From assembly GCF_905475395.1 (NCBI RefSeq), contig NC_058338.1:47341935-47405934 (forward strand): a stretch of 64,000 nucleotides of DNA, given 5' to 3'. Below are positions 1 through 64,000 of this stretch, one piece after another. The stretch is from Chrysoperla carnea. Taxonomy: Eukaryota; Arthropoda; Insecta; Neuroptera; Chrysopidae. The notes below the pieces were generated by a model, which saw only the letters and a program-made list of their open reading frames with translations, made no database searches and had not been told where the DNA came from. The stretch's first letter is position 1; the number at the start of each line of letters is the position of its first letter. The translations under genes and the position numbers were made by a program.

Positions 1-506
1 GAAGCGTTTAGAGTTTTGTTGATTTTACATTAACGGTCGATTTTATATAAATATAAGGGGCTTTTTATAAAAAACAATTTAAATAAATTTTCAAATGAAA
101 TCCCTTATAAAAAATTGATTAGTAGGTAATTCTCGCGTTGGAATTTATCTAAAAAAATGTATAAATTCTTCATGAAATTAAAGTCGTTTTCTGGCCCACT
201 AAAAATAATTCTGCAGTTGAAAAATGTGAAAATTTCATATCGCAGCCAATGCATTTTTTAATGTTTTTGTAACGTTAAAAGATTTTGAATTATTTTCATG
301 CAAAATTTGAAAGTTTTCATTGTTATATTTCAAGGTAAAACGTAAAAGAAAATAAAAATTTAGTTACCTCATTTTCCTTTGTAACTAAGTGTTTGTTTTT
401 AAAATTTATTATCCCGAAATAAAAATTAATTTTCTTTTTCTCATTTAAGTAAATTATAATATAAAATAATATCTAGTTAATTTTATAATAGTTCTATTTA
501 ACTCAC
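1..506. other. AT-rich flank, presumed intron 1 of the first OBP gene
   Basis: If the exon at 507-593 is real, this stretch is its first intron running out of the window. I tested the minus-strand AG acceptors in phase 0 and all hit a stop quickly, so exon 2 is probably beyond position 1. Confidence 0.4.
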
Positions 507-593
507 CATCTCAGTTTTTCTTTCACTGGTAGCATTTTCAAAAACAATAAATAATGTAAAAAATAGAATTAATATTTTTTTTAAATTCAACAT
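507..593 (-). CDS. Odorant-binding protein, first exon only (partial gene)
   Basis: The ATG at 593 opens a 29-codon exon that ends ATG|GTGAGT, a good splice donor in phase 0. The peptide begins MLNLKKILILFFTLFIVFEN, a typical signal peptide with two lysines before a hydrophobic core. The first exon of the OBP gene at 8735-10366 has the same length (29 codons), the same phase and the same ending (Met codon, then GT), and this exon lies on the same strand in the same cluster. I therefore infer a fourth OBP. No cysteine-bearing exon is visible, so the family assignment rests on position and exon structure. The rest of the gene lies to the left of the window. Confidence 0.55.
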
Positions 594-1375
594 TTTTTAT
601 TATAAATTATATTTTTCAAAATAGTTCTCACTAGATAAAAAAAATTAAAATTCAAAAGGATCAATTGTTTATTTGATTTGAAGTAACAAGCTCTACCGTG
701 CGCTATAGATTAAAAAAAATTATTAAATAAGAGTGTTTAAAATAAACATTTGTCCCGTCAATTATATAAATAATGTCCACTTTATTACACTGCGTGTTAC
801 AGGTAAAGAATGAAAATGTAGTCCCAGGTTCGTCTGATCAGTTGTGCATTTAATTTGGCCGTATGGTACACAGAATCATTGCGTTTTACAGCAGAAGTAC
901 GGGTGGTTTAATGCGCATTTTAAAAAAGCGTTCGCATATTTTGTTTTAGCACTCGCTATATATTTGTTCTGTAGTTTAGTTTGTAATGGAAAGATTATAT
1001 ATGAGGGTGCTAAATTCACATTAATATTATGATAATGTGATCTATGGTAGCGTGGTTAAATAACGCAGTTGAAAAACGCGACGACGCGCGTTCTAGACAT
1101 AAGAACATTTTACAGCTTGGTGAGAATATATTGGATATTTCTTAGTTCTTACAAACCTGCTTAGTTCTTTAAAGTCCTGTGTCTTCTGAAATAATCATCG
1201 CACTGATGTTCATATTATTCGCAAAACTTAAACTGCCTTCTTTTAAGCCTTTGCATATTTTGTAAAAGAATTTAATCACTCCCCCGCTTTTCATTTTTAA
1301 AACTTGTCAATTTTATTGATTTAATCAAAATAAATAAAAAAGTTCCTTTTTAATGAACTTTTGGGAGCTTTACCA
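594..1375. other. Intergenic, nothing recognised
   Basis: AT-rich DNA with short chance open frames and no supported gene. This is the upstream side of the OBP exon at 507-593, so its promoter should lie near 600-800, but I see no convincing TATA box. Confidence 0.4.
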
Positions 1376-1780
1376 CACTGGCAATTTCCCAGAATTAGAA
1401 ACTATGCTTATTCAGTTCCACTGCAATAATCTATAGTGCATTAGATCCAGTGTTTAATAGAGATATTCCTCTATAGTTCCCACAGACCAGTTTATCATCT
1501 TTCTTGTGGTTTGGGCAAATAAGGACTACTTCTCGTGCAATTTTGCTTCTCTCCAGATTGTTAAGTTTAATTTATGAAATTCATTCCAAAAAGTTTTCCC
1601 TCTACAATTTAAGCAGTTCTTTTGCCATCCTCTCCTGGCGCTTTATTATGTTTTCGAAGGATTTCATTGCGGGCAGAGCTGTGTCATAGGTGGGTTTCTT
1701 CATGGATTGCTCGATCTTCTCTTTACTTTAATTTCTTCGAGTTCTTCGGTACTGGTGGCTTCTGACTTATTCTGTGGCGA
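1376..1780 (-). pseudogene. Decayed non-LTR retrotransposon reverse transcriptase
   Basis: On the minus strand, 1624-1647 reads NKAPGEDG followed by an ELLK-like stretch, and 1450-1490 reads CGNYRGISLLNT. These are the usual N-terminal reverse transcriptase blocks of LINE-type elements (NKAPGxDGxxxELLK and CxNYRGISLLN). The two blocks are in different frames, with stops and frameshifts between them, so the copy is dead. The YxDD block is not visible and the copy seems truncated at both ends. The clade (RTE, Jockey, CR1 or similar) cannot be set from this fragment. Confidence 0.7.
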
Positions 1781-2419
1781 AGTTCACTGAAGAACATTTC
1801 CCACCTTTTGATTATTCTTTCAAGTAATCTCATCAAGTTACTCTTAGCATTATGAAGTATTGGTGTGGTAACCAATATTTTACTTTTTGAATCAGTGGGT
1901 ACCGCGAGTAATCAATATAAATTAATAATTTTGTGCATCATGAACGTATTCTCTCCTCTTATTTCCCGATGCACTTTGGCGGGAACTGGAAGATCCTGTA
2001 GCAAGTATAATTTGCAAATAACACATATCTAAATGAAAATAATGTATAAATTGTTGTAATATCCGGTGGTCCAATCACCGTGTACTATGCCTATATGTTT
2101 CGCTGTTGTTGGGTTTATCAGTTAGTTGGTGCAATCTATCTGCTTGCTATTATGATTATTATGATTATAATTTTGCACAATAATTCTATTATTTAATAAC
2201 AGGCCAGATGACACCAATTTCAATAATAATTTATAATGATTAGAAGAGTGTCATCATTGACTCATCATATATGATAGGCACTGTTTTTCTTTAATGGAAA
2301 TATCCACTACTTTAGGATATTATTTCTGTGGGGTCAAGTTCTTGAAAGTAAAGTGCAGTATTGTCGTGTTAATACAATGTAATATTTACAAAGATGACAT
2401 TCTAAAAAGGGAACATAAG
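1781..2419. other. Intergenic, probably more decayed retrotransposon
   Basis: This stretch lies directly 5' of the reverse transcriptase remnant on the minus strand. The first few hundred bases are less AT-rich and may be the same LINE copy. Nothing else is recognised. Confidence 0.3.
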
Positions 2420-2540
2420 TATACTCTGCGTCACAAATTTACAAGTGTTCTACCATTCTAAGTAATAAAGATATAACATATCATATGTAATATCACTTAG
2501 AATGGTAAAAAATCTGTATATTTTGTGACGCAAAGATACC
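2420..2540. repeat. Palindromic MITE, family 1 copy 1
   Basis: An inverted repeat of about 110 bp. The outer arms read CTGCGTCACAAATTTACA and the inverse of TATTTTGTGACGCAAAG. The inner arms read ACCATTCTAAGT and ACTTAGAATGGT. A second copy with the same arms is at 41464-41572. This is a small non-autonomous hairpin element with no coding capacity. Confidence 0.75.
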
Positions 2541-3535
2541 TACAGTAGTTTTATCTACAATATCTAACTCTTTGGCTATTTAAAATCTGTATCTTGGTAA
2601 GTTGCAATAATGTATCCAATAGATAAGTTGTATGTTTTTTAATTTTATTTTTTTCGAAAGTTTACATTAAGCAACTTTCATACGTTGAGAGAGGGAAGTT
2701 AAAAAAGTCTACATAATCTTATTTTAGGTGGGGGAGGGGGTAGTATGTAAAAACCATTCTTGTCAATGAATGCATCAGGCGTTTTTTAATTTTGCAAGTT
2801 TCCCCACTTATGAGGGATATTCATTTGACAATCAACACATATTATTTAAAAAATTTTTTTGCGTTTTTTCAATTGGTAAAACAAACCTGATACAATTTAA
2901 ATTAAATAATATGTAGTTTCGTTTCAATTTTATAAATTAAATGATGTATATAACTTTTCTTCAACTTTGAATATGATTATAAGGTCATTGTTAATGCCAT
3001 TCTTTACAGCATGATATTTTGAAACGATTAACAAGAGAAGAAGAATAATGTGCCTATATTTTTATAAGTTTCCAAAAAAATAATGTGTACCCTATTAATT
3101 TAAAGCTTCTAAATATATTGATTTTTGAAAATTTTTAAAAATTAAAATTAATAAAATAAAATGATTATTGATTGCTTTTAATTAATTATTATTATTAATT
3201 ATATTTTATTAAAAGAAATTAAATGAGCGATTAGTATTATTATATCTAATTACAAAGAGTACATAATTACATATTATTTTAATTAATTTAGCTAATTAAA
3301 AATATTACTTAGAAATAAGAGCATTGATCCTGGAATCTGTAACATAAAAATTAAATAATACCTAATTTCGTAATATTAAAACAATTAAATTTATGTTTTT
3401 TACCCAAAAATAAAACCTAACTTATCAGAAGTAATGTGAAGATCAGGTATGAATTTAACTAAATACACTGGCAACAAAATAATCGTAATTTCGCGAGAAA
3501 TTATAGTATCTATTATTTAACAGATTTAACAGATT

Positions 3536-5506
3536 TTAATGGAGGCAATAGATTTTTATTTTCTCAAAAATAAAAGAAGAAAATAAAATAAAAAGAATAG
3601 AAGAAAATTTTATAAAATTTAACTAATTAGATCATTTACCTGTTTAACTGCATTTGACGTACAATCAATTATTATCTGCGCTATAGCACATCTTTCGGTT
3701 GATGTATTTTCGTTTACTGAAAAAATAAAGTGAAATTATGATGATAAATATTTCATTAAATTTTCCTATGTCACTTGGACGGTTAACTTACCAGCACTGC
3801 TACAACTTTGAACTAGACTACTTATTCGGGATTTCACATTATTGTCATTTATACCTTCCATCACAGTTTCGGCATTTTCGGTATTCAATTTATTATCATT
3901 TGTTATCTAAAATATATTTGATATTGAATTAGAATTTAGCAGAAGAAACAACAGCATTATTAATTTGCAGTCTGCCACCAAATTAGCAAAGAGTAACATT
4001 CATAATAAGAGTAATCACCACTAGCTAATTCTTACTGATGATGACTACATGGTAGTCGAAATACGTATTTATAAAATATAAAAAACTGATCGAGGAAATT
4101 GGGGCAAAATAAACTTGCCGGGGCGCTCGTACTACCTTAAATTAAAAATATCAAAAAAAAAAAAAAAAAAATCATAAAAATTTAGGAGTAGCATGGGTTT
4201 TTGAAAATAGATGTATACCTATTTTCAAAAACACATGTTACCCCTAAATTTTTATAATTTTTTTAGTAACAAATGAAAAAAAAAACTTACAACATTTAAT
4301 TCAGTTAAAAGACAGTAAAAATAACATAAAGCATTTTCACCACCAGTTTGAGCTAATTGTATAATGCCTTGTAAGTTTCCTGTAAAAATTTAATATTTTA
4401 GAAAAAATGTTGTAAAAAGTGCCTATACCAATTTATTCCTTTTCTTTAGCCAATAATATTTTTCCTCAAAATTCTAGGAAGTAATTGATTAAATTTAAAT
4501 CTTATCCTTGGGTTAAAAATAGTTCATTATTTAGAAAAAAATTAATTTAAAAAAAAGGAAAATTTCAAAGCAATTAAATAACTATTCATTTGACTTCGTG
4601 ATTTGGAAAAAATTAAATAAAATACAAAAAAAAATAAATTTAAATTAAATAGTTTTGACATTTGTATAATTTAAAATCAAATAAAGAATGGCGTATAGCG
4701 TACTAATTACCTAATTAATTCTGTACTACAATAAACATAAAAAATTTAATAAATCTGAACGCTTGGAAAATTTTTTTGTATTTCGTGCATTGAATATTTA
4801 CTGCTGAACAAAATTTATTTGATGATGTTTTCGACATATTTTATGTTTAAAATGTCAGAAATTTAATTAAAACGTCACAATCACATATTTGCTCTGCTAT
4901 TTTGTACATTTCCCAAGAATTACTTACTGGCAGAAAGCATTCCGCTCAAATTTTATGGAAAAGTGTTCTATGTCGGAATTGCCTGATAGAGAGGATATTG
5001 TCAAGTTAGGGTAGATTTCAATTGGAGAGAAATAGTAATCGCTAGTTAGCAAACATGATAAATAAGGACTTTTTAAAATTTATGTTATGAGGTTACTTGC
5101 AATATATTGGCAGCGTTAATAATGCTATGAAGAAGTGGGACGCTCATATCATAGCGCTAGTACTAGATCCATATCCGACGATTTTTACAAAATTATAATT
5201 AAAAGTACTTTCTTGTTTAATTTTACAAGTATAAAATAAATTTCGACATTTGAAAAATTATTTTTTACTTACGACTTTTAAGCGAATTGTCTTGTGTCGA
5301 ATTTTGACAATTAGCGCGTGCCGTTGCCCATTTTTCTTTATGTTGTCGTACATTTTGCATCTAAAAAATATTTTTGATGAAAAAACAAAATTTTTTTTCA
5401 AATACTCTTCTGACTTTAAACGAACCATACCACCGCACGTTTCTTGTATCCCAATTAGAGACACAAGACACATTGTTAGAAAATAATATATTGTTCCTGA
5501 ATACAT
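3536..5506 (-). CDS. Odorant-binding protein, six exons, about 158 aa
   Basis: Exons in reading order: 5426-5506, 5273-5360, 4291-4379, 3792-3906, 3640-3716, and a short terminal exon 3536-3562. Phases are 0, 1, 0, 1, 0, as in the OBP gene at 15414-16852. I start at the ATG at 5506; the open frame upstream of it has no ATG. Residues 1-21 form a signal peptide (MYSGTIYYFLTMCLVSLIGI). The six OBP cysteines are at about 45, 75, 79, 121, 134 and 143. The spacing is C1-X29-C2-X3-C3-X41-C4-X12-C5-X8-C6, which fits classic insect OBPs that bind small hydrophobic ligands in extracellular fluid. The exon 1 donor (ATG|GTTCGT) is weak but matches the position in its neighbours. The last exon (8 residues, after a strong pyrimidine tract) is the least certain part. 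Confidence 0.85.
4112..4140. repeat. Solo terminus of the TTAA-flanked MITE family
   Basis: The sequence GCTCGTACTACC is followed by TTAA at 4137-4140. In reverse complement this reads TTAAGGTAGTACGAGC, nearly the same as the left end of the complete element at 53358-53667 (TTAAGGTAGTACTATCGG). The other end was not found. It lies in intron 3 of the OBP gene at 3536-5506. Confidence 0.5.
4174..4256. repeat. Near-perfect hairpin in an OBP intron
   Basis: Two arms of about 38 bp (ATAAAAATTTAGGAGTAGCA paired with TGTTACCCCTAAATTTTTAT, plus the inner TTTTGAAAATAG pair) are separated by a few bases. It is probably a short MITE or a MITE remnant, next to a 19-base A run and the TTAA terminus at 4112-4140. 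Confidence 0.7.
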
Positions 5507-6739
5507 TATTATACTAATTGTAATTAATTTTATGAAACTAGTTTTCAATTAGCGTCCATATGCTGATGTTAGGAATATTTATTAAAAAATGTATAATAAT
5601 AAGGGTAAAAAAATACAATTATTAATTACAATAATAATTTATAGAACTTTTCATTAATAAATTTTTTACTTCCTGATGGAAGGATATTATTTTCCCCCCG
5701 AAAAAAGAAGTTTTGTGATATCTTCTTTTAAGTTGTGAAGTGTCTATGTGAAAATGCGTCGTACAACTTTCCAGATTTTCTTTATTAATATTTGTTTTAA
5801 TTCATTTTTTATTTTGTGAAGTATTTAATGGTTTGCGGTGCTAACATTTATAAACCTAGAACCGCATATTTTGATCTATCGGTTTCTACGGCTCAAGATA
5901 GATAAATAGTTTTAAATGCTTATTTATACAGAGTGTTCATTTCAAAAGTTTCTACCCTTAATAAGTCTTGTCATGATATGATTATTGTTTTGAGTGAAAA
6001 CACGTCAAAGACTAAATATGGTATCTAGAGAATTTTAGGTTTCACTCCTTTATCCTTAGCCACCCTAACTTTGAAATTTTAAACGGCATCCAATACTTTG
6101 TTACATCTCATGTGAAAGGGCATAAAATTTTCTATTCAACCACGATAAAAATAATCGATCGATTGGTTCTTAAGATAAACTAATTGAAAGTATAAAAACT
6201 TAACTCGTTACTTGGTTTTATAATAAATATGTTCAATAATAATTAGACTGATCAAGAAGTTATTGGTCTGGTCTCCAAGCGTCAATATCAACCATGGCTT
6301 AATTTATTTGTGAAAAAAGTCATTTCCGGATATTTAAATATAATTATTGTATTCATCTTTTGGTGTTAATGAAAATATTAAAATATTTTGGAAATTAACT
6401 TCCATTAAATTATTTACAATATTATTAAAATATCGTATCATATAATCATATTCCTTCTTGCATGACAATAGTCCACGAAAAGAGGATGCAATCAATCTGA
6501 AATATCAATTGGTATACGTGGTAATATAAAAGTAATGTTTTCTTATAAAATTCGATAATCAGTTATGATCGGAACTTTACGTTTTACGGATTCGGGATTT
6601 CCTAATTCCATTTTCATCCATTGGTCTATTTCTGATTTGTGGATTTTTAGAACGAAAACTGAGGAGTATGTTAATAAGAGGACTCTGCTTATTTATCATT
6701 ATAAGTAAATTATATAAGTAAATATAAGCATATATGTAA
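5507..6739. other. Intergenic between OBP gene and Helitron
   Basis: AT-rich spacer upstream of the OBP gene at 3536-5506, so it should contain that gene's promoter. I see no clear core promoter element and no coding sequence. Confidence 0.35.
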
Positions 6740-7226
6740 CTAGCTGTTACCCGCCCGCTTTGCGTGGCGTAAAGGTAAACATCCCCACTTGCACCCCTCC
6801 CTCCACATTTCCTTGCGTTGGATAACAGTTTTGTAATGTACACGTCATGCTCTTTTATTTGATACCCCACTTAGGTATATTTGTAAATATTCGATATTTC
6901 CTTCCCACTTTCTCGCTACACCTTTCTACCCTCCGAAGGTTAAAAAAATTTCTAAATGTAATTTAAAACATTTTGACCAAGTTTTGAACTATTAAAAGCC
7001 ATAATTGAAAAATATCAATTTTTTATTCATGAACACCCCCGCAACCCCCCTTGTGGGTGGAATTTCGTAAAATCCGTTCTTAGCTGACCTCTACTTGGCA
7101 AAAGGAATATTCCTGCCAAATTTCAAGTCTCTAGGTCTTATAGTTCCAGAGATATCGTGATGAGTGACTATCTATCTATCTATCTATCTATCTATATCTA
7201 TAGAAAGTCTCCTATATATTTATAGA
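6740..7226 (-). mobile_element. Non-autonomous Helitron, 487 bp
   Basis: Read on the minus strand, the element begins TCTATAAATATATAGGAGAC at 7226 after a flanking A, and ends CAGCTAG at 6740 before a flanking T. These are the canonical Helitron 5'-TC and 3'-CTRR ends in an AT target. Just inside the 3' end is a GC-rich hairpin (GCCACGCAAAGCGGGC). A (TATC)n tract and the stretch GATATCGTGATGAGTGA occupy the 5' part, as in many insect Helitrons. No Rep/helicase coding sequence is present. Confidence 0.8.
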
Positions 7227-8059
7227 TGAGGTTTACGTGAAATTACATTAATTAGAATATTATAATATGGCCATCTACTTTTCGGAGCGTTTTTGGCGTA
7301 AATAATCCGGATCCGACTTCGATATTGCTCCAACATGGTTTACACTAAGTATGATTTTTAAAGTAATATACAATAATCACCTGTAAGTAATATGAAGTAA
7401 GATGAATTCAAATTTTTAATTATTTCTCCAAAAAAAAAAAAATATTGATTTAAATTCGTACGTTTGAAAACAAAATCACATTGACAACCAGTATTCAGAC
7501 AATCTGCATTATGATAAATACCCAAATGTTGTCTAATAAACAGCAATATTACTAGAAATGGAAATAAATTACTTCAGATTTATTTAACCTTTTCTACGAA
7601 AAGTTGATTTTTCCCTTACTTAGGTAAAGATGTTTCAAAAAACCTATAGAAAAATTATTAGAACAGTATTTTCGTACGAGTGCGACAAAAATAAAATTAA
7701 GTTTTGTCGTAGTATGGTAAAACTTTTGGTCAATAATGGTTTTTGGTATGCAACTTACACATCATTTATGTAATAAAACTGCTTATACTAGAATAAAATA
7801 TCACAATAATTGACAATTCATTCTAACGTAGTACTGTTATATAATAATGACTTTTAACAACCATTCTACAACATGCGTTACAGAATAAGTTGAACGAATG
7901 AAATCTTAAAGATCTTATTAGTCACATCTGATCATTTTTTCATTTTGAAACATTCAAGTCGGGAAAATTTTTTAAATTAGAAAACGGTATCACCACATTG
8001 TACATTTTTTGAAGTTCTTTGTAACACGTCAAAAATTTAGATAGTCTAATAACACTACT
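7227..8059. other. Intergenic, no supported gene
   Basis: AT-rich spacer. A minus-strand stretch at 7440-7560 contains a hydrophobic run and three close cysteines but lacks an ATG and a clear acceptor, so it is not called. Confidence 0.35.
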
Positions 8060-8119
8060 CAACGCAAATTTCTACTACGCAACGCAATTTTCTACTACGC
8101 AACGCAATTTTCTACTACG
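8060..8119. repeat. Tandem repeat, three 20-bp units
   Basis: The unit CAACGCAATTTTCTACTACG occurs three times without gaps. The last two copies are identical and the first differs at one base. Confidence 0.9.
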
Positions 8120-8206
8120 GAATTCTTACAGTATATTTTTATTTAAAAAATCATAAATATTTCAAAGAAACGGCATTTATACTATGAATTACATGTACTA
8201 AAATTT

Positions 8207-8272
8207 TGGGTAGGGATGGGTAGGGTTGGGATGGGTTGGGTATGACATATAAGGGTAGAGATGGGTAGGGTA
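8207..8272 (+). repeat. G-run minisatellite with quadruplex potential
   Basis: About ten GGG runs occur in 66 bases, in units such as GGGTAGGGATGGG and GGGTTGGGATGGGTTGGG. The short loops would allow a G-quadruplex on the plus strand. This is striking in such AT-rich DNA. It lies some 460 bp downstream of the stop codon of the OBP gene at 8735-10366. Confidence 0.8.
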
Positions 8273-8734
8273 GTCCCTCACAAAACAGTAGCCCCTCACA
8301 AAATAGTGCAAGTGTTAGAGTAAAATGAGCCAATCTGATTAAAAAATTTAAGATAATTTATGGTAGAAACAAAATTTTACTTTATGCAACTCCGTAGTAC
8401 CTTTCTAAAGTATTTATCGTTTTTGTTAAAATTATTTTGCCGTCATCCAGATTGTCGGATTTCTTCGAGCTCTAACATAATTTATTATCCAAATTGGAAA
8501 CCGTGCTTTTGGGGAAACTACATTAAATGCGAGGAAAAAGAAATAAATGACATCAGTTTTGAAATAAATGACATGAGTTATTGGATAATGGAAGTGATGA
8601 CAATTAACTTTTGATCTTGAAATTAAATAATATTATATGTTAAATTACAATTGGAAATACAAAAAAAAGCTTAAATTCATACAATTCCTGAAATATGTAT
8701 AATTTTTAGCTAATTTATTTATTTATTAGAATTA

Positions 8735-10366
8735 TTAATATCCACGCCCATGATCGTCATTAACTGATCCTCCATTTTGTTTGAAACATTTTGCTATTAC
8801 TCCAGCTACATCGCATTCATCATTTGCAAGTCCCTCTAAAACAAAATAATTGTTAATTATTTGTAACCTCTCATTATATATTATCAGAAATAATGGAATG
8901 ACAGACCACAATTTGCAACAAGTTTTTGCACCCATAAAGCTATGCAAAACGCGATTTTGTTTTATAAAAAACTATTATGCTTGATAGTAAGTCAAAGATT
9001 TTGAAGAAAACATGATTGCGTCATTTAAATGATATTTGTAGAATATTATGTGTAACATTGAAATATGCTTTTCAAAATAAGTGATAATATCGATAATTAT
9101 ACTTTTCCCAGTTAATAATTATTATCCAAAATTTCAATAAATTTTTCGATATTCTATTCATTTAAAATTTACATACTGTCTCCTCAACAGAGTGGTAAAT
9201 TAACGATCTTTAATGAAAAGGTTTTATATGTTTGTAGCTTTAGGTGTCCCAATATTCTATTCCAAGAAATTTCGGAAATCGAAACCTGATCTTTGTCAAT
9301 ATGAAATTATACCTGAAAATTTTTGAGTTATCACTTTATTACAATGGCCTGAAAATGCTTTAAATTTTTGCAGAATTGTGTCTGATTTGTCCATCAATTG
9401 TATCATTTGTATAAACCCATCAGGATGAAAACGCCCAAGTTGTAACTAAAATAAAAATTAAATCAAATGTTTAAGATATTATTTTTGGTATATTAAAATT
9501 TTCTTACCAATCCTGCGTATTTATAAATGCATGCCAAATAACATTTTTGATTTCGCGAAAGTACATTAACAGAATCAATATTTTGAAGTTCCGCTATAAA
9601 AAATAATTTTAAGAAAGTTAATAATTAACATTATCTATACAGAGTATTTCAACAATCAACTCAGTAAATTTTTTTTTTCACTTATTTAAAAAAAAAAAAA
9701 TATTACCTTGCCCTATTTGTTGACTATTCATACATTCGTGTTGGCCGCTAGTAAATTTTTGTGTTACATCGTAACAGCCTTGACCCCAATCCTAAAAATT
9801 ATTTGGTAACAAATAATTTCAAATAATACGCATGTACGGTACAAAATCTTCCTAATTACCAAGAAGGCAAAAGACGAATATTTCTAATTTTACGACAAAC
9901 AATCATCCTTACTATAAACTAAAAATACCCATTGATCAGACTACATGTTAAAGTAATTAACACGAAAATTTTCGAAAAAAATAACTTAACTATTTTTACG
10001 AAAAATTTGTTTTTTACGTAATTTTTTAACGTAGAAAAAAAGTTTTTAAAATCAATTTAGTTTTCCAATACTCTCACCTGTATTATAATCAGAGGCCTAG
10101 AAAGTTGGAAGGGTGGGTATTTTTGGTCATACATTTCTATTGCTATCCGATTTTAGTTGTGGCTTACGATTTTCAGATGTCTGTCTAAGTGGGAAGTATA
10201 TTTTAATTTTTGAATTGCGTTAATTGATTCACACCACATATTCCTGTGAACTTGAATAAAGGTATTAATTAGGGCTTACCATTAGCATTCGTACATCCGC
10301 TGCATTGTTTTCGCGAGTAAATAGAACTATAATACAGATAAATATATTAATTTTTAAATACTTCAT
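8735..10366 (-). CDS. Odorant-binding protein, five exons, 163 aa, complete
   Basis: Exons in reading order: 10280-10366, 9707-9791, 9508-9593, 9313-9445, 8735-8835, all with GT/AG ends and phases 0, 1, 0, 1. Residues 1-23 form a signal peptide starting MKYLKINIFICIIVLF. The OBP cysteines are at 49, 75, 79, 121, 138 and 147. The spacing is C1-X25-C2-X3-C3-X41-C4-X16-C5-X8-C6, with the signature KCYLAC for C2-C3. An extra cysteine at 35 precedes C1, so the mature protein has an odd number. The stop is in the same exon as C5-C6, unlike its two neighbours, which have one more intron there. The tail is Gly/Asn/Asp-rich (NGGSVNDDHGRGY). An AATAAATAAATAAA run just past the stop can serve as polyadenylation signal. 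A secreted ligand-binding role is inferred from the family. Confidence 0.9.
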
Positions 10367-11063
10367 TATTGAAAATTTCATAAAAGAATCCGTGTTCAAC
10401 TATATTTTCATACAGAGATATTTTCATACGTTTTTTGATTATATATAATAATGAAAAATCTCGATTCATCGTGTTGATAATTATTAACAATTATTGATAT
10501 ATATATTACATTCCATTATTATTACAATTAATGTTAAATGTACATGCAATTGATTTATTGTTTAATAATGTAAATAATTAATTATAAATTTTGTTTAAAA
10601 TTTTATACAGATTGTTTTCAAGTAACCTTAACCACCTTTGTCTACTTTTATTTAGATAAATCAAAATCATCCATTTGCATATCTCGGGTTTGTCACACAG
10701 GCGGTCCTAAAGAAGATCGAGTAATGCTTTCGACTCAGCCGATCTTAATTTTAGTTATTCTCATGGTTGCTTACTGATCCTGCATCTTTTATTTACTGAA
10801 TTATCCAGCTGTAGAATGTGAAGTACATATTAGTTTTGCCTTAAAATATACATTTTGAAGGATGAAAGTTCCTTGATTGGATCGATGCTTGAATGCGTTT
10901 CTTAAGAAATGCAGATTTATAAATTTTAAATTTTTAGGCTTAATTATAAATATATTAAATCGTATATAAACGAAAAAATGAACATTTTTTGTTTTGTGCA
11001 TTGCTTTTTTTTCATACGATTAAAAGATATTATTTTAATAAACTCTTCGAAAATTTTCTTATG
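10367..11063. other. Upstream region of the 8735-10366 OBP gene
   Basis: Very AT-rich upstream DNA. A minus-strand TATATAAT-like stretch occurs near 10440-10450, about 75 bp before the ATG, and could be a TATA box, but in this composition it is weak evidence. No coding sequence is seen. Confidence 0.3.
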
Positions 11064-11398
11064 CCGGTTTTCCACTAAATGGAAAAACGAAAAAAAAAAA
11101 AACAGAAACTCGTGTCGAAAAAATCAAAACTGAATACAAACGAAAAATTTTCTTATGACGGTTTTCCACGAAATGGAAAAAAAACGAAAACAAAACAGAA
11201 ACTCGTGTCGAAAAAATCAAAACTGAATACAAACTTTTTGAAGGCTGGCAATATAATAGCCATTATAGTTTCACTTATGTTTTTGTTATTCAACAAAAAC
11301 TCAACTGCCCGTTTAGTGGAAAACCGGAATAATAGCCATTACAGTTTCAGTTTTGTTTTTCAACAAAAATTCAACTGTCCGTTTAGTGGAAAACTGGG
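11064..11398. repeat. Foldback element with duplicated arms
   Basis: The left arm starts CCGGTTTTCCACTAAATGG (11064) and recurs as a direct repeat of about 93 bp (11157). The right arm ends GTTTAGTGGAAAACCGG (11311-11327) and recurs about 70 bp later (11381-11398). Each terminus is therefore present twice, giving a nested foldback. An open frame across it is only a by-product of the repeat. Confidence 0.7.
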
Positions 11399-12901
11399 AA
11401 TAAAGCCATACATATAAATTTACAGGCCTTTTTTTAGAAAACTTACTCTTAGACTCTTAGAAAATTCAATAGAATTTCGAAAATTTTTAACCTACTGTTT
11501 ATGTTTCTTTTAGTTTTATACACAGCTTCTTATAACCTTAAATGAAAGTAGATTAGTTTCTGCAATGCATCGGCAACGATATTAAAAATTAATAGGCCTC
11601 TTCCACATTTTCGCGAAGTAGGACGAAGTTAGGCGAGTAATGAGAATGTGAGCGTAGTTGATATTTGTAGTGCCTCGCCTGTCCTCACCTCGCATTGCCC
11701 GACTTCGGTAAAAAAGCGTTTTTTTGTACCCAAGTCAAAGGAAACGCGATTCATCCACGCGAGTAGTGGCGAGTATCATCTCCACATTTTCGTGATTACT
11801 TGTGTAGTTCAGTTTACTAGTTGTGTTATAACGCACTGAGAGCTACTGCAACATCTGTTGTCTTTTCGATGTCAGCCTTTCAATGAGATACTTGAGCCAT
11901 AGCAAGTAAGATGAGTGTGTGATGGTGAGTGCTCTACTTCGCTTGACTTTGGTGAGTATCCTCGGCGGGGGTACGCCGCGAGATTGTGGATCGAGGGTTA
12001 AAATTTACATAGATAGAACTCGAAAATACTGACTCCAAAGACTTTTATAAGAATCTATTGTCCCATAATTCACATAGTTACTTTTCGCCGCATTGCAGCG
12101 CGCCATAGCAAGCCCTTGTACCTATAGTATTATGATATCACCAAATTCTTAACAAAAGCCCTGTATATAATATGTTTGAAAAAATAACATTTTTTTTAAG
12201 TATTAAAAATTTCAGTTGGGAAATTGTCATGTTTTCAAGTTGAATATTCAAATAAAATGATTGATGGAATATTTGCGTAAGTTGCATGTACATTATGTGA
12301 ACGTTTTTAAGAAGGTTTTTGGTTTTTTCCGATAAAAATAATATAACAAAAAAATTTTCCCAAACTCTGACTTTGTAAAATTGAGACTGTATATTGCCTA
12401 TTTATTATATGCATTATTTTAACAATTATTTTCCTGTATATTAAAATACATTTGTGGATACACATGATTCATGATTTTACAAGGTATTCTATGTTCTTAA
12501 CATAAAATTTATTTAATTAATTTTTGAACATTGATTGCAAATATTCAACAATATCGTACAACCGATTGATAGATTTCTTAAATCATAAAAATAGGGTATC
12601 AAAGAGGCTTTTTCTTTGTTTATAGCACAATAAAAGCTGAAAGCAGCCTTTGAATACTAATGTACCAAAATGCCAAATACAACAATCGATGGTCCGCTCA
12701 AAGTAATGTTTTTATGTCAAGTTATTTAAAAGCAAAAAAAAAAATGAAAATTTGGAAGGTTTCGGCATCTAATTTAAAACCCTACTAACGCGCAGTCTCA
12801 AAAGTGCTAGGGTTGCGTTAATGAACGCTATGTATAAATAAAAAAACGATTTTTGTCCATTATTTTGGAGACCATCAACTTTATGAAGTTTATGAATAGT
12901 T
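11399..12901. other. Intergenic, nothing recognised
   Basis: The part at 11600-12120 is less AT-rich than its surroundings, with short TCGCG and GTAGG motifs, and looks like old repeat DNA. There is no supported coding sequence. Confidence 0.3.
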
Positions 12902-13293
12902 TCAAACAAAAATTGTCGGAAATTTTTTTCAGTAAAAAAAATGTAGAATCAAAAATTTTTTTTTATATGCTAAATAACAATATCTTGAAACTAATTGATT
13001 TTATAAAAAAAAAAAAAATCAAAAAAAGTTGTTGGAAAATTGTTTTTCTAAAAAAAATGTAGAGTGAACAATTTCGAAATCTTTAGCCGTTTTCAAAACG
13101 ATCAATTTCAAATTTATTTTTCGTTAATTATTCATTCATTAAGAGAAATATATACAAAATTGATCGTTTTGAAAACGGCTAAGGATATCGAAATTGTTGT
13201 TCACTCTACATTTTTTTTAGAAAAACAATTTTCCAACAACTTTCGTTTGAAAATTTTTTTTCAACAACTTTTGTTTGAAAAAATTTTCGACAG
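12902..13293. repeat. Large foldback MITE, about 390 bp
   Basis: The inner arms are clear: 13031-13108 (through TAGAGTGAACAATTTCGAAA and GCCGTTTTCAAAACGATCAA) is the inverse of 13158-13238. The match extends outward with gaps to TTCAAACAAAAATTGTCGG at 12902 and TTTGTTTGAAAAAATTTTCGACAG ending at 13293. The short open frames inside it are artefacts of the palindrome. Confidence 0.75.
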
Positions 13294-13688
13294 TTAGTAG
13301 TATTTATAAGAAAGTATATATTGTGATTTATAAAGAAGTGTTCCAAAATTAACGCAAGAATCCCGAATCAGATGTTAATCTTGGGACACCCTTTATTAAT
13401 ATTATTATTATACAAAAGTGATAGAATTTTACTTATTTTGTATAAAAACTTTAATAAGAAAAGAATAATCTTTGTTAATTTGTTTTATGAAAATATACAA
13501 TATGATTTTTCATGAAAATTTAAAACACTTTTGTTTGTTTTTTAAAAATAAATAAAAAACGTTATATATTTTAAATTTTGTTTTATTTTTTAAATTTTCT
13601 ATCCTATTTTTTCTTTCAGAACAAAATTATCAATTAATTAATTATTTAGTAAAGGTAAGTATTAAGTTAATTATATTGTTATAAATAA

Positions 13689-13760
13689 GCCCGGTGGCAG
13701 GGTGGATATAGCATTCCCCTATGAAACCAAGGTACGCTGGTTCGCATCCTGGTGTGGATA
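13689..13760 (+). repeat. tRNA-like head of a SINE-like composite
   Basis: The sequence GGTGGCAGGGTGG resembles an A box, and GGTTCGCATCC about 40 bases later resembles a B box (GGTTCGANNCC). It does not fold as a functional tRNA, so a tRNA-derived SINE head is likely. An inverted relative lies at 15113-15185. Confidence 0.45.
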
Positions 13761-13951
13761 ATATTTTTACTTTTAAATTAAAATTATTTTTCCTGTTGTT
13801 TAAACTTTCCATTCTTTTTATAGTTAAAATTATCTATATAAACCGCCTTCTTGCCATAAATAATGTTAATTATACATATGTCATAAATCACTATTCATTC
13901 TGTCAGGGGGTGGGAATTTAAATAATCATAAATATATCTCACTCTTTAAAA

Positions 13952-14305
13952 TCATGTTCTCCTGTTACAAAATATTAAAAATATGTACAAAAATGGCTTG
14001 GTTATGCTAAAATAAGAAACTTTTTAATAGGAGAACATGTCATATAGTTTATGTCACTCCTATTCTCCTATTACAAAATATTAAAATTTTATATTTATAA
14101 AATTAATAAAATCGCTCGTTGAGACTAAAATTTGAAATTTTGTAACGGGAGAACATGTTATAACTTTATCCCACTTTTTTATAACATATTCGCCTATTAC
14201 AAAATATTAAAAAAATACTTACTTTCCTTGCTTTTTTGTTGAACATGCTAAAATATATTCTTGTTAAATGAAATTTTATAAGATTTTGCAATAGGAGAAC
14301 ATGTT
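13952..14305. repeat. Three tandem palindromic units
   Basis: Three successive hairpin units (about 13952-14040, 14055-14160 and 14180-14305) each begin with a variant of TTCTCCTATTACAAAATATT and end with a variant of AATAGGAGAACATGT. The arms within each unit are complementary, so the tract is a tandem array of inverted repeats with diverged loops. Confidence 0.8.
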
Positions 14306-14351
14306 ATTTCACAAAAAAAAAAAAATTATGTTAGTGCCACTTTCCTACTTA

Positions 14352-14950
14352 CAGTGGTGGATTTACACTAGGGGCAGTCGGGGCTAGTGCCCAGGGCGGC
14401 AAATTTTCTAGGGCGGCAAAATTTGGAATGTGAGAAAATATTTTCTATACAATATATAATTAACTAATTCTTTTAAATAAACATTTTATTTTTCAAGAAA
14501 TATAATTTATGCATTATGTATCAAATCAAAATTTTGTATATTATAATATGGGAAATTTAAGTGAAAACTATTAAAATAGTTTAATTAATTTATTTCCATA
14601 AAGGTTTGCAAAAATAAAATTTGATATTTTTATTTTCTGGAATTGATAAATTAATATACTTTTTTTGAAGAATTAAAAATATTTTCTAATTATGTATGTC
14701 TTTTTGATAACAGAAACTTTAATTGATCAATGAATTTTCCTAAAATTGGAGAATTATCAAATAATACTAATTAATTTTAATTTAAAAGAACAGTAATAAA
14801 TAATATGTAATACATAATAAATTTTCTGCAATTAATTAGTTATTCTATTTTTTAAAAAATAAGATATCAAAACTATTAAAATAAAATTTCAGTCATAGGG
14901 CGGCATTTTCTAAAGTGCCCCAGAGCGGCAGAAATTTAAATCCGGCCCTG
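14352..14950. mobile_element. Non-autonomous hAT element, 599 bp
   Basis: The ends are CAGTGGTGGATTTAC and AAATCCGGCCCTG (inverse CAGGGCCGGATTT), typical hAT termini. The element is flanked by perfect 8-bp target duplications CCTACTTA (14344-14351 and 14951-14958), as hAT transposases make. Subterminal GGGCGGCA motifs occur in both halves. There is no transposase reading frame. A longer copy in the opposite orientation is at 44670-45635. It sits inside the composite repeat bounded by the tRNA-like segments. Confidence 0.92.
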
Positions 14951-15112
14951 CCTACTTACGTCATAAATCACTCTTCTGCCAGGTGGTGGGAATTAAAATA
15001 ACATAAAATACACCTCGTTCTCTTTTACTTATTTGTCGCTTTTGGTTATCATAAAAATTTTCTAAAAAAATGATTTTCTCGCGACATAATTACTTACTTA
15101 ATTAAAAATTAA

Positions 15113-15185
15113 TCGGCACAATGTTAGATACGAACCAAGGTACTCTGTAATAGAAGGCGACTGGGCTAGCCATTGCTCCACCTTT
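15113..15185 (-). repeat. Inverted tRNA-like segment
   Basis: On the minus strand it reads GGTGGAGCAATGGCTAGCCC (A-box-like) and later CCTTGGTTCGTATC (B-box-like). It resembles the segment at 13689-13760 in opposite orientation. Together they bracket the hairpin array and the hAT insertion. Confidence 0.4.
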
Positions 15186-15413
15186 GACATATAATATTTC
15201 TCAATAATGTAATATACATACCTTTTACTCATCTTTTTTGAATGAAAAATGATTCTTCCAAAACAATTTTAAATGTAAAAACTTAACACCTTCTAGGAAT
15301 TAATTTTGTAAGGATTTGGAAAAAAAAATATTGTTTTCCCCAGAATTTTTATTTATCATAATAGTTACTCAATGGAACATTATAAAAAAAATTATTAGGT
15401 TTCGAATTATTTA

Positions 15414-16852
15414 TTATTTTTTGTAATCAATATAACCAAAATTTTCAACATCCATGAACATTTTAATACCAAACTACAACAGAAAAATTAGAAAAAATTG
15501 CAACAATGAAGCTTTATTCATTTTTGAGAAAGCACTAACCTCTGATGCATGTTGTTGGAAACATAATTTTAATTTTCTAGCCAATTCACAAACATCTCCT
15601 TCTTCTACTTTCTCGACTGAAATTTAGAAAAAAAATTTAAGAAATAAAAATTTTCATATAGAACAATTTTAATATAATTTACCAGCCCTTTCACATCGGT
15701 CCGTCAATTTTCGGAAATTATCTAAAGTCTTATCTTCACGTAAATATTTAGGTAACATATCGTAAATACCATCTTTATTATATTTATGATCTTCGTTAAT
15801 CTGGAAAACATTTTTCAAATTAAGAAAATTCATTCAACGATACAAGAACGCTACCAGCTTGTTGGTCCCGATTTAGGATGGTGGGCAGGAAAAATTTATA
15901 GAAGTAAAATATATAAAAAAAAATTTTTTTTAATTGAAAACATTAAATTCGAGGGATTTGCGACGGCAAAAAATGATGTGGAACGCCACAGACTTACAAA
16001 ATTTTGATGTAAAGATATATTTACGTGATTGTTTCATACGTATCTGTAATCTGATCGTGGTCAAATTTTTAATTTGGAATCTTACTTAAGAGGTTCGTAA
16101 AGCAATGATTGTGGTTTTTTCATAAATCACTGCCAAATTTTTAACATTTTGATAGAAATTTATGGTTTTATCTCGGAAATCAGAATACAAATTTCTATAT
16201 GTCAATTAAACAATGATCAAATAAAACTGAATAAGAAAGTACTGGGTCTGTCGTACAAGGTCATAGCCGTCACGACTTACTACACCATGTTACAAAATAG
16301 TAATTGAAATAATTGTAGCGATTCAAGGGCGTCCCCAGTCTATTAGCCTGTAGAGTATATAAATTTTTTTAAATTGGTTCAACTGGTATTTGGTTAATTT
16401 TTTCTTCTTTCTATCCTGAGTCTTTAGTTTTGTTTCTAGTTTTTTTTTTATTATTTTAAACAAAAATAACTTACGATTCCATATTCAATAAATTCACACG
16501 CAATCATACATTTCCCAGTTTCCGTTTCAGGAATTTTTCCTTCGTCCAAAGCTTCCAAATCATCTGAAAATTAAAATGTTTTTTTTTGACTAAATTTGTT
16601 GATTAATATAAAAATTGATCACACCATAAGTCGCGCCAGATTCTTCTTCGCATTTGTCTCGTACTTCTTCGACTCTTGTTGCTAAATATTTAAAGTAGGC
16701 TTCGATATCCTAAAACAATTTTCAGTACAAATTTCTTCAAAATTTCAGTAGGAAAAAATTCGACTTTTTTTTACCTGTTCTGGTGGTGCAGCTTGAATTA
16801 ATTCAAAAAAGCAAAAACTCAAAATTAAAGATAGCTTCAAATAATTTCTCAT
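15414..16852 (-). CDS. Odorant-binding protein, six exons, 168 aa, complete
   Basis: Exons in reading order: 16775-16852, 16625-16709, 16475-16563, 15683-15800, 15540-15616, 15414-15473. All introns have GT/AG ends and phases 0, 1, 0, 1, 0. The last acceptor has a strong pyrimidine tract, and AATAAA overlaps the stop. Residues 1-21 form a signal peptide (MRNYLKLSLILSFCFFELIQ). The six cysteines are at 46, 73, 77, 120, 133 and 142. The spacing is C1-X26-C2-X3-C3-X42-C4-X12-C5-X8-C6, with GKCMIACEF at C2-C3 and CELARKLKLC at C5-C6. This is the textbook classic OBP pattern: a secreted carrier of small hydrophobic ligands, often odorants or pheromones. It is the most canonical member of the cluster, with Glu/Lys-rich helices. 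The ligand cannot be told from sequence. Confidence 0.93.
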
Positions 16853-17689
16853 AATTACAGCAATTAATATTTCGATGTTTTATTCAAATAAATAAAAATT
16901 AATGAATAAATATTTCACAAAGGCTGGTGAAGTAAAAATTTGTTGGAGAAAAATTTTTTTATAAAAAACTAAAAAAGTTAATGATTACAACATTATTCTA
17001 TTAATATTAATATTTTATTGACAAAAAATTACATGTAAACTAAAAAAAATGATGGAATTATGATTGAAGTTCGAAGAGTTATTTATCTATTTGCGTATAG
17101 TTTTCATACAGAGGTGGACTTAATACAATTGGACTGTTGAATAAAAGTAAAAGTAAATTTTTATATTTTATTTTAATTCTTTAATATAAATAATCATGAT
17201 ATTTGCCACGAAAACTTTTTTTAAAGTTATGTATAATTAAATATTAGCTAATTGGGTTTGTTCTTTATTTTCCAATCCGTTGAATAGTTATATGTTATTA
17301 GTTTTTAAAAATCTTAATAATTTTTGGGAAAAAAGTTTTTCTTGTTTATTCATAAATATTTAATAATAAAAAAATTGATAAAATTTAAACGAATAAATAG
17401 CCCCACTTTGCGTCACGGTGGATATCCCATTCGAAACTAACTAATAATAACGATGGTTATATATAATGTATAAGTAATAACAATATGCACAATGACGGCA
17501 GACCAAGCACATCATGTTTCGCATGTTAACAAAAATCATTTGTTAAAATTAAATCTTATTTAGGTATTTTATGTATATCAAAAAATTTATTTAATTAATA
17601 TTATGTGCAAAATCAATTTCATGAAAATACCCAAATAATTCATAGTTCAAAAACGTTTTTGGACACGTACTATGCTTGTTTCGTAGTAA
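16853..17689. other. Upstream region of the 15414-16852 OBP gene
   Basis: AT-rich spacer that should hold the OBP promoter. No clear TATA or initiator can be picked out from the background, and no gene is seen. Confidence 0.3.
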
Positions 17690-17790
17690 ATTTGTATACC
17701 CCGTATATATGTAATATATATCAAAATACTTATACTAAGATTAGCTCCAAGTTTGTAACGCTTAAAAATATTGATGCTACGAAAAAAATT
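17690..17790 (+). repeat. Fragment of the 55-kb dispersed repeat family
   Basis: It shares the start of that family: TATATATGTAATATATATCA, then CCAAGTTTGTAACGCTTAAA and TATTGATGCTACGAA. It is truncated after about 100 bp. Confidence 0.7.
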
Positions 17791-17809
17791 TCGGTGGATG
17801 AACGGTTTG

Positions 17810-18060
17810 TTTGAAAGGTAATTTAATCGAGAATGTTTATAGGTATGTTCAATTGCGAGTTTAAAGCTCCTTACCCGAAACAACTAGTTAAGAGGCGATG
17901 ATCTTTAAACGGCTGAAAAGATTTTTTTCAAACATAGCTAAGAACACTCTAAATCAAATTACCTTTCAAACAAACAAAAATAAAAATCGGTTCATCCGTT
18001 TAAGAGCTACGATTCCACAAACGGACCATTCAGACCTGATTTCATGTCGGGAGTATCTTT
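17810..18060. repeat. Dispersed repeat with AAACGGCTGAA core
   Basis: Inverted GGTAATTTAAT and AAATTACCTTTCAAAC segments and phrases such as TTAAACGGCTGAAAAGATTT and CGGTTCATCCGTTTAAGAG resemble the repeat at 56030-56330. It is probably an old transposon fragment. Confidence 0.45.
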
Positions 18061-18719
18061 AAATTTTTAATTTAATATTATCTTATCATACATTTTTCTG
18101 GTCAATTTCCTAGTTTTAATAGACATCCCTTAGTTTTTAAGAGTGCGGGATTAATGAAACTCTACCGAGACGAAATGATTGTTGTATGTTTTTTAATTAT
18201 ATGCATTTAAAAATTGTTTTTGTTTTTTTTGATATACAGTTTTATTTCGTGTATTGCGATATTTATTTTTTATTTTAATAACTGCGAATAAAAATAGTTT
18301 TAATAACATTTTTTTTTTCTTCAAATATGGAGATCCCATTTCGTTAAAGTAAATATACTTAGTAGTTTTAAGTTTCTGGAATAATTTTTTTAAGCCACAT
18401 CTGAAAATGACATTGAATAATGTGATGTTATCATAATTTCCGTGCATTTCACTACATTATGTCAATTGCAAATTATATATCTTTCAATAATTCATAATTG
18501 TAAATAATTTAAAGTTTATTTCAAAATGTATGTCCATTAAAAATATTAATATCTAGTAGGTAACTATCTAGAAATGTTAGATATTCATGATGCTAGATGT
18601 GTTCAATGCGTGTCATTAAATTGATACCGACAATTTGAGGACATACTTTGAACATATCTAGTGTCTGCTTCAAAAATGCATGTTTTCAGTATATCTTGCC
18701 ATGATTCTAAAATCTAACA

Positions 18720-19010
18720 ATCATTGACATTACCCCTCTTCGAGAAATCATATTTACGATTTCTCGAAACCCTCCTCCATCTTACGTAAGATTCAATCTC
18801 GTTTTGCCGAATAATAAAACGTTGTTAGAAAAGGATCAATTACACTAAAACTCACAGTTTGACGTAAATTAAAGGTTGTTATTATTTAGTACAGAGACTT
18901 TAGTTAGCGATGTACATAAATTATTTCTAATATTAAATTTCAACTTGTAAAATCTTACGTAAGACTGGGTTTAACTTCAACCCCTCCCAGCACATGAATA
19001 GATTTTTTAA
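18720..19010. repeat. Dispersed repeat with CTTACGTAAG motifs, copy 1
   Basis: CTTACGTAAGATTCAATC near the left end and AAAATCTTACGTAAGACTGG near the right end bracket a segment containing TTTGACGTAAATTAAAG and CCGAATAATAAAACG. The same blocks appear in inverse order at 35385-35640. Confidence 0.7.
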
Positions 19011-20292
19011 GACAAAAAAACTGAAAACTGACGAGATATAATATTTCTAACTATTTTAGATTTAAGGTATTTCCAGCATGATATTTGCAGTTACAATGCT
19101 AAAACTATGGTAAAACTCACTTTTCGACAGAGTTCAACGAATTTTTTTTCACAAGAATAGGGCTTACTATTAAATTCCAAAGTTTCAGAAATTTTCGAAA
19201 AACACAAGATAATTATTTAATGCCTGAGTTCCCAGTTTTGAAAATTTACGCCAAAATAATATCTCGAGAACTAAACGACATGGTGCAATTTTTTTTATTT
19301 TAAAAACAACCTTTCAACTGTCCTACTTTTTTTTTCAATTCTGTCGAAATTATTTTTTAATATCGTAAAAAATAGCTGGAAGGACAGTGAGTTTTACATG
19401 CTTTGACTCTCGAAATCATGAACTTCTGCAACTTCGGGATTTCACAGCTAATTTATTCTGAGTGTTAGCTGAAGTGCTTGATATTTACAATCATTTATTT
19501 TGGGGTATATAAAAAAAGATGAAATTTGTAAACTAGTGATTTATTGACTAAAAGTTTTTTCCAAACTTCCATGACCATAGATAAGAAATATTATAACAGA
19601 TTGTGTACCTAAAATATGATTTTGAATGTGATTTGAATTATAATTATGGATTCTGTTTATGTTATTAAAATAGGAAGTCGTTCGTTCCATTGTATTGTTA
19701 TATAAAATAAATGTATACCTATTTAATAGTTATAATAAACTTCGAATTATATGGTTTGTACATAAATTTATAAAATATAGTATTTATATTTTGAAGTTCA
19801 AGGCTTTTGAGCAATGCAGAATATCGAATATATTCTTATAATTTATAGAAAACTTTCTATTAATACAAAACATTTTCCCTTTTTGGGCATCGCAATGGTG
19901 AAAAATGTGACACTCTACCATATTAAATGAGTTTTTTCTTCACCATTCGTAAGATACTTTTCAATTTAACCATTTGAGTAAAATAACTGATACAATTAAC
20001 TCAAGGAACTAGTTATTCTTTCAACGACTATAAAATATTTTATATTCATGCACGCCATGCATGTTCACGTTGGACATATATTTTCTTTACAATTGAAATA
20101 ATTATCCCAATTAAAAAATTTCAAAATAATAATGGGGTTTAACCTCCGTTTTTCTGACATACGCCTTATCACAGAGGCCACCCACATCATTATTTGTTAA
20201 TCTTTATTTATTAAATTACATTAATTTTTACAATTACATCAATTATCCCAATTAACTTTTCTCTTGACTTGAATCTTGCACTTACACCAGGT
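19011..20292. other. Intergenic, nothing recognised
   Basis: AT-rich DNA without supported coding, RNA or mobile features. Confidence 0.3.
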
Positions 20293-20520
20293 TTATGCAA
20301 AATTATGATTATTATTTTTCTGTTTTTGCCATAAGGGAAATGATTTTGTTTTTACCAGATTTTTCTTAGGGAACCGAACATTATAAAGTTCATCTGCTTG
20401 TGATCTCAGGATCTGCTTTTTTACTGATGAAAATTTTAATAATAAGCCAAGATTATTGTCTTGTTTAAGAAACAATGGAATATAATCTTTTAAAGCAATA
20501 ATAATTATTACATAAACTTA
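20293..20520 (-). CDS. Possible terminal exon of an unidentified gene
   Basis: A minus-strand frame reads ALKDYIPLFLKQDNNLGLLL and continues through LRSQADELYNVRFPKKNLV to KTKSFPLWQKQKNNNHNFA and a stop at 20293. The residue mix looks more protein-like than nearby chance frames. AATAAATAAA follows about 75 bp downstream, as expected for a last exon. A candidate acceptor after TCTTGTCTTCTTAAG lies near 20520. No upstream exon was found and I do not recognise the protein. It could also be a processed pseudogene fragment. Confidence 0.35.
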
Positions 20521-20690
20521 AGAAGACAAGATACTATAATTTTCACAAAAAAGTTTACATCTCTAGAATTAGTAGACACACAGGGCGGTCCAATAATGCA
20601 TTGATGAACTTCATGCATTAGTTACTTGCGTAAATTAACCGAGTGAACCTATGTATATAACTTGAGAACGGAAGGAACAATTTCGATAAT

Positions 20691-20726
20691 TCTATTATTA
20701 TTATTTTTGTTGTTGTTGTTGTTGTT
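20691..20726. repeat. ATT/GTT microsatellite
   Basis: A run of (ATT)n is followed by (TTG)n repeats. Confidence 0.85.
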
Positions 20727-21287
20727 AATTATTGTCAGGAGATGATTCTTTTAAGACAAAATATTAAATGCAATAAATGGAAACGCGTATAAATAATGTA
20801 ATATTACCTTATAATGTACTTATGTATTTATTTGCGCTACCACTATATTTATCTAGAATTGTGAACATATATTTGAATAGTATTGAGGTAGTATTTATTA
20901 TTATTCATGTATCGTGAATAGGTCTTTGTTAGAGCTCCACAGCCGATAAATTTTCCGCTGCGGTTTTCAGACCGATAGCACTTTCAAGTACGTATTGGTC
21001 ATTTAACAAAAAGGGTGCTGTACCGCGGACTATATAACATGGAAAATGTGACCATTACGTAAAAATACCAACCTACTTTTCTTTTTAACTTTAAATGAAT
21101 CAAAAAGTCTAAAAATCTATTTCTCCAGCCTAAAAATTCAATTTTCGTTTTTTATAACAATTTTTGACACCTTTTTTGAACCAAACAGTTTCGGAAATTC
21201 AATTTAGCCATAGACTACATCGGCTACGGAATGTATAGATGACTCCCAGAGTAATACCTACTCTTCCATAAATACAGCTATTAGGTA

Positions 21288-21600
21288 ATGTGCTGGAACT
21301 TAGCAGGGTGATTTTCGAATTTAAAAAAAAGAAAAGTTGTGTTAGAATGTGCTAGAGTTGTGCTACAATGTGCCGTCAAGAAAATTGGAAAATTCAGAAA
21401 AATAGAGAAATGGGGGCCAAAAATTAAATTTTTCGTCAGCCGGGTGATTTTGTTTTTTCGGAAAAAAAAAATTTAATAAAATTGTGCTAGGGTTGTTCTG
21501 TAATGTGCCGTCGAGAAAATTGGGAAATTCGCACATACACAACTCTAGCACAACTTTTATTTTTTTAAATTCGAAATCACCCTGCTAAGTTCTAGCACAT
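21288..21600. mobile_element. Foldback MITE, MULE-like, 313 bp
   Basis: The termini are perfect inverses (ATGTGCT...AGCACAT). They continue into arms of about 65 bp (GAACTTAGCAGGGTGATTT and its inverse). Identical 9-bp duplications TATTAGGTA flank it at 21279-21287 and 21601-21609. Nine-base duplications are typical of Mutator-like elements. An internal CAATGTGCCGTCAAGAAAATTGG is repeated in direct orientation near 21500. It has no coding capacity. Confidence 0.85.
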
Positions 21601-21609
21601 TATTAGGTA

Positions 21610-23417
21610 TTAGTTAGGTATGTTTGGCGTATCATCACTTTTATTGCACAACATTAAATATGTATGTATGCATGTATCAATACTAACTAATTCGATTATA
21701 TTTCAATTTGTATATTTATAAATAAGTTTATATTTAAAAATAAAATCTGTATTGAACGTATTATAAACATTTTAAGATGTAAATATTTATTTTTAAAAGC
21801 GTCCATGAAAACAAAAAACGATAATTAAGATGACTTAACAGCAAGAAGAAACAAATTTAAATACAAAATTATACAAAACATAAAAGAATTTAAATAAATA
21901 AATATTTATTTTTATTAAAACATTCATTTTATTTCAATCATCAATAATTGAAAGAAACACATTTTACAATCAGCAATATTTCTAAGTGTACCTATTTAAA
22001 GAACTACGAGCTGGATAGCAACTTCCAGTAAGAGGCTTGATTTTGACCCATAATAATAATATAAAAAAATTTAATTTACCATGTTTTTATAGTGGACTAA
22101 AAAGTATAAAATAATTTTTGAAATCCTCATGAAGGTTTAAACTTTATACAGATTTATAATTTTTTCTAAATTGTCCTGAAAATTCATACTTGGCAACTTT
22201 TGAGACCTAATAAAATATGTGTAAGATTAAAACGAAAAATTTCGTCATTTTCGTTTTCATCATCTTTTTCGCCTCCTTTTCGTTTTCTCTCTAGCTCATC
22301 GGGAAGTTTGTTTAAAATTAATTACAAAATTCCATCCGGGCAGACATACAAGAAAGCGAGTTAATAAAAACATGGTAAAATAGACATATTTAACAATAAT
22401 GGTCATATGACAAAGGGATATGATATACAAGATATTTATATAATTTACACCCAGATTTGACCGTAGGAAAAGAAAAAAAACTAATTAAAAGTTAAGACCT
22501 TAATTAAAAAATTTAAAAAAATAAAAAACCGGGTCAATCGGCTTCATTAAGTGCCTACGTACTATTTTTTTTGTTTTTTTTTTAAATTTTAAATTTGCAA
22601 TTTTAATGATGTATTATGTGATAACTTAGTTAAAGAAGCGTAGCCAACGAAGTTAGACGAAAAATTTTCCATTTTTGGCTCAGTTTTCGAAATATCTCAG
22701 ATTGAAAATTTCGATTATATTTATTTAGTCTTTGATATTATGAAAACTAAGCCGTAGATATATCAAAGTTTATTATTCCTACATTTCATCTAAATTCATA
22801 ATTACTCCAAGCGTCTTAGGGTTTCACCTTGGAATCTAACGGAATAAGCAGAATTTTTGTGCAAACCTTTATTTTGATAGTACAAATGTTGTCTCAAAAG
22901 TCACATATGATTACCCGTGCGCGTCCTTAAATATTCAAGGTCAAAGGTCGCGAAAATAAGTTTTTTGTGAATATCTCGTTTCTTTTGCCTTCAATCGTAT
23001 TAACATTTATTGACTACAAATATGAAGTCAAATTAGCACTAGGTCAAATTTTTAAGCTAATTAAATTACTCATGTATCTAGATTGATTGAATGGCTCTTA
23101 GTTCATAGTAATAGATAGTTTAATTATCCTAAAATTGACCTTTAAACCTGTAAAAATTAATTATATTTATTAAACCGTCGCCGTGTCATTCATAAAGGTA
23201 TTACAGTTAAATTGTAACAGACAAACTCAAATGGTTACAAAAATTAGGGTAGTTGTTACTTATTGAAATTGAAAATCTTTTTATTTGAAAGCTGGTGCTT
23301 CCCATGTGGTCCCATTTCAATTTGATCCAGTTCTGACAATGGCATCCATGAGTAAACCATATTAAAAAAAAACATATTATTCCCCAAACCTGTGGCGTCG
23401 CCTTCTAAGTTTTTTAT
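21610..23417. other. Intergenic, mostly old repeats
   Basis: AT-rich DNA. The part at 22680-23130, with phrases such as AATATCTCGTTTCTTTTGCC, resembles generic transposon filler. No gene is supported. Confidence 0.3.
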
Positions 23418-23750
23418 AGGGCACATTTTTACAACTACAACTTTTATTCTATCTCTAACGGTTTACAAGATGGGTCCTACGGGCCCAAGATCCAGTTGAC
23501 TTATGGTACTCATTTACGGCTTCGACCTCACTTTTTACGTCCTGAGCACGCTATTAAAATTTGAGCTTGATATCTTTGCTCGTTTTTTAGTTATCGTGTT
23601 GACGGACAGACAACCAAAAATTCACTAATTAGGTGATTTTATGAACTCCTATACCAAAATTTTGTTCGTAGCATCAATATTTTTAGGCGTTACAAACTTG
23701 GGACTAAACTTAGTATACCTTGATATATTTCATATATACATGGTATAAAA
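23418..23750 (-). repeat. 55-kb dispersed repeat family, copy
   Basis: In reverse complement it carries the family blocks in order: CATGTATATATGAAATATAT, CCCAAGTTTGTAACGCC, TTGGTATAGGAGTTCATAAA, GTCCGTCAACACGATAAC, AGGACGTAAAAAGTGAGGTC, and TCTTGTAAACCGTTAGAGAT. Confidence 0.85.
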
Positions 23751-24170
23751 AATAACCAGAGCTTTTGAAAAAGACGCTATGAAAGTTTTCGTAAAGGAAA
23801 ATAATTATTACCCACAACATTGGTATCAGGTCGAATAAAATCCTAAAAGTCTAGAAATGATTGAATGGAGTTCATTTATAGTAATTCGCTTTTGTTCATG
23901 AATCAAAAACATTTGAATGATCCTATCAAATCAATAAAAAAACACATTATTATTTTTCAAATGAATATAAACAATTACATTTAAAAACGAAATTAAATAG
24001 ATTTTATTATTTATTATATTAAGTAATAAAAATTATAATAATAAATTTATAAGTACTTTAAATACGCTGCCTATTTGAGGTCTTTTATTATAAGAATATT
24101 AACATAGTATTATAATGTACAGCATGAAAGCGAAATAATATACCAAACTTTTTTGTAATGCATCACTGGT

Positions 24171-24585
24171 TATATGTATTCGCACCGTGCATGAGTTTTT
24201 TTGAAGGCATTTCCATGGTAACGATACACTACTTTAATTATAGAATTGTATGGATGCATATATTTATTCGTATGGATTGCATTTATGACTTACATTCAAA
24301 ATTTAATATTATTGTCTCACAAATTTAAAAAAATAATTGTGATCATTTACATTTGAAAAATAATATTTGTGCAATTTGATTTCATATTTTCACAATTTTT
24401 AATGCATTAAGTTTAATTAATTAGTATTTTTCAATGATTTTAATTTGACATTTTCTATAACATTAACATAGAACTGCAAATTAGTCATAACAGCGTTCTT
24501 TAACGCCAAAAATTTCACTGGAAGCGCTGGCATCGATTCTATTGTCCCTACCATGACTACGCACACAACGAATATGTATACAATT
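24171..24585 (+). repeat. Dispersed repeat, 24/39-kb family copy 1
   Basis: It matches 39236-39622 in the same orientation over about 400 bp. Shared blocks include CCATGGTAACGATACACTAC, ATTGTATGGATGCATATAT, ATTTTAATTTGACATTTTCT, and CACTGGAAGCGCTG. The identity looks high, with small indels. The minus-strand open frame at 24417-24605 is part of the repeat. Confidence 0.85.
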
Positions 24586-27500
24586 TGGACAATAAGGAGA
24601 CACACTAGTGACTAGGTGTTCCGTTTTAAACAATCCAGCTTAAAACTGAAAACCACTTGTTTGTGGATAAACTTACCACAATAAAAGTTGTTATAATCAA
24701 AGGGATCATCATCTCTTAAATGTCTTACAGTTGATCTTGATTATTGTAAATATTTGAGCCGATCTAGATTTTAATGGGTGCTGATTATTGAAGTTGCTAT
24801 GTAAACTACTGGACTTTATCTTATTTTCGGTTTTTATTTAACGCAGTCGGGTTTTTTTATTTTACCAAAATTCAATTTTAAATTGGTACATTCAGATATT
24901 CTATTTGGCTAATTTAGGCGTATCATTGGGCAGAGAATATTGTAACTTTGGATTTGGGAATGGTATAAATCAGAAACCATTAGCCGTAGACGGTTGAAAT
25001 TTTGAAGGCTTTTGTAATATATTCCTAGTGATGCACTGACTCTGCATACATTGATCTCTTTTAGGCAAAATGTCGAAAATTATTGATTTCCAGATTTTGT
25101 ACATTTTTTTATATTTCATTACTTGACAAGGTTTGGTATATTCTTTCCCTTCTTCTCTGTATATAGTATATATTCTAATAAATATATTGCTTGAAGTATA
25201 AGTGCATTTATTAATGCACAGCGTACTGGAAAAGGTCAGTGCCTTCTAGTAGATGGATGCACTGACGGAACAGAATATTATAACACAAGTCTAACAATTT
25301 ATAAAATTATTATTTCTGTGTAATAATAATAATAATATTATAAAGGTTTTAAATGTTCAGTTTTACTTTAGTAGTGTTTTAAAGGTGTTTTCATTTTAAT
25401 TTAGGTAATTCGAAATTGTTTTAGGTGCGATGTGGAATTATCAAACTTCCTTAAGTTTGATATACAAATCAAATAAAAATTAACTTTGTAATTTCTTTCA
25501 TGAGCTTATAAAGTAGTGATTGTTATAAGGTGCAACAATTAGAAGTTTTAAGTGATTTTAAATCGAATTAGTTCTTGCATTGATAGTTTGTTAAATATTA
25601 AAACAATTAGAATTTTCATGAGATTTTAAAGCCAATAGTAGTTCTTGGTATTGTTTTTTGTGTAAAAAAAGTTGTTTGTGAAATTATAGTAAAGTTTGGT
25701 TTTTGAAGATAATTATATTTCTTGGGTGAATATCAAAGTAAGTGATTGTAAGAATGAACATGATTCAAATAACCGGTTTTTAGTGTAACCGATGACAGAT
25801 GCAAACCAAAGTACCTATATTTAAAGGTCTAAGAATTACAAGGCTAAGAGCAACTTCACATTAGACAGCCTGAACAGTCGACTATCAGATGACCCACTAA
25901 TCGAACGAGATGGAATATGCAAATCAAAAACAATAATTAGATCAAAATGATTCTCTACTTTTGAAGCGTTACTTTACCGTCTCGATTGACAGATTCCCTA
26001 ATCTTTTATCAGTTATGAACATGAATTGGAAAATATAATACTTGGAAAGTCAAGGTTAAATTCTAACTTATCATAACATGTCTCTCTTCGATATCAAAAA
26101 ATTTATTAAAGGCCATTTTTGGTATAGGGTAGCTTGAGTGTGCCAGATAAATTTTGGCGCACGACATAGGCAACTGTGCGGAAAATAATAATTTAGCTGC
26201 ATTAGTAAAGAAATTCTATATTGTGCAACAAGTGTTGGAATTATCAATTTCCCAAAAAAGAAGCATGAGTGGTTTTTCTATTCGAGTATATAATAAGATA
26301 CAATGTACACGAATATTTTATAACTAATGCATAATTAACTGTCACTTTCTGCACAATTTGCTAAAAAAAAAAAAACAATTTACTTTTAAAATTCAAATTA
26401 CCATTTATAATTTTTTTCACTTAATGGAATTAAACTATTTGTCGCACGAAAAACAGTGCAGAAATTTATCCTACTTGAGGGCAGAAAATGCATTTATATT
26501 CAAGTACAGTCTTTAAGCGAAAGTTAAAAACTACTACAAATATATTTAAACCTCAAAGCACTTAATTTAGATAGATAACCGGCATATTCCCAAATAAATG
26601 AAAAAGGATATATTTAAAACAATAAAAAATAATTGAAAAGTTGGTGGGAGATAAAATTTGCCATAATATCCCTATATGCACGATGAACCAAGTTATTACT
26701 GCAAGACTTCCGTGTCCTGCATCCATAATCTGACCTTCCGTGTCATTTAACAGTTAACTCAACAACACTTCCAATTACAAATTCCTAATAAATATTTAAC
26801 GTTTCTTAAGAGAAATTTTTATTTCGTACAATTTGAGTTTTGACACGAAAGGTCAAGAAAGAATTAAAAGATCAATATAATATATCTGCTACTAAATTCA
26901 AACCCAACAATTTTTGTTTTGTAACTGCCCAAAAGAATTTATAAATAAAACACTGAAAACACCGTTGGAATCTATGTATTTAAGCGAAACTGTACAAAGC
27001 AAAAAATATTGGGTGTTTAGGCGCACATCTTACGCAGACATTAAACATGACCTAGGTTTTCAAACTCACTCTGCTCCATAACTAGTAACCGATAGATAAA
27101 CACTTTAAATTAGAAACTTGTTATTGATTTAAAAAGTAACATTTTTTGTTCGGAACATTTTTCCGCAAACCGTACAATTTAAGGAAAAATTATTATGTCG
27201 TATAATTCTTTCTGCGAAATATAGAAAATTTCCAATAAATCCAATAAAAATAGTTCGTTTTCTATAAAAAAAAAAACCATTTTAGTTCAAATTGAATGTC
27301 AAACGCACAAAAAGCTAGATTTTTTGCTATCAACTACTGTCTATAGTATCCGGTTTGCAAAAAAAGGTTTCAAACAAAAAATCTTTGCGTATTTATAAAG
27401 AACAACTTTGTAATTTAAAGCGTTCATCTAATTTTTGTCAGTTATGAATCAGAGTGAGAGTTTAATTGAACTTGAAAATTTCGATGCCGGTATAAGATGT

Positions 27501-27755
27501 GTCCCTTTGAAACTGATATTTTTCGTTTGAAAAATTTTCCTCGACTAAATTTTTTTATCGAGTTTCGCATATGCCAACTTAAACAAGCACCCTGTATATG
27601 GTATGAGTGTAAAGACCTCAAATATTATTTTTGTCCTGAGCGGCTAAATAGCTACATCAGTTAAATTAATAAATTATAATCGCGTTTCCGGAAAGGTTAA
27701 TTTCCCGATTGATTCGTAAAATTTTTTTTGAAATAAAACCTAGTACATCGATAGA
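24586..27755. other. Long spacer, no supported gene
   Basis: AT-rich sequence with many stops in all frames. AAAGTAAGT at about 25738 resembles a splice donor after a frameless segment, but no exon can be supported. Confidence 0.3.
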
Positions 27756-29639
27756 TTAAAATAAATTGCGTTTATTCATTTTATAATCATTTGTTTTCAA
27801 ATTTACGGGTTCATCTAATACTTCTCTAGTAAAATTTTTCAGTTTTTCTCTTTGAAATTCCAATAATTTTTCAATATCCTCTTCATGTTCGTTGATAATT
27901 TCATGTTCTCGTGAAGTAATTGTATGAGGTGCATATTTTCTTTTGAATAAACACTTATCCAAATTTAAACTATCTTCTAATATATTAACTTCAATTTTGT
28001 TCTGCTGATTTTTCTTAAACATATTTTTAGCAGGATGTAAATTTAATTCGGTGGTTTTAATCGCTGCCATATGCAAATTTTTACGTTTAATATTCAATAA
28101 ATGCTCAATTTGTTTTTCATTCGCCGTAATTAGATGATTTTTCGCTAAGGGTTTTTTAAAGTTATTATTTACTGGATTAAAGTTTGGATGAGGAGTTGTT
28201 GTCGCCAAGAACGATGTTGAACAAGTATTGGATTGCTTATTCATGGTTTTGGAAATAAAATTTGGAATTGGAGTATTCAGTGTTTGACATTCAAATGAAA
28301 CTGGCGTGGCCATAAAATTTGGCGATGATTTGTGTGGTTCTAGGGTAGTGTTTAAATTTAGAACTGGATCTAAAGTGGAAACTGACTTAGCCACGAAGGT
28401 TGCAGAATAATTATTTGATTCCAAAGTAAAATTAATATTTAAATTTGGTAATGGTGTATTAACTAAACGATTTTCCAAGATATGAATTTTTTTTGATTCC
28501 TTCATTGGAGTAAAGCCATTATTATTCGTCGATTCCATTGAAGATAAATCAGACGATGAACTATTTTCGTAATTTGTCTCACATGACAATTTCGGTGTGG
28601 TTAAATTATCCCAAATCAATTTATTTTTCGTTTCAATACTTTCTGGTTCCTTATCTAAATGCTGCTCAACTATTGGATTAACTTTAATAAATTTTTCAAT
28701 TTCATTTTTAACACAAAATGTTAAAACATTATCATAAGAAATGTTATTTTGATAATTTTTGATTAAATTTTCTAAATATTTCCGATCAAAATCATTCCCT
28801 TCATTTGGTGCATAAAAATTCATATTCTTTATACGTTTTTCGATTGAAGTATAGATTAATTTTAGTTTCTCTTCCGGTAATGATAAATATGTATCCGCAT
28901 TTGATGACATTTTTTGTATAATACAATTTCTTATTTCATTATTTAACTTTTGTTTAAATTTTACATTTAATATATTTTCAATATTTTCATCTGGTATTAT
29001 TTCTGGAAATGTTTCAATTTCTGGGCATTTTAACTGTTTTTGATATGGTATTTCATTATCATGATTTATTGTTTTAATTGGGTAATCGTAATTATCGAAC
29101 ATTTGATCTGCTTCTTCCAAAATTGTATCTACATCAATACTCGAATCGTTATTATTCGAATCGAGAGTTTTGTTAAAAACAGACGATGTTTTTTGTTTTA
29201 GTTCAAGTAAAGTATTCTGAGTTATAGTTTCAATTTTAGATGTACACGTACTTTCATAAACATTAGGTATTTGTGGTGAGAGATTAATTAATTCACACGA
29301 TTTTTCACGCACTTCGTCTTCTTTTGCTTGTTTCACAATTTTTCGCACTAATTTACAAGGTTTTGGATATTTTGTTTCATAATCAATTATTTTACGTTTT
29401 TCACATTTCACTAAATCTTCATCTGTTGCCTGAGTACCATTTCGTGTAACAAATTTTGAGCACATTTCGTATCGTAATTTTGGTGATTTAAGTTTTAATT
29501 TGTTTGATTTCAGTTTAGTATGTTGAGTCGAAATTTTTCGATTCAGTAATGGAAATGGTATTTTACGAAATAATAATGAATTACGATGTCGTTTTCTTGT
29601 TGAGCTTAGCTTGTAAAGTGTTTTTTTATACTTTGACAT
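27756..29639 (-). CDS. Unrecognised intronless protein, 627 aa
   Basis: An uninterrupted frame from the ATG at 29639 to the stop at 27756, by far the longest in the window. The N-terminal 60 residues are strongly basic (MSKYKKTLYKLSSTRKRHRN, then several KLKSPKL-like runs). The protein is Asn/Lys/Ser-rich and looks largely disordered. Residues about 395-490 hold three loose copies of a unit resembling LNTPxPN...TLE...FxAxxVS. Two short helical segments near the C terminus, about 508-530 (EKQIEHLLNIKRKNLH) and 585-608 (EEDIEKLLEFQREKLKNF), look alike and could be coiled coils. No signal peptide, membrane span or catalytic motif is visible. The composition suggests a nuclear or cytoskeletal protein, but I cannot assign a family. 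The lack of introns could mean retroposition. Confidence 0.8.
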   Translation of the reverse strand: MSKYKKTLYKLSSTRKRHRNSLLFRKIPFPLLNRKISTQHTKLKSNKLKLKSPKLRYEMCSKFVTRNGTQATDEDLVKCEKRKIIDYETKYPKPCKLVRKIVKQAKEDEVREKSCELINLSPQIPNVYESTCTSKIETITQNTLLELKQKTSSVFNKTLDSNNNDSSIDVDTILEEADQMFDNYDYPIKTINHDNEIPYQKQLKCPEIETFPEIIPDENIENILNVKFKQKLNNEIRNCIIQKMSSNADTYLSLPEEKLKLIYTSIEKRIKNMNFYAPNEGNDFDRKYLENLIKNYQNNISYDNVLTFCVKNEIEKFIKVNPIVEQHLDKEPESIETKNKLIWDNLTTPKLSCETNYENSSSSDLSSMESTNNNGFTPMKESKKIHILENRLVNTPLPNLNINFTLESNNYSATFVAKSVSTLDPVLNLNTTLEPHKSSPNFMATPVSFECQTLNTPIPNFISKTMNKQSNTCSTSFLATTTPHPNFNPVNNNFKKPLAKNHLITANEKQIEHLLNIKRKNLHMAAIKTTELNLHPAKNMFKKNQQNKIEVNILEDSLNLDKCLFKRKYAPHTITSREHEIINEHEEDIEKLLEFQREKLKNFTREVLDEPVNLKTNDYKMNKRNLF

Positions 29640-32607
29640 TTTTTACTTTCGTGTAACACAGTTTATAAGTTACTAAATAAATATTCTATGACTAAAATGA
29701 ATGCATTTCAATTGTTTTCTTGTTAACTTTGACAATTAAATCGATGTTCACTTGTTTTTTTAAATAAATTTAATATGTCTACTATTTATCAAAGCCTACT
29801 TTTTATTTGACTTTGTTTACTCATTTATTTGTAAAATGTTTTTGAGAAAAATATTTTTTGATTAATTAATAAATTTTAAGATGTAAATATGAAAGTTGTT
29901 TAGTGTATGCAAAGGTATTTACGTAAATATAATGTTAACTGCCATCGAAACATGCATAATACTCTTTATTTTGAATATTTGCTCAAATGTTTTATGACAA
30001 ACAGACGTGTCAAAATGTTTGAAAATATCATAGACATATAACATATAGATAGAGGATCTATATGACGTAAAATAAAATTTATGGCGAAAAACAGCGCCTC
30101 ATTGAGAGTGGCTGGGAACTAAATAAAACCATTAAACTCATATGTTATATGTTCTAATCAGTCATTTATGGAAAATAAACTTAGTGGCTTGACAACAGAG
30201 TGAGAACCACTCCAAGATGATTTAGAAGGATAATAATTTACTACATAATAATTGCCATTTAATAAATATTATTTAATAATTAAACTTTACTAAACTGTGA
30301 TACATGTCTACTTTAAAATATTCCTTGCAAATAAAACAATATCTACCATTTTTTAGAATTTTTATACAGAATTAATTAAACAAACAGTAACTGTTAAAGC
30401 AGCTGACTTCCATCAATACGATCATGCGCATTGAATACCATGCTCTGTAATGTGTTTCTCTATCAGTTGTTTGAATATTGTGTTGTTGGCTTTGCTAATC
30501 TTCTCTGTGAAGCAAAAATGGGCCTACCTAGTAATAGATGGTCTAAGGTCAAAATAGCTTGAAATAATTCAAATATGATAGTTTTGTGACTGGCAAACGA
30601 TTTAACTTGATTGTAAAATGTGTGATACTTAAGAAGCAGGGCCGGATTATTTAAATTTTATTGAAACAATTTAAACGTAAGTTTCATTGTATGTTTAAAT
30701 TCCTTTAATTATTTTGACTATCTGATTTTTACAGTAAATTTTACATTGTATTTGTTATATGCACTCTGAGTTATGTTATAGTTTTTGAGCTTTACAATTG
30801 AAGATCGAATGCTCGCTTATTCCATCAGCAATTTGCGTTGTGTCCATGTATTAATCCAGTCTTGTTAAGAAGTATGTAGATGCAAATTCAATTTTCCAAT
30901 TACTTTTTTTGCGAATAATCTGTTACACAAAAATCTACAAAAATGAGTTTTTCGCGAAAAAATGTTTAATACATCGAATAGATATCAAATTCATATCTTG
31001 AATTAGTATTGAATTGTTAAATTTTAAGCTAGACAGTGAGAAATATCTAATAAAATTCAAAATATGCAGTCAACTGTTATCTAACCTTTTCTAGATTTAT
31101 TCATTATAGACCAATTCATTTTAAAATCGATTCACTTTGTTTCGGAGTATTTCGGACTAAATGATTTATAACCAATGCGTTAACATGAAAAACAGTTTTC
31201 TTCTATCTTAGTCCAACTAATTGCTGCCAGTCTGAAAAAATTAACTCTGTACTTGTACTTATGACATGATGAACCTATTGTACATTTTTGGAAAATTGAT
31301 TATTCAATTTTTTTTTTAAAGTGACCACAACTTTAATATGTTAGCACACTTTCATCAAATATCTCTATCCAAATTTTCATATTTGCTCTTTAAATGGCTG
31401 AATATCTACCACTGGAATAAATTATACTTATCACTAGCTTTTATCAATAAATTTTAATGAAACTGTTGGTTCTTGTAAATGTGATTGAGTGTAGTAAATT
31501 CTATTTTTATTGTAAAATTCATAATGGAATAATTTTAAGTAGTTTATTGAAATTTTTATTTACATAATCGTATTTCATTGGCATAAAGGTATATTTAATA
31601 TTTTTAATTTGAAATCGTTTGATACATCTAAAATCAGGAGAAAGGCTTTAAAAAAAATAAAATTATAAATAAACCTCTATGGGTGGTCTATCTCATTGCC
31701 AGACAATGTGCGCAAACTCAAGAAATGTTCGTTTAGCGTTTAATCTGAACGTTTCTGAAAAAGATACGAATACTAATGATACGATGGTTCGAAATTTCTT
31801 TGATTTGTCATCCCCATTCAATGTATCAAACGACCTTGAGTTTTACAAATAAATAATTAAAGTATTCGAATTCGGATTATAAGATAGAAAACATAGGACG
31901 AATTTATGAAAGTTTTACGATCAAGTAGCCATGACAAAATAACAAAATTGCGAACATATAATTTGCGATTCCATACACTCTCAAACAAAATGTGGCGTAA
32001 TATCAGATACCTGTATCTGCTCTTATAATTTTAAAAAGAATGCCGAATGTAAAAATTATTTTGCAAAATGTTATTCATCGTTGTCGTACTCCTTTTTGGG
32101 CGAGTGATTAACTGTCAAAGCGAAAATATGTAGTTCAAGTATTATTTTAATCACAAAAAGCCAGTAAAATCCTGAATAAACTTTGACAGACTTAAAAACT
32201 TACAACTTTATGCTGAGAAACGGCTCGTTTCAAAATTTAAAAAAAATACACTAGTATCCAATTGCTAATTTGCTTGAAGAATATATACAAGAAGTTTTCA
32301 TTCTTATCAAAATTTGGTATAGCCGGCTTTTGCACTAACAATTTTATTTGTACAACTTATTTACGTAGACAATTTAAGATGTATCAACATTTGGTACAAC
32401 TTAAACTTACACTTTTTAATATTACTGAATGCTCGTAATACTGGGTGGGGCATAACAATCAAGTGTTTTTTGATCGGAAAGTGTTTGTTTAGATTGGAAA
32501 GTTGTCATCATCGAAGTTGTTAGAACAAAGCATATTAATGTATAGTTTATCTATCTGGAATGACGAGTCGATGACTGCCGTTCAACTTGAATTCCGCCGT
32601 AGATATA
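29640..32607. other. Long spacer with old repeat fragments
   Basis: It includes an isolated hAT-like terminus GCAGGGCCGGATTATTTAAA at 30640-30659 and a segment at 30755-30875 (CTGAGTTATGTTATAGTTTT, then GAAGATCGAATGCTCGCTT and ATTAATCCAGTC). That segment is related to 42625-42830. No gene is supported. Confidence 0.4.
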
Positions 32608-32835
32608 TTAATCGAAATAACTTTGATTAAGCTCGAGACAAAATTTTATATTGGATAAATAACTTTTAACGTGATAATGAAAGGCTAATTTTTCATTATC
32701 TAGCCTTCGTATATTATTAACGCAACGTAAAATTGAATTACGGGTGGGAACAGAGTCATTTTGATTAATGTTGAATCTCCGCCGGAATTCACGCTTACTG
32801 CAGTCCCTGGAGCGTGAAACAAAACAATCATACAT
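32608..32835 (-). pseudogene. DUF4817-like transposase-derived fragment
   Basis: The 75-codon frame contains KREFRRRFNINQNDSVPTRN followed by SILRCVNNIRR. This matches the general form of the DUF4817 helix-turn-helix domain that is widespread in insect genomes as part of mobile-element-derived proteins (roughly FRRxFNxxxxDPVPSRNTILRWVxNFR). The Trp usual before VxNFR is Cys here. The similarity stops at RRLDNEKL and the rest looks random, so this is a truncated remnant. The family name is given from memory of the motif. Confidence 0.65.
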
Positions 32836-33078
32836 GAATATGTTGCTGAAATAATGTTTGCAAAGATGGCAAATCCATTATGGGACTGGAAAAAATTAAT
32901 TGCAACAAACCGCAGACCCTACCCAATTCTACTGACAGAGGAACGTACTTCACGATAAAAAATACTTTGTTATTATGCCCCCTTCCTGTATTATACTTAA
33001 GCAACATCGTCCTATTGATAATCCATTTACAAGCAACAAAAAATAATAAATTACGTATAAAAAAGTATGAAACATATC
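32836..33078. other. 3' flank of the His-rich secreted protein gene
   Basis: AT-rich sequence with no clear AATAAA within about 60 bp of the stop at 33079 and no supported gene. Confidence 0.3.
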
Positions 33079-36000
33079 TTAATTTAACTTCCGATACTTT
33101 CGATCAGGTTTCACATTATCATTACTTGGGTAAATATTTTCTTCTGGAAATTTTGGTATATTTGGAAATATATTTGTGAACGGTGTTGGTTGGATTACCG
33201 AACGACGTCTACGCTTTTTCTTCCCGGTAACAACACCTAATTGTAGTAGCACAGGATTCGTTACAAATGCGGCTGCCGTACCCAATAATGCTAGACCAGC
33301 TAATGGAATTAACAATGTTTTCAATGCCAATGCCTGAAAAATAAAATAACAGATTATACCCTCAACGAAACGTGAAGTCAAAGAAAAGAATGCAAATAAA
33401 AAAATAAACAAACAAATATAGATATTGCCGAAATATCCGAAGAAAATCTTCCCGTCGTTGCTTACTGGGTATTAGACAAATTTCGAAAATGTGAAAGAAA
33501 TTGTAAACATAATAGTCACACATTCCACCCGATTCACTTTTATTAAAGAGCCTTAAATGCATGTTGCTAGCATCTAAATAAAGTTAACTGGAAAGCGGCA
33601 AGCATTAATTTTAGTTCCCGTGGTAAATTCATTAGTTTTTGTACTGAATAAAACATAAAAAGAAAGATACGAGAAAGTTTTCTCGGGGAATCTTTGTTTT
33701 CATTATAATTCCGTCAATTTTAATGCAAATGATTTGCAACTTTTTTTATTTTCACGATTTTTTATAGTACTTTAAAGAGTGTTGGATATACTTTTTTCAA
33801 AAAACATCAAATTTTACAATTATTTGACGTTAAATATTCCGAATTTCAATCGCCAATAACTCGGAAAGTTTTGACTTTTCGAATTATGTTTCAATGACAC
33901 CTTTTTCTTAGAATTCGTTCCTGTATCGATTTCCATAAATTTTTCCACACCCGAGAATTTTTAATCGAACAGTTTTTATAAAGACTCCTTGACTGGCCCT
34001 GGATTCCGAAATATAAATCTTGCGGCTGTCCACTATTCAGATTGGCAACTACGATAGTGACACGACTAGAGACTGCCTCAAAATATATCTAAAGGTACCT
34101 TCATTCTAGTAAAGCCAAATTTATTAGGTTCTCAAACAAATAAATGTTTAAATTCATCAGCCTTACCTTTCCAAAAAGCAATGATTCATGAAACCCAGCA
34201 TGATGGTGATGATCATCATGGTGATGCCCATCATGGTGATCGTCATGATGATATCCATAATGTCCAACATCATGTCCATCTCCATAATGCCCTCCGTCAT
34301 ACCCATGATATCCGTCATGGCCGCCATGATCACCTTTTATATGATGCTCATGATAATGATAATCTGCCACAGGGGTTTTATATGGTTTAATTCCATCATA
34401 CTCATGACCCGTGGGTGTACCCACTATTACACTTGCTACAGTTTTTTTTTTTGTGATTTTGGGGTTAGATAACAGATAAATTTAAATCAATAATCTATTG
34501 GTTAATATTACTTAATAAAGTTTGTAAGCTACTAAGCTACTAAGTAGAAAAGCATAAAAGCTCGCATGCAAAGAAAACTATTCTAACTATTCCACAGAAC
34601 ACATTCTATGTTCAAGTTGCAGACGCGTATTTAAAAAGAATTTTTTTTTGTTAAATTTTGTACCTGTGTTTAGTACAGAATTGATTGATTGCAGAATTTT
34701 TAATGAAACAGTAGGTTCTCAATTGAGAAACGTACCAAAATGATAGTACTTTTAGACCGTAAGCCTAAAACGAGGTATTTTTTGGAATTTTTTCGACATT
34801 TATTTCCTCTGTCGTATATTTTAACAGAATGGTAGACCGTGGGGAAGAAAGTGTGCTTTATTAGATGATTAATACATACATGAAACTTCGTGAATGGCTT
34901 CGTTTTGACGAGTCTACCAGTTTATACTATCAATTTGAGTTTTCTTGCAATGATTTCACCATTTATGTAATAGAATTGCCTATATCTATAAATGAGAGCT
35001 CTATATAAATGGGTAAGATCGTTATCGTAAGATCAAATAGGTTCTCAAATATTAATTTTAAGCAAAGGTAAATTTTTAAATTAATTATTTATTAATTTAA
35101 TAATCAAAACGGCGTATAAATGTATTGTACACAGAGTATACATGTTTTGTAGTATGTGTGTAATTGATATTTGAAAAAAATATGCAACGCAACGAATAGC
35201 CTCAAAAATTTCAAATTGATATATGTATAAAAATTATAGCTTGCTTAGATGGAAAATTACGCTTTTTTATTCATTCTACTATGATAAAATTTGTTCCTTA
35301 CTGTAACAAGTTTTTTAAGGAAATTACGTCTTTATGATGGAAATCCGTTATATTTAGATCGAAGATTTCATTAGGAGCTATTCATTAATTACGTAAACGT
35401 TTTAGGGGGGTGGAGAGGGGAGGGTTTAAACCCATTCTTACGTAAGGTTTAATGAGTTGAAATTTTATATTAGAAATAATTTATGCACATCGGGAATTAA
35501 AGTCTCTGTGCTAAAGAATAAAAATCTTTAATTTACGTCAAACAGTGAATTTTAGTGTACCTGACCTTTTTCTTATAACTTTTTATTATTCGACAAAACG
35601 AATAATAAATCACAATCACGTTCTTAGTCAATTTTACCGGGATTCTATTTCTACATAAAATTGAGAGGTTGGAGTATAGTAAATTTGTTTATGTGGAACA
35701 GTTAAAATAACTTTTGGATTAAATTTTGTGAAATCATTAACTACAAAATAATTACAAATTAAAGGACTACCATGATGATATCCATCACCACCAAATCCGG
35801 TGCTTTCATACAATCCAGTGCTGCCTGTCGGCGTAGCAGCTACATGATATTCACCTTGCAATTCTTGCGATGCAGCGGTAACTCCAAAGCTACTTGATGA
35901 ATGTCCTCCTTTTATTATGATTAAAAACTAAATATATATAAAATTTCTAAAACATAAGCCATGTAAGCAAACTTTTTAGTCATATTTTCCCCAAACATAT

Positions 36001-38719
36001 AAATCTACGCATTGCATCAAAGAGGTAGGGTGGGTGGTATTATGTTATAAATTCGTTTCGTAACAGTAGGTGAAGTAAATGTCAAGGAAGTGCCTTTTGG
36101 GAGTGTCTTTTTCTAAACCTCACTTCCCCCTTTTATTATCCAAATATTATGCTTTCTCAGCAAATTGAGTTAGATGTAATCGAGTTTTTTTAAGGTTTTA
36201 TGCAATTTTAAGACTCCTTAAATTGAGGTAGAAGGTTGAATTAAGGTAGTTTGTACTTCCCGGCTCCATCCGCTTGTTTTAATATTTCATGTATATAAGA
36301 ACATTTCTAGACAAAAAATTCAATTAAGATTTAAAAAATTTATTTTTAAGATCTAATGAGGGGAAAATATGACCCTAGTAATCGAGCTCTGCTGGTCATA
36401 GAGTTTTTTTCTACTTAATTAGTTTTGATTTTAGGACCAAAATTGAACCAATGGGTGCGTACGAAAGACTGCAGAGTTGAATTGCAGCTTCTGACTTACC
36501 TAAAGCCTAAAAGCTTTGCTCCTTTGTATACTTTTTGTTATAACCTACTTTTTATGCCAATGCATGCAAATTAATTTTAACTTAGGGTGGTCTAGTACCC
36601 TAACCAAGCAGCTTTGCAATAAAGTAATCAAAATCGATTTATTTGAACTTTACCAAATAAAGAGTTATAAAAACCTTTTTTAGGTTGTACCCTGTATATT
36701 AATTGAAATTTAAAATAAAAAACAACCTCTCAGAAACCAATTAAAAAATTTTCGGTTTGTTTTCAAATTCATTGGTTCAATTTTTTCTCTAAAATACTTA
36801 AAAATTTAGCAAATGCGATTCTAATTAATTCATGAAAATACTATTACAATTATATATTTTTATATTTTTCCTAAAATAAGCTATTTTGCAAAAAAATAAT
36901 ATAATTTCTTCTTTTTTCCAAAATACTTCGAAAACGAAGCTGTTTCGCTAAGCTATTTTATTACGCAATCTATACATTTTGTAACAAATAAATAATATTA
37001 AAATATCAGTTTCTTTTACCGTCATCATGATGCGCAGCTGGATAAACATGAGATGAACTAGTTTGGATCGAATCTCGATCATTTCCTGTAAAACCCGGCA
37101 AAGTTTTTGATTGTTTCGTGAGTGCTTTTGTAAATAGTACTTGATTTTTTGGAGAATCCATAGATGATGATTTATCTGAAGCAAATTTTGGTGAGTCTGT
37201 TGTTAAACCAGAATTTCTTATCGATTCTAATGAACTCTAAAAAAACAAAACAATTTTTATTTGAATATATTTACCTCATACACTTTTCCACCAATAATAT
37301 ATACAGAGTTGATCACGCTATACGACAAGGAAGATTATGGCTAAACGGCTTGATTTTAACAAAATTTTCTTTCAAGGATAGATGGACGGTTATTGACTGT
37401 ACATTTTAAAATTATTTTCGTAATATACAGGGTGACCGGAAACGCGGAATGCATGAAAGTTGTATCTGATTCTACGATCAAAATAAAGGTGTTTTTCATG
37501 AAGGTTTACCTCACTTTAATGTCACGGTTTTCGAAATATTCTGTATTTTCTGAAATTATAGTAGCAATTTTAACGTATAATTTCTCAAAACTTATAACAG
37601 TTGTTCAAACCATAAACTTGGAGTCTACTAATCGATTAAATTTCTTGTCGCAACTGTGAATACGAGTACAGGTTGTCACAAAATTATGGCTAAAGAATTA
37701 AAAGTTTTAAACGATAATAACTTGTTTAACTTAAATACAACACATGGTTTATGTTAATTGTAAATGTAATTGCATAGAGTCATTTATATCCAAAAAGTTT
37801 TGAGATAGAAGTCATTTTTTGACACAAATATGTTAAAAGTGCCTAAAATTTATAAAAATACTAGCCTGATACCCGCCCGTTTCACTGGGCTAAAAAGTAA
37901 AAAACATCGCTTTGTAGTCTCCACCTACCTTGATGTGCACAGTTTTCAATTTTGTTAAATGTAAAATAGTCATAATTCATTCAGTATATCAGAAAAGTTG
38001 GCCAAGAATGGTTTAACAATTACTATTTTAAATTTTTACAGAATACTTTAATTTATGGTTCAAAATGATGGTTATGAATCTGCTCTGTCTATAATCATCA
38101 TTTTGAACCATAAATTACAGATTTCTGTAAAAATTTAAAATAGTAAATGTTAGATTAAATTTTATTTTTTAACATATCTTAATAAATTATAGCTCATGTG
38201 TTATTCTGATATATCAGCTATATTGCTGTACAGTTTCATTTAAAATCATGCGCTAGTTTTAGCGTGAAATCGTACCAAACAAACAAACATCCTTACTTTC
38301 GCATTTATAATATATAGAGATAGAATATATTTTTGGTCGATATTGGACCATATTCGATTAAGTTTCCTAAAATTGATATCACTAAACCTCTTCAGTAGAT
38401 ACAAAACCAGAAATAAAAGTTATTACTACTACTATTTATACTTGGTTTAAAGGTGTAAAGTCATTTCGAATATTTGGAGAAAAACATCAAATTTACACAA
38501 TTGAGAAGATCTCATTAATACACTTTTATATTTCGATTCAATTTCGAAAAATTACCAATAAAATTACAAAAGTACAAAATTTTTCCAAAACTAACAACTA
38601 ACTAATTCACTTACAGGTATAAAATTTCCACTACTTTCATCGGATAAGTTAAATGAAATACCATTACAATATCGAATCACAAATACACAAAATGTTAATA
38701 AAAATATTTGATAGAACAT
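33079..38719 (-). CDS. Secreted His/Gly/Asp-rich protein, five exons, 332 aa
   Basis: Exons in reading order: 38615-38719, 37020-37236, 35756-35908, 34167-34435, 33079-33333. The lengths sum to 999 nt, in frame throughout. Residues 1-20 are a signal peptide (MFYQIFLLTFCVFVIRYCNG). Exon 2 is Ser-rich (SPKFASDKSSSMDSPKN). Exon 3 has a Gly/Ser stretch and GGDGYHHG. Exon 4 is packed with His, Gly, Asp and Tyr (GYHGYDGGHYGDGHDVGHY), which could bind metal or act in cuticle or egg-shell matrix. Exon 5 gives a hydrophobic segment (LKTLLIPLAGLALLGTAAAF), then NPVLLQLGV, then KKKRRRRS at about 286-292, a possible furin-type site, and a Pro-rich tail. I recall similar hydrophobic-plus-basic modules in insect secreted proteins but cannot name the family. 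The exon 3 borders are the weakest: the acceptor lacks a good pyrimidine tract, and a second phase-1 donor lies 16 bp upstream. Confidence 0.75.
35385..35640. repeat. Dispersed repeat with CTTACGTAAG motifs, copy 2
   Basis: It holds the inverse of the 18720-19010 blocks: CCATTCTTACGTAAGGTTTA, ATATTAGAAATAATTTATGC, TCTTTAATTTACGTCAAACA, and TTATTATTCGACAAAACG. It lies in the intron between exons 3 and 4 of the His-rich secreted protein gene, near a G-rich run (AGGGGGGTGGAGAGGGGAGG). Confidence 0.7.
37861..38320 (-). mobile_element. Non-autonomous Helitron, 460 bp
   Basis: Read on the minus strand it starts TCTCTATATATTATAAATGC at 38320 after a flanking A, and ends CAGGCTAG at 37861 before a flanking T. 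A GCCCAGTGAAACGGGC hairpin lies next to the 3' end. A second, perfect-looking hairpin of about 55-bp arms (38030-38145, around ATGGTTCAAAATGATG) sits inside. Its ends resemble those of the Helitron at 6740-7226. It occupies intron 1 of the His-rich secreted protein gene. Confidence 0.82.
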
Positions 38720-39235
38720 GTTTTATTCGTTTCGATTTAATATCAAAATGTCGCACTAATAAATAACACTAATAATTTTTAAAACATTATATCGAAGCGA
38801 AATCTCGAAAAATTGATTTGTTTATCTTTGAAGCCTAAAAACGAGTTTTTGTACTAATATTACATATAGCCAGACTATATCTTACAGATATAGAGTTTAT
38901 CTGATAAATGAAATATACAATTAATATGATGAGTCTTTTAAGACCCCAAACTCTTCATTAAAAAAATAAAATAAAATTATCTATATTGTTCGAAGAAATG
39001 AAAAAATTTCTCTACTTGGTAGTGAAAAACGAATTATATGTTTAAAAAATCTATTGTTATTTGTAGACCGTAACATCAATGGATTTTTTTTTGTTTTGTT
39101 TTTAAAATAGTATAAATTATTATAATATTTGTCATTTAATAAGTATCTAATAACGAATGAAAGAAACATTGTCCAAAAACATCCATTTAACTTCTATGCT
39201 TAAGTGGCAAATATTCAAAATTTTACCAGATACAA
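38720..39235. other. Upstream region of the His-rich secreted protein gene
   Basis: AT-rich spacer containing the expected promoter. No element can be named with confidence. Confidence 0.3.
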
Positions 39236-39622
39236 GTTGGCAGCTATTCGGACCGTGCGTGAATTTTATTGGAGGCGTTTCCATGGTAACGATACACTAC
39301 TTAAATTATGTAATTGTATGGATGCATATATGACTTACATTGAAAATTTAATATTATTGTCTCACAAATTTAAATAAATAATTATGATAATTTTCATTTG
39401 AAAAATAATACTGCAATTTGATTTCTTATTTTCACAATTTTTAATGCATTAAGTTTAATTAATTACTGTTTTTCAATAATTTTAATTTGACATTTTCTAT
39501 AACATTTACATGTAAAGAATTACAAATTAGTCATAACAGCCTCCTTTATCGCCAAAATTTTTCACTGGAAGCGCTGACATCGATTTTATTGTCCCTTCCA
39601 TGATTACGCACACAACGAATAG
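39236..39622 (+). repeat. Dispersed repeat, 24/39-kb family copy 2
   Basis: Direct-orientation relative of 24171-24585. It shares TTTCCATGGTAACGATACAC, the GACATTTTCTATAACATT block, and TGATTACGCACACAACGAAT at the right end, with several small deletions. Confidence 0.85.
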
Positions 39623-39644
39623 GATATGATAGTACTTGTTAATG

Positions 39645-39735
39645 ATGTGCCGGATATCCGTATCTGTACCCGCGGATATCCGCCATAAATAAAAGAAATA
39701 TCCGTTTCTTTTTTAGGGGATCTTATACGGATCTT
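39645..39735. repeat. hAT-like terminus rich in GGATATCCG
   Basis: The stretch GTGCCGGATATCCGTATCTG, followed by CGCGGATATCCGCC and later ATACGGATCTTATTGG, resembles iterated subterminal motifs of some insect hAT elements. No second end or target duplication was found. Confidence 0.35.
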
Positions 39736-39959
39736 ATTGGTATTTATTTTTTTAATATCTATAGAAAATAGAATAATTTAAAAAATAAATTCAAAAAATA
39801 ATAATTAGACGATTTTTTAAATAGTGGGAAGGTCAAATATTGGAAGCATCACCGCATGCAAAAAAGCTTTTTTTGCTAAAAATCTTTGCTGTTAAATCTC
39901 CGAATAGATTTAAAGGTAATTTCTTAAATAGGTAAAAATTGTAGTGAACAAAAAAATTC

Positions 39960-40560
39960 AAGAGAAAACCAACTATTAAATGAGTTAATTGTTGAAATAC
40001 TCTTTTTATAAATTAGAAGAGTTTAGAAAACCAACACAATTATGGCGGCCTTTCGACATTTATTTGGTTTTCCAAAATTTTTAAATTTTTCTAAAGTATT
40101 TTCTACATTTGTTGTCGTTTTTCGAAAATGTTTCACTAGACCACACAAGTTGAGGCTACCTGCAAATTTTCAACTTCTTATCTTTTATAGAAATATAAAT
40201 ACTTTTATATATATCTTTTGTAGAAAATGGACACCTATGTTTTCTTCTAATCTGCGCCCTCATAGGTACATAGTGACGTTTACGAAAAAGTGTTTCAAAC
40301 AAAAATTGTTATTTTTTTTATAAGGAAAATTTTTTTACAGTGAAATTTGTTTTCTATCTTTAACGGCTTATAAGATTGGTCCTACGGAACCAAGATCCAA
40401 ATGGCCTATGTTGCTCATTTTCAACTCAAATTCACTTTTTACGTCCTGACTCCGCTATAAAAATTTCAGCTTGATATCTTTTTTTGTTTTTGAATAATTA
40501 TGATAGCGAACAATTAGGTGATTTTATGAACACCTATAACAAAATTTAGTATTATCTTCT
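39960..40560 (-). repeat. 55-kb dispersed repeat family, long copy
   Basis: In reverse complement it carries AACAATTAGGTGATTTTATG, ACGTAAAAAGTGAATTTGAG and TTATAAGCCGTTAAAGATAG at one side. At the other it has GAGTTAATTGTTGAAATAC (39977-40000), the same end motif seen at 55563-55612 and 48755-48795. An internal stretch has diverged or been replaced. The plus-strand frame 40042-40323 belongs to this repeat. Confidence 0.65.
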
Positions 40561-41463
40561 TTTTCCGAAATGACTTCCGAGAAATTGTTATATAAAAATT
40601 TAAGTTGTTATTATGGATGTAAAATTTATATAAATATTATGTGTATGTGCTTCAGTAATTAATTAAATTTGATTTTCTAATAACAAAGAATTTTCTTTTT
40701 TTTTTATTAGTAAATTACTAAATTTATTTGACATTCGCTTGTAAGTGAATGTCCTACGCATTCCATTGTTTTTGAAGTAAACAATTGTTTTACCTTCTTT
40801 AATCAAGTTTAATTGATTATACCTAATACTTATTCTTGTTGGTTTTTTTGAAAATTCCCTAATCAGATTCCTGTTTGATTTTATAAGTTAAATTTTTGAA
40901 CAAAGTAAAAATAAAATACAATAAAATTTTGAAAATAACTTATTTTGTTGTATTTATTAAAGCTATGTTGTTTTAACATAGAAAAGGCCACTCAAACGTA
41001 AAAAATAATTTTGTAATAAATGTTTCTATAAGGTAAGATGTGGTATCTGGAATCATATGTACCTACCTTGTATCTTCTCTAGTCTCTCGATAGACATTTA
41101 TTACATATAAACTAAATACATATTTAATTGAAAAAAAAATTAATTCATCTTTTAAAATTTTCCACAGTTGTTTATTAGAGTGTAAACACTTCGTAAAAAA
41201 AAGTCCACCTCTCAGGGGCGTACCTTACCCTCTTTTATGGGAGGTAGTTGGGGAGTTTTAATCAGTTTTTTACAAATTACAAAAAAAGTATGAATCAAAT
41301 AAAAAAAATTCAATTAATTTACATGGAAATGTGCACAAATACTTCAGTTCTAGCTGAAAAACAAACAATTGATTCTTGCAATACAACTTTTAAGGTGTGG
41401 TCTCTATGGCAATTGCAGGTTATGACGTCACCAAGTGTTATTTTCCTTTCTTTCTATTTGTAT
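40561..41463. other. Spacer, nothing recognised
   Basis: AT-rich DNA. A hAT-like end CAGGGGCGTACC at 41213-41224 lacks a visible partner. No gene is supported. Confidence 0.3.
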
Positions 41464-41572
41464 CTCATCGTCACAAAATTTGCACGCTTTTTACCATTCT
41501 AATTCATACATATAGCTATATCACTTAGAATGGTTAAACCTGTGCAAATTTTGTGGCGCAGAATATACATTT
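41464..41572. repeat. Palindromic MITE, family 1 copy 2
   Basis: The arms TCGTCACAAAATTTGCACG and TGTGCAAATTTTGTGGCGCA, with inner ACCATTCTAA and TTAGAATGGT, are the same as in the copy at 2420-2540. Confidence 0.75.
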
Positions 41573-43048
41573 AAATCTTTCATATTTTCATAGTTCTTGA
41601 TGTTATCCAAAAACTGATTTCACACGATGTTTTGCTCGATAACGAACGTCCTTTGAAGCAATAAACAAGTTTTGGGACAAAGGTCCATTCCGTCTTGATA
41701 ACTTTAGTCGTTTTCAAGTGTAGGCGCATATTTACAGCCAAATAAAAAAAAATGAAAAAATTTTATTCTTAGTATTTTATAAAATTGAAAAATAAATATG
41801 GGTATGACCAAAGAGGTTATAGAACATAGAGGTTTAAAAGCATAGGAAAGCATATTGGCCGCAAAAAAGAGACCGAAAAAAGTGACCGTTTCCCTCTTTG
41901 TCTCGCAGCCTGGCAAAGCGCGAATATTAATATTTTGAATTATTGTATAAAGGCGTGCATGTCTGTGTATTTCATAGAGGTAATATTAGCTATCCGTATA
42001 CTTTTTTTAGGTCTCTCTCTAAAACGATCAACCGTTTGAATGGCCACATTACGGTTCTATGTTATTACTTCTTTGGTATGAACCCATCATCAGCGGAAAT
42101 TAATATTTTTTAATCAGTGAATAGTGACGTTTTTGTTTACTTTTCCTTGACATTTTTATTAAAATTATACACCAAATATTATATATTGCCACACTTCTCT
42201 ATTTACAAATCTGTACGAAATCGTCCTCAGTTTTAATTATGCTTACGTAAACTAATTAAAAACGTAAAAGTATGAAGATATTAGTATTTATAATAAATTA
42301 ATTATCTAAGTCTAAGAACAAAATATTTTACTTTTGCTATTTAATCAGTTTAATTTTTTTTAGTTATTTCATAACTTTATAATAACTGTTTAAGTTGTTG
42401 AAGTAATGATGACAATAAAAACAATTTCTTATCTCATGTAATAGTTATTAAAAGTAAAACATATTAATTATATATTTTTACAATTGTAATTAATTTTTAA
42501 CAACAAATTATTATTTAACGCTAATAGTTAAGTAATGAAATTAAATAATGGTTCTGTGAAAAATATGATTTTAAGTTTCTTGCGTTTTTTATTTACTTAC
42601 TTTTCAAAATTCATTATTTATCATAAGCACCCTGAGTTATGCAGTTTTGGAGATCTACGATTGAAGATTGCATACTCGCTGATTGCCATTACCATTTGCT
42701 GATTGATTTTTTTACATTTTTTTTTTAAATATGATTGTTGGGGCTCCCTTAATACATGTGGGATCAGGGCTTGGACCTAGTCGGTACCATGCATTTATCC
42801 AGTCCTGTCATACCAATCAGCATGATGGGATGTAATAAAGAATAGAAATATTGCATCATGATTTCAGTTAGTTTTATTTATTTATTCTAAGGCCCCATTA
42901 GTATAAAACCATCAAAAAAATAACATTTTAGCCCTTGGACTATATGATAACATATACCTATCATATGTGGATGTTACCTAATCACAATACGGGTATGTAA
43001 AAACAAAATTGTTGGCCTATTTGAAAGGGAACTGATTAAAAATTTTTC
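41573..43048. other. Spacer with one old repeat
   Basis: Segment 42625-42830 (CTGAGTTATGCAGTTTTGGA, GAAGATTGCATACTCGCTGA, GCATTTATCCAGTCCTGTCA) is related to 30755-30875. The remainder has no recognised feature. Confidence 0.4.
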
Positions 43049-43066
43049 TTTATTCTACAATCAAAA

Positions 43067-43294
43067 TTAATTTTTTAAGTAAGAATATCGCGTCAGAGTT
43101 GGTCTACAAGGTACCTGGTGCCCAACGTAAACGGTATCAACGTCGTTACCTGGATTATTCAAGAAATTCGTTATATAATCGGTCCAAACCCCCCGAGTCC
43201 AATCTTGTCTCGGGACTTGGAGACCAATTTTGTCGGGATATTCGTATCCAGCGACCCCAAAACCCCCACGTAACAAGCTTTGAATCATTTTCAT
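43067..43294 (-). CDS. Possible small protein or terminal exon, 75 aa
   Basis: A frame from the ATG at 43294 to TAA at 43067. AATAAA follows 13 bases after the stop (43049-43054, minus strand). It is clearly richer in G+C than its surroundings. The protein looks well mixed: MKMIQSLLRGGFGVAGYEYP, later QVPRQDWTRGVWTDYITNF and VYVGHQVPCRPTLTRYSYL. I see no signal peptide, membrane span or known motif. It could be a complete small gene, the last exon of a larger one, or a transposon scrap. The opposite strand is also open over 79 codons, but without a polyadenylation signal. Confidence 0.4.
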   Translation of the reverse strand: MKMIQSLLRGGFGVAGYEYPDKIGLQVPRQDWTRGVWTDYITNFLNNPGNDVDTVYVGHQVPCRPTLTRYSYLKN

Positions 43295-44669
43295 CACTAT
43301 TAACCGAATTTAGTATATTTAGTATATTTAATATTTAGTCAATTTAAAATGCAATTATGAAACGCATATTATTTATGCAAATTCATATTTTAAATTTCTT
43401 AGAAATTAATTTAGGTCACAAAATGTCCTGACGCTTCTAGAATCGAATCCAGAAAACCGAATTCAAATTCGTCTTACTGTTCAAATTTTTGAACTTCAGT
43501 GCTTCGTTTCTGCGACTAATTTCATAAATCCATAGAACGCTTGTTTTTCGCTATGTTTGTATGGCCAATAATTGTTAAGCAAATATTTGGTACGGAATCC
43601 TTAAATTATTAGCAAAAGGGAGAAAGAAAAGTAGTATTATTAAATATTATTACAGAATTATTAAAAAAAAAAACAATTTCATAATTAATATCGTTAAATC
43701 ATTATCGTGATATATTTACCTATTGTCCAACGATTCAATTCAGTCATTACTACAGATTGACATACGTGGATGCGTACACTAATCTGAAATGTACATCTAA
43801 CCAAGTTAATTATTTTTAGAAAAATACAAAATTTCTCTTTCTAATGTTTTAAGTTATTTGTCCAAGCGAAGCAAAATGTTATAAAAATTAATCCATATAT
43901 TTATATAAATGTCTGTCAACAGAACATTCATTGTTTGAAAATGCATTTAAGTCAGAAAGATTTCTATGTACAATTGTGCATATATATCATCTACCAATAA
44001 ATTGCATATTTCTGCTTATATGCAGTTGGTTGAAGAAACATAACATTTTACTTCTGAAAAATCTGCATTAAAACGGATCAGGATTGCCTTTTTGCAATCA
44101 ATTCAGGATTAAATCTATTACTATTTTTTTTGGACGTGTATCGTTAGGCCGGTTCTGTTTAGGTCTACAAATCCTAACAGTGACTTTTATGAATTTGTTC
44201 AAAATTGGTTCTAAGGGGTTTTCGAGGTCGCAAATTACGAATATGGTTCACCCAGGTTCAGCGGAACTACTTAATCCACCACATTAGTGATATCAAGAAT
44301 CCCCGAGTTTATTTGGATACATTAAAAGTCAAATTTGGCAAAAAATTTCGCATATGAGCATATAACCAAGACGCCCTTGGTGGTCTAGATCCATTGCGAA
44401 ATATTTTGGTTATTATGTTCTTTATAAGCAATCTCAAAAATCTTCATGTATCGATTTTGCATCCATTTTAAAGTAAATTTACACAAAAAATATTCAGACT
44501 GATCCTCTAGCTGTTCTATCTACTAACTATTTTTAATACATTTTTAAGTTTGTACAAAGTAATTTATAAAAGTCATTCATGGGATTTCTGGGATCAGGCC
44601 GTCCTGGCGTTCCAGTCCACGTCTTTAAAAAATAAAGTTTAAAAAAATTCCATCTCGATCCGTCTTACT
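43295..44669. other. Spacer, nothing recognised
   Basis: AT-rich DNA with chance short frames only, ending at the hAT target duplication. Confidence 0.3.
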
Positions 44670-44849
44670 CAGGGCCGGATTTAAATTTCTGCCGCCCTGG
44701 GGCACTTTAGAAAATGCCGCCCTATGACTGAAATTTTATTTTAATAGTTTTGATATCTTATTTTAAAAAAATTAGAATAACTAATTAATTGCAAAAAATT
44801 TATTATGTATTACATATTATTTATTACTGTTCTTTTAAATTAAAATTAA

Positions 44850-44880
44850 TCTTATCTTATATATTTAAACGAGCAATTCT

Positions 44881-44949
<69 letters not shown>

Positions 44950-45232
44950 ACGATCTTGGAAATGGCTCCAACGATTTTCATGAAAATGAGTATGTAGGGG
45001 TTTTTTGGGGCGATAAGTCGATCTAGCTAGGTTTCATTTATCAGAAATGTCGTTTTATCCGTCTTTTCATGAAAAATTCATCAGACATCTATTGGTGTAT
45101 AACGTAGTTAATGAAATACAATGCAAATTATAACATAACAAAAAGGAGGCGTTTGAGTAGTCTAAAGTGAAAAATATGACTCTTGCTGACATCTATTGGC
45201 GAATAACCGTACGAAGCTCGGTCATCCAGATA
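44850..45232 (+). mobile_element. Helitron-like insertion nested in the hAT copy
   Basis: Comparison with the uninterrupted copy (ATTAATTAGTATT) shows about 383 bp inserted between A and T with no target duplication, as Helitrons do. It begins TCTTATCTTATATATTTAAA. Near its end is a GC-rich imperfect hairpin ACCGTACGAAGCTCGGT, then CATCCAGATA. The final bases do not fit CTRR, so the 3' end is mutated or variant. A related fragment is at 48975-49135. Confidence 0.7.
44883..44947. repeat. (TA)n microsatellite
   Basis: About 32 uninterrupted TA dinucleotides lie in the 5' part of the nested Helitron-like insertion. The plus-strand open frame with repeated Ile-Tyr comes from it. Confidence 0.97.
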
Positions 45233-45643
45233 TTAGTATTATTTGATAATTCTCAAATTTCAGGAAAATTCATTGATCAATTAAAGTTTCTGTTATCAAA
45301 AAGACATACATAATTTGAAAATATTTTTAATTCTTCAAAAAAAACTGTATTAATTTATCAATTCCAGAAAATAAAAATATCAAATTTTATTTTTGCAAAC
45401 CTTTATGGAAATAAATTAATTAAACTATTTTAATAGTTTTCACTTAAATTTCCTATATTATAATATACAAAATTTTGATTTGATACATAATGCATAAATT
45501 ATATTTCTTGAAAAATAAAATGTTTATTTAAAAGAATTAGTTAATTATATATTGTATAGAAAATATTTTCTCACATTCCAAATTTTGCCGCCCTGGGAAC
45601 TAGCCCCGACTGCCCCTAGTGTAAATCCACCACTGGTCTTACT

Positions 45644-47625
45644 TCAAATTATGTTAGTCCCGTATGTATGATGTAGACCTAAAATTGATTAGATATCGAA
45701 TTTATATGCTTTTTGGGACACTGAATTTACTATAAATGGTCCCGTGAACGAAACATGGTCGATGAAGTAGAAATTCAAAAATTATATCAAAACTCTAATA
45801 CACTCTAATACATTTTGGAAATTTGTTGAAGCTAAGGTTATTTTTGTATTTTTTTTACGTTCTGAGGTCGAAATACAACACTTAATATTATTATCTATAA
45901 ATTGTCTAGCCTATCTTCCTTATTTCTTTATCAAATTCCATTATTTACACTCATTCTAGCTTATCGTGATGACTACTGACATAAAATTGACTCACGGTCT
46001 AAAAATTTACCGCTTAGGAAAAAAGGCTTAAAATAATTTTAGGCTAATAGGCTAATAAATAGGCTAAACATTATTTTAACATTTAATTTTGTTCATTACG
46101 CAATTTATATATCATATATGTAATAAAATTGCCGAAATAATTTCTCTCGCCTGTTTTGGCCACCGCACTGTTAGGTACTGCACTGCGGAATTCCTCACGG
46201 GTCGAGCTAGTTTGTTCTTAATTTTCACTATAATTTGTTTACAAAGCTATCTATACTTGACCAGAATTTGAGTAAGGGTCATTGCCATTTAATTTAGTGT
46301 AAAAACTACAGCTGAAAAAATTTAATAGAAGTCAATTTTCCTTTAGTATGATCTGAACAGCAATTAATTTTGAAGAGATGCAAATTTTATCTTTAAATGA
46401 ATTTTTTTTCCTAGAAGTGAAATTTCGCTAAATCTAAAAGTCAATAAAATTGAATAAGGTCTACACAATAAAGATTAAAATTCTCTATTATAAAACCGTA
46501 ATCTTCTCTATATGATAAAACTTTTCATATGACTATTTTCTCAGTTATAATATGTTGCAATTATACCTCACTTTGTAATTACAAATACAAAAACAATTAG
46601 TAATTATAATTTTCATAGCAAAGTAATGCCCATTAATGAAAGTACTTATCATTTAAATAAAAGTTTATTGTTCTAAAGTTAATTAACAGTAAAAATATGC
46701 GTATAAAACAATTTTATTATTATAATTATTTTGTTATAATTATCAATTTTTTCTTGATGAAATTAGTAAAATTTTAAAACAGAGAATATTAAAGGGAGTG
46801 CTGTAATGTTTGGGTATTCGGTGGTATATAGCGTATACCTTGTGGTTAAATTAAAAATAAAAATTTAATTATTGCAAATTGTTCTTATTGCGTCTTGCAA
46901 CTAATGCATTTATCTAATTAATGGACCTATTTAGTGCCACGAATGCAAGATATGTAGATTTCGATTCCTACCTTGTTTGTATTTCTCTATTTTTAAAATC
47001 TGTGCCGTAAAATTCCAATCTCTTATAAAAACAATATCGTTTTTACGTTAAACATTTTTACCTCCCAAAATACCTACTACGTTTGACTTAAAATTTTTCT
47101 TTAGTTTTCGTAGGAAAATTCGTTTCGAAAGAAATTTTTTCGAAATTCTGTCGGTTAACTTTTTGAAAGGTTAACATTTTTTCGAAAATATATTATGCAT
47201 AAATATTTACATTAATGTTAAAAAGTTATACATTAGTGTTAATTGGTAAAATTGGTAAAGTCAGTAATCAATCCTGAAAGAGGTTTCAAATAAGATTGAA
47301 ATTTTGTAGCAAATTTTACGTCCTTTTAATTTTATTAGTATTATTTTTTATAATTTTCACATTTAGGGAGGAATTTTAAATCAAAGCTTTTCTCATACAA
47401 GCTTCGAACGTAGTAGTCTATCTTAAATCGGTATGAGTATTTGTACGGGGTACCAAATGTGGCAATTGATTCTTACCTACCATATTACCATGATTACAGA
47501 CAGAAAAGAAAAAAAAATTTTTTTAATAATTTGTGCTGGTTTGATAACAATATTATTTCTAAGCTACGAAATAAATTATAGAATAAACAATGTAAATAAT
47601 TGATTTTTTATGTTTGTTATTACAG
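45644..47625. other. Spacer or upstream intron of the plus-strand gene
   Basis: AT-rich. If the exon at 47626 is real, at least the last part is its upstream intron. No other exon could be supported. Confidence 0.3.
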
Positions 47626-47702
47626 GTAAAACAAATTTTGCAGAAATCATGATTCGAAATATGAAAAATATTCAAAAGGCTGAAACAAGCGCTTATATTC
47701 AA
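47626..47702 (+). CDS. Candidate internal exon A of a long-intron gene
   Basis: A 77-nt segment lies between a good acceptor (TTTGTTATTACAG) and a consensus donor (CAA|GTAAGT). It is open in one frame, reading KTNFAEIMIRNMKNIQKAET then SAYIQ. It enters in phase 1 and leaves in phase 0, which matches the start of the exon at 60297-60394. Joined, the two would read SAYIQ-LLNTLAHDLDLML. This looks like an amphipathic helix-rich region of an intracellular protein. I do not recognise the family. Upstream exons were not found. Confidence 0.5.
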
Positions 47703-47751
47703 GTAAGTTTAAATTATAAATATTTTTTGTAAAAAAAAAATTTTAAAAGAT

Positions 47752-47842
47752 TCCTTCGAGCCGGATTTGAACCAGCGACCTATGGATTACTATTGATTAT
47801 TTCCTCTACAGTCCACCGCTCTACCAACTGAGCTATCGAAGG
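47752..47842 (-). tRNA. tRNA-Tyr (GTA) with 18-nt intron
   Basis: On the minus strand it starts CCTTCGATAGCTCAGTTGGT and ends CGGCTCGAAGG plus discriminator A, with a seven-pair acceptor stem. The anticodon loop reads CTGTAGA. An 18-nt intron (GGAAATAATCAATAGTAA) follows the base after the anticodon, the canonical place for eukaryotic tRNA-Tyr introns. The B box is GGTTCAAATCC. It lies in the proposed intron of the plus-strand gene, on the other strand. Confidence 0.97.
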
Positions 47843-48021
47843 TTATTAAAATTGTTACTTAGTTTAAATCATATCCAAAGTATTGTATACCATACTTTTT
47901 TAAAAATTCCAGTTATTAAGAATGAATGTATTTCATATTAAACTTTCTTTTTATAATGTTTAATGAAAAAAAAAGTAAAGACAACAATATTAAATAATGA
48001 AACGTAAAAAAAAAATATATT

Positions 48022-48094
48022 CGATCTTGCCAGGATTCGAACCTGGAATCTTCTGATCCGTAGTCAGACGCGTTATCCGTTGCGCCACAAGACC
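48022..48094 (-). tRNA. tRNA-Arg (ACG)
   Basis: 73 nt starting GGTCTTGTGGCGCAACGGAT. The anticodon arm is TCTGACTACGGATCAGA (anticodon ACG). The T arm is CCAGGTTCGAATCCTGG. The acceptor stem closes with one G-T pair, and the discriminator is G. No intron. It lies 179 bp from the tRNA-Tyr gene on the same strand, each with its own internal promoter boxes. Confidence 0.97.
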
Positions 48095-48974
48095 GTTGAT
48101 ATTATGGTTGAATATATACATTCATATATTGTATGTACATTATCATTGACTATTCTAGAATATACACTGCTTTTCAAAAGTTGTATTCATTTCATGTAAT
48201 CAGAATGAATATTGTTTTATTCAAACAAATATTTATAATATCAACCGTTGCGTTGTGTCCAATAACAAAAAAAGCAAAATCTGCATATGAAAATATATTT
48301 GATACAAATTATTGTATTTATGTATCTTTAACATCAAAACATTAGAAAATTTTTACCTTTAAAATATTGACTAACTTTTTCTTTCAAAATAATTTTGATT
48401 TTGTGCGTATGATGATTCGAAATACCGAAAATAAACACACTTATCTTAAGAATTTGATTAAATTTGATGATTCTCAACCCCAATTCATAAACTTGATCGT
48501 CATAACAATAAATATATTTTTCTTCTTTTAAAATATTGACTTACTTTGTCTTTCAAAAGAATTTTGATTTTGTGAGTATGTTGAATCAAAATTCCGAAAA
48601 TAAACGATTTTTACTAAATTTGATGATTTGTAAAGGTATTTGAAAGATATTCGTAATTAAAGTAGGGGCACATAATTAGCTTAGATTATGTGAATAATTT
48701 ACATACCGAATATAAAAAACGAGTCTAGTTATAAGACAAAACAAGTGAAAACAAACAATAGACTGAGTTAATTGTTGAAATACCATGTGATTACGAATTC
48801 GTTTTTTTCATGTCATGTAACACACATGGGCTGATATTCCCATATAATACATATTAGTACCTGAATGACCTGCTTTGCTCGGTATTTTTTGAGTTAAAAA
48901 GACACAATTTTTACCACTAATATAACAACCGTTTAAAATTTCACCACACAAATACCAATTTGAACATCCCCCTA

Positions 48975-49135
48975 ATGTATGTATTTTATTTCCTTAACTA
49001 CGTTAAACATCAATAGATGTCTGAAAGAGTCGTATTTTTCATTTTGATGAAGTTGTTTCTGAAAACACATACAAAACGAAATTTTCTAAAAATTAAAATT
49101 AGCTAGATCGATTTTTCGCCCCAAAAACCCTATTT
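48975..49135 (-). repeat. Fragment of the nested Helitron-like family
   Basis: In reverse complement it carries GGGTTTTTGGGGCGAAAAAT, ATCGATCTAGCTAATTTTAA and CAGACATCTATTGATG, then AACGTAGTTAAGGAAAT. These correspond to the middle of 44850-45232. Confidence 0.65.
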
Positions 49136-52100
49136 ATTTAAGTGTTAGAAAATCTACAACTTTACATTGAGAAACTGCTTGTTTCACATTAATTCAGATC
49201 CAAACGTCTTTTGAATTTTCCAAAAATCTCTATTAGGTCCAAAGTTATTATTAAAAAAGGTAATGGCGAGCCAGAATAGAATGCTGCATATGAAAAGGTA
49301 TGCATCGGTCGCTAATCATTTATGGAATTCAACTCTACAAACAAATATTCGAATAATGTATCGGAATTCCCGTTGAACATCCCTTAAATTCACCAATAAA
49401 ATGGATGACTCATGTACACATAACAAATGCACCCATTCTCAAATATAAAATGTTTAATATGACGCATATTTCATTTACCATCAAACCTTCCCCTTATTAT
49501 TGTAAAATAGAACATATGTCGTTTGCTTAATTCACGTATGTTAATAAAAATGGTACATACATACATACATGCATTATATTTGAAGGGAGGTTTTTGTTAT
49601 TATTATTTTTATGAGGGTGTTATTTTTTCTAAGCTGCATTTTCATTAAAGCATACTTAGTTTTTGTGGATTATTATTCACTCTACTACAATTGCTAACAA
49701 CAATAGAGGAATAATACAACACAGACAGGTGAAAATTGAAAAAAAAAACTACTTTTTGTTTTGGTGATTATTATAAGGGTGAATTTTTTGCATACCTTGT
49801 GGTGATGAATTAATTTTCTTGTGTGTAGAATGAATTTATATGTGGTAGCTCTTTTGTGGCAAATTTGTTTGATTAAAAAAAAGTGTGTTTATGTGCAAAT
49901 TAGTTAATTTTAAACTTCTATAATCAATTTATCGTTCAAGTTAATTTTTCCCTTTTATACACTTTCTTCATATGTGTTTGCCCATCATTAATGGTCTTTA
50001 AAGTTTAAGGATGTATGAGCACGGTGGTGGGGGCACTAATTTCAAAAGTATATTTTTAAAATTTTGATGGGGAATTATATTATAGCTTGACGATATAAGA
50101 CTAAAAGTAAGAAAAAAATTTTCGATACCTGGCGTAATTTTCAAAATATCGAAAATTGAAAATTTTCTTTAATTATTAATCTTTCGATATTTCGAAATCC
50201 AAGACAGATATCGAAAAACTTTATTCTTAATTTTCGTCTATACTCATGAAGTTATAACAAAATTCGGCATCAAAGTTGAAAATAAGACAAAAATAATTTC
50301 AGCTATTATACTACCCTGTTCGTACATTTCTTATACGGATGGAGACACTTGATTTTTTTCTTTTCTGTGATTGCTTATATGTTTACTTTCTATTAAACAG
50401 TTTTCTTTTTATTTGCTTTGATTTGTTCCAAGTGAAAATTATCAAAAACTTTCAAAATATGCCTTTTTTGAGAATTCTCCTTAAGAGCAGAAAATGGTAA
50501 CAATAAACATAAAACATGATTTAAACCCAGAATAATGAAATCAAATTATTTCATGTTTATCATTACTTCATTATTAACATATTTTTTTTAATTTGAAAAA
50601 CCGTGGATGAAACCGAGTACTAGAATAAGCCCGTATTGGCTCGTTTATTGTTTACATTCACTTTAAAAAACTTTATAATCAACTCGTGTATCTTCACAAC
50701 TCATCGAAAAACTTATCAACTATCTTGTATCTCTATATAAAAATTCATGTTTCCATAATATCTGTATATATTTTTACATGATAGGCAACTTTTTAAACTA
50801 ATCTGTTATGAAATTGCATAAAACAAATAGAAATGTAAACAAAATATTGTGTTAATTTGTAAAAATATAAAAATTTAGTGCTTAATTTTTGTGTGTATTA
50901 TTTAATTTTAATTAACATTGTGAACACGTGTTACCAAGTTTTTTATATTAAAAAAAGTAATATTCTAAATGAATTTTGTGTAATGTTGTGACAGAAAAAA
51001 AACGCAACTATTAACAGTCGACTGGTTTTTGTAATAATCATAATAGTTTTTATTTTGTTGAATACATGTGTGAAATTCGATATGGCGTATTTTGGGGTAA
51101 TTTCTATTATATTTTTGTTCTGTTTGTATTGTGAATATTATTTTTATTATTTGATTATTTGATTCGTTACATACGATTTGCGTGTTAAATAGTTTTGAAA
51201 TATATTATCTTTATGGTTAGTTAGTTAAGTCAAATGATACAGGGCCGAGTTGGTGATTATTAGGGATTTTAGTATTATAATTTTCGATGCAGTAAAATAC
51301 TTATACGTTAGTCTTAATTGAGCTAATATTCATTAACCATTTTTTTGAAGCTTATTTGTTGAGAAGTCTGATTAATCTGAATACTGCCGAATATAGACAA
51401 GAAAAATGATTAATAAATGAAAAAAAGTATATTCTTTGTCCTTGTTTTTCTAACAAGAAGTGTTTATAAGTTCGAACAAATTACTGTCGTAAAAGAGCCC
51501 ATTTTCAAAAATAAGAAATATTGATTCTTTTTTTACCTGCAGCTGTCTCTAATTCAGGCATGGGTGACTTATTTTAAGTCGAAGTAAACATTGTTATAAC
51601 TTTATTGTGTGTCATAAACTCTATTGTGTGTCTTTTTATCCATTGTTTATAGAGGAGGAAGCGAGACGAGTATACGACTCTTCTACCTATCTCAGTTTCT
51701 CTAATAGTAATGAGATAGGTAGAAAAAAAATGTTGTCTCTCTGTCTTACTCGTATTTTAGGTTACCACTAGTTAGGGTGTCGCTGTCTTGCTCGTTATTT
51801 AGTTACAGAAGTCTGAGGGACTTCTCTGAGTCACATTTGCACATGCCTGCTCTAAATGCCAACACTTACTTAGACACCTACTCAAAAAATACACGCTTGC
51901 AAAATACAGTTTGTCCTTTTTTGGTCAATCCCTCCCTTATCACAACGTACATTTTCAGCGACCCATCTACAAATTTGAAGGTCACAATAGCGCACCTCTA
52001 TAAATACAAATAGTTTAAAATTTCAAAAAAGTTCAAGTTAAGAAAAAATTAAATTAAAACTGGCAAGCAACTACGGACGTCACGTTTCCTATGAGATTCC

Positions 52101-53353
52101 CTGCAGCTTCCCTCTCTGTCACATTTCGTTACCCTAAACAATCCGCCTTCTTGTTTGCGTGATGTATATTATTATAAAATTGATAATTAGAGCCACGATT
52201 GAACAATCCTTCAAGTAATAAACCGCTTTAATATAATTTCATTTATTTGGCAGCTTCGATGCCATAAAGGTAGAGATAAACAATTAAAAGAAGTCTTCAA
52301 ATTTTTATATTTTTTAGGGCGGATGTTTTAAAATAGAGTGTTTTTAATATGAATATGTATTAATAAGAAATTTTATCCTTTTCCTACAAAAGTGCTACAA
52401 TCTTAGTATCTTTTACAATAACTCCAAATAGTAATTGGACATAGGTTCAAACAGTTATTTCGACCAGAATGTATTATTCGTCAGTGTAAATTAGATAATC
52501 GTCCAAATGCGTATTTTTAATATAGAAAATGAAGGCTTTCGACGAAATTGATCTCTTAGTGATAAAATTTTCAGAATAATTAGATTAGTTTGTAATATTT
52601 AAAACACAATACAATTTCGAGGCTTACGAAAATCCTTTTCTAATCAATATAGGGTGATTTACGGTTTAGATAAAAGATGTAAATACTAAACGATTTAATT
52701 AAACTTTTACAACAAGTGTTTCACAAAAAAACCGCAAACGTTAAAGTTTTTATGGAAAAATTAAGGTTCTTTTATTATTTTTATTATGATTATGCATTCA
52801 ATCTATTCAACAAAAAAAAAAACGGTAATCGGTTTTTAAATCACCAATTTGAATACATTATTTTGTGTTATATATTGGTTGCTTATAACGGAAGACGAGG
52901 GTAAAATTCCCGACGACAACAAACGGCGCTTGTTTCACTGTCTGGTGTATTGTTTGTATATATGTATGTTGGTGGTTATATATCCCCGATGTTACTTCGG
53001 ACATGGTTGGTTTGATAGTTGTCAATGTATTATTATATAGTTTTCACTGGTTACTGGTTTTTATAACTAACAAACGGTATATATTTATTCTTTTTTCTCC
53101 ATGTTTGTGAATTAGTCATTTTCATTTGGGATAAAAGTGATCGAAAATCAGTTGTAACATTATCTAACTTCCAAAGAAAATTGTTAAGAAAATATTAAGT
53201 TTCTTGTTAAATGTGCAGTATAAACTCTAATTAATCTACGGAGACCCAATGTTAAATTTGACAAAATTGCTATCAGAAAACAAAATACGTTGTTATAGAA
53301 GAAAACAAGTCAAGAAACAAAGCGTTTTTTTTTACGGCTAAAGAATGGCTAAG
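49136..53353. other. Long intronic or intergenic spacer
   Basis: Probably inside the intron between exons A and B. Seen here: an ACAT microsatellite (49556-49573) and a short hairpin CTACCTATCTCA...TGAGATAGGTAG (51684-51722). A less AT-rich patch at 51650-52150 has no supportable coding sequence. Confidence 0.4.
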
Positions 53354-53357
53354 TTAA

Positions 53358-53667
53358 GGTAGTACTATCGGTAAAAGACTTTGCATTCAGAATTTAATGA
53401 AACTTGGCATAGTTGTCCATTATTATATCATAATAAACCAGTTAAATTTTTAGGGGCCTTCAGAGAACTGAAAAAAAGATATTTTATAGATATTTTAACA
53501 TTGATCCTTATGGGAAATCACAGGTTTTATTTTATTTCACAAAACTGGGCGTTCAGATTTTCAGTTCTCCGATTGCCCCTAAAAATTTAACTGGTTAATT
53601 ATGATATAATAATGGACAACAAATTTCATTAAATTCTGAATGAAAAGTCTATTACCGATCTATCACC
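53358..53667. mobile_element. Foldback MITE flanked by TTAA, 310 bp
   Basis: Two arms of about 115 bp are inverse copies. One reads GGTAGTACTATCGG, then GCATTCAGAATTTAATGAAA and TTATTATATCATAATAAACC. The other ends CCGATCTATCACC. Both sides abut TTAA (53354-53357 and 53668-53671), the target used by piggyBac-type transposases. A solo end of the same family at 4112-4140 also abuts TTAA. Confidence 0.7.
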
Positions 53668-54043
53668 TTAAGTGAAAAAACTCGCAAAAATCAAAAAAAA
53701 CTATTTTCTTGCTATAAAAAAAAGTTGACATCCAATGCAAAAAAATTAATTAGGAAAGTTCTAGATCTCAAAATACCTATCGATTGTCGTTTGTTAATTA
53801 TCCGATTTTTTGCATAGGTACCGAGAAAACGTGAAAAAACTAGCGAAAATAGTCAGTTTTACATTTGTTAACTTTTTTCTTTTTCGATTTTAAAGTTGAT
53901 ATTTGGTGAAGCTATGAGTAATAGGTTCACAAATCTTCAGTTTTTTTAGCAAATAATTTTGAAAATTCTTCGAAATATCGCATTTTTTCGAAATAAAACA
54001 CCTTTCGTAAAAACTTTACTCGTGGACTTAATCTCCTCGCCCG

Positions 54044-54379
54044 GACTTCTTCGGTCATGATATTTTGGCAGCAAGTGAAATTTTCTAATATTTGATGCCG
54101 AAATCGGGCCTTGAAAAGTTAATTTTTTTGGATTGTAGAAACACTCGCTTTCAAAGGGATCATAGCCGTCGTTTCACGAAAGATAACAATTTTTTTTTTA
54201 AATGTAAAGTAAGAATTTATTAGTTACTTGTACAAGTTTCAGAGCTCTACGAGTTTTACTTTTTACCGCGAAAAACCCATCCCAAATGAATGCACTTTTT
54301 CAAAGCCCGATTTCGGCATGAAAAATAAAAAAAATTTCACTTGCTGTTAAAATATAAAATATCATGATCGAAGAAGTCT
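54044..54379. repeat. Foldback repeat, about 336 bp
   Basis: The left arm (GACTTCTTCGGTCATGATAT, GCAAGTGAAATTTTCTAATA, GATGCCGAAATCGGGCCTTG) is the inverse of the right arm (CAAAGCCCGATTTCGGCATG through GATCGAAGAAGTC). It is a diverged MITE. Confidence 0.7.
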
Positions 54380-55065
54380 ATAATATAAGACCAATTCCAA
54401 GATTCAATGGTCAAGATAGTGGTGGTTCGATCATCAATAATAAATTAACTTTTTCTCTTTACTTTCTACTACTTTCTAAGAATGTTTCTAGGTTACAGGT
54501 AGGTGTCATATAAGCACCCTTTGTCAAATATTACCAGTGACCAACTTTCATTAATAATATATGCACATGTTTAGACATTTTTTACATAATCTATACTCAA
54601 AGGGGATGAAAAACCCAATTTAGTATTTACATTGGAATGTTTGTAACATACGTTTTATAATAAATATGATTAATTGAGGGAATGACAACAAACACTTTGA
54701 AAAATTCTATTTAGGAAAAAAAACAACAAAACATTTTGATATTCACTTTATTTAGTTGATATACAAAACAAAACAATATTTGTAGCATGAATCATAGTTT
54801 TTCGGGGTGTTTTAACAGTGGGGTTAGAGTATATGATATAAAGCAAATCGTACACAGGGTTTGAGGGATATGAAGGGAATTTTATTTACTAAATAATACT
54901 AATAGCATACTCAATGAACCTTTTCACTTGAAACTTATTTTACCTAAAAAATAAAGAATTCCGTTCGCCGGCATTCAAAATTTCGAATAAACGAATAAAG
55001 TTTGTATAGTTTTAAGTTTGTAGTATAAGGCATCTGGCCAAGTAAACCATTTTTATCCAGTTTTT
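54380..55065. other. Spacer, nothing recognised
   Basis: AT-rich DNA without supported features. Confidence 0.3.
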
Positions 55066-55625
55066 ATACCATGCATATATGTAATATGCAAGGTATATTA
55101 AGTTTAGTCCCAAGTTTGTAAAAATAAAATGTTTAAAAAAATATTGATGCTATAAACAAAATTTTGCTATAGGTGTTCATAGAATCACCTAATTAGTCCA
55201 TTTCCGGTTGTCCGTCCGTCCGTCCGTCTGTGGACACTATAACTCAAAACCGAAAAAAGATATCGAACTGAAATTTTTACAGCGTACTCAGGACGTAAAA
55301 AGTGAGGTCGAGTTCGTAAATGAGCATCATAGGTCAATTGGATCTTGGGTCCGTAGGACCTATCTTGTAAACCGTTAGAGGTAGAACAAAAGTTTAAATA
55401 TAAAAAATGTTCCTTATCAAAAAATAAACAACTTTTGTTTGAAACTTTTTTTCGTAAACATCATTGTTTACCCGTGAGGGCGCCAATTAGGTGGAAATTT
55501 TATAGTATGTACTATACTTGTTTGTATGTGTAATGTGATAAAGAAATCAACACTGTCTATGCATGGTATTTCAACAATTAACTCAGTCAATTGTTTGTTT
55601 TCACTTGTTTAATTAGAAATTTTAA
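55066..55625 (+). repeat. Dispersed repeat family, most complete copy
   Basis: Starts TATACCATGCATATATGTAA, with CCCAAGTTTGTAAAAATAAA, a CCGTCCGTCCGTCCGTCTGT run at 55198-55230, and AGGACGTAAAAAGTGAGGTC. It continues with GACCTATCTTGTAAACCGTT. It ends with GGTATTTCAACAATTAACTC and CACTTGTTTAATTAGAAAT. Other copies or fragments are at 17690, 23418, 39960, 57036 and 57560. No open frame or inverted termini are seen, so the class is undecided. Confidence 0.8.
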
Positions 55626-56029
55626 ACGTTAATATCTTGCATAGGTATTAGTAAAGGTTTTTTAAAACCACCTTCTCTTTTCTATTCGTGAAGTGAGAAT
55701 TCTTCATCTGAACTGATAAAAAAAATTCCCTATTAATACAACAATACAATTTTGTTTCTTTGGAAACAAAAATAACAAATCAAGAAAAAATTTTCTGATG
55801 TGTATTGATGTTGTTGTGAACAACAGATTATTTAGCGAAGATGGGGGTCCTTATTAAAAAGGCTAAATAAATAGAATATGTCTTTTATCCGAAAAACTAA
55901 GGTTTATATGTGTGTATATTCAAATGAAGGTTTATATGTGTTTAAAGATTTATATGTAACTTTGTCATCTTTGAAGTTAGAAATGTAAAAATTATTGTTT
56001 TTAATTCCCGAAATAAAAAAAAAGGGGTG

Positions 56030-56330
56030 TCATAAGTTTGACCACTATGTGTGTGTATCTGTCTGTGTGTGGCATTGTAGAGCCTAAACGAATGAACCAA
56101 TTTTGATTTTTTGGTTTTGTTTAAAAGTTAATTTAATGGAGAGTGTTTTTAGCCATGTTTCATGTGCGAACTTAGGATTCCATACCCGAAAAAACTAAAA
56201 ACTGGCGATGATTTTCCAAATCGGCTCATTTTTGAAAAGTTTTAAGGAAAAAGGCAATTTAATGGAGAGTGTGTATGTTTCAAATGCGAGTGTAGGGTTC
56301 CGCAGCCGAAAAATTTTCCGGGGGTTTTTT
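56030..56330. repeat. Dispersed repeat related to 17810-18060
   Basis: Two direct sub-repeats contain AATTTAATGGAGAGTGTTT or AATTTAATGGAGAGTGTGT, then a CATGTTTCATGTGCGA or ATGTTTCAAATGCGAG block and AGGATTCCATACCCGAAAAA or AGGGTTCCGCAGCCGAAAAA. Probably an old transposon. Confidence 0.5.
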
Positions 56331-57035
56331 AAATTTTGTTAATTTCACTTGTTTATTTTTCAATATGAACGAGTAATATGCTAATTTGTCCGAACAAGCC
56401 ACTGTATCGATCTCAATCGTATATCCGTCATTACAGCGCTATGTATATAGCAACGTTCACATAAAATCCTTTAAGAGAGTAAAACTTGGTAGAAAATAAT
56501 TTGTATGGTAAAAAAATGGCTAAAAAAATTTTGAGTTTTTTGACTTTATATCTGACTTGATTTTCCAAATTATAAATAATAATTTACTTAAATTTTTTAA
56601 CTTTGTTGGTCAATAAAATTTCATTTCACAGTATAATGAGAATACTTAAAAAAAGACCATGCAAAAAATACTCGATACCATTTAGGATATTTCGCCCCAT
56701 TCTCATTAATCTATGTATAATAAAATGATAATTTTGTATTATTTTCTTTTTCAAAAGTGTGAAAAATATTATAAAGATTATATTATCTTAATAATTTGTA
56801 CCCAAACCATCATCATCATAATTTTTCTTTCATTTTCTTTTGTTCCTATTATTATTATCATTATAATCATTTGCTTTCACTACTATCCTTAAGCAATTAT
56901 TTTTATAATGTATATTTAGTAAGTATATAAGGATTTACTAATACTCTATATACGGTAACGTGTAATACCCCGGATACAATTTACTTTGAATCTCTATCGT
57001 TCCTCGATTGCTATATGTCTATCTATGAGCACTTA

Positions 57036-57480
57036 TTATACCATGTATATGAAATATATATGTATAAGGTATATTTAGTTTAGCCCCAAGTTTGTAACGC
57101 TTGAAAACATTGATACTACCAACAAAATTTTGGTAGAGGTGTTCATAAAATCGACTAATTAGCCCGTTTTCGGTTGTCTGTCCGTCTGTCTGTCAACACG
57201 ATAACTCAAAAACGAAAAGAGACATCAAATTGATAGCGTGCTTAGGAAATAAAAAGTAAGGTTGATTTCGTAAATGAGCAGCATAGGTCGATTGGGTCTT
57301 GATTCCGTAGGATCCATCTTGTAAACCGTTAGAGATAGAACAAAAGTTAAATGTAAGAAATGCTCCTTATAAAAATATAAAAAACTTTTGTTTGAAATAT
57401 TTTTTTTGGTAAAAATCACTGTTTACCCGCGAAGACGCAAATTTTGTGCAGATTTTTTAGTATGTATTATATGGGAATGT
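57036..57480 (+). repeat. Dispersed repeat family, copy
   Basis: Repeats the 55066-55625 order: TATACCATGTATATGAAATA, CCCAAGTTTGTAACGCTTGA, GGTTGTCTGTCCGTCTGTC, GAAATAAAAAGTAAGGTTGA, ATCTTGTAAACCGTTAGAGA. It stops before the right-hand end motif. Confidence 0.85.
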
Positions 57481-57559
57481 CAGTCACATGTGTGTGGCTA
57501 TATAAGAGTGGATATTTGTCTTTATTCACATGACGTACAAAAATTATCTATGTGTATTT

Positions 57560-57800
57560 TTTTTACTCTGTATATATGAAATATATATCAAGGTATGTTA
57601 ATTTTACTCCCAAGTTTGTAACGCTTAGAAATATTGATGATACTAGCAAAATTTTGGTATTAGAGTAAATAAAATCATCTAATTTTTCCGTGATAGCGCA
57701 AATTAGGATAAAACTTTGTTGTTCATTTTCTTCAAAACTATAATAGATAGGGAATTGAATATGGCAGCCAAAAGGCCGTCATAATTGTTCTGGTTTTTAA
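57560..57800 (+). repeat. Dispersed repeat family, internally deleted copy
   Basis: Begins CTGTATATATGAAATATATA and has CCCAAGTTTGTAACGCTTAG and ATTTTGGTATTAGAG. It then jumps to the right-hand end (TTTTTAAATTTCTAATT). This makes three copies in the same orientation within 2.8 kb. Confidence 0.7.
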
Positions 57801-60296
57801 ATTTCTAATTAAAAAAAAAAAAATAATGCAAGCACTCACACGCTATTTCAGGCTTATGGGCCAAAATCGACTCGGCAAGTAATACTTGATTAAAAAGAGG
57901 AAACAAAATCTGTTTTAACTAAGCTATAGCCTATTTAAAAAACACAACTTTGGGTCATAGTTTGAAAACCGACCGTTCTATTTAAATTTTAATGACGCCA
58001 CGGGATTCTACAGAAAAAAAGGTTTAGAATGTCAAAGTTATATTATCTTTTCAAACAACGACGTTATTAAAAGTTTAAAAGTCGAAAAATCGAACTTTTG
58101 CTTATAACTCTCGTAGAATTATGGAGATACCCTATTAAACATCGAATTTGTCTCGCTCTGTACAGATAATAGTGCTATACGGAAAAACATTAATCTAAAT
58201 TTACTTCTCTGGCAGTACAATCTTCCCTACATAGTACTATTTTAAAAGCAGCAGTTTGCTTTCTTTATTCGACGATTTTACTACCCTCTGCCACGGGGTT
58301 TTATTTGTATTGTTTTGTGTTTGTTGTGTCTCTTCTTGTGTAGATTTTCTTCAATGCACAAAAAGAAAAGATCTATAGACTCTATTATTTATTATTTTCT
58401 TAGCATTCAGTTGCAAATAATATAAAGAAATTATATTTACGGTTATAAATAGGGTGTAAGAAAATTCTTAATAAATCCGATTAATATTTCTTACTAGATT
58501 AGTCGTAGTATGGAATTTTTGGCCATAGTCATGAGAAGAAGAGTATGAAGTAAAATTTATAATTAATAGTATACTTTACTCAACAATGTCTTTACTTGAT
58601 TCAATAATGCCTATAAGCCTGCCTTAAGTATTGAGTTAATGAAATTGAGGGCAAAAGTATAAAAGACACTTTCCACTGAAAATTGTCCAAAGAATACACT
58701 CTTAAGTTATGCCCATCGAGTCGTAGGACACCCTGTATGTATAAGGTTTCTGTTATATATACAAAAACGGACGGTATCGGTTTGTATGATTACCGTTGCA
58801 TAGATAAAGAAATTTATCCATAAAGGTGTAATGTGTTAAAGTTGCCCATTTTTCGATTGAAAAAAAAACCATTTTCGATTAAGTTAAAAATCTGAAAAAA
58901 TTTAACTGGTTTTCTTATTTATAATCAACATATTTATACCGTGGAAAACCATGGTTGGCTTCGTGATTGGCTTCCTTCTGATGAGTCTTCCAAACAACTA
59001 CTCTACTCTACGTTTGTTTTCGCAAAGGCTGCGTTTTCATATGAGCATGGTGATGTCATGTTTGAACTATGAGAATTTATCGGACACTATGGCCCATTGA
59101 TAACATTAATAATCATTAAATAATTCAGCAAAAGTGAACCATGTACGATCGTGGTATTAGGGTAAATAAAATCTTCAAACACTACGAAACCTTTCTCTAT
59201 ATATACTTATCTCACACAGAATTAAAACATTTCTTTTTAATATCTCTTAAATATATTTTCATTTCAACAATTTTATTTTTCATTGTATTTTCTGTGGACA
59301 AAGAACAACGTATAAATAATAACTATTTTAATGTCTTTATTCGTCAGTTAAAAATTATAGAAAATAATTGTCTATTTTCTCTTTTTAAAGTGAACATTTT
59401 ATTATAAATGATAGTTAATAAATAATTTTCTAGCCGTTGGATGTATCCTGTTTTTATTTCCGTCATCTTACTTAATTGACTTTGAATGATGCATAGAAAA
59501 AAAAAATTCTAGAAAGATTTTGTTTCTAAGAAAGATTTAAATTTTCACTGGTGACGATTTTATTATAATGTCATTTTCTTTCCTTAAAGACAGGGTGTCC
59601 GAACAATTCTGGCCAAGAGTTTAAACGCAAAATAATTATTTTCTTTCAAATATTTTTTAGGCAACAAATTTTATTTTTCCATAATTTTTTGAAACATTAT
59701 ATTACATAAAAGTCGGAAACGGGCTACATGAAAATAAAAAACGATCTTATTCCATTTTAAAAGAGACCAAAAACCTTTTTCGAAACAAAAGGCATAAGTA
59801 ACAATAAATTTCCCTTAGAAAATTGATTCTGCACCAAATATTATATAAACTTTTGAAATAGCCTTGAACCTCGATCGGGTAAGGAACTCAGCTTTTAGAG
59901 TCGTTGGTTTTAGAAAAACCTTTCGTAGTGTATTTATATTATTAAAAAAACCCCAAACTTTGAAGAACGAGAGGAAAGACGATAATATTTAAGAAAAAAA
60001 TTAAAAATGAAATTTTCTGAATTGAAATTTTTTTTAATCAGAATCAATAAATATACTGTTTAAAAGAATTTTAAAAATGGCAACTCTAATTAAAGAAACA
60101 ATATCTGTTTAACAATCTGCAATATTGGATTTTATATTTTGAATTTTGAAACACCAACTATCTAAGTCTGTAGATTTTAATCTAGGCATATTGTTAAGCA
60201 TTTTTTTAACAAAAAAAGTCGATTCGCCGAATCGGTTGCCGATCGGCAATAAAATCGTTACATTTAAATTTAATTTTGCTTTTCTTTATTTTTTAG
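57801..60296. other. Spacer, presumed intron before exon B
   Basis: AT-rich DNA with chance frames only (for example an 88-codon frame at 59141-59407 of low-complexity composition). No gene is supported. Confidence 0.35.
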
Positions 60297-60394
60297 TTGC
60301 TGAATACGTTAGCACATGATTTGGATTTAATGTTAAGTAATCTATGTGATGCATCGCCGCCAGGTTTTTCCAGAGAACATTCCAGTTTTACAAG
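60297..60394 (+). CDS. Candidate internal exon B of a long-intron gene
   Basis: A 98-nt segment after a strong pyrimidine-rich acceptor (TTTCTTTATTTTTTAG) and before a consensus donor (ACAAG|GTAAGT). It reads LLNTLAHDLDLMLSNLCDAS then PPGFSREHSSFTR. Codon use and residue mix look coding. It enters in phase 0, matching exon A at 47626-47702, and leaves in phase 2. The next exon lies downstream and was not found in the window. The AHDLDLML helix followed by a Ser/Pro-rich stretch suggests a cytoplasmic protein, but I cannot name it. Confidence 0.6.
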
Positions 60395-61343
60395 GTAAGT
60401 TAAATCATCAAGCTACTATATTTACGAATTGTCTGGGCTGGGAAATGACAAAATTTTTATAATTTGAGTAAAAGTTAATCGTTTATGTAATCTGAAATTT
60501 GATTAGAAATCAATTTTTTGTTAATGCATCAGATCAAACATTACATCTACAAAATATTTGTTAAAATTAAAAAAAAAAAGATAGATTGTAGTAAAATTTT
60601 ATACCTAAAATTGCGTTCTCCTAACCCTTTTAAACTCATGCATATTGATTTTAAAATTATACGGTGCCCACGGTCTATTAACTTTTTGCTGTTATTTTGA
60701 ATTTTCAAATCAGCATTTTTTGATCCACATATATTCCCAAATATTAAAAAAAATTATCAGTTCGTCTCTCGGCGACAAATTCGTCCAAAAATTATGTAAT
60801 TTCGGCACAGAGTAAATATCATAAATTTAGAATTCCAACCTCACAATTCGAAATGGGTAAACTAGAGTAATAATTCAAATATTTAATTTCCGGTCTTAAA
60901 TTATGTTACGAAATATATGTATTATTAATATCATTAGAGACGGTTTGGTTAGAATGTAGATGGAGATTTATATATAAACACAAAAACCTACTAAATTTCT
61001 GTCTTAACCACAATGATGTCGAAAAGTTTACATTGGGTTGGTGGGTTGTTTGTTTATAATATAATATATAACTAACATAAACCCATGCAATTTAATATCA
61101 TTTACATATATAGGAATATACTTCGCTGCATAATAATATTCTGGTTTTGTAATGTATGTACAGGGTGGACCGTTTTAATGGCGTGAAAAAGCGTGAAAAA
61201 ATCTTGTAGAGTATCTAAAATATAGAAACAAGTACTTTTCAAAGAAAAAGTGTTGAGATTAAAGGCATACTGCCATAAAAGGCATAAATTAGAAAGTTAA
61301 ATAAGGAAAACATTGAAACATATGTTCGTAAATCAAATAGATT
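60395..61343. other. Spacer, presumed intron after exon B
   Basis: AT-rich DNA with no supported gene, RNA or element. Confidence 0.3.
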
Positions 61344-61475
61344 CAGTGACGGATTAACCATGAATAGGTGGAGAAAAAGACAAATTTGAAGGAAAAAGAC
61401 AAATTTGAAGGAGAAGGGAGCCGAAAGGGGCCAGGAAATGGTCTAGAGATCGTGGAATGAGTTGATCCGGCACTG
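61344..61475. mobile_element. Tiny hAT-like MITE, 132 bp
   Basis: The ends CAGTGACGGATTAAC and GTTGATCCGGCACTG are near-perfect inverses with hAT character. The flanking octamers AATAGATT and AAAAGGTT match at six of eight positions, so the duplication has decayed or the call is chance. AAAGACAAATTTGAAGGA is tandemly repeated inside. Confidence 0.6.
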
Positions 61476-61513
61476 AAAAGGTTATGCAAAAATTTATTGA
61501 ATAGATATAACTA

Positions 61514-62140
61514 CAGGCGCGGATCCAGCCCTCAAAAAGGTGATGGGCACGGCCACCCGAAATGCAACCTACAAAGGAGATGTTGCCGGAAAAGTTGCTA
61601 GTATTTGTAAGAACATTTTTATATTAGGGTTCAAATCTTGGTCTCATGGTTCAATGAAATGAGCTATCGATTCTGGAAGGGTGGAATTGTTTTCACATTC
61701 TTTTTTCCATTTGACCATCCAGAGTTGGTATTCATTTATAATAGTTGATTCACTATCATTAATAGATCGCCGGTACATCTGAACCACTTTCACGGCCTGG
61801 ATATCGATATACAAGTTCTAGACACCAACATTTGTTTCGGGTAGTCAAACTCCCAACTGAAATTGGTCGAGTACCTCCGTAGACAATCTTTGCCCCAAAT
61901 CATTCATAACGTAATCTAATAAGGGTATGTAAATTGATTTCCGAAAGTACTCTTCTACCGACTTTTTGAATCTACATGCTTCGAACCTAATTTTTAAACA
62001 AAAAACTTCCCCAAAAATTATCAATTGCCTAACTATTCGAATTGATTTACTGTTTTTATTTTATTTTAATTTCATTAAATCATAAGTCTATTTAGGTGAT
62101 GGGCATGTCCACCATACCCATATGGGTGGATTCGCTACTG
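61514..62140. mobile_element. Non-autonomous hAT-like element, 627 bp
   Basis: The ends are CAGGCGCGGATCCAGCC and GGGTGGATTCGCTACTG (inverse CAGTAGCGAATCCACCC). The flanking octamers TATAACTA and TCTAACTA match at seven of eight positions. GGTGATGGGCACGGCCACC near the left end reappears as GGTGATGGGCATGTCCACC near the right end in direct orientation. There is no transposase frame. Confidence 0.7.
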
Positions 62141-62826
62141 TCTAACTAGTAATATGAAGGATCTAACATTGATTATGAACATTTTTTATTAGAAATTTTT
62201 TCTGTATTTTACCTATTTTATACAATTTTTTCACTTATCTATTAAAATGGCCTCCGTCTATCAAAATCTTTGAAATGAAATTCATAGAAACAAAAGATAA
62301 CTTCTATATTCTCGTATAATCGAATTTTGTGTTTTGTAGATTCGTACAATTTTGAACTTTTAACAATGTTTCCGTAGGTCTTTGAATACTGAATTATTCC
62401 TCGAAGTTCCATAACTTTGTAGAACCTAAAACCTCTTTGCTCGTTTGAGTATACAATTTGGACTTTCAAATATTGTTCTCCTTGAGTCTTTAGGCTTGAG
62501 CTTACATACATATAAAGACTGAAGATTAGAATGCTTGCTTTGAAAGCTTTTCTATAAGAACCTCTTTCCGTTTTTCTTTTTTCACTCTATATTTTCTTTC
62601 ATTCGCTATGTGTTTTTGTATATTTTTCATAATTGTGAATAGAAAATTTTTTTATTCTGGGGGTCAATGAACATTCCTATTTATATTTGAAATTTATTGA
62701 TTTGATTTCAAATAATGAGTTCAGGTTTTTATGTTTTGTCATCATAATGTACATAAAATAATTTATTACCTACCTACTAAAAAAATTTTTTTTTGTTGTG
62801 TTCAATACGATTTGTAAGCGTATTAC
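62141..62826. other. Spacer, nothing recognised
   Basis: AT-rich DNA. The minus-strand 89-codon frame at 62242-62511 has no supporting signal. Confidence 0.3.
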
Positions 62827-62828
62827 TA

Positions 62829-64000
62829 CAGTAGAATCTCGATAACTTAAACCTCGGTAACATAAAAACCTCTGTTACTTCAAAAAATACTATGTTCCCT
62901 TCCCATCAGAGCCCAAAACCTCTATAACTTAAAATACGCAACCTCTGTAACTTAAATAAATAATCTCTGTATAGGCCCTCAGTAACTACATAGAAACATG
63001 TACATACCTCTATATCCCACCAAAAACATAAATGTGAAAAAAGGCGTAGATGTCACAGAATCCCAATAAACTCAATTACGTCAGCCCAAAAAAGTTGTGA
63101 AATCCCGTAGAGAAAAAAATTCTTCGAAAAAAATTTATAAAAATGACATAAATTTATTGAGTAACTTTTCCGTAAAGACGCATTAAAGTATTACATTAGC
63201 AACTTTTCGGTGACGTCATACCTACACGCACCTGTATAGGAGAACAAAAGAAAATCGTTAACCCCCTACTACCTCCCTCCTCCCCTCTAATGTTATGACG
63301 TTATAATTTTTTCACAACTTTTTTTAAACATCAAAATTTAAATTTAAACAATCGAAAGTATTCTTCAGATAAAAGTCAAGCACCTACTTAACAAAGGCCT
63401 AATTTTTTTTTACTAAAGTACGAAAATTATTGGTTTAAATTTCTTGTGTAGGTTTCTCCTTAGTACGTATTTATTTTATATTTTACTTCGCAAGTTTTCG
63501 GAATAGAAAAACGAATCCAAAAATAAAAACTTGCGAAGTAAAATATAAAATAAATACGTACTAAGGAGAAACCTACACAAGAAATTTAAACCAATAATTT
63601 TCGTACTTTAGTAAAAAAAAATTAGGCCTTTGTTAAGTAGGTGCTTGACTTTTATCTGAAGAATACTTTCGATTGTTTAAATTTAAATTTTGATGTTTAA
63701 AAAAAGTTGTGAAAAAATTATAACGTCATAACATTAGAGGGGAGGAGGGAGGTAGTAGGGGGTTAACGATTTTCTTTTGTTCTCCTATACAGGTGCGTGT
63801 AGGTATGACGTCACCGAAAAGTTGCTAATGTAATACTTTAATGCGTCTTTACGGAAAAGTTACTCAATAAATTTATGTCATTTTTATAAATTTTTTTCGA
63901 AGAATTTTTTTCTCTACGGGATTTCACAACTTTTTTGGGCTGACGTAATTGAGTTTATTGGGATTCTGTGACATCTACGCCTTTTTTCACATTTATGTTT
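62829..64000. mobile_element. pogo/Tigger-like foldback element, cut by window end
   Basis: A TA (62827-62828) precedes CAGTAGAATCTCGATAACTT, the style of terminus found in pogo/Tigger-type elements of the Tc1/mariner group. Five variants of ACCTCTRTAACTTAAA follow within 150 bp, like subterminal transposase sites. The core is a long palindrome (arms 63024-63498 and 63526-64000). If the symmetry continues, the right end should fall near 64195, outside the window, for a total of about 1.37 kb. No coding frame is seen. Confidence 0.65.
63024..64000. repeat. Perfect inverted repeat, 475-bp arms, 27-bp spacer
   Basis: Positions pair about an axis at 63512 with no shift from the centre to the window edge. 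Every homopolymer I compared had equal length in both arms, and I found no mismatch by eye. The spacer is 63499-63525. The right arm is truncated by the window end, so the true arms are at least this long. Confidence 0.95.

Follow-up and report, generated by a model that had tools for sequence, protein, structure and literature searches.

The right-hand edge of the window, i.e. the 64,000-nucleotide stretch of Chrysoperla carnea DNA analysed here, probably carries a young copy of a non-autonomous foldback element of Tigger-like type (pogo group, Tc1/mariner superfamily), inserted at a TA dinucleotide. This reading is based on the association of a TA and a Tigger-like end with iterated motifs, the lack of any long frame and a palindrome with identical arms. 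The element would belong to a known kind, the cut-and-paste transposons, and would be a hairpin-shaped copy of one of them. A preliminary description of this DNA had already proposed a foldback transposon; the verified arms and the location of the palindrome just inside a pogo-group end go part of the way towards bearing this out.

The left end of the element

The terminal sequence, CAGTAGAATCTCGATAA (62829-62845, plus strand), directly follows a TA (62827-62828) that is presumably the left copy of a target-site duplication (TSD), the partner of which would lie at 64196-64197, beyond the window. This end was compared with the twelve TSD-plus-TIR strings of the MITE table established for Rhodnius prolixus (PMC4678618). 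Together with the TA, it matches the end of MITE_51, a Tigger-like MITE, at 15 of 17 positions, a score equalled by none of the 13,557 other TA sites of the window. When the five Tigger-like ends are scored jointly over 17 bases, 62829 ranks first among 13,558 TA sites with 15 matches, the runner-up reaching 13. The remaining four Tigger-like ends are less similar, which counts against the Tigger-like reading: over 24 bases, they match at 13-15 positions, 4-42 other TA sites being equally good, and two of them are better matched at another TA site (MITE_125 with 16 and MITE_185 with 14). Compared with the ends from mariner, Tc1 and IS630 elements, seven in all, the site at 62829 is unremarkable, as 2,259-8,900 TA sites match them equally well. 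The left end thus carries a Tigger-type terminal sequence, and its assignment to the pogo group in the preliminary description is supported by published Tigger-like MITE ends, foremost by the 15/17 match to MITE_51.

Five direct copies of a subterminal motif, AACCTCTGTAACTTAAA, are found on the plus strand between 62835 and 62956. They start at 62835, 62850, 62867, 62917 and 62940 and score 14, 15, 15, 16 and 17 of 17, respectively, the last value reflecting the definition of the 17-base motif from the copy at 62940. On both strands of positions 1-62828, a single site reaches 14/17 and none scores higher. Two weaker sites, at 62975 (11/17) and 63005 (10/17), are at chance level, 209 sites of 11/17 being found elsewhere. 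To judge from the sequence, the five strong copies are likely transposase-binding sites. All the features that had been reported just outside the left palindrome arm are therefore present, namely the TA (62827-62828), the pogo-like TIR (62829) and the iterated subterminal motifs (62835-62940).

No stop-to-stop frame of at least 75 codons overlaps 62829-64000, and all six frames are interrupted by stops throughout. The visible part of the element is therefore non-coding and, by frame length, devoid of a transposase ORF.

A palindrome with identical arms

Self-comparison of the window reveals that the verified part of the left arm (63024-63498, plus strand) and the right arm (63526-64000, minus strand) are reverse complements of each other without a single mismatch (475 of 475 bases). 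This length is a lower bound, as the match stops solely at the window edge (64000), which cuts the right arm. Between the arms lies an unmirrored spacer of 27 nt, CGGAATAGAAAAACGAATCCAAAAATA (63499-63525). Each arm includes nine homopolymer runs (at least 6 A or T, or at least 4 C or G), confirming the earlier observation that the arms, 475 bp or longer, are identical around a 27-bp spacer, homopolymers included. Such long inverted arms (at least 475 bp) around a short middle correspond to the organization of a foldback element. Elsewhere in the window (1-63023), the longest exact inverted repeat is 140 nt long and pairs distant copies of another repeat (14410, 45455). Neither another match to the palindrome arms nor a second copy of the element was detected within the 64-kb window.

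The motif TGACGTCA occurs once per arm, at 63211 and 63806, and three times in the whole window. Further TGACGT/ACGTCA sites are located at 63078, 63296 and their mirror positions, so that each arm carries three TGACGT-type motifs, which may possibly have a regulatory role.

Folded as RNA, the 977 nt of the palindrome form a single long stem of -797.6 kcal/mol, versus a mean of -183.85 kcal/mol for 20 shuffles; as none of the 20 shuffles is as stable, a chance origin of the palindrome is excluded. Transcription of such a sequence would give an RNA with a stem of 475 bp or more, paired almost perfectly, as would be expected of a host hairpin-RNA locus making siRNAs, for which the transposon end would be a mere neighbour or the raw material. 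This explanation is very improbable, given that the transposon end sits at the expected place and that no other match to the arms is found in the window. The transposon reading requires no host function. If transcribed, the hairpin could nevertheless feed the siRNA pathway. The suggestion made earlier that the palindrome can yield double-stranded RNA, and so siRNAs or piRNAs, holds as regards the ability to fold (-797.6 kcal/mol); small-RNA production has no support beyond this folding. A more ambitious proposal, in which a pogo/Tigger foldback family with perfect TIRs of about 670 bp would still be mobile and in which read-through from neighbouring genes would generate a hairpin RNA silencing its own transposase source, appears very improbable.

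Palindrome or assembly artefact?

Perfect arm identity, including homopolymers, and a short spacer are also features of fold-back artefacts, and the palindrome can be traced only to 64000, the window edge. The underlying element could accordingly be an ordinary Tigger-like copy without any palindrome, the fold at 63512 having been introduced by a chimeric palindromic read or by an assembly path that doubled back on itself. According to an excerpt of PMC12870357, long-read data contain foldback reads, from which assembly-graph tangles can result; of the examples given there, one read lacks any sequence between its arms and another has about 2 kb of it. As foldback reads thus vary from none to about 2 kb between arms, the 27-bp spacer is not decisive. 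No adapter remnant was found in it, the longest exact run in common with the four adapter sequences compared being 6 bases; this argues only weakly against an artefact, since, in the same excerpt (PMC12870357), stretches of non-mapping sequence longer than 11 bp are typically present in fewer than half of the foldback reads.

The position of the palindrome is more informative. The Tigger-like end points towards its centre from a distance of 683 bp, a placement that makes a random fold-back hard to credit, as about 1-2 % of the window shares such a position. Indeed, positions with an inward-facing end of at least 14/17 within 700 bp leftward represent 1.1 % of the window, all due to the end at 62829, and 2.2 % at 13/17, a second end being then found at 21234; the 700-bp limit was picked after seeing the case, and this is one case. 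The location within a Tigger-like end therefore argues against an artefact in a suggestive manner only.

Furthermore, palindromic repeats are common in the window, which also speaks against an artefact. Besides a TA run, eight other palindromic stretches of 44-318 bp are found, at 2416-2542, 4165-4264, 13008-13261, 38014-38152, 41469-41558, 50060-50277, 51681-51724 and 53354-53671. These palindromes are usually decayed, since the seven with alignable arms of at least 40 columns show 76.9-91.9 % arm identity in local alignments; the eighth has an identical arm of 14 columns only. As a control on gene conversion these palindromes are weak, being shorter and not shown to belong to the family of the present element. 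A match of about 70 % links two of the stretches, 2416-2542 and 41469-41558, which may perhaps represent one MITE family. All these data considered, a fold-back artefact is an unlikely source of the palindrome.

Extent of the element

The centre of the palindrome is 63512, and the mirror position of 62829 is 64195. If the element is symmetric, its full arm is 670 bp and its full length 1,367 bp, both values being computed as the bases past 64000 are outside the window. We infer that the arms continue until a right end near 64195 that mirrors the left one, giving TIRs of 670 bp and an element of 1,367 bp. The preliminary description had predicted TIRs of about 680 bp ending near 64195; the computation retains the end position and shortens the arm to 670 bp.

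The structure could also be nested or asymmetric, with a palindrome that ends soon past 64000 and an element whose own TIR is short, for example if an independent palindromic MITE, about 1 kb long, had jumped into a Tigger-like element or been captured by one. The start of the verified arm at 63024 is set merely by the window edge, and the strong motif copies (62835-62956) lie entirely outside the verified arms, as a nested structure would allow. However, no recognizable TIR or target-site pair was seen by eye near 63024 and the 475-bp match gives no hint of stopping at the window edge, two weak arguments that leave this organization decidedly unlikely.

Age and possible formation

The preliminary description considered that such identity implies very recent formation, ongoing gene conversion or an assembly artefact. 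With 0 differences over 475 positions, an arm divergence above 0.63 % would yield such identity less than 5 % of the time. At an insect mutation rate of 2.8e-9 per site per generation, the 0.63 % bound corresponds to an age limit of about 1.1 million generations for the arms. The arms are therefore young in evolutionary terms (about 0.6 % divergence at most), 475/475 setting only a loose age limit. Ongoing gene conversion, which the data do not imply, is unneeded to explain the identity and is set aside, not disproved.

In the formation proposed here for the Tigger-like foldback element, template switching or abortive gap repair would have added an inverted duplicate of one end of an older element, and the 27-bp spacer would be the turn-round loop. 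Either such a template switch or a replacement of one end by the other in a Tigger-like element, similar to that of the mariner lineage Rpmar49, would explain this anatomy. The arms would be identical because this inverted duplication is young. A transposase supplied in trans would bind the ends and subterminal repeats and promote cut-and-paste movement.

Comparison with known elements

The Tetris foldback transposon of Drosophila virilis reportedly has a short middle flanked by long inverted repeats, an organization shared by the element described here. Foldback transposons such as Tetris belong to other transposon groups and are not known to carry pogo-type ends.

The closest terminal sequences are those of the Tigger-like MITEs from R. 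prolixus, MITE_51 foremost (15/17), which are also non-coding and have a TA next to a similar end; no partner element was found for them (PMC4678618). In contrast, the total length of these MITEs is 274-796 bp, as obtained from a search limited to repeats less than 750 bp apart, and long palindromic arms are undescribed in the MITE section of that paper (PMC4678618). TIRs of 670 bp would be unusual beside such MITEs and beside the Tigger elements of bees, whose TIRs are 10-33 bp in an excerpt of PMC8472432. For the mariner lineages Rpmar49 (221-bp TIRs) and Rpmar17 (57-bp TIRs) from R. prolixus, an excerpt of PMC4678618 describes how the 3' part, copied in inverted orientation, took the place of the 5' part, leading to exceptionally long TIRs. 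On the basis of this excerpt, these lineages would resemble the present element in superfamily and in long TIRs acquired by end replacement, whereas they differ by their mariner rather than Tigger ends and by the length of their TIRs. The Tec elements, which also belong to the Tc1/mariner superfamily and have TIRs of about 700 bp, carry three ORFs and are restricted to ciliates according to an excerpt of PMC7325037, and they are not pogo elements.

Judged by titles and abstract openings, the literature matches listed included no long-TIR or foldback pogo or Tigger element, and text searches with five variants of the terminal sequence returned no transposon paper. Collections of viruses, bacteria and archaea, which carry little weight for an animal element, gave no match either: viral_contigs was searched with the palindrome centre, a degenerate pattern of the terminus and the 22-base terminal sequence, genome_contigs with the last of these, and phages by blastn.

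If the right end is as predicted, pogo-group elements, which have short TIRs in bees, can yield young hairpin derivatives with long TIRs, as mariner does; failing that, the locus represents either an artefact or an unexceptional transposon copy. Such palindromes are a practical assembly hazard and a possible source of double-stranded RNA.

Other repeats and genes of the window

The regions 14352-14950 and 44670-45635 are copies of one repeat in opposite orientations, with 94-97 % identity and an exact stretch of 140 nt in common; the copy at 44670 is interrupted by a stretch containing a (TA)n run (44883-44947). A dispersed repeat family is represented in both orientations at 23410-23751, 40247-40550, 55058-55516 and 57030-57471, with 73-83 % identity.

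Of the 38 stop-to-stop frames with at least 75 codons in the window, ten, all outside the element, were scanned against Pfam: none gave a match above the curated cut-offs, and two weak matches, to FixP_N and Mre11_C_bact, fell below them. The longest frame listed by far, with 627 codons (27756-29639, minus strand), gave no hit in Pfam at E values up to 0.1. An open frame at 34104-34481 (minus strand) encodes a low-complexity sequence rich in His, Gly and Asp, with a Pfam match below the cut-off only.

Two adjacent tRNA genes are found on the minus strand, at 47752-47842 and 48022-48094, one being tRNA-Arg(ACG) and the other an intron-bearing gene called Asn(GTT) by ARAGORN, which, from its sequence, looks more like tRNA-Tyr(GTA) with a misplaced intron boundary. 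The intron-bearing tRNA gene and the AT-rich composition of the window fit a eukaryote.
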